A stretch of 35,125 bases of DNA, taken from the NCBI GenBank assembly GCA_002863065.1, contig PKDL01000112.1, forward strand, positions 1 to 35,125, given 5' to 3'. The stretch comes from Pseudomonadota bacterium. Its GTDB lineage: Bacteria; Myxococcota_A; UBA9042; GCA-2863065. Position 1 is the first letter of the stretch. Each line of letters starts with the position of its first letter. The notes beneath the pieces are model-generated. The model was not told the origin of the DNA, searched no databases, and worked only from the letters and a program-made list of their open reading frames with translations. Both the position numbers and the translations under genes were made by a program. Below, one piece after another: positions 1 to 35,125 of the stretch.

Positions 1-417
1 TCCAATAGAGTCTGACTCCACCGGTATCCATCCCGAAAAAAGTATCGACGGTAATGCTGTTGCTGACAAAGCAACCGGCAGCGCGACAGCCTCTCCTCCA
101 TGGATACGCACGAATCGATACGTCGCAAAGGTAAACCATGGAATACAAGCGAGGTGAATCACTGTCATCCACCAGGCATCGCGACCACTCAATATAAGCT
201 GCAGTTTGACTAGCGCGACCGTAAGAGGGCGATACGTATGAGTGTTCATTGGAGGCGGGTCAAATACCGGCTTCCAGAGCTCGCTCCAAGGGTGCCCGTC
301 CACGACATGCGTTACATATCGAACAATGCCGTCCGTATAGTCAGTGAGACCAGCCAGCGCACAGAACAGCCCCACCGCCCATAGCCACAGGCGATGGTTA
401 GTCCAGATCCGTTTCAT
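1..417 (-). CDS. Partial (3' end off the left edge) polytopic membrane protein, GT-C/TMTC-like glycosyltransferase candidate
   Basis: Not in the ORF track because no stop lies in the window. Reverse complement from ATG at 417 is open for 139 codons: MKRIWTNHRLWLWAVGLFCALAGLTDYTDGIVRYVTHVVDGHPWSELWKPVFDPPPMNTHTYRPLTVALVKLQLILSGRDAWWMTVIHLACIPWFTFATYRFVRIHGGEAVALPVALSATALPSILFSGWIPVESDSIG. The hydrophobic segments and the order 'YRPLT...H...GG..AAL' resemble TMTC/GT-C transferases. Only 42 nt downstream of the giant gene, same strand. Confidence 0.55.
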   Translation of the reverse strand, partial: MKRIWTNHRLWLWAVGLFCALAGLTDYTDGIVRYVTHVVDGHPWSELWKPVFDPPPMNTHTYRPLTVALVKLQLILSGRDAWWMTVIHLACIPWFTFATYRFVRIHGGEAVALPVALSATALPSILFSGWIPVESDSIG

Positions 418-459
418 AAGCGTATTGAGCTCGACACCCGCGCGTATCCGTCGACCGGG

Positions 460-3400
460 CTATGGCGTACCACTACCACCGCACTCTGGGGTTGGAAGTG
501 GCTCGTACTCACAGCTGCCACCCGCACAGAGGTCCTGAGTGCAGTAGTTGCCATCATCGCAATCCGCATTCAGAGAACATCCCTCACAATCCGGGTCTAG
601 AATATGGAGGCAGCCGTCAATTGGGTCACAGAAGCTCGCTGTGCAAGGGTTGAAGTCCGTGCAGGGTGAAACATTCCAGACGCATTGGCCATTGTCCTCA
701 CAGAAGCCTGTGAGACACGCGTTATCCGCAGCACAGTCTGCATCTTCCGTACAGCCATTCCAGTTACCCAGAGCATATGGCTCGTTGATACATGCCCCCG
801 TCTCATTGGAGCAGATATCTCGGGTGGTCGGATCGGAATCGTCGCAGTCTTTCAGCGTATATGAGCACTGCGAATTAGTGCACTTCGGCTCCACGCATGG
901 GTCAGTGAACGGACAGTCGAAGTCAAACGAACAGACTAGGCCGCCGCATGTTGGATCCGCCTCAGTGACGCACCCAATGTACGGGACACAGAGCTCCGGT
1001 CCATCGATCGTACACGGCTCACCATCTGCACACGGCGTCGTGATGTGCTCACACACTCCGCTCGTGCATACATCTACCGTGCAGGGATCACTATCGCTGC
1101 ACTCACCGTCATTGAAGCAACCGCTTGCCTGACACTCTGGGGCACCGGTCGGCAGGTAGAAGCATGTCCCATCCTGCTGACAGATATCTAGCGTGCATTC
1201 GTCGTTATCGAAGCAATCTACCGCTTCGGTAGCTTTTACACACGGCTTGCAAGTGGTGTCCACCAGATGGACGCACTGACCGGTAGCAACATCACACGTA
1301 TCGACATCGCATGGATCATAGTTTTCGCACTGCGCGTCGTTAGTGCAACCGCCACAGTTCGGGATGGCAGTGAAGACACAGCCACTTTCCGGGTCACAGG
1401 AGTCAATTGTGCACGGGTTGAAGTCGTTACACTTGGCAGTGGTATAGACACAACCGCCCTCAATGCAAGAAGGATCGGTGCATAGGTCTCCGTCATCGCA
1501 GCCCTCTACTTCCTCACTATCCTCTTCCTCCACGCAACCCGTGTCATCACATGTTGGCACTGGCGATGTCGCACATTGACCGGTGACAGGGTTACAGAAA
1601 TCAAACGTACATGGGTCGCTGTCGTTACACACTTTCCCAGCCACCGAGCACGTCCCCGCAGTGCAGGTACCTACGAAGCACGGAGCGCCCGTATCGCAGT
1701 CAGCGTCGGTGAAGCACTGTGCATCACAATCCTCGAGTGGCTCGAGTATGCAACCGATACCCTCAACGCAGTCGGGCTGCGGACCTGTCGTACTCTGACC
1801 CGGTTGTGCCTGTTCGAACTGTGAAGTGCATGCGAGGCCGTCGTTACACAACACTTGCTCGGTGCGGCATACCCCATTGAAACAACGATCCCAGGTACAG
1901 GTAAGGCCGTCTTGGCAATCGTTATCCACGGTACACGTCTTCACCCCACAGAAGGGGTCGATAGTATGCGTACAGTATCCACTGCCGATATCGCACGAGT
2001 CGGCTGTGCATGCATCGTTGTCATTACAATCGGCGTCGCCATTCTCGCAGCTCACGACGTTGCAAGCAGGGTCTTCGTTGAACGTACAGCCGACCACCGG
2101 ATTACACGTATCGATAGTGCAATAGAGCATGTCGTCACACGTCACGAGGGCGTGGATGCATGACCCTGCAAGACATGCATCATCCGTGCACGCGTTGGAG
2201 TCATCACAATCCGCTTCCGACGCACAACCAGCCCAGCCCGCCTGTACAACGTTTTGACATTGCCCAGTCGCTGCATCACAGAAGTCACGCGTCTCTGGAA
2301 CACCGTCATTACAAATCGTCGGAGTGACGGTGCATGTTCCATCAATACAGCTGCCTGGTAGGCAAAGCTGCCCGGTATCGCAATCTCCATCGCTGACGCA
2401 CGGTGCGGTACACGTGGTGACGCCCGGCACGATATTGGACTTTGCAGGGAATGTGCAGCCATCTGTCTCGATACACTCCCCGTCTTGCGTACAGGCTTTA
2501 TCGTCAGAACAGTCAGTGTAACGCCATAGACAGCTACCATCCGGCTGGCAACGGTCCACCGTACATGCATTGTTGTCATTGCAATCTAGATCGGTGGCGC
2601 ATGCCTTTGGACACTCAGCAATACCGGCGGTATCAATTGCAGGTTCAAACACACATGTGCTCGTGACCGGGTCACAGAAATCTATGGTGCAAGGTTCACC
2701 GTCATTACAATCCGTGTTCTTCGTACAATCGCATGCTTCACCTGCATCTGGGTCACACTTCAAACAGTCCGCAAGCGTCTGGTCCGGGGTGTTCAAGCAC
2801 AGGCTTGTCGCCGGATTGCAGGTATCCAACGTACACGTATCATCGTCATCACATTCGGTCGCTATCTCCAGCGGAGTCCCGTTCGGGTCACAGGGGGTAC
2901 ACAGCTGTTCAGGAACCGTAATGAAGCTGCACTTCTGGGTCGAGATATCACAGATCCCAAGCGTACAGATGTTGTTGTCCCCGTCATCACAGTCAGCATC
3001 GCTGAAACATGGTGAGCAGCCAGGGATAGGCTCAAAGTCACAGTTACCACCTGCCTGTGGACACGTGTCGATGGTGCACGTATCACCATCTGAACAATCG
3101 CTATCAACAGAACAACCCGTACAATCGGGGATTGGTACGAACTGACACGTGTTGGTGACGGTGTCACAGGTATCCGTAGTGCAAGGATTGTAGTCGTTAC
3201 AGTCGATCAGCCGCATCATGCATTCCCCGGTCTCACAGAACACTGGAGTGCAGCTGTCGTCCGCCACCTGGGCACAGTCTGAGTCTGCTATACACTCATT
3301 GCCCGTAGCGGCTGGGTTCGGTGGGAATACACATTGGCCAGTCAACGGATTACAGAGGTCGAATGTTGCATCGTTATCGTCGATACAACCGTCGATATCC

Positions 3401-6400
3401 GGCGTTGGACTCTGCGAGAAGGTCACTTGACACTTGCCCGCTATACATGACGCCACCAGGCACGCGTCGCCTGTCTGACAATCAGCATCGACGCTGCAAT
3501 CCGCTTCGCAATTTTCATTACCGTACGTCACACAGCCGTAGCCTTCAAAGCAGTTACCGAAGAAGTTCTCGCAACCGCCGTCAGCAGTACAATTGATGAT
3601 TGTCTGGTCACATTCACCCCATGGCTGACACAGACTTCGCGTGCAGGTTAGACCGTCTTCACACTGCGCATTGGCTGTGCAGTAGGTTGTGGGGCACTGT
3701 GGCACCGTCTCATAGAAACAGGTGCCCTGGACACAGGCCTCAGCTGTACATGCATTATCATCATCGCAGTCGGCATTGGAGATACAGTCTCCATTCTCGC
3801 AATCCTGCTGAGGAGTAAACACGCAACCCTCGACCGGGTCACACGAATCTATCGTACAGGTATTGTAGTCATTGCAGTTGATGAGCTCGAAAGTACAGAG
3901 CCCAGAGTTTGCTGCGTCACAGACTTCTCGGATGCACTCATTACCCGTTTCACAATCTGCATCTACGTCACACGTATTTCCAAGACCCTGGCATGCGGTA
4001 TCAGCCTTATGTACACAATCGCCCGTGTATGGATCACAGTAATCAGCCGTACATGGATCGTTGTCGTTACATTCGACCACTTCAATAAAGCAGTAGTATT
4101 CTGACTGTTCACACTTGTTGACCGTACACAGGTTTCCGTCTTCGCAATCCGAGTCTTCATCGCAACCCGTATCGCAGTCATTGGCGCTGGGCCGGTTCTG
4201 GCAACCGTCCTCAGGGTCACAGACATCCGTTGTACAAATCACTTCGTCGTGGCAGCTGCGGATCTGGAACTCACAGTAGCCTTCAGGAGCGCAGGTAGAC
4301 GTTTGACAGATATTGGCAGCGGCTTCACACGCTTGGATACCGCCAGCCTGACAATCGATACATATCTGCCCATTCGGGAGAATCACAGGCGAGTAGGCAC
4401 AGGAACCCAGCCCGTCCTCATTTAGGATGCACTCGTCAATGGTGCACACATCGCTATCAGCGCACTCAGCATCAGAGGTGCAGAACTCCTCACAGCCAGG
4501 ATATGTATCGTGCTTGCACAGCAGTGTCGCGGGATCACAATAGTCGAGGGTGCATACTAGCCCATCATCACAGTCTTTCGGTGCATTCTGACAGAGACCA
4601 TTGATGCAGAGATCTGTCGTACACGCATTACCATCATCGCAGGTACCACTGGTAACGCACACTTGACCGCAGGTTTGAGAAATCAACGGATTCTCACAGG
4701 TCGCTTCTGCGAGCGGATTAGCATTGCAGTAGTTATATGTGCACGGGTTGCTGTCGTCGCACGGATTCGGCGGGTTCTCACATTGCCCTGTCAGCGGATT
4801 GCAACTATCGAGCGTGCATTTCGCACCATCGGTGCAATCACGTGCAGTGGATATGCACTCACCAGACAGCTCATCGCACGAGTCGATTGTGCAAGCGTTA
4901 CTGTCGTCGCAGTCGATGCCAGCGTTGATACAATTACCTGTCACGACGTTGCAGAAGTCCGTGGTGCACGGATTACCATCCGCACAATCAATCGGGGTAT
5001 TGCTACAGTTGCCTTCGACACAGTTGTCAGTCGTACACGCGTTGCCGTCTGAACAGCTTGTAGGCTGACTGGTGCACTGACCTGTCTCGATATTACAGAA
5101 GTCTTCCGTACATGGGTCGGCATCAGTACACGACTTATCCTGGCTTTGGCAGGTACCATCAGCTGCGCAGAAATTGACTGTACAGAGGTCGCCATCTTCA
5201 CAGTCTTTCGGTGTGTAGGAGCACTCACCAGTAGACGGATTACAAGCGTCAATCGTGCAAGCCTCACCATCGGAGCAGTCGACTGGAGCGATTTCACACT
5301 CCCCGGTCGCCGGCACACAAATACCAATGGTGCAAGGGTCTCCATCATCGCAGGTATTTATCGTGGCAGTGCAGCCCTCTCCGTCTACACAAGTATCGAT
5401 CGTGCACGGGTTATCATCGGTACATGTCACAGGGAATGTGGTGCACAAACCGTCGAGTGGATTGCATTCATCGATAGTGCAGTCGTTTCCGTCGTTGCAG
5501 GTAATGGTTTCTGAAATGCAACCACCTGCATTGACGTCGCAGATATTATTGGTGCAGGCATCACCGTCGTCACAGTCCTTATCCACTTGGATACACTGGA
5601 AAGGCTTGTCCGGATCGCCATTCTGGGACGGGCTCGTCAAGTCACATTGACCAACCGTACATGCCGCATTAAACGCAGCACAGTCGAGGTCGACAGCACA
5701 ATCAACAATGCATTCACCCTCAAAGGCGGTATTGACACAACCAACGCCCGGGGCACATGAGTCCACCGTGCAGGGATCACCGTCATTGCAGGGATTTTGT
5801 ACGACTTCGCAATTACCATTGATGCAGTAGTCAATGGTGCAAGGTTCATCGTCGCTGCATGACTTCAAGTTGTAGTTGCATTCTTTACCCGTCTCAGAAG
5901 TCGGTGAATCGACACAAACATCATCCGTACACGGGTCACTGTCGGAACAATCTGAATCTGAAGTGCAGGGGCAGAGAACGCCCGGAACCGGTACATGCAC
6001 ACATCCAACCGACAGGTTACATGAATCGATGGTGCATAGCTGACCGTCATCGCAATCCGTGGGCACGTTCTGACAGCCAAGCTCGGGATCACATAAGTCG
6101 TCAGTGCATGGATTCGAATCCGCACACACAACGGGGTTGTTCTTACATCCGACAACCGGGTCACACACGTCATTGGTGCACACGTCACCATCGTTGCAAT
6201 TCACTGGTGTGTTGAAACATCCGATCTGATCGAGGCAACCATCACTGGTACAGCTATCGCCATCATTGCAGTTTATAGGAGTATTGATACAGCCGACGGC
6301 TGGATTGCAGCTGTCATAGCTGCACATCGAGCCGTCATCGCAATCAATGAGCGCCTGTGAGCAGAATCCTGTGTCTTGGTCACACGAATCGGACGTGCAT

Positions 6401-9400
6401 GCGTTACCGTCGTCGCAGTCTTTTGCACTGAAGACGCAGCCAGTTTCGGGGTCGCACGAGTCAACCGTGCACAGATTACCGTCGGTGCATTCCACCACCG
6501 ACACTAAACAGCCCTCAACTTCGTCGCATAGGTCTGCAGTACACTCATTTTGGTCATCACATGCCTGCTCATAGATGCAACCTTCCACCGTCGTTGGATC
6601 GCATAGATCAACAGTGCAATTGCTTCCATCGTCACAGTCTGTGGGTTCGTAGACACAACCATCTTCTGGATCGCAGATAGCGTTACCCTGCGCGTCGGTC
6701 TCCGTCGTACATGCATTGCCGTCATCGCAATCAATCGGAGCTTGGCTGCAGGTTCCCGAAATCGGATCGCAGAGATCGGTCGTACATGCATCCCCATCCG
6801 AGCAGTCTAAGGCAAAATGCTGACATCCCTCGACGGCATCACAGACGTCGAAAGTACACGCACTGCCATCATCACAATCGTATACAAATACGCAGCCAAT
6901 ACCCGATTGACATGTATCGCTCGTACACGGATCCGAGTCGTCGCAAAGCTCCGGCACATGGAGACACTGGCCGTTTGCCGCACATACGTCCAAGGTGCAG
7001 TCATCTTCGTCAGCGCAATCTTTCGGCTGGAATTGGCACCCAACACTGGGCGCGCAGCTATCGACAGTACACAAGTCGCCATCTTCGCAGATAACCGAGA
7101 TGTTGCGACATTCGCCATTCAAGCAGCTGTCATTCGTGCAGACGCTTCCGTCATCACAATCTTCAACCGTGGTGCACGGCGGACCGGAGTTACCTGGGCA
7201 ACCCGAAATGCCGGTGTTGAAACAGCCCGTCTGCGGGTCGCACTGGTCGAGGGTGCAGTAGACATTATCGCTACAGTCTATCGCTTGATTGACACAGCCG
7301 GTCTCCGAATCGCACGAATCCAGCGTACACACACTACCGTCGTCGCAATCGACCAGTACGTTGGTGCACAGTCCATTCTGAAGTGGATCACACCCGTCCG
7401 TTGTACAAGCGTTGCCGTCACTGCAATCTTTCGGCGTATTGATGCAACCCGTAGACGGATCGCACGTATCTACAGTGCAGTCGTTGTTGATACCTGGGCT
7501 ACCCTCAACCGTATCAGCACAATCTAGCGGCCCATACGAACATCCAAGACTGGCTTCATCGCATGTGTCGACCGTACAAGCGTTACCATCGTCACAGGTA
7601 TTGGAGAAGACACAGCCAGTCGCTGGATCACACGTATCATCCGTACATTGCGACCCATCGTTACAGACGGTGGCAGTGTTGGTACAGAGGTCCTCTTCAT
7701 CACAGGTATCTACCGTACATTGGTTACCATCATCGCAGTCCAGTGCCGTATAGGAGCAATTCGCAGTAATGGGATCACAGGTGTCGACAGTGCAATTAAA
7801 GCCGTCGTCACAAACGACTGAGAGCGTATTCTGACAGCCAATACCGGAGTTGCAGAAGTCGGTGGTGCATTCATTACCATCGTCACAGGCATACACATTC
7901 GCACAACCAAACACCGGGTCGCAGCTGTCGTCTGTACAGGGATTTAGGTCATCACACGATGTTGCTGCGTGCTGACAGAGTCCAGTTGCTTCATTACACG
8001 TATCATCCGTACAAATTTGACCGTCATCGCAATCAACCACTTGGAAGACACAGCCGACGTCGCTATCACACAGGTCAGTAGTACACGGATTGCCATCGTT
8101 GCATATGACAGCCAGTGGCTGGCATACGTTGTTCACACACGTATTCGTCGTGCATGCATCATTGTCTTCGCAGTCTTCGTCATTCCCAGCCGCGCACGGA
8201 ATAATGCATGGGATAATCGGCGGGTTCGTACAGCCGATATTCACATCGCATAGATCTTGAGTACAAGGGACTTCGTCGTCACAAACCACGGCGACGTCAA
8301 TACCGGTATGAACGCAGCCAAGTTGCGGATCACAGCTGTCTTCAGTGCACGCATTTCCATCGTCACATACAATTAGCTCGTAGTCACATACCCCAACGCC
8401 ACCCACGTTATTACATGTGTCTACCGTGCACGGGTTATTGTCAGAGCAGTTCGTAGGCTGGAAGACGCAGCCTACTTCGGCGTTGCATGTATTGACGGTA
8501 CACCCGTCGTTATCTTCGCACGCTATGATCGTGTGACTGCACGCAAATAAGGCGTCGCATTGGTCTAGTGTGCACTCGTTGCCGTCGTCACAGAACGACA
8601 AGTGCTGACAGCCGACGTCGGGAATACAATTATCGGCGGTACAGATATCTCCGTCATCGCAGTCGTCGAGGAGGAAAATACAACCATCCTCGTCATCACA
8701 GACGCCGTCGACGGTACACGGGTCACCGTCCTGGCAAGGATCGGCGGGGTTGCTGCATAAGCCGTTGCTGCTGTTACACAAGTCGAGCGTACATGCTTCA
8801 CCGTCTGAGCAGTCTTTAGGTTCAAAGATGCATCCTTCCACTGGGTCACAAGAGTCGATCGTGCAGGCATTCGCATCGTTGCACGCATAAACGTTGGTAC
8901 AGCCAAGGCCTGGAGTACAGGTATCCGCTGTACAGGGGTTCTGATCATCGCAATCCGTAGGCTGACTGCTATCGCATACACCATTGGAGCAGGTGTCTAG
9001 CGTGCAGAGGTTTCCGTCCTCGCAATCGAGCGGAAGGAAGATACAACCCGCAATGGGGTCGCACGCGTCTATTGTGCACAGGTTCGAGTCATTGCAGACC
9101 ACATCCGTAAAATCACAGGCAAAGCCCGTCTCTGAACTCGCGTCCGGACTACAAACGGCAGTAGTACATGCGTTGCTGTCATCGCACGAAGCATTGTCGT
9201 TCGGGTCGCACGGCACATCACAAGCAGCGAGCTCGATAAACTCGCACCCAGTAGCCGGGTTACAGGTATCGATAGTGCACAGATTAGTGTCTGCACAGGT
9301 GATCGCTTCATTGAGACAGCCACTGTTGATATCGCAGCTGTCGTTAGTGCAAGCACTGCCGTCATCACAATCGACAACTTGGTAGAAACACCCACCCGAA

Positions 9401-12400
9401 ATCGGGTTGCAGAAGTCCAAGGTACAGGCGTTACCATCTTCACATTCTGCGGTTGGTGGATTGCTGCACAACCCAGTGAGCGCATTACAGTTATCTGTGG
9501 TGCATGGATTCCCGTCATCACATGTATTTCTGAAATCACATAATCCACCGCCAATACACTCACCGACGGTGCAGACGTTACCATCGTCACAGTCATACGC
9601 TGCAAATTGGCATTCCCCGGTCTCGAAGTCGCAGGTGTCGTTCGTGCAGGGATCACCATCGCTGCAATCTTTGTCGATAAAGTTACATAGCGTCGTTACC
9701 GGATCGCATTGGTCTACCGTACATTCCGTGCCATCGTTGCAGACTGGCGGGAAGAAACATCCGTCTGCCGCGTCACATAGGTTGAGCGTACATGCATCGC
9801 CATCAGAGCAGGCGATTGGAGTAAAGGTGCATTCCTGCGTCAGCGGGTTACACGAATCGACAGTGCATACATTTTTATCATCACAGAGCGCTTCGTAAAC
9901 GCAGCCTTGCGTCGCAAAACAGAGTTCATCAGTGCACGGGTTGCCGTCATCGCACACCACGGTGGTGTAGTCGCACTGGCCCGTCGCTTCGTTACAGAAC
10001 TCCGTTGTGCACAAGGATCCATCATCACAGATCTTGGTCTCATGCTGACAGCCTAAAACGGTATTGCAGTAGTCGACGGTACAATTGATCGCATCATCGC
10101 AAAGCACCAAGTCATTGATGCATCCAGTCACGATGTTACAGCTATCCGTCGTACACGCGTTGTCATCGTCACAGGCGTCATCAACCTGATAGCACTGCCC
10201 AGTCGCCGGATTGCAAAGGTCTTCAGTGCACGCATTATTGTCAGTGCAGTCTTTCGGTGGATTTTGACACTCACCATTGGCTGGATTGCAGTTGTCTTCC
10301 GTACAGGCAATACCATCCGCACAGTTTTTAATCGGAGCGATACATTGCCCCGTGGCTTCGTCGCATGCCTCGTTTGTACACGGATTCGTGTCCGTACATA
10401 CGAGCTCTGTAAACTGGCAGCCCGCAACTGGATCACAGCTGTCTACAGTGCAGTTTATACTGTCGTCACAGATCACATTGGACGTTTCGCAACTCCCAGT
10501 AGCCGGATTGCATTGTTCATTAGTGCACGCGTTATTGTCGTCACATACCACTGGTGTGGATTGACAACCGAGGGCCACATCGCACGTATCGATGGTGCAA
10601 CCATCGCCATCGTCACAAACCGTCAGTGTGTATCCACAGTTGCCAGTGACGGCATCACATAGCCCATCGGTACAGGCATCGCCGTCATCGCACGTTTTAG
10701 GATCGAAGACGCACTCACCGGTAGTCTCATCGCAGAAATCGACGGTACACAGGTCGTTATCGGCGCAAATCGTTAGCGTGTTCGTGCATGCTCCGGTGTC
10801 TGGATTGCAGCTGTCGACCGTACATGCGACTCCGTCATCGCATGCGTCCAGGTACTCACACTGGCCAGTCTCTTCGTTGCAGACATCCACGGTGCATGGG
10901 TTCTGGTCGTCACAGTTCTTTACGGTGTTGGTACAGAGGCCGGTTCCTAGGTTGCATGAATCGTTGGTACAGGCATCGCCGTCATCACAATTGACCGGTG
11001 CGTTGTTGCATAGCCCGGTATCCGGATTGCAGCTATCGATAGTACAGAGGCTGTTGTCATCACAATTCTTACTCGTATTTGAGCATTCCCCCGTTATCGA
11101 ATCGCATACGTCATCCGTACAGTTATCACCATCAGAACAATTTACAGGAGTGTGAGTGCAATCTGACCCGGTCGGCAGATTTATGCACGTGTCATTCGTA
11201 CACACATTCCCATCGTCACAATCTACCGGCGAGAAATCGCAGGTACCAGTGTCACACACTGCCACAGTGCAATAATCCACAATCTGCTGGCCGGGATTGC
11301 TTGGGTCATCGATCTTTACCGCGTCAATACAATCCTGGTCCTGAGAGCAAGGTACTGAAGCACATCCGTCGATGGACGTATCCCACACGTGAGAACACCC
11401 ACCAAGTGCACTACAGCTGTCTACCGTGCAGGGCTGTCCGTCATCGCACGTATTGGGGAATGAGCACTCTCCGGTTGCGACATCGCAACTATCCGTAGTG
11501 CATGGGTCCGTATCCGAGCATTTGGACACGTATGTGCAAGCACCCGTGACCGCGTCGCACAAATCATTCACGCAGGGGTTTCCGTCGTCGCAGGCATTCG
11601 GGAAATCACACGTTCCGGTCAGCGGATTGCATGCGTTAGAGGTACAGATATCGTCGTCGATACATATGATGTCCGTCGATAAACAGGTACCAGACAACGG
11701 GTTACAAACGTCGTTCGTGCAGAGATCGCCGTCGCTACAGTCTACCGGTGGGTTGGAGCACCCAGATACCGGGTCGCACAGGTCTTGTGTACACAGGTCA
11801 AAGTCTTCGCATGTCAATACGAGGTTCTGGCAATCACCGGATGCTGAATCGCACGAATCGGCCGTACAGGCGTTGCCGTCATCACAATTTTTCGGTGTAA
11901 ATCCGCACTGACCGGTCGCTGGATCACAGACGTCATCGGTGCACGGGATGTTGTCATCACAGACGACTGCTGGATTCGTGCACTCACCGGTACCGGGCTG
12001 ACACACATCATTGGTGCAGAGGTCACCGTCGCCGCAGTCCTTGGCTGGGAAGGTGCAAGAGCCGACATCTGGGTCGCAAATATCGTCAGTGCAGGGGTTA
12101 TTATCATCGCAGGCCACTGGCAGATTGACGCAATCGCCAGTGGCGCTGTTGCAAGAATCCAACGTACAAGCGTTGCCGTCGCTACAGTCCTTATCGTTAA
12201 AGACACATGTGCCATCGGCGGTATTACACGTGTTAATTGTACAAGGAAGGTTGTCCTCACAGACCTTCGCTTCGTACTGGCATTCACCGGTGGCGGTATC
12301 GCAGGTGTCCACCGTACATGGGTTCCCGTCATTGCAGAATCCAGAGGGCGCCTGCGCGCAATTCAATGTGCCGCATTGGGTGCTCTGAATCGGCGTATTG

Positions 12401-15400
12401 ACGCAACCAACTCCAGGCGTACAGCTGTCGGTTGTACACGAATCGCCATCGTCACAATCGACCGCATTATTCACGCAGCCTGTCGCTGGGTCGCACGTAT
12501 CTACCGTGCACGGATCGTTGTCATTACAATCGATCTGGTTGTTCACACACGTACCCGTAGTGAACGGCTCCGTACACTCATCTGTGGTGCATGCGGTGCC
12601 ATCGGAACAGTCTTTTGGCGGGAACTGGCAGTTCCCACTTTCTGTATCGCATGCGTTGACAGTGCATTCATTTCCGTCTTCGCACACCTTTTCTACGTTG
12701 GAGCAGCCAGTCTCGTCGTCACAGGAGTCGATCGTACACTGGTTACCGTCATCGCACGTCTCGGGCGGGTAGTAACAACCAACAGACGCCTCGCAAAGAT
12801 CGGCGGTACACAGTAGCCCATCATCGCAATTCGTCGGCGCATACTGACAGCCAAGCGACGCATCGCAGGTGTCTGTTGTGCACTTATCGTTGTCATCACA
12901 CGTGACCGGCGAATTGATACACCCTGAGCCGGGAGAGCAGGTATCAGATGTGCAGGCATCTCCATCGCTACAATCCGTAATCAAATGGGAGCAGGAGCCG
13001 GTCTCGCTATTACACAGGTCATCCGTGCATGGGTCACCGTCATTACAGTTTTTGTCCTCGTAGAGGCAAATTCCGGAGTCTGGGTCGCAGGAATCCGTCG
13101 TACAGAGATTCCCATCGTCACACGCTTTCGGGGTAAAATTACAGGTCCCGTCCAGCGGATTGCAGAAATCGTCCGTACAAGCAATCCCATCGAAACAGTC
13201 TTTTATTTCGAATACACAGACGCCGTATTCACCAGAAAGATCGCAAGTATCCGTCGTACAGAGATTAGAGTCATCGCAGCCTGCGTCGTTCTCGCAAATC
13301 TTACCTTCGCACCCTGGAATGGTGGGGTCTGGTTGATTTAGGCAGCCTACGAGCGGGTTACAAAAATCCGCGGTACAAGGGTCGTTATCAGCGCAATCAA
13401 GCTGGTTATTGATACACCCTAAGAGAGCGTCGCAGCTGTCAGTAGTGCAGTTGTCAGAGTCATTACAAATGACATCGATGTTGACGCAGTTACCCGTAGC
13501 ACCGTCACAGGTGTCTGTGGTGCACGCTGTCCCGTCTGAGCAATCTTTTGCGGGGAACTGACAGATGCCGTTCACACACGTGTCGTTCGTGCACAGGTTG
13601 CCATCAACACATACTTGAGGGGTATTCACACAGCCTTGGGTCGGCGAGCAAGAGTCAGTCGTACACGGATCGCCATCGTCGCAGGTTTTCGGTGCAAAGA
13701 AGCAGCCTGCGAGATCATCGCATAAGTCATCGGTACAAATATTACCGTCATCGCAGTCCACTGGGACATGGAGGCACGCACCCGTGCTTTCATTGCAGCT
13801 AGAGTCCGTACATACCGTGCCATCATCGCAATCCAGGGGTGTGTAAATACAGCCACCACCAGCGGTACAACTATCCACTGTGCAGGGTTCGCCATCATCA
13901 CACCCTGCGGTCAGATTTTGGCAGCCACCTGTCGCAGGGTTGCACTGGTCAACAGTGCATGAGTTGTTGTCATTGCAGGTCTTGATTGTATGAACGCATC
14001 CGCCAGCGACGTTGGGAACGCACGTATCTACCGTGCATAGGTCGCCATCTTCACAGTCCTGTGGAACATATTGGCATTCGCCTGAGATAGGATTACAGAG
14101 GTCATTAGTACACACATTACCGTCAGAACAGTCTTTTGGAGTGCTCTGGCAGAAGCCTTGCGACTCACCTTGTGGAATCACGCATTCATCAGCAGTGCAG
14201 GCGTTGCCATCGTTACAGATGGCAGCGTCAGTGCATGGTGCCGGCTGGATATATGAACAGCCGGCAAGCGGCGAACAGTTGCTGATGAACGATTCCGGCG
14301 GATAGAAACTGGCTGGTGGTTCGCCGCCATCACACCACACATTTGGCGGACCATCGATGCACGGGTCACAGACCTTTTCTGCACTGGTGCAACCCGCCAC
14401 GGGGTCGCAGGTATCCGTGGTACACGCATTGCCATCAGAGCAGTCTTGAGGCGTGTTAATGCATCCACCAGTGGCTAGGTTGCAGCTATCGGCGGTACAC
14501 ACATCACCGTCGTCGCATGACACCACACTGAATTGGCAGCCAGACGCAGGATTACAGCTGTCGATGGTACAGTTATCGCCATCCTGACAGATGGTTGCAG
14601 AATAGCTACAGCCCGTGGATGGCACGCAGATATCATCGGTGCAAAAATTACCATCATCGCACTCCACGGGGGTGTTGATGCAGAATGGATTGCCATCCGG
14701 GGTAAATCCAACGCTATCGCTTGTGCACTCATTGTTGTCGTCGCAACCACCGCACACATCCACGTGGATACAACCGTCTTCAGGGTCACAGAGGTCTATC
14801 GTACAGTCGTTCACATCGTCGCAATCGACAGGCACAAACTGGCACCCTGACGCAGGATTGCAGCTGTCGACAGTGCAAGAATCATTGTCGTTACACACGA
14901 GTTGTTCGTAGACGCACTTTCCGTATTGTGACGATAGAGGATTGGTTTCACAGGTACCCGTTTCGCACTGATTGGCACCGCTGGAACAAGTCAGTTCGGT
15001 GAAAATGCAGAACCCGTCTTGCCCGCATGTGTCAAACGTGCATGGATTTCCATCGTCGCACGGCGTATCTCCAGGCTGATCACACGACTGCTGGATACAC
15101 TCGGCCTTCAAGACACTAAAGTCACACTGTCCAGTGGTTGGATCACACCCATTGAAAGTACAATCGTCGCCATCATCGCAGGTATTTTCGTGCGCGCATG
15201 TGCCTTGAGGCGTGCAAACATCGGTCGTACACGCCAGGTCTCCTGACTCCGTTTCGAAGTTGCTGCAGTTGGTATCGAAATCCGTTTGTGTGGCGCCCTC
15301 GGCGTTACATGGCGCACAAATACCATCAGGCTTAGCCGCAAAGATACAACCAGTGGTGTTGTCGCAGGAATCCACGGTGCATTCGTCTTGGTCATCACAC

Positions 15401-16284
15401 ACTACCGGTGTAAACACGCACTTCCCTTGCGCAATGTTGCACGTACCCGTCGAACAGAGGAATTGGTCGTCGCAGAACCCATTCCAGCCCAGCGGGGTGA
15501 GCTCACTACCACCACAAGAGACACAGTCTGGGATTGGTTCATTGATACACCCGACAGCAGGATCGCAACTATCGTTGGTGCACACGATATCGTCATTGCA
15601 ATTTTTCGCAGCGTAGCTGCATTGTCCCTTGAGTTGCGTCGGCCCGATATTGCAGGTGGCTTCTTGGCACAAGTCGCCTCCACATTCCTCTACGCTGGCA
15701 CAAGACTCACAGTTTGGAATCGGGCTGTAAAAACACTCCAAGGTATCTGCACCCGCTCCAGCGAAGGCGACACCGGTTTCACATGCGTACACTGAAATAC
15801 AATCTGGGGTCGATTGAGGATTGGGAATACAGGTGTCCTGAGATGTCTGCTGGTAACCGTCCGGACAAAGGCAGTCGTCCGTAACCAGAAGCACCAGCGA
15901 CCCCGGGAAAGCAGGGGTATCGCAGAGATTATCCGGTACATCAGGCGGTGGCGACACGTCCTCGACAACGTCTGGCTCTGCATCTACAGCATCGTCTGCA
16001 CCGTCAGTATCAGGGACATCTGGAGTGTCGGTACTTTCCGCACCATCGACATCGTCCGCACCATCCGTACCGGATATATCCGGCACGTCTGGCTGGTCAG
16101 CACTCGTCGTCGCGTCAGCCGAACTTATGTCGTCCGACGCAGTAGTACTACCGACGTCCTCGCTCGGCGCCGGCTGTAAGGCCGCATCCTCCGAGCAACT
16201 GATTGTTACAAGGCTTGCGACGGCGATCACAAACCCGACCCTTCGCTGTAAACCAGCGACTCTCTGGAAAAGATGGTGCCGCAC
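460..16284 (-). CDS. Giant Cys/Asp-rich CTDC-repeat (Dicty_CTDC-like) lipoprotein, ~5,270 aa
   Basis: Single uninterrupted ORF (track 460..16320). AGGAGG at 16291-16296 lies 6 nt upstream of an in-frame GTG at 16284, giving MRHHLFQRVAGLQRRVGFVIAVASLVTISC|SED, a lipoprotein signal with lipobox-like VTISC. A D/T/S/A-rich linker follows, then on the order of 200 tandem units such as CDDGNACTADSCDSASGDCQNLVLTC. Stop TAG at 460-462. Confidence 0.95.
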   Translation of the reverse strand: MRHHLFQRVAGLQRRVGFVIAVASLVTISCSEDAALQPAPSEDVGSTTASDDISSADATTSADQPDVPDISGTDGADDVDGAESTDTPDVPDTDGADDAVDAEPDVVEDVSPPPDVPDNLCDTPAFPGSLVLLVTDDCLCPDGYQQTSQDTCIPNPQSTPDCISVYACETGVAFAGAGADTLECFYSPIPNCESCASVEECGGDLCQEATCNIGPTQLKGQCSYAAKNCNDDIVCTNDSCDPAVGCINEPIPDCVSCGGSELTPLGWNGFCDDQFLCSTGTCNIAQGKCVFTPVVCDDQDECTVDSCDNTTGCIFAAKPDGICAPCNAEGATQTDFDTNCSNFETESGDLACTTDVCTPQGTCAHENTCDDGDDCTFNGCDPTTGQCDFSVLKAECIQQSCDQPGDTPCDDGNPCTFDTCGQDGFCIFTELTCSSGANQCETGTCETNPLSSQYGKCVYEQLVCNDNDSCTVDSCNPASGCQFVPVDCDDVNDCTIDLCDPEDGCIHVDVCGGCDDNNECTSDSVGFTPDGNPFCINTPVECDDGNFCTDDICVPSTGCSYSATICQDGDNCTIDSCNPASGCQFSVVSCDDGDVCTADSCNLATGGCINTPQDCSDGNACTTDTCDPVAGCTSAEKVCDPCIDGPPNVWCDGGEPPASFYPPESFISNCSPLAGCSYIQPAPCTDAAICNDGNACTADECVIPQGESQGFCQSTPKDCSDGNVCTNDLCNPISGECQYVPQDCEDGDLCTVDTCVPNVAGGCVHTIKTCNDNNSCTVDQCNPATGGCQNLTAGCDDGEPCTVDSCTAGGGCIYTPLDCDDGTVCTDSSCNESTGACLHVPVDCDDGNICTDDLCDDLAGCFFAPKTCDDGDPCTTDSCSPTQGCVNTPQVCVDGNLCTNDTCVNGICQFPAKDCSDGTACTTDTCDGATGNCVNIDVICNDSDNCTTDSCDALLGCINNQLDCADNDPCTADFCNPLVGCLNQPDPTIPGCEGKICENDAGCDDSNLCTTDTCDLSGEYGVCVFEIKDCFDGIACTDDFCNPLDGTCNFTPKACDDGNLCTTDSCDPDSGICLYEDKNCNDGDPCTDDLCNSETGSCSHLITDCSDGDACTSDTCSPGSGCINSPVTCDDNDKCTTDTCDASLGCQYAPTNCDDGLLCTADLCEASVGCYYPPETCDDGNQCTIDSCDDETGCSNVEKVCEDGNECTVNACDTESGNCQFPPKDCSDGTACTTDECTEPFTTGTCVNNQIDCNDNDPCTVDTCDPATGCVNNAVDCDDGDSCTTDSCTPGVGCVNTPIQSTQCGTLNCAQAPSGFCNDGNPCTVDTCDTATGECQYEAKVCEDNLPCTINTCNTADGTCVFNDKDCSDGNACTLDSCNSATGDCVNLPVACDDNNPCTDDICDPDVGSCTFPAKDCGDGDLCTNDVCQPGTGECTNPAVVCDDNIPCTDDVCDPATGQCGFTPKNCDDGNACTADSCDSASGDCQNLVLTCEDFDLCTQDLCDPVSGCSNPPVDCSDGDLCTNDVCNPLSGTCLSTDIICIDDDICTSNACNPLTGTCDFPNACDDGNPCVNDLCDAVTGACTYVSKCSDTDPCTTDSCDVATGECSFPNTCDDGQPCTVDSCSALGGCSHVWDTSIDGCASVPCSQDQDCIDAVKIDDPSNPGQQIVDYCTVAVCDTGTCDFSPVDCDDGNVCTNDTCINLPTGSDCTHTPVNCSDGDNCTDDVCDSITGECSNTSKNCDDNSLCTIDSCNPDTGLCNNAPVNCDDGDACTNDSCNLGTGLCTNTVKNCDDQNPCTVDVCNEETGQCEYLDACDDGVACTVDSCNPDTGACTNTLTICADNDLCTVDFCDETTGECVFDPKTCDDGDACTDGLCDAVTGNCGYTLTVCDDGDGCTIDTCDVALGCQSTPVVCDDNNACTNEQCNPATGSCETSNVICDDSINCTVDSCDPVAGCQFTELVCTDTNPCTNEACDEATGQCIAPIKNCADGIACTEDNCNPANGECQNPPKDCTDNNACTEDLCNPATGQCYQVDDACDDDNACTTDSCNIVTGCINDLVLCDDAINCTVDYCNTVLGCQHETKICDDGSLCTTEFCNEATGQCDYTTVVCDDGNPCTDELCFATQGCVYEALCDDKNVCTVDSCNPLTQECTFTPIACSDGDACTLNLCDAADGCFFPPVCNDGTECTVDQCDPVTTLCNFIDKDCSDGDPCTNDTCDFETGECQFAAYDCDDGNVCTVGECIGGGLCDFRNTCDDGNPCTTDNCNALTGLCSNPPTAECEDGNACTLDFCNPISGGCFYQVVDCDDGSACTNDSCDINSGCLNEAITCADTNLCTIDTCNPATGCEFIELAACDVPCDPNDNASCDDSNACTTAVCSPDASSETGFACDFTDVVCNDSNLCTIDACDPIAGCIFLPLDCEDGNLCTLDTCSNGVCDSSQPTDCDDQNPCTADTCTPGLGCTNVYACNDANACTIDSCDPVEGCIFEPKDCSDGEACTLDLCNSSNGLCSNPADPCQDGDPCTVDGVCDDEDGCIFLLDDCDDGDICTADNCIPDVGCQHLSFCDDGNECTLDQCDALFACSHTIIACEDNDGCTVNTCNAEVGCVFQPTNCSDNNPCTVDTCNNVGGVGVCDYELIVCDDGNACTEDSCDPQLGCVHTGIDVAVVCDDEVPCTQDLCDVNIGCTNPPIIPCIIPCAAGNDEDCEDNDACTTNTCVNNVCQPLAVICNDGNPCTTDLCDSDVGCVFQVVDCDDGQICTDDTCNEATGLCQHAATSCDDLNPCTDDSCDPVFGCANVYACDDGNECTTDFCNSGIGCQNTLSVVCDDGFNCTVDTCDPITANCSYTALDCDDGNQCTVDTCDEEDLCTNTATVCNDGSQCTDDTCDPATGCVFSNTCDDGNACTVDTCDEASLGCSYGPLDCADTVEGSPGINNDCTVDTCDPSTGCINTPKDCSDGNACTTDGCDPLQNGLCTNVLVDCDDGSVCTLDSCDSETGCVNQAIDCSDNVYCTLDQCDPQTGCFNTGISGCPGNSGPPCTTVEDCDDGSVCTNDSCLNGECRNISVICEDGDLCTVDSCAPSVGCQFQPKDCADEDDCTLDVCAANGQCLHVPELCDDSDPCTSDTCQSGIGCVFVYDCDDGSACTFDVCDAVEGCQHFALDCSDGDACTTDLCDPISGTCSQAPIDCDDGNACTTETDAQGNAICDPEDGCVYEPTDCDDGSNCTVDLCDPTTVEGCIYEQACDDQNECTADLCDEVEGCLVSVVECTDGNLCTVDSCDPETGCVFSAKDCDDGNACTSDSCDQDTGFCSQALIDCDDGSMCSYDSCNPAVGCINTPINCNDGDSCTSDGCLDQIGCFNTPVNCNDGDVCTNDVCDPVVGCKNNPVVCADSNPCTDDLCDPELGCQNVPTDCDDGQLCTIDSCNLSVGCVHVPVPGVLCPCTSDSDCSDSDPCTDDVCVDSPTSETGKECNYNLKSCSDDEPCTIDYCINGNCEVVQNPCNDGDPCTVDSCAPGVGCVNTAFEGECIVDCAVDLDCAAFNAACTVGQCDLTSPSQNGDPDKPFQCIQVDKDCDDGDACTNNICDVNAGGCISETITCNDGNDCTIDECNPLDGLCTTFPVTCTDDNPCTIDTCVDGEGCTATINTCDDGDPCTIGICVPATGECEIAPVDCSDGEACTIDACNPSTGECSYTPKDCEDGDLCTVNFCAADGTCQSQDKSCTDADPCTEDFCNIETGQCTSQPTSCSDGNACTTDNCVEGNCSNTPIDCADGNPCTTDFCNVVTGNCINAGIDCDDSNACTIDSCDELSGECISTARDCTDGAKCTLDSCNPLTGQCENPPNPCDDSNPCTYNYCNANPLAEATCENPLISQTCGQVCVTSGTCDDGNACTTDLCINGLCQNAPKDCDDGLVCTLDYCDPATLLCKHDTYPGCEEFCTSDAECADSDVCTIDECILNEDGLGSCAYSPVILPNGQICIDCQAGGIQACEAAANICQTSTCAPEGYCEFQIRSCHDEVICTTDVCDPEDGCQNRPSANDCDTGCDEDSDCEDGNLCTVNKCEQSEYYCFIEVVECNDNDPCTADYCDPYTGDCVHKADTACQGLGNTCDVDADCETGNECIREVCDAANSGLCTFELINCNDYNTCTIDSCDPVEGCVFTPQQDCENGDCISNADCDDDNACTAEACVQGTCFYETVPQCPTTYCTANAQCEDGLTCTRSLCQPWGECDQTIINCTADGGCENFFGNCFEGYGCVTYGNENCEADCSVDADCQTGDACLVASCIAGKCQVTFSQSPTPDIDGCIDDNDATFDLCNPLTGQCVFPPNPAATGNECIADSDCAQVADDSCTPVFCETGECMMRLIDCNDYNPCTTDTCDTVTNTCQFVPIPDCTGCSVDSDCSDGDTCTIDTCPQAGGNCDFEPIPGCSPCFSDADCDDGDNNICTLGICDISTQKCSFITVPEQLCTPCDPNGTPLEIATECDDDDTCTLDTCNPATSLCLNTPDQTLADCLKCDPDAGEACDCTKNTDCNDGEPCTIDFCDPVTSTCVFEPAIDTAGIAECPKACATDLDCNDNNACTVDRCQPDGSCLWRYTDCSDDKACTQDGECIETDGCTFPAKSNIVPGVTTCTAPCVSDGDCDTGQLCLPGSCIDGTCTVTPTICNDGVPETRDFCDAATGQCQNVVQAGWAGCASEADCDDSNACTDDACLAGSCIHALVTCDDMLYCTIDTCNPVVGCTFNEDPACNVVSCENGDADCNDNDACTADSCDIGSGYCTHTIDPFCGVKTCTVDNDCQDGLTCTWDRCFNGVCRTEQVLCNDGLACTSQFEQAQPGQSTTGPQPDCVEGIGCILEPLEDCDAQCFTDADCDTGAPCFVGTCTAGTCSVAGKVCNDSDPCTFDFCNPVTGQCATSPVPTCDDTGCVEEEDSEEVEGCDDGDLCTDPSCIEGGCVYTTAKCNDFNPCTIDSCDPESGCVFTAIPNCGGCTNDAQCENYDPCDVDTCDVATGQCVHLVDTTCKPCVKATEAVDCFDNDECTLDICQQDGTCFYLPTGAPECQASGCFNDGECSDSDPCTVDVCTSGVCEHITTPCADGEPCTIDGPELCVPYIGCVTEADPTCGGLVCSFDFDCPFTDPCVEPKCTNSQCSYTLKDCDDSDPTTRDICSNETGACINEPYALGNWNGCTEDADCAADNACLTGFCEDNGQCVWNVSPCTDFNPCTASFCDPIDGCLHILDPDCEGCSLNADCDDGNYCTQDLCAGGSCEYEPLPTPECGGSGTP
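463..15700 (-). repeat. Protein-level tandem repeat array, ~24-25 aa (72-75 nt) period, four Cys per unit
   Basis: Translated units repeat the pattern C-D-D-G-N-x-C-T-x-D-x-C-[DN]-x4/5-G-x-C-x5/7-. Codons differ between units, so DNA identity is much lower than protein identity. Confidence 0.9.
15925..16194 (-). other. Low-complexity Asp/Thr/Ser/Ala/Pro-rich post-lipobox linker
   Basis: Encodes SEDAALQPAPSEDVGSTTASDDISSADATTSADQPDVPDISGTDGADDVDGAESTDTPDVPDTDGADDAVDAEPDVVEDVSPPPDVPD. Confidence 0.8.
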
Positions 16285-16450
16285 CCGGCCCCTCCTCTTT
16301 TTGCTCTGAAGACTATCCACAAGAACTGATCTTGTGAGTACCCTTCGCGATCACGCGATTAAGCTGCATCCCACCGGTCTGCTAAAGTACCAGAATGACT
16401 TACTGGCTAGCAAACTCTAGTGTGTTACAAAACATCGATCCGCGAGGGAG

Positions 16451-16479
16451 TTGACAGTCGTCGCCTCGAATCAAAGAAT
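16451..16479 (+). promoter_or_regulatory. Candidate sigma70-type promoter for the Kazal-type lipoprotein gene
   Basis: TTGACA at 16451-16456, 17-nt spacer, AAGAAT (4/6 match to TATAAT) at 16474-16479. Predicted start near 16486, about 29 nt before the ATG at 16515. Confidence 0.4.
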
Positions 16480-16514
16480 TACGAATGTTGAGCGGCGGCG
16501 GAGGTAAGAAAAAA

Positions 16515-18320
16515 ATGCGTCTTTTTTCGAAAATCAGTGTGTTCTTTTGTGTGTCGATTTTTTTACTTCAGATTGGGTGCTCAGGTGGTGACGCTTCCGC
16601 TGTGAACGCCACGTCCAGTTCAGACAATACAGATACCACGGACAACGCAAACTCAACCACGGAAGATGATACTGCAGACGGAACCGATACCGCGGACACG
16701 TCAGATGGTTTGGACACGACAGATGGCTCCAGCGAAGCAAACACGTCTGCTACGGACAGTGCGGATGGAGCAGACCAGTCCAACGCGACTGAGTCCGATG
16801 CGAGCGATGGCGTAGACACCGCCGACAGCACTGGGACAGATGCCAGCGATGGACCCTCAGTATGTGCGGCAGATGGCATCTGTGATGCCGATGCAGGCGA
16901 AACGTTCGACAATTGTCCGGACGATTGCACCTGCGGAAACGGCATCTGTGACGCTACTGAGACGTATGATGACTGCCCAGCCGACTGTATCTGCGGTAAC
17001 TCAGTCTGCGACGAAGGCGAGGATAACATCACGTGTCCTGAGGATTGCTCCTGCGGCGACGGAGTCTGTGACGACACAAAAGGTGAAGATGCTGCATCGT
17101 GTGCGCTCGACTGCAGCTGTGACGCCGTAAATGGGTGCGCTCAGGAACCCACCATGCCTGTTTGTTACAACGGCTCCGAATTCTTTCCGAATTTCTGCTA
17201 CGCACAATGCGCACACCCAGAAGATGCCCTGGACCTTTCCCTGCCGTATTCGCCAGACACGTGCACTGTGGAGCTGAATTGCCAGGACCCAGCATGCAAT
17301 CCCGCTTGGGTAGACCAACAGCCTGTGTGTTGGCAGTCAGGTGCTCAAAACCAATCTTACTCAGACCCTTATGCAGCGTGCTGCGACGGGCACAATTGGC
17401 TTACCGACTCGGATGTGTTTCCCGGTGAGTGTGGCGGCGGATCAAATTTCACGTGTTCGGAAGCCTCAGCATGTCCGCCCACGGAGCAATTGGTATGCGG
17501 TACGCTGGACGGCACTGACCAAACATTTCAGAACCTCTGCGATTTCTCCTTGTGCGCAGACAATGACGGTAGTGGACCAGTGCTCGAATGCTCTGCGCCA
17601 TGTGGAGCCCACTATAATTGTCCGGCGTGCGCGGAGAACGATGCATGCGAACTCGTATGTGGTGCTGACGGTACGACCTATCGAAATAGTTGCTACGCCG
17701 CTTGCGCAGGCATCCAAGTCGAATCCATCGGCGAATGTTGCGATTGCCCTGAACCTAGCGCGAATCAGCAAGTCTGTGGTGATGACGGCACTACGTACGG
17801 CAGCGAATGCCTCCTAGGGTGTGCAGATGCCGTATTGCCAGCATATGTTGGCCCTTGCGTTGAGGGGTGCTCCCCCGCCCCGGACGATGAAGCAGCCTGC
17901 GGATTCTACAATGGCGCATTTACTACATTCGCTAACGCAGCATGTGCGCAGGCCGCAGGAGCCACTTGCGTATACGACGGTGATTGCGCGCCAGGCACTT
18001 TCAATCCCTGCCCACTGTCTGATCCCTACTACGCCCCTGTCTGCGCAGCGGTACCAGGTGGACAACTAGACAGCTATCCAAATGCGTGTTTTGCCGGATG
18101 TGCTGGAGCGTCCGTGGAGTATGCTGGCCTCTGCGATGAATGCACAACTTCAGCCACCCTGTGCCCGCCTGAAGCGACGACCGACGCACAACCAACGTGT
18201 GTGGTGGAAGAATGCGTGCTGTATCCAAACGAATGTTATCCCAAAAAATGCACCGGGAATGCCGAGTCTACGCTACAGAAATTCACTTGCCCTCAAAACT
18301 GCGGTGAATTGGAGGAATAA
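16515..18320 (+). CDS. Cys-rich lipoprotein with CGxGxC modules and multiple Kazal-like modules
   Basis: GGAGG just upstream of ATG 16515 (track start 16485). MRLFSKISVFFCVSIFLLQIGC|SGG is a lipoprotein signal. Then a D/T/S/A linker, four CGNGICDATETYDDCPADC-type units, and Kazal-like segments including VCGADGTTYRNSCYAACAGIQVESIGEC and VCGDDGTTYGSECLLGCADAVLPAYVGPC. Confidence 0.88.
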   Translation: MRLFSKISVFFCVSIFLLQIGCSGGDASAVNATSSSDNTDTTDNANSTTEDDTADGTDTADTSDGLDTTDGSSEANTSATDSADGADQSNATESDASDGVDTADSTGTDASDGPSVCAADGICDADAGETFDNCPDDCTCGNGICDATETYDDCPADCICGNSVCDEGEDNITCPEDCSCGDGVCDDTKGEDAASCALDCSCDAVNGCAQEPTMPVCYNGSEFFPNFCYAQCAHPEDALDLSLPYSPDTCTVELNCQDPACNPAWVDQQPVCWQSGAQNQSYSDPYAACCDGHNWLTDSDVFPGECGGGSNFTCSEASACPPTEQLVCGTLDGTDQTFQNLCDFSLCADNDGSGPVLECSAPCGAHYNCPACAENDACELVCGADGTTYRNSCYAACAGIQVESIGECCDCPEPSANQQVCGDDGTTYGSECLLGCADAVLPAYVGPCVEGCSPAPDDEAACGFYNGAFTTFANAACAQAAGATCVYDGDCAPGTFNPCPLSDPYYAPVCAAVPGGQLDSYPNACFAGCAGASVEYAGLCDECTTSATLCPPEATTDAQPTCVVEECVLYPNECYPKKCTGNAESTLQKFTCPQNCGELEE

Positions 18321-18786
18321 GGCTACGGCTCTCTCGGCCTTTCAACTGGAGCTGCTCGTCGCTTTGTATGAGCAGCAGTCACGCTTTCGCTCCGGCGACT
18401 GGTCGTTCGATGGTACGATCTGGAGCCGCGCAGCATACCGGATTGCCTCGTCTCACTCTGCACTCCGTCCGTCTCCTGCCGCAGGGCGAAAAAACATGTC
18501 ACGCACATTTGAATCCAAGCTAGTGCAAGCACGACAAGCACTAAAATCGAGGCGACTGGTCAAAGTCAAAGTCATCCGACCTCACGATGCACCTGCCGCC
18601 TTTTCGCAGGGCTACAAGAAACACCGAGCAAAAAATACCGACGTGTTTCTTACGAACACCGGCCTCAACGCAGCGGAGGCGTATCTACGTCGCCAAGGGA
18701 TGATGGCGGAACCTCAGCTAGCTCAATGTGATGGAAGCGCCGTCCCGCTGGGTCCAGTTGCTATCGACAAATCGGGATGTGACTAG
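18304..18786 (+). CDS. Small winged-helix-like putative DNA-binding protein (start uncertain)
   Basis: Only the ORF in this frame fills 18321-18728. Core: FQLELLVALYEQQSRF...IWSRAAYRIASS...RTFESKLVQARQALKSRRLVKVKVI...TDVFLTNTGLNAAEAYLRRQGMM. The helix-rich pattern and 'TDVFLTNTGLNAAEAYL' end resemble winged-helix proteins. The track start at 18082 lies inside the preceding gene; an in-frame GTG at 18304 is one alternative. Confidence 0.45.
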   Translation: MNWRNKATALSAFQLELLVALYEQQSRFRSGDWSFDGTIWSRAAYRIASSHSALRPSPAAGRKNMSRTFESKLVQARQALKSRRLVKVKVIRPHDAPAAFSQGYKKHRAKNTDVFLTNTGLNAAEAYLRRQGMMAEPQLAQCDGSAVPLGPVAIDKSGCD

Positions 18787-21724
18787 CGTGTGGGTCTCTA
18801 CCACCATTCTCAGTACGGCACTCCTACTCACCCCAAGGTTTGAGGATGTGACGACACTATCGGGCATCAATCCCGTACGTTTTGCGAGTGGGTTCCTGCC
18901 GTCTACAGCCGCGAGCGCATGGAGTGATGTAGACAACGACGGAGATATCGACCTGCTACTCGGAGGAGACGAGTTTGGCATGCAAGTATTGCTAAATAAC
19001 GGCGCTCCAGACTGGAACTTCACCGATGCTAGTTCGGCATTCGGAGTGGAGACACTCACCGGTGTCATAGCAATCGATATACTAAATTTTCAAGGCACCA
19101 AGCACATGTGGATTACGCGATATGGAAGTAACGGCGAAGCTCCTGAACTACAACTATGGTCTCTTCCCGCAGGGACATCCCCAATCAAGCGAATTCGTTG
19201 GCTTACGCCCTATCTCCTCACTCATGGCGATATCGACGGCGATGGTGACCACGATCTCATTGCCAGCGCAGCCGTCGATTGCGTCCCGTTTCAACAGGAA
19301 ATAGGTGGCGTCTATGCATGGTCTCAGCACTTCGGAAATTGGGAGCCGAAAGTCGACTCAAGCTGGCCCGCACTCGGCTGCCTCTCAGTTCCCGCCGTAT
19401 CCGACTACGGTGGCAATGGCGTTCCTGACGTCGTCTTCACAAGCGATTACGGTCCACAGCATACGCCGACCTCCGTGTTGTCCCCTGACGGTGCTACCGA
19501 TCGCAGTCTTCCGAGGGTCTACGGCATGGGCATTGGTGTCGGCGATGTTGATGGAGACATGGTAAGTGACTACGTGTTCACCAATATTCGGGATGATGCA
19601 CTGTGGTTATCGAAGGGTGGCTGGCACCGCGGAAGCTTGCCAGCAGGCGGTTCGTTCGGCACAAACGGTCTGCGGGTGAAGTGGGGTGCATCGATTTTTG
19701 ATGCGGACAACGATGGCAGCCTAGATATTTACGTAGCAGCAGGCCAGCTCCTTAGCTCTGCGCTATACGCTAATGACGCTGAACAGCAGAGCTTATTGTA
19801 CTCGAAAGGAACAGAACAAGGAGTGAGTTCCGGGCTTGCATCTGAAACCCGCGATACGACCGTTGGACTGGCCGACTTCGATCAAGACGGCCGACTCGAC
19901 CTTCTCGTTGGCTCAACCACTGACTGGAGATTATTTCGTAACGTCAGCGACAGTGGCCACTACTTACAAGTCGCCATTACCGATGCACCTGGCACCACGG
20001 CAGTCGCCACATGTGATGGAGTCACAATTCACGCAGAGTATACCGGTACGCGTGCCGGGGCTCAGGACGAACCACTGTTGCACTTTGGACTCGGAGACTG
20101 CACTTCTCTCGTAGATATACGAGTGAGCTGGCCATGGGGCGCAGTCACCGAACGAATGGGTCTGGAAATCGATCAGCGCGTCCAGCTTTCGCAAAAAGCA
20201 CCGGTGCAGATACAGCCTTCAGTGGTACGCCGAGGCGAAGACTTCAGAGTGACATACCATGGCACCGCATCAGATGTTGTCTGGAATGATAACCCGCTCA
20301 ATGAACTAGAAAATAATGAATGGACGTCGGTATTTACGGCGTCATCATCTGGTGAACAGCGCATCATTCTGACTGTGGACGGAGAAGAACTACAATACCG
20401 ACCATGGCTGCGAACACTCGATACTGAATTTGTTCGCTACTCGATTGATCCAAAGCCATTACGACGCGGCACTGAGCATACGCTAATCGTCGAAAGCGAT
20501 GCATCACTTGGAGAGGTCACCGTCACTACCACCGGCGCCATGTCTGAACCCACGAACATTGCGGCAGGCCGGTGGGTAGGCCGCATCGTCGTTCCACCAG
20601 ACTCAGATAAAGTTCACGTCGAAACATTTCGAGAGAATCTACCGCTCGGCGAGGGGTGGAGTACCACTCCAGTAACACCTATCGACCCCAAACGGTCGGA
20701 AGTCAGAGTAGAGAAAACACCGACTGGCGATGCTCGTATCCTGCTACTTCCTGTGGATACCCTCGGCGGTTATTACCTATTTCAACCGGAGCGCGTGTTC
20801 GCAACAACAGACGACGGCATGACCTATCCTTTTGTCGCCGCAGGCCTTAGTGAGTGGATAGCTACCGTCCCTTGGGGTGGGTCTGTAACCGTCACAGTCA
20901 GCGGGACAGAACTCCCCCCTGTCAATATGGATCTCCTCGGTTCCACTCGGACTCCGGATGGCTCCAAAAGCCAGCTTTTCAGCCTTTACGAGAGAGCACA
21001 ACCAGATGGACAAGACATTGTCACCGTTGCGTTTCGACCGCTAGATTCGAATGGGCAGCCGGTATCCCTTCAATCCGAACCTCAACTAGTTATACAAGGG
21101 CTGGAGTGGCTCGACTCTGCGGAACCGTACTGCCAGGCTGTTCCTAATGCAGCGGAGTGCAAAGCAAACGGGCCGTTGGGTAGATGGCGCGAAGAAAGCC
21201 TGGACGGCACGACGGTTCTAGTGACGCGACTTCGGACGATAGACGGTGCGGCCACCGCATCCGTTGCATTTACTAATACCCCCGAACTTTCTGTAAACAT
21301 TGACTTGTATTCAAGCCCGAGAACTACTCCATCCGACAAGAGCACTGCGGTCTGGGACGAAACCACTCGATGGTTACGGATACAACCGCGCGATGCACTC
21401 GGCCATTTAGTGGGTAGCGGCGTCGATATAACTATCGAAACGGATCCGCCGTCAGCGGCTCCCACAGTCTATGTTGGATTAGGTACGTATGTCCGAGCAG
21501 GTACATTCCGTAAGGCAACCATAACCCTCGCGACCGATGCGGAACCAATACGAATCGAAGTCGTAGGCTCGATGCCGCAAGCAGCTTCAACCGGCTGCCA
21601 CGTGTGCGGACCCCACGACGATAAATCCAGACATCATCGCTGGCCTGCGTATCTGTTGATTTTCTTCATTCCATGGGCGCTAACTCGCAGTGCATCCGGA
21701 ACCTCAGTAACTGGAGAGGCGTAA
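18728..21724 (+). CDS. FG-GAP/VCBS-repeat protein with ASPIC/UnbV-like region and C-terminal hydrophobic tail
   Basis: Repeated Ca-loop motifs: WSDVDNDGDIDLLLGG, HGDIDGDGDHDLIAS, VGDVDGDMVSDYVF, FDADNDGSLDIYVAA, LADFDQDGRLDLLVGS. Then LQVAITDAPGTTAVATCDGVTIH...DIRVSWPWGAVTE (ASPIC/UnbV-like). N-terminal hydrophobic stretch VWVSTTILSTALLLTP. The exact start is ambiguous (18728, 18731, or GTG 18779/18788). Confidence 0.85.
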   Translation: MMEAPSRWVQLLSTNRDVTSVWVSTTILSTALLLTPRFEDVTTLSGINPVRFASGFLPSTAASAWSDVDNDGDIDLLLGGDEFGMQVLLNNGAPDWNFTDASSAFGVETLTGVIAIDILNFQGTKHMWITRYGSNGEAPELQLWSLPAGTSPIKRIRWLTPYLLTHGDIDGDGDHDLIASAAVDCVPFQQEIGGVYAWSQHFGNWEPKVDSSWPALGCLSVPAVSDYGGNGVPDVVFTSDYGPQHTPTSVLSPDGATDRSLPRVYGMGIGVGDVDGDMVSDYVFTNIRDDALWLSKGGWHRGSLPAGGSFGTNGLRVKWGASIFDADNDGSLDIYVAAGQLLSSALYANDAEQQSLLYSKGTEQGVSSGLASETRDTTVGLADFDQDGRLDLLVGSTTDWRLFRNVSDSGHYLQVAITDAPGTTAVATCDGVTIHAEYTGTRAGAQDEPLLHFGLGDCTSLVDIRVSWPWGAVTERMGLEIDQRVQLSQKAPVQIQPSVVRRGEDFRVTYHGTASDVVWNDNPLNELENNEWTSVFTASSSGEQRIILTVDGEELQYRPWLRTLDTEFVRYSIDPKPLRRGTEHTLIVESDASLGEVTVTTTGAMSEPTNIAAGRWVGRIVVPPDSDKVHVETFRENLPLGEGWSTTPVTPIDPKRSEVRVEKTPTGDARILLLPVDTLGGYYLFQPERVFATTDDGMTYPFVAAGLSEWIATVPWGGSVTVTVSGTELPPVNMDLLGSTRTPDGSKSQLFSLYERAQPDGQDIVTVAFRPLDSNGQPVSLQSEPQLVIQGLEWLDSAEPYCQAVPNAAECKANGPLGRWREESLDGTTVLVTRLRTIDGAATASVAFTNTPELSVNIDLYSSPRTTPSDKSTAVWDETTRWLRIQPRDALGHLVGSGVDITIETDPPSAAPTVYVGLGTYVRAGTFRKATITLATDAEPIRIEVVGSMPQAASTGCHVCGPHDDKSRHHRWPAYLLIFFIPWALTRSASGTSVTGEA

Positions 21725-21731
21725 CCCGTAT

Positions 21732-23078
21732 ATGAGAATTGCGCTCGTAAACCCTCCGGCTCCGCGCATCGTGTTCCGAGATGGGTACTGCTCTAGCTCC
21801 TCCAAAAGCGGATACCTATGGCACCCTCTCGATTTGCTCGTGCAATCCGGCATCCTTACGGGTCGTGGTCATCAGGTCATTCTGGTCGATGCCGTCGCAT
21901 CTTCCTTGAACGAAGAGGCGACCATAAACCGCGTCAGCGCCTTTCGACCGCACGCCATTATTGGTCTGGCAGGGGATGTGAGCTGGACCGGCGACATACA
22001 TTTTTGGCAGTCAGCTGGGAAAAGAATAGACGCCCCTCTGATTCTATCCGGTGACGTCCCTCGCCACGAGCCGAACCGCGCATTCCAGGAACTTCCAAAT
22101 CTCGTCGGTGTCATGACAGACTTCTCCACTGAGGGAGCCGCCCTTCTTCTTGAGAATAACGACATCTCTGAAGGCATGGTTGCACGCGATGGAATAAAAG
22201 CCCCAGTCAGCGGGCGGTACTGGTCCTCCGGCCCTGCTCGTCATGATCTGCTCGACCGCCAGGCCTATCGACTACCGTTCCACGGTGGGCTCGCCTTCGC
22301 CAGTGTGCTCTCCAGCTACGGCTGTCCGTTTTCGTGTACTTTCTGTAACACGGGGACACTGGGATATAGGCTGCGGAAAATCGATGAAGTCATTGATGAA
22401 CTACGTATGATTCGGAACCTCGGATATCGCCGCGTCTACCTCCGGGATGCTACTGCCAATGGCCATCGCAAAAGCTTCCTCGAACTTTGCCAAACCTGGG
22501 CAAAGGCTGACCTTGGAGTGCAGTGGAATGTTTTCTGCACATTCAGACCATTTGACGCTGAGCTCGCACAGGCCATGTCTTCCGCGGGCTGTCGAGTCGT
22601 ACAGTTCGGTATCGAAACGGACAGCGAAAGTCTTCGAGCCACCACTGGCAAAGCGTTCGAAAATGAAGCGGCATACGCTGCCGTAAAATACGCCCATGAG
22701 GCAGGAATCAAAGTATGCGGTCACTTCGTCCTGGGCCTACCAGGACAGGGAGCCGATGATGTAGCAGCGTCCGCCGCATTCGCACGCAAGCTCGATCTCG
22801 ACTACGCGAGCTTCAACCTCGCGGCAGCCCGACCCGGTACCGAATTACGCACAAAAGCCGATAGCCTTGGACTTGGAGGTGGCGATGCGAGTACCACGGG
22901 CTTTGTCGCTGGGTTAGCAGACGTACCGACCGAACAGCTATTGCGGCTCCGGCGGGAAGCGATATTACGTTTCTACCTACGTCCTAGACCGCTTCGAGCC
23001 GTACTGCCCGACCTACGGAAAAGAGAAGGTTGGACACACCTCCACCAAACCGCAAGAGCATTGTTGCGTACCTTCTAG
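21732..23078 (+). CDS. Radical SAM protein with N-terminal B12-binding-like domain
   Basis: SSYGCPFSCTFCNTGTLGYR carries the CxxxCxxC cluster motif. N-terminal MRIALVNPPAPRIVFRDGY...LTGRGHQVILVDAVASSL resembles cobalamin-binding radical SAM proteins. Confidence 0.9.
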   Translation: MRIALVNPPAPRIVFRDGYCSSSSKSGYLWHPLDLLVQSGILTGRGHQVILVDAVASSLNEEATINRVSAFRPHAIIGLAGDVSWTGDIHFWQSAGKRIDAPLILSGDVPRHEPNRAFQELPNLVGVMTDFSTEGAALLLENNDISEGMVARDGIKAPVSGRYWSSGPARHDLLDRQAYRLPFHGGLAFASVLSSYGCPFSCTFCNTGTLGYRLRKIDEVIDELRMIRNLGYRRVYLRDATANGHRKSFLELCQTWAKADLGVQWNVFCTFRPFDAELAQAMSSAGCRVVQFGIETDSESLRATTGKAFENEAAYAAVKYAHEAGIKVCGHFVLGLPGQGADDVAASAAFARKLDLDYASFNLAAARPGTELRTKADSLGLGGGDASTTGFVAGLADVPTEQLLRLRREAILRFYLRPRPLRAVLPDLRKREGWTHLHQTARALLRTF

Positions 23079-23088
23079 CGGCGAAGAG

Positions 23089-24273
23089 CTACCCGTTAAA
23101 TTGGTCCAGGGCCTCTTCAACAAGCCACATTGCTTGTGCCAACTTCTCCTGCTCCAAAACGTAGGCAATTCGTACTTCATCCCGGCCCGCACCTGGGGCC
23201 GCATAGAATCCGGCGGCAGGCGCCAACATGACGGTTTGTCCGTCGCGATGGAACTCCGTCAGCATGTACCGCACAAAGGTCTCTGCATCCTCCACCGGCA
23301 GCCTAGCCATTTGGTAGAATGCGCCTTCCGGACGATGTACCGTGACTCCAGGAATACCGACTAGCGCCTCATATACCGTGTCTCTACGCTGCCGGTACTC
23401 TCTTTTCACCCGCGTAAAATAATCAGAGGGCAATCGACTCGCGCGAGAAGCGACCACTTGCGCGAGCGCCGGCGGCGATAAGCGAGCTTGTGCCAGTTTC
23501 ATCGCGGCGGTCGCAATCTCTTCATTATTAGTGACGAAGCATCCAATACGTGCTCCGCACAGGGAATATCGTTTGGAGAGTGAATCCACCACAACTGCAC
23601 GCCCGACCGCCTCCGGGTACGAAAGGACTGACCTACATACATCACCGTCGTAGACGAATTCTCGGTACACCTCATCGGCGATAACAAAGAGGTCGTGCTT
23701 CACACAGAAGTCTAACACCCGCTGCACTTCCTCTTCTGAATACACTGCTCCTGTGGGATTTGCCGGGTTACACATCAACACGGCTCGGGTTCGTGGTGTG
23801 AGAAAGGCTTCGAGTTCTTCGGGAAGGTGGTACCCTGTTTCGACGGAGGTCGGTATGGGACAAATACGATTTCCTAGCACCCCACCGTACCCGAGATAAT
23901 TCGCGTACATAGGGTCGGGAACCAATAACTCGTCTCCATGATCTAGGCATGTCGCAAGTGCAAGATGGACCGCCTCACTCGCACCAGTCGTTACGATAAG
24001 CTCGTGCGGCTGCAGGTCGACTCCAAGCGATCGGTAGTATTCGAAAAGTACATTCCTAAATTCGACATCACCCCCACTCGGGCCATAGGCGATGACTGTC
24101 TCGCCGTATTCCGCCAATGCAGCTCGCATGACGGCCGGTGTTTCCATATCCGGCTGACCAATATTCAGGTGATGGACCCGCCGCCCAGACGTACGTGCTG
24201 CATTGGCCAGTGGCACTAGTTTTCGAATCGGGCTACTCGGCGCTTGAGCGCCACGCTTGGACACAATTGGCAT
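23089..24273 (-). CDS. Class I/II PLP-dependent aminotransferase (aspartate aminotransferase-like)
   Basis: LNIGQPDMETP, NPANPTGAVYS, VIADEVYREFVYDG, SLSKRYSLCGARIGC (PLP lysine region). Full-length, starts MPIVSKRGAQAPSSPIRKL. Confidence 0.93.
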   Translation of the reverse strand: MPIVSKRGAQAPSSPIRKLVPLANAARTSGRRVHHLNIGQPDMETPAVMRAALAEYGETVIAYGPSGGDVEFRNVLFEYYRSLGVDLQPHELIVTTGASEAVHLALATCLDHGDELLVPDPMYANYLGYGGVLGNRICPIPTSVETGYHLPEELEAFLTPRTRAVLMCNPANPTGAVYSEEEVQRVLDFCVKHDLFVIADEVYREFVYDGDVCRSVLSYPEAVGRAVVVDSLSKRYSLCGARIGCFVTNNEEIATAAMKLAQARLSPPALAQVVASRASRLPSDYFTRVKREYRQRRDTVYEALVGIPGVTVHRPEGAFYQMARLPVEDAETFVRYMLTEFHRDGQTVMLAPAAGFYAAPGAGRDEVRIAYVLEQEKLAQAMWLVEEALDQFNG

Positions 24274-24317
24274 ATATGAATCGTCTAGCGAGGAGACGGC
24301 GGCGTCAACCCTCTGGA

Positions 24318-25027
24318 CTATGGAATACGAATGTCGCCCCGGCTATCCGTTACAAAAAATGTCCGAAACGCAGTACTCGGCGCAGGACCAAATCGAATAT
24401 CAGGTGCGTGAGGCATGTTTTGATGCACGGATTCCGAGCATCGAAGGCGCGTCCAACGTTGCAGTAGATAGCCACCCACGAAACCAACTAAATGTGCCCC
24501 ATATGCAATACCGACGCTGAAGGGAGCAGGGAGCGAGCGGCCGCCAAGTTGTATCGTAACCCACACCACGCCCAAGGTGACTATGCACATCGGAATGGGG
24601 ACAAAGAACGTGACTGGTGGAGTAATCCAAAGACGCACTTTAGGGGTGGAAAGAACTGCAGCTCCTAAAGTCCTGACAGCGCCCTGGATGCACCAATCAT
24701 GGGAAGCATTGATACGGGACTGATGAGAGTCTGCGCACTAGCGGCCAACAAACCCAAAGTGAGATACAGGCCGAAAAAGCGATGGCTTACCATCCGCGAT
24801 TCAAGAAATTACCCAGATACGACAAGCATCAACATACTGCATGCCAGATGACGAATGCTCCCGTGCAAAAACATACTGGTGAGCACCGTCGACACGGGCT
24901 GAAGCAACGGAATACGAACCAGCTCTCCTGGGGTCAATTCCGAGAGGCTCAATACGACCTCCGCATGCCCTGGAATCCAAGTAATGAAAAACACGAAGAT
25001 GTTTACCCAGAGAATCGTACTCGTCAT
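24318..25027 (-). pseudogene. Decayed rhomboid-family intramembrane serine protease
   Basis: Conceptual reading: MTSTILWVNIFVFFITWIPGHAEVV...LLQPVSTVLTSMFLHGSIRHLACSMLMLVVSG-*-FLESRMVSHRFFGLYLTLGLLAASAQTLISPVSMLPMIGASRALSGL-(frameshift)-LGAAVLSTPKVRLWITPPVTFFVPIPM...SVGIAYGAHLVGFVGGYLL. In-frame TAA at 24809-24811; a frame change is needed near TAG 24665-24667; GxSG appears as GASR. Confidence 0.8.
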
Positions 25028-25175
25028 GGGTGCTGCACGATGAAATTACCGCAAGGTACTCAATCCGATTGTAAATCGATGGATCATTCATCCTCCGAGA
25101 CCGTGAGCATCGCGCACAGCGACGCTCGCATCGGCACTGCAACCCTAGGATGAAGTAATGAATTGGCGAGCAGTG

Positions 25176-26054
25176 TTATTGGGAGAGACATCCAGCTTGT
25201 TCGCCACAGCTAAGTAATACCTGAAGTGCGTCTGACGCTGATTGCGTCGCCTGAGAGAAGCATTGCGACGTACAACCCAAGTCTCCACTGCAGGAAGCAA
25301 GGCAGCTACGCAGCAACGGACAGCCAGCGGTAGTGTAGCATTCAGACAGTGCATTTTTGCATGGCCCGGCGAGACATTGGTCCGTTGCATCGCCACAATC
25401 AAAGGTACAGGTCGCTACTGTTTCGGTCGGGGAATCACAGACACTGTCGCCACATACGACTGCAGACGAATCACAGAGCTCTCGGTAATCGTCACAACAG
25501 TCGTTGTTCTCCGCGCATTTCACATCGCACTGGCACGGTTTTCCGTTATCAAATGTGAAATCACAGCGACCGTAACAAGACGAAGGCTGTTGACAGTCCT
25601 CATCACAGCTTTCACCTGGCTGACATCGCCCATCGCCACATTCGACCACATCACAACCCGCACTTACGCCACAGGAAAAATAACGTTCGAAATCAGATAG
25701 GGCTTCTGCATCTGCCTTCGACTTGCATCTATCGATGCAATCAACGGTTGGGCAACTCCAGATACAGGTCTTCAGCTCGAGACAGGTTGGACTCAAAACG
25801 CACAATGCTTGCCTCAGTCCACATGACGACGTCCAGCAGTCAGGAAAGCAATCATCATCACAATCGCTTTCGGAAGCACATACACCATCGCCACAAACAG
25901 GAACCGGAGGAGCACTGGGAGAGAAGGCATCTGACGGCCGAAGCACAGCCGTATCGTTGGCCATCGACGAAGAATCCGCGGCACTCGTAGTCGGCAACCC
26001 CTCAGAAGAACATCCGAGTAAAGTCAGTAACAAATACGCGAAAATGGGCCTCAT
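25176..26054 (-). CDS. Cys-rich lipoprotein with somatomedin-B-like domain and CGDGxC modules
   Basis: MRPIFAYLLLTLLGC|SSEG lipoprotein signal (track start 26060). CYGRCDFTFDNGKPCQCDVKCAENNDCCDDYRELC fits the somatomedin-B cysteine pattern. CGDGVCASESDCDDDC, CGDGRCQPGESCDEDC, CGDSVCDSPTETVATCTFDC. Confidence 0.85.
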   Translation of the reverse strand: MRPIFAYLLLTLLGCSSEGLPTTSAADSSSMANDTAVLRPSDAFSPSAPPVPVCGDGVCASESDCDDDCFPDCWTSSCGLRQALCVLSPTCLELKTCIWSCPTVDCIDRCKSKADAEALSDFERYFSCGVSAGCDVVECGDGRCQPGESCDEDCQQPSSCYGRCDFTFDNGKPCQCDVKCAENNDCCDDYRELCDSSAVVCGDSVCDSPTETVATCTFDCGDATDQCLAGPCKNALSECYTTAGCPLLRSCLASCSGDLGCTSQCFSQATQSASDALQVLLSCGEQAGCLSQ

Positions 26055-26213
26055 CGTCATAACAGCAGCCTAGCATCTTGATGGGTGAGGTGTCCTCTCG
26101 CTAAAAGTAGACGGCAGATCATAGTTCAACTCCAACGGAGACCCGTTCAGCTGTAGCAATCCCACGGAATGTCGATCTCTCAGCTGTAACCCATCGTGAG
26201 GATGTGAGAATCT

Positions 26214-27887
26214 GTGGGTGTGAAAGTTCGGCTGGAAAATTTCGTCCCGTATGACCAAAGCCTCCAATGGACGCTCCATGCGGATTATTTTAAGGCGAAA
26301 GGGCGCTCAGCCTGGACCGACAACATCATCCCATACGCTGCGACCAACAATGCCCCACTCGCTCGACAACACATCCACATACTATTCCGCCTGATCAAAG
26401 AACTGGAAGAAGCGGAGAAAATAGACGCATGCGAAGGCATTGCTATTCTGGAAGTAGGGGCTGGTTCCGGGCAGTTCTCGATACAGATATTTGAAGCGCT
26501 TGCGCATGATTTCGGAGATGCTGGTCGACGGCTCAGAGAACGCATCACCTGGATCCTGAGTGATTTCTCGGAAAGAACACTTCAGGAAGCGACGGAGACC
26601 AAACACGTGGCCTCACTGGTCGCAGAAGGTAGAGTTGTTCCCGCCCTATACGACGCATCGGGGCAAGAGCCAATGCGCCGTCTTGACGGCCAGACACTTC
26701 AAGGCCAGGTGATTGCTGTCGTCGCCTCATATCTGGGTTGCGTCCTGCCATTCCGATACTTTCGCAAGCAAGACAACCATTGGACAGAGTGCTGGGCATC
26801 TCTTTCGGCAGAAATAGAAGGTAACGACCTCGATGCCCAGACGGTGCTTGATAGCATTCGTGGGGGTATCACATCGCCAGTGTGGTCCCAGCTATCGCTG
26901 GAACTCGATTGGCGACCAGTAACATTGGAAGACGCATTCGACGACCCGACCCATGCCAGGGTCATCAACGATGCAACTGAAGCAATGGATGAATCGACCG
27001 TCGGATACCCAACCGTGCTCTTCGATGCTCTGGTCCGCTGGAAGAAATTGTTGGTGGACGGAGGATTGGTGTTTCTAAGTGATCTCGGAAAACACTCGTC
27101 ATTGTCTTTGGCCGGCCATGAAGACCCAAACCCGACCATTTACGGAAACACACTAAACCATTCCGTTTGCTTCGCTCTTCTTGAGCCATTAGCACGCCAC
27201 TCTAACTTCGGTCTGTTGCGTACGGTAGATGCGCTTGGCCAGCTGCAACAAGCGATTTGTAAGCATGGTCCACCCCTCAGCCAGGGATTAGAGGATACAT
27301 TCCGGACTTGGTATGTAGAGTCTACCGAGCATCAAGACCTTCTAGATTTTGAAAAGGCGGGTCGAGATGCTTACGAAAACAGTGACTACCGACGCTCCAT
27401 GCGACTGTATCGAAAGTGCCTTGCACTTTCTCCTCGGGACCCTGACCTCTACTATGGTTTAGGGCGGTCATGTCTCGCCGGAGGATATTTTTCCGAAGCG
27501 ATTGAAACAATGATGGCTGGTTTCAATTACGACCCGGACTTGCGATTAGATTTCGATTTCCATTTAGGTCGCGCCTGTGCCTCATTGGGCTACCACCACA
27601 AAGCGTTGGAGTGGTACACGCACTCCGTACGCCGGGATCCCCACCCGGTGACCTTTGCTAACATGGCTGAAACGCACTTTCTCTTGGAAAACTATGACGC
27701 GGCGTATCTGCAGTGGCGCGAAGCACTAACGATGGATCCCGTCTACCCGGCAGCCTTGGAAGGCATGGAGCGGCTGAAGCAAATCTTCTTTCAACAACGC
27801 ATCGCCACCCTGGATGAAACTGGACCGGATGAACTCAGACTTGCACCGGGGCAAGACACATCGGGCAAAACAGTAGAGACCGAATAG
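26214..27887 (+). CDS. Class I SAM-dependent methyltransferase-like domain fused to TPR repeats
   Basis: GIAILEVGAGSGQFSIQIFEAL resembles motif I of class I methyltransferases. C-terminal DAYENSDYRRSMRLYRKCLALSPRDPDLYYGLGRSCLAGGYFSEAIETMMAGFNYDP and following segments are TPR-like. Confidence 0.75.
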   Translation: MGVKVRLENFVPYDQSLQWTLHADYFKAKGRSAWTDNIIPYAATNNAPLARQHIHILFRLIKELEEAEKIDACEGIAILEVGAGSGQFSIQIFEALAHDFGDAGRRLRERITWILSDFSERTLQEATETKHVASLVAEGRVVPALYDASGQEPMRRLDGQTLQGQVIAVVASYLGCVLPFRYFRKQDNHWTECWASLSAEIEGNDLDAQTVLDSIRGGITSPVWSQLSLELDWRPVTLEDAFDDPTHARVINDATEAMDESTVGYPTVLFDALVRWKKLLVDGGLVFLSDLGKHSSLSLAGHEDPNPTIYGNTLNHSVCFALLEPLARHSNFGLLRTVDALGQLQQAICKHGPPLSQGLEDTFRTWYVESTEHQDLLDFEKAGRDAYENSDYRRSMRLYRKCLALSPRDPDLYYGLGRSCLAGGYFSEAIETMMAGFNYDPDLRLDFDFHLGRACASLGYHHKALEWYTHSVRRDPHPVTFANMAETHFLLENYDAAYLQWREALTMDPVYPAALEGMERLKQIFFQQRIATLDETGPDELRLAPGQDTSGKTVETE

Positions 27888-27906
27888 CCGTTCGTAGCGC
27901 AAGGAA

Positions 27907-28665
27907 TTAGAGTCGACATCTCCAAAATTCTTCGACCAGCTTCGCCATCTCTTCGGGCGATTCCAAATGCGCGGCATGACCAGCCTCTAAAGTCGCGTGC
28001 TCAGCTGCAGGCCAGCGTTCTGCGAGGTCCGCTGCGAGCTCGGTATATTTTGTATCCTCAGCCCCCGTGACCAACAGTGTTGGTACTTCCATTCGACAAA
28101 TTAATTCCGCTTCTGGTCTGACAACGCCCTGACCAAAGTATTTCAACGCATCCACTAGTCCATCGAGTGCATTATCGAGCCGCCGCAAGGCCTGTTCTTC
28201 CCGGTACGGAGAAGCAATGCGCTGCTGCGTGTTTATGAGAGGGCGCTGAGCCCACTCCTGATGAAATGCAGAGACGCCAATGTCGCGTATCCTGGCGGCA
28301 AGCTGCTGGTCAGCCAGCTGTCGAGCCCGTCTCTTCTCGGCACCCTCTATTCCGGGAACAGCGCCAATGATAACGGCCCCAGCGAGAGGCAGTCCCCGGC
28401 TAATCGCTTGGTAGACCAACCGCCCACCCATAGAATAACCCATCAGCACGTCGTTTGGCCTGAGTACATGCGATAACCAGGCGCAGAGACTGTCTGCTTG
28501 GTAAGAAAACGTGGCTGGGTCGTACTCTGTACCCGCACAGCCAGGCCAAGTCAGCGGCGTCCAAGACCAGTCCGACATCCGATGAATGAGCGGTGCATAG
28601 TCCGCACCGGAGCCTCCAAAGCCTGGGATAGCAACAATACGAGGATATGCTAGAGCGCTGCTCAC
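27907..28665 (-). CDS. Alpha/beta hydrolase, MenH-like
   Basis: IPGFGGSGADYAPL, GYSMGGRLVYQA (nucleophile elbow), VPTLLVTGAEDTKY, GHAAHLESPEEMAKLVEEF. GTG start overlaps the upstream stop (GTGA at 28662-28665). Confidence 0.85.
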   Translation of the reverse strand: MSSALAYPRIVAIPGFGGSGADYAPLIHRMSDWSWTPLTWPGCAGTEYDPATFSYQADSLCAWLSHVLRPNDVLMGYSMGGRLVYQAISRGLPLAGAVIIGAVPGIEGAEKRRARQLADQQLAARIRDIGVSAFHQEWAQRPLINTQQRIASPYREEQALRRLDNALDGLVDALKYFGQGVVRPEAELICRMEVPTLLVTGAEDTKYTELAADLAERWPAAEHATLEAGHAAHLESPEEMAKLVEEFWRCRL

Positions 28666-29969
28666 CTAGGCTCCGTTGGGGTGTTTATAATGGGGATCCA
28701 GAGATCCCCCCATTGTCCTGTGGCTCGTAGCTGAGAGAAGACACTATTCAGTCCCCACTGGAGCCGGTTCAATAAGAGCCACTCAGGCGGCATCGTGGTT
28801 TTGAACTTGTTCGGATTCTTCACAATCAATCGTTGATAACTCTCTAAAACGTACTCATTCGTGTAGGTGAATGGCTCCGTGCTTAAAAAAGGACGGTATA
28901 GGTATTTCAAAGATTGCCAAGAAGACTCCCAGTCATATCCTCGCTCGGTTGCGATCCAGCCTAGTGCTCGAAAGGCATCTGGGAATGCATCTCGGTCGCC
29001 CTGCATAATGATGTTCGCTAACAGCTTCCACCGATCGATGAAGTCGACCTCAAATCGTCTCACGCAGCCGAAATCGAGAAAGGTCACATCTCCATTCGGA
29101 TGCACAAGGTAATTGCCTGGATGAGGGTCGCCATTGAACACCGCAAACTGAAACAAACACCGGAAACAGGACTCGAAGATAACAGCAGCGACGCGGTTGA
29201 GAGTATCCTGGTCGAGCTTGGTCGTTGCGTCTTTCAAGGACATCCCAGAATCTAGCTCGCTGGTTAGCACCGTTTTACTCGAGTGTGACGCCAGAATATT
29301 AGGCACCCGAGCACCGTCCACATTCGTCAGAAGCTGTGAGAATAGGCGCTGATTTTCTGCTTCTCGAATGTAGTCACATTCCTCAAGCATGCGGCCACGC
29401 AACTCAGCGACTAGGCTTCGTCCGTCAAGCGGCCCAATGGTCAGTGCAAGGCGGGCGAGGCTACCAAGAGTATCGAGATCAGACCGTAAGGCATCAGCGA
29501 TCCCCGGATATTGAACTTTGACTGCTACGTCGACGCCAGCAACCCGAGCTCGGTGTACCTGGCCGATGGATGCAGCAGCAAACGGTATGGTGTCGAATGA
29601 TTCGAAGCAATCTTCAACCGGCGCCCCCAGTCCCCGTTCAACCTCTCCCCGTACGACTGACCAATCCAACGGTGTACTGTTCGCCTGTAATTCAGACAGA
29701 ATCGCTTGCGCCTCTGGAGGTAAAGCACCTTCCAAATAGCTCGCCATCTGTCCAAACTTCATGACGAGCCCTTTCAATTCATTCATCTCTTGCAGTAGTA
29801 GATGCGCCTTATCGGTGGATTTACTTGAGGAACGTGTCGGGACCCCAAGCGCACGAGTTGCCATCGAAACGCCCGCTTTGGATGCTATCTTTGCGGTTCT
29901 CATGGTTCTACCACGAAACCCGCTAGCAAGTTGTCGCAATGAAGACGATTTCGAAGGTGGGTCGGTCAT
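28662..29969 (-). CDS. ABC1/AarF/UbiB-family atypical kinase
   Basis: LKGLVMKFGQMASYLEGALPPEAQAILSELQ, IPFAAASIGQVHRARVAGVDVAVKVQYPGI, FNGDPHPGNYLVHPNGDVTFLDFGCVRRF: hallmark family motifs. Confidence 0.93.
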   Translation of the reverse strand: MTDPPSKSSSLRQLASGFRGRTMRTAKIASKAGVSMATRALGVPTRSSSKSTDKAHLLLQEMNELKGLVMKFGQMASYLEGALPPEAQAILSELQANSTPLDWSVVRGEVERGLGAPVEDCFESFDTIPFAAASIGQVHRARVAGVDVAVKVQYPGIADALRSDLDTLGSLARLALTIGPLDGRSLVAELRGRMLEECDYIREAENQRLFSQLLTNVDGARVPNILASHSSKTVLTSELDSGMSLKDATTKLDQDTLNRVAAVIFESCFRCLFQFAVFNGDPHPGNYLVHPNGDVTFLDFGCVRRFEVDFIDRWKLLANIIMQGDRDAFPDAFRALGWIATERGYDWESSWQSLKYLYRPFLSTEPFTYTNEYVLESYQRLIVKNPNKFKTTMPPEWLLLNRLQWGLNSVFSQLRATGQWGDLWIPIINTPTEPR

Positions 29970-30033
29970 GTGACTATAGTACTGAACATCAGGATGATGT
30001 CTGGAAGCACATCACGATCTACCGCAATTTTCT

Positions 30034-30420
30034 TCAACCTACTTCTAACCATCCCCAAGCGTCAGGGTAGAAGGTAAATGAAACGCCAGATATCGCCACA
30101 ATCCCAAAACTCACTTCACTTGTAGGCATAGTGCATCGGTCCGCAAAATACATTGCTGCACGCCACTGTCGCCGCCGCCGCTTGCGATCCACTGCAGCCT
30201 CCGGTGCACCAAATTGAGACGACACACGCGATTTTACTTCAATAATATAAAGGACCTCTTTCCGCCATGCGACGATGTCAACTTCAACTCCGTAGGCACG
30301 GGTGTTTTGGTGAAGCACTCGGAACCCGTGGCATCGCAGAAACCATGCGGCAGCCAGTTCACTGAGAGCGCCGCGATGTCGATAACTTATACGGTTCAAA
30401 AACCGCCGGAAACGCTGCAT
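30034..30420 (-). CDS. UPF0102/YraN-family protein (restriction-endonuclease-like fold)
   Basis: From ATG at 30420: MQRFRRFLNRISYRHRGALSELAAAWFLRCHGFRVLHQNTRAYGVEVDIVAWRKEVLYIIEVKSRVSSQFGAPEAAVDRKRRRRQWRAA. Track extends to 30549 but the extra N-terminus does not resemble the family. Confidence 0.85.
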   Translation of the reverse strand: MQRFRRFLNRISYRHRGALSELAAAWFLRCHGFRVLHQNTRAYGVEVDIVAWRKEVLYIIEVKSRVSSQFGAPEAAVDRKRRRRQWRAAMYFADRCTMPTSEVSFGIVAISGVSFTFYPDAWGWLEVG

Positions 30421-30584
30421 AGAAACTACAACAATCAAGATATATTCCAAGCTCGACTCGTGTGCAGTACACCGAAGTCGGGTTCTAATATGGTACCCCA
30501 TGTCGCAGAATGAATCCCGAATGAGCGTATCTCCCGTACTGATCCTCAATCTCCCCTGAAAAAGGTTCCTGCCTCTGCTACCCA

Positions 30585-31523
30585 GTGGTAAGTGAGCACG
30601 GTACAGTCAGCAGGGTGAAGGTTATAAACACGGCTCAGACATGGCGCTCCATCCTCTTTTTTTTGATTGGTATTCACTACTGTGCAGTAGCTACAGGAAC
30701 GCCAAGCAGCTCACGCATTCAGTTCCCAGTGCAACACCCCACATCACCCACGACTTGTGTGTATTCGGGAGTGTTTCCCCTCGCTGGTGAAAATGGCAGC
30801 TGGAAGCTCAATTCGCTTGCACATGGTGAGTATACGACCGAACTACAGTCACCATCACACATCAGCGGAATCCTAAACGGGCGAGTGCCCGAATCAGCAT
30901 CAACGCAAATTTTATCGGTACAAATGCGTGCTACCGAACGGCTGAAGGGACGAATCCTGGATGGACGAAATGAGACAGTAGTCGAGCTGCAAATTGAATC
31001 TGACTCACTGACTTATTCCGGTGTCGTAAAAACCCAGCAAGTATGCGACCACCCGGCAGGGGTAGTGAAGTCCAATACGCCTATCCATTGCAAAGCGACT
31101 ACTCGGGACGCCTGGACACTGACGGGTAGTCTGACGAGGAGCGGCTCACTGGAAGATACTTCGACATATACAATCCAATTTCTAAAACGAGACAGGGTCA
31201 CCGTTCCCTGGAACACAACCATCGACGCAGATGTCATTGAAACCATTTGGGACGATGGACTAACGGAATGGCGTTGGTACAACCCTGAACAGCCGTGGTG
31301 CCCCATTCGCGTCGAAAGGCGCCGACTCGACCGCGTCGTCGGTACGGACCTGCTTATGTCGATTGAAACGGCTGCGCCCGTAAAGATCATTCCACGGCGG
31401 GGGAACCTAGACCTCATAAACATGGCATACCGACTCCTAATCTTCGGGATCATAACGATAGGTGCTGCATTTGCGCTCGCATGGGTAGCTGGTAAACGGC
31501 GAAAACAGCCACCTGCCAATTAA
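30585..31523 (+). CDS. Hypothetical exported protein with C-terminal transmembrane anchor
   Basis: N-terminal hydrophobic segment SILFFLIGIHYCAVATGTP and C-terminal LLIFGIITIGAAFALAWVAGKRRKQPPAN (TM followed by positive charges). Confidence 0.7.
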   Translation: MVSEHGTVSRVKVINTAQTWRSILFFLIGIHYCAVATGTPSSSRIQFPVQHPTSPTTCVYSGVFPLAGENGSWKLNSLAHGEYTTELQSPSHISGILNGRVPESASTQILSVQMRATERLKGRILDGRNETVVELQIESDSLTYSGVVKTQQVCDHPAGVVKSNTPIHCKATTRDAWTLTGSLTRSGSLEDTSTYTIQFLKRDRVTVPWNTTIDADVIETIWDDGLTEWRWYNPEQPWCPIRVERRRLDRVVGTDLLMSIETAAPVKIIPRRGNLDLINMAYRLLIFGIITIGAAFALAWVAGKRRKQPPAN

Positions 31524-31730
31524 GAACTCACAGGCGTGGATCCTTTTCCTCATGTTTTTAATTCTGATAGCCGATTGACTGACCGGTATAGGAAAATTTA
31601 TCTGTGTGTGATGGTTCGGATATAACAGTATCTAGGGACTAGACGACCTATACTCTGTGCCATAACAAAATACCGTCTCGCACGGCGGTACGCGTGGGAC
31701 GCGAAAGACTTAGGACGGGTAACAGCGAAA

Positions 31731-32606
31731 GTGGACGCCAAAACTCGAATCACAACGGTCAAAGGCATTGTAGACGCCGCACACCATGACGGTCAGGTCT
31801 GCCTCGTTGTGATCTATGGCACCACGCTGGGCCGTAAGTATGACCTGACAGACGATGTTGTCACTCTTGGCAGAGACCAAAGCAACAATATCGTGCTGGA
31901 CGTGGATAGTGTGTCGAGACGGCACGCTCGGATTGAATCGTTCGGTAAAGACCGATTCCTAGTGGATCTGAACAGCACCAACGGCACGTACCTAAACGAC
32001 ATACTGGCAGTCCGCGAAAAATTGAAAAACGGCGACCTCGTCAAGGTCGGTGACACCATCTTCAAGTATCTTGCTGGCGCAAATATCGAGTCAGCGTACC
32101 ACGAAGAAATTTATACAATGACCGTGACGGATGGTCTCACTCAGATACCGAACAAACGGTATCTTTTAGAATACCTGGAACGCGAGTTTAGTCGCGCCCG
32201 ACGGTACGGCCGCAACCTCTCATGTGTCATGCTCGATATTGATCGGTTCAAACACGTCAACGACGAGTTCGGTCATCTTACCGGGGACTATATACTCAAG
32301 GAACTCGCTCGAGCTATCCGACGACGAATCCGGCGAGAAGAGATGTTCGCACGGTTCGGGGGCGAAGAGTTTTGTATCGTACTTCCCGAATCGGATCATG
32401 AAGCGGTTTGCGAGTTCGCTAATACTATCCGGCGGCTCATTGAGGGGCATGTATTCGAATTCGAAAATAGCCGTATCCCAGTCACTGTAAGCGTGGGAAT
32501 CGGCCACCTAACAAGCGACATGAAAGACCCCATTGAACTACTGAAGGCAGCAGACGACCAGCTGTACCAAGCAAAGCGTGCAGGCCGCAATCGCGTATGC
32601 GGATAG
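31731..32606 (+). CDS. FHA-GGDEF protein (putative diguanylate cyclase)
   Basis: FHA: VTLGRDQSNNIVLDVDSVSRRHARI...NSTNGTYLND. GGDEF: LDIDRFKHVNDEFGHLTGDYILKELA, FARFGGEEFCIVLPE. Confidence 0.93.
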   Translation: MDAKTRITTVKGIVDAAHHDGQVCLVVIYGTTLGRKYDLTDDVVTLGRDQSNNIVLDVDSVSRRHARIESFGKDRFLVDLNSTNGTYLNDILAVREKLKNGDLVKVGDTIFKYLAGANIESAYHEEIYTMTVTDGLTQIPNKRYLLEYLEREFSRARRYGRNLSCVMLDIDRFKHVNDEFGHLTGDYILKELARAIRRRIRREEMFARFGGEEFCIVLPESDHEAVCEFANTIRRLIEGHVFEFENSRIPVTVSVGIGHLTSDMKDPIELLKAADDQLYQAKRAGRNRVCG

Positions 32607-32734
32607 TGTACGGACCGCTCCGCACTGAACTCTATTTAAAGCCCTCGGAGTTTTTGACCTCTGCTAATGTATTCGAACCACACAGGTGGCTTTCACTCGT
32701 CGCCAATGGGCCGGTGTGCTAGCGTGCGAGCGCC

Positions 32735-33832
32735 ATGGCAGCGCATAACAAGCTACTAGATGAACGATCCAGAGCGGTCCTAAGAGCGGCGGTGGAGGCA
32801 TACATTAATTCGGCCGAGCCCGTTGCATCCCGAACAATCGGCCGCAATGCACTGCCAATGAGCTCAGCATCAATACGGTCGCTTATGTCGAGACTAGAAG
32901 CGAGGGGCCTGCTATTTCAACCACATACATCTGCGGGTCGAGTTCCCACCTCCAGCGGCTACCGCTACTACGTTGATGAGCTGATGCGCCCTGTCAACCT
33001 GACGTCGGCTCAGCAAGGAAAGGTGCACATTGCAGTGCATGGAACTAGCCTTCGGCCGTTGATGAGGGCGTCAGCCGATGCGCTGGCATCTGCCATGGGC
33101 CTGGTGGGGTTTGCAATGGCGGTATCAAAAGACGACGACTTACATCGACACATCGAACTGGTCCGCCTGAGAGAATCTCAACTGCTTGCAATCCACGCCA
33201 CATGGAGTGGCGCTGTCTTTCACAAAGTGGTGCGTTTAGAGCGCGACGTATCTCAACAAACAATGGATCGAGCACAAAACTACCTGAACGAACGATTTGG
33301 TGGGTTGTCACGCGAAGCAATGCGTGGACTCGTCGATAATGAATGCAAGCGTTCCGATGTCATCCCGGGCTCACTTAGAGACCGGGCCATCCAACTTGCT
33401 GACATAGCACTACCTAAGCGATTCGCGCCTGACTTGGATATTGCGATCGGAGGGCAACACCATCTGTTAAGTCTTCCCGAGTTTTCCAGTGGAGCCATGG
33501 CGGGTCCGGTACTAGAAGCCTTAGAACCACCGGATACCTGGCGCACGATGCTTGATGCGTTTCGAGAAAATTACGATGACCCGGATGTTCCATCCCTGGA
33601 AAGTAGCCCCGAGACCGCAGTGTTGATTGGACCCGAGGTCCCAATACGAGAATTAGCGGCGTGTACATTTGTGGCTGGCCGGCTATCGTGGGGTGACGGA
33701 GTTGATGGGTCCGTCGGATTGGTAGGACCAATGCGGCTCGCGTATGCCAGTGCTATCGCCGTTGTTGGTTTTTTACGACATGCCATCCGCCGGAAAATTG
33801 GAATGCCGCTACCATTTTCATCCGAGCCATAA
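32735..33832 (+). CDS. hrcA: Heat-inducible transcription repressor HrcA
   Basis: LDERSRAVLRAAVEAYINSAEPVASRTIGRNALPMSSASIRSLMSRLEARGLLFQPHTSAGRVPTSSGYRYYVDELM is a canonical HrcA N-terminus; grpE follows. Confidence 0.93.
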   Translation: MAAHNKLLDERSRAVLRAAVEAYINSAEPVASRTIGRNALPMSSASIRSLMSRLEARGLLFQPHTSAGRVPTSSGYRYYVDELMRPVNLTSAQQGKVHIAVHGTSLRPLMRASADALASAMGLVGFAMAVSKDDDLHRHIELVRLRESQLLAIHATWSGAVFHKVVRLERDVSQQTMDRAQNYLNERFGGLSREAMRGLVDNECKRSDVIPGSLRDRAIQLADIALPKRFAPDLDIAIGGQHHLLSLPEFSSGAMAGPVLEALEPPDTWRTMLDAFRENYDDPDVPSLESSPETAVLIGPEVPIRELAACTFVAGRLSWGDGVDGSVGLVGPMRLAYASAIAVVGFLRHAIRRKIGMPLPFSSEP

Positions 33833-33926
33833 GTAAGTAAGATTTATTGATACTATTCGATATCTTGCGCATCAATAGATGGTAAGGACCACGCCGACGG
33901 GAAGCAGTTAGACGAAGGACGAATCC

Positions 33927-34979
33927 TTGACTGACGACAAGCAGATGAAAAGCATGACCCTCGAAGGCGCCGACAACCTGGCCGCGCTCATGAACCAACT
34001 TGAGTCGATCGACTTGGACGCAGAGGTGCGTAAGCTAGGCTTAGAACCCTCCTCATCAACGGAAGAAACCGTTGGTAGGGGACAAGCCTCATCCCTACCG
34101 ACTGAGTCGGCACCAATGAAGAACAGCGCGGCTGAGCGTATGTTGTCACCGGAAAGCATTGCACCGCCGACCGCCCGAACGATACCGTCAGCTGCACTGA
34201 AAGCGCCTCGCCCGCACATGCAGGAACAGCGGTTTCCACCACCCGGCTCGGATATGATAAATCAACCGACGCCGACGGCATCGGATACCAGTACAGAGGT
34301 TGCCGCCCTGCGAGAGCAATCACGCCGCCAAGCCGCGAAGTTTGATAATTACCGAAAGCGAATATCGCGAGAAAAAGCGGATGCAGTACAATTCGCTAAC
34401 GAACGCCTTATAAAAGACTTATTGCCATCCCTCGATAACTTGTCACTGGCACTTGAGCACCTCGATACGACGAATAAGGAGCAGCTCGCTCTAGGCGTAA
34501 AGATGACCATGGATATGCTCACAAGCGCCCTCAGTCGTCATGGACTAGAAGGGTTTGACTCACTGAGCAAGGTATTCGACCCGAGGTACCATCAGGCACT
34601 AAATCAAGTCGACGACCCGTCAGTACCGGCAAATACAGTCGTCAAAGTCGCTCAGCGTGGGTACACGCTACACGGGCGTCTAATGCGACCGGCGTTAGTA
34701 ACGGTCGCCGTCGGCAGCACTACTACGTCTGCCAATACCGCTGCTCCGGCAGACCGCGAGCCTCAGTCCGATGTGGCGGAAGAAGACCTTCTAGACCTGG
34801 AGCTTGAGCTGGATTCTGCTGAAATTGACGATAAGTCTGAGGTCGAGCAGGCCAGTGAAGCAATCGCTGCCCAGCCTGAGTCAGTACAGGAACCTGACGC
34901 CGGCACCGAAGCAGGGAACGACGAGTATGATCTTGAGGACCTCCAAGATGCGTTAGACGCGTTCCTCTCGGGAGACTGA
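33927..34979 (+). CDS. grpE: GrpE nucleotide exchange factor with long N- and C-terminal extensions
   Basis: Core: QAAKFDNYRKRISREKADAVQFANERLIKDLLPSLDNLSLALEH...SRHGLEGFDSLSKVFDPRYHQALNQVDDPSVPANTVVKVAQRGYTLHGRLMRPALVTVAVG. TTG start at 33927. Confidence 0.92.
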   Translation: MTDDKQMKSMTLEGADNLAALMNQLESIDLDAEVRKLGLEPSSSTEETVGRGQASSLPTESAPMKNSAAERMLSPESIAPPTARTIPSAALKAPRPHMQEQRFPPPGSDMINQPTPTASDTSTEVAALREQSRRQAAKFDNYRKRISREKADAVQFANERLIKDLLPSLDNLSLALEHLDTTNKEQLALGVKMTMDMLTSALSRHGLEGFDSLSKVFDPRYHQALNQVDDPSVPANTVVKVAQRGYTLHGRLMRPALVTVAVGSTTTSANTAAPADREPQSDVAEEDLLDLELELDSAEIDDKSEVEQASEAIAAQPESVQEPDAGTEAGNDEYDLEDLQDALDAFLSGD

Positions 34980-35125
34980 TCAACCGACCGCAGAGAAGTA
35001 GACGATAATCACTATGTAATGACTTGGTAGTGTAGTTGCATCCCGTGTGGGTGGGTGTGTCTTTTATTGGGTTGCCGTGACCGTACCGTGGTTGACGATA
35101 CGGTGTGTCAGAAGCGATTGACTAG

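Follow-up and report, generated by a model that had tools for sequence, protein, structure and literature searches.

We report a gene of about 15.8 kb from an uncultured bacterial relative of the myxobacteria, whose product we consider, with moderate confidence, to be an outer-surface lipoprotein carrying an articulated, stiff, disulfide-stapled rod that may work as a fibre, in adhesion, or as a matrix scaffold. The rod character is well supported, the fold is predicted, and surface exposure, hinges, and biological role are read more indirectly, with the lipid anchor, the shape of the chain, and structural analogues together suggesting a surface fibre, an adhesin scaffold, or a matrix element. 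Virtually the whole protein is a tandem array of small four-cysteine units of the slime-mould Dicty_CTDC family, and comparative alignments indicate that this array is kept nearly unit for unit across related genera.

A giant lipoprotein gene on the minus strand

The window, i.e., the whole stretch of DNA that was analysed, comprises 35,125 nt (contig PKDL01000112.1 of assembly GCA_002863065.1), and its main features are collected in Table 1. The initial annotation, made from the DNA alone, had described an unbroken ~15.8-kb frame of ~5.27k residues with a lipoprotein signal, and all of this was borne out. The longest reading of the frame runs from 16320 to 460 on the minus strand (5,286 aa, GTG start), and the GTG at 16284 is the likelier start because AGGAGG sits 6 nt upstream. 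The signal fits a PROSITE PS51257-type pattern (IAVASLVTIS/C) with Cys30 following a hydrophobic stretch, and the mature protein has a computed mass of ~544 kDa after processing. Lipoboxes were present in 8/8 further giant CTDC proteins checked in related genomes (those of the orthologues described below lie in regions reading ALVALGAC and SALALAGC), and tethers like the acidic D/T/S/P-rich one were found in all giant CTDC proteins. Cysteines become abundant at about residue 120, and the CTDC units occupy residue 195 to the C-terminal end.

Table 1 Features of the giant CTDC gene and its neighbour, in window coordinates
Feature	Position	Strand	Basis
Giant CTDC lipoprotein gene, 5,274 aa, GTG start	460..16284	-	translated frame
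Shine-Dalgarno AGGAGG (perfect), 6 nt before GTG 16284	16291..16296	-	sequence
Lipoprotein signal peptide, aa 1-29, and lipidated Cys30	16195..16284	-	lipobox pattern
Acidic D/T/S/P-rich tether, aa about 31-119	15928..16194	-	translation
CTDC array, aa 195-5274, about 170 units	463..15702	-	Pfam matches and core counts
27-unit run, the longest block predicted to be stapled throughout, aa 1689 to about 2353	9226..11220	-	block analysis
Six-unit block modelled by AlphaFold2, pLDDT 97.2	10249..10692	-	structure prediction
C-terminal part, aa 3882-5274: blocks of 1-2 units and cap/linker segments, predicted to be jointed; C-terminal sequence conserved across giants	463..4641	-	
Cys-rich lipoprotein, acidic tether, Kazal-type domain; divergent from the giant	16485..18320	+	domain match

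The array belongs to Dicty_CTDC

Pfam searches of the translation matched Dicty_CTDC (PF00526), as the initial annotation had proposed, far above the cut-off throughout the protein: E 1.4e-138 in 31 stretches of the first 1,200 aa, E 2.5e-231 in 48 stretches of the middle 1,534 aa, and E 9.5e-45 in 12 stretches of the last 1,000 aa, with the best single repeat scoring 46.5 bits against a curated cut-off of 27 bits. Strict C-x5-C-x4-C cores numbered 162 (shuffled sequences gave a mean of 4.0 and a maximum of 10), and 170 units were recognized when one missing Cys was allowed. Hence the unit type and length first described, i.e., four-Cys units of ~24 aa, were recovered (mostly 24-25 aa, spaced C-x5-C-x4-C-x5/6-C), while the estimate of ~200 copies was too high and the count is nearer 170. 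Within the cores, Thr is conserved in 151/162, Asp at position 10 in 131/162, and Asp at position 3 in 154/162. In total, the protein holds 807 Cys and 794 Asp (15% of residues) with a net charge of -936, and the Cys outside regular units sit in irregular caps and linkers.

Separately, a second unit subtype with a longer C2-C3 spacing of x5 (C.D...CT..D.C) gave 889 matches in the other CTDC proteins of the class, in many of which it alternates with canonical units; the giant hardly contains it, with 3 hits for a related pattern.

Authenticity and conservation across genera

Misassembly is common for repeat arrays, and the host assembly is a draft MAG (5.38 Mb in 578 contigs), both of which would favor an assembly artefact, a pseudogene, or eukaryotic contamination; against this, several lines of evidence reduce that reading to a negligible probability. 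No exact DNA repeat of ≥22 nt was found inside the gene, so that its assembly would be unambiguous even from short reads. Further, equivalent arrays occur in two other genera of the host's family, where one orthologue (G001; 5,281 aa, reaching past the contig edge) aligns colinearly with the giant over its whole length and the other (G002; 3,178 aa up to the contig end) over the part present, and these orthologues already refute the concern about an artefact that accompanied the first description. The neighbouring genes are ordinary bacterial ones (HrcA, GrpE, radical SAM, and ABC1).

The pseudogene variant is contradicted by retention of Cys despite saturated synonymous change. Between the giant and G001, overall identity is 49%, yet Cys is retained at 780 of 794 aligned Cys positions (98%) and 157 of the 162 cores stand in shared alignment columns, while Asp is kept at only 61%. 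Codons at the conserved Cys are identical in 394 cases and different in 386, i.e., about half have changed while the residue stayed, and therefore synonymous sites are saturated and Cys is under retention. These comparisons provide strong evidence that the giant is a translated, selected protein. We also considered the constant unit number as proof of selection on length and rejected it, since the units are too diverged in DNA (no 22-nt repeats) to recombine and, without recombination, their number would be stable anyway; conservation of Cys is thus, at the sequence level, the stronger evidence of selection.

Beyond the host's family, other families of the class also encode lipoproteins made entirely of CTDC units, 3.3-4.6 thousand residues long, and several giants of one such family have a gene neighbourhood in common. 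The gene for the Kazal-type lipoprotein (Table 1) adjoins the giant in both same-family genomes (G001 and G002), but it is absent beside the giants of other families and was rejected as an obligate partner. Elsewhere in the window, a 998-aa FG-GAP / UnbV-ASPIC protein is encoded at 18728-21724 (+), directly followed by a radical SAM gene with a weak B12-binding match, and a protein with a Somatomedin B domain, a Cys-rich domain usually found in animals, lies at 25176-26060 (-; E 2.1e-9).

Paired cysteine losses suggest the disulfide pattern

Co-loss of Cys was analysed in 2,266 units of de-duplicated proteins, among which 784 in-register neighbour pairs were scored. Two pairings stood out: C4 was lost together with C1 of the same unit (13/16 vs 0/768, p 9e-26), and C2 together with C3 of the next unit (5/5 vs 5/779, p 1e-10), the latter resting on five cases that represent perhaps four independent events. 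The alternative pairings tested, among them C3(i)-C2(i+1) and C4(i)-C1(i+1), showed no association (p 0.28 or more). The other 35 units without C2 all precede a register break, often followed by a C-x5-DC cap, which is consistent with an inter-unit staple because there is no next unit there to pair with. From these patterns we infer that a C1-C4 bond closes each unit and that C2 of one unit bonds C3 of the following one.

The host genome encodes two VKOR-DsbA fusion proteins, which we count in favor of oxidative folding; such a fusion joins both halves of a disulfide-forming pathway. One of them (locus L135, 1-1971, minus strand) runs on into part of an FGE-sulfatase domain (formylglycine-generating-enzyme-like), matched at E 5.7e-5 and thus at the curated cut-off, which is an unusual combination with VKOR-DsbA.

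So many Cys in a single protein could also be read as a thiol/disulfide buffer or sulfur store, held by a lipoprotein in the periplasm or on the inner face of the membrane, the more so as surface display is something we infer. We hold this to be very improbable: a store would need neither position-specific Cys spacing, nor block lengths, nor paired losses, and a long stiff rod fits the periplasm poorly.

Predicted fold and its match to the Entamoeba HgL arm

The initial annotation had looked to structure prediction of a small multi-unit block, and a six-unit AlphaFold2 model, built with an alignment of 47 blocks, was predicted with high confidence (pLDDT 97.2) as a series of hairpin units with two strands each. 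When compared with the PDB by Foldseek, this model retrieved only five entries below E 0.001, all of the Gal/GalNAc lectin heavy chain (HgL) of Entamoeba histolytica (E 1.7e-5 to 5.3e-5, probability 1.00), the next best match being at E 0.72. The C-terminal 200 residues, modelled with a separate alignment of eight sequences, gave a weaker prediction (pLDDT 70.2) with the same hairpin modules plus short helices, and its first five PDB fold matches were again HgL (probability 0.93), here too with HgL entries alone below E 0.001. Foldseek TM-scores were low (0.31 and 0.19), which is expected of long curved chains but keeps the match from being proof. PDB sequence searches with the giant, at E up to 1 and 10, did not list HgL and returned chance matches only.

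A proposed stapled, jointed rod

Taken together, these observations can be arranged into a model in which each ~24-aa unit would fold as a small beta hairpin closed by its C1-C4 disulfide, and C2 of each unit would pair with C3 of the unit after it, such that runs of up to 27 units would form one covalently stapled rod segment. Irregular linkers and caps lacking the staple would join the segments and act as putative hinges. Blocks were defined by splitting the array wherever staple or register is absent, and the block-length series 5-12-12-13-27 is identical across the three genera (the giant and its two orthologues). Most hinges would fall close to the N terminus or within the last quarter of the protein, its C-terminal part, leaving long stiff segments in the middle. 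The lipid anchor and acidic tether would keep the N terminus at the membrane while the rod would extend away from the cell as a long fibre, possibly serving reach and adhesion or as a matrix scaffold.

A disulfide-rigid, acidic fibre had been envisaged from the outset; rigidity has since gained from the predicted staples, the model, and a solved analogue, and the acidity is real, but acidity as a function fared less well. Were the array mainly a cation-binding matrix, in which conserved Asp take up Ca2+ or another metal and rigidity comes second, the abundance of Asp and its recurrence at positions 3 and 10 of most cores would be explained. We nonetheless judge this unlikely, as the net charge is only -465 in the orthologue of similar length and Cys is kept so much better than Asp (98% vs 61%), and no metal is mentioned for the similar HgL arm in the available part of its report (PMC12948311). 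Selection appears to hold the disulfides far more than the acidity, given these retention rates and a charge that halves, and acidity is an unlikely function of the array because its degree is lineage-specific (-936 vs -465).

It is also possible, though doubtful, that the end of the rod matters rather than the rod itself, i.e., that the array is a long stalk presenting a binding tip, as has been suggested for the repeats of TraA (PMC3325183), seen there as a rigid stalk. In its favor, giants of four families can be aligned over their C-terminal ~200 aa, where a C-x-D-F-N-P-C-T motif recurs. However, Pfam detects no non-CTDC domain at the C terminus of the giant, the C-terminal model consists of the same hairpin modules with short helices, and the host's two PA14 matches are not at the CTDC matches of their contigs. 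We therefore retain the jointed rod as the preferred reading, on the understanding that surface exposure, hinges, and function are its more conjectural parts.

A class-wide repertoire and the question of origin

CTDC matches were found in 36/36 genomes of the host's class within a sample of the phylum Myxococcota (E 1e-6), and, among the matches listed at the same threshold, in 61/153 sampled genomes outside the class, usually with few matches each. Among relatives, 24/26 carried CTDC at E 1e-9 and the remaining two passed at 1e-6. The relatives matching best in the single-protein query were MAG records mostly labelled Myxococcota, Myxococcales, or Deltaproteobacteria. The host genome has at least 35 open frames with CTDC, a lower bound because 150 matches were scored among 779 candidates. 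Of 22 other CTDC frames inspected there, each with 3 to 28 units and not a pure array, 17 have a lipobox-like pattern. No CTDC arrays were found in the phage and plasmid collections searched, and a viral fold search with the model gave no convincing match. Separately, three CTDC loci (L056, L057, and L086) come from public MAG records that bear the labels Candidatus Magasanikbacteria and Klebsiella pneumoniae, and these records are probably mislabelled or mixed bins.

The occurrence of slime-mould repeats in a bacterium had raised bacterial origin, convergence, or transfer between amoebae and bacteria, and the survey recasts this question around a class-wide bacterial repertoire rather than a lone odd gene. 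By number, that of a single bacterial genome is larger than that of Dictyostelium discoideum (at least 35 frames vs 14 CTDC proteins; Physarum has 15 and Acanthamoeba none; PMC4931340). A single recent transfer from an amoeba is unlikely, as far as genome distribution can tell, because the repertoire is class-wide; for common descent with the dictyostelid proteins, units as short as 24 aa offer little signal to a tree. More speculatively, and on balance improbably, one stapled-hairpin block could be common to this uncultured Myxococcota class, the slime-mould matrix, and the Entamoeba arm, having passed between bacteria and Amoebozoa and become a main extracellular construction element of the class, with selection keeping the giant rods at a fixed number of units, fixed joint positions, and a defined length.

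Comparison with known systems

The repeat itself is a known Pfam family; new, as far as searched, are a pure array of this size and its conservation, the class-wide repertoire, the staple pattern deduced here, and the fold link, and in the portions available of the literature naming PF00526 or Dicty_CTDC we found no description of bacterial CTDC arrays. The slime-mould members of PF00526 include matrix proteins (PMC4406040, PMC4931340), and EcmA and EcmB of dictyostelids resemble the giant in having a signal peptide followed by Cys-rich Dicty_CTDC repeats (PMC4406040), but they are eukaryotic and without a bacterial lipid anchor, whereas the giant is predicted to be lipid-anchored by its lipobox. 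Dictyostelium PsiA and PsiF offer a further contrast: the host has two PA14-domain matches (loci L137 and L138 on contigs C18 and C1), and these are apparently not fused to CTDC repeats.

Within Myxococcota, TraA and its paralogue are likewise built with Cys-rich tandem repeats proposed as a rigid surface stalk, and the TraA authors noted some resemblance of these repeats to PF00526 (PMC3325183). The TraA repeat family TIGR04201, however, has only three invariant Cys as opposed to four per unit in the giant, NCBIfam models, TIGR04201 among them, gave no match at E 0.01 within the N-terminal 1,200 or the C-terminal 1,000 aa, and TraA has PA14 and MYXO-CTERM where the giant has a lipobox and neither of those. 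CREMP of avian eggshell membranes is similar in its four-Cys tandem modules and in being a structural fibre material, but its spacing (C-X4-C-X5-C-X8-C-X6; PMC3068167) differs from that of the giant. By size only, the Apilactobacillus proteins Giant1-5 can be compared, being extracellular and thousands of residues long according to the accessible part of their description (PMC12863079). At ~170 units kept nearly unit for unit across genera, the giant would be a remarkable case in nature of disulfide stapling carried along so long a rod, and it is a candidate biomaterial.

The closest structural parallel is HgL, matched in two separate models (entries 9gja, 9gjb, 9gjc, 9gjf, and 9gjg), and what follows draws on the part of its report available (PMC12948311). 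Its Cys-rich arc and arm consist of linked four-Cys pseudo-domains, each 20-35 residues long, in which C1-C4 is bonded inside the domain while C2 is joined to the domain before it and C3 to the one after it, 'rigidifying the arrangement', and the arm is expected to be more flexible where an inter-domain bond is missing. The pattern deduced for the giant from co-loss, which was derived ahead of this comparison, agrees in kind (C1-C4 internal, C2 and C3 between domains), as does its predicted behavior as a stiff rod that yields where a staple is missing. The two differ in neighbour direction, since C2 would reach the following and C3 the preceding unit in the giant; in the three strands per unit reported for HgL vs two in the AlphaFold model; and in extent, the Cys-rich region of HgL being about 800 residues vs about 5,080, without detectable sequence similarity. 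PF00526, modelled in a 2021 study among repeat families without known structure (PMC8078820), thereby gains a testable structure, and the fold and predicted bond pattern tie this family to a newly solved parasite adhesin.
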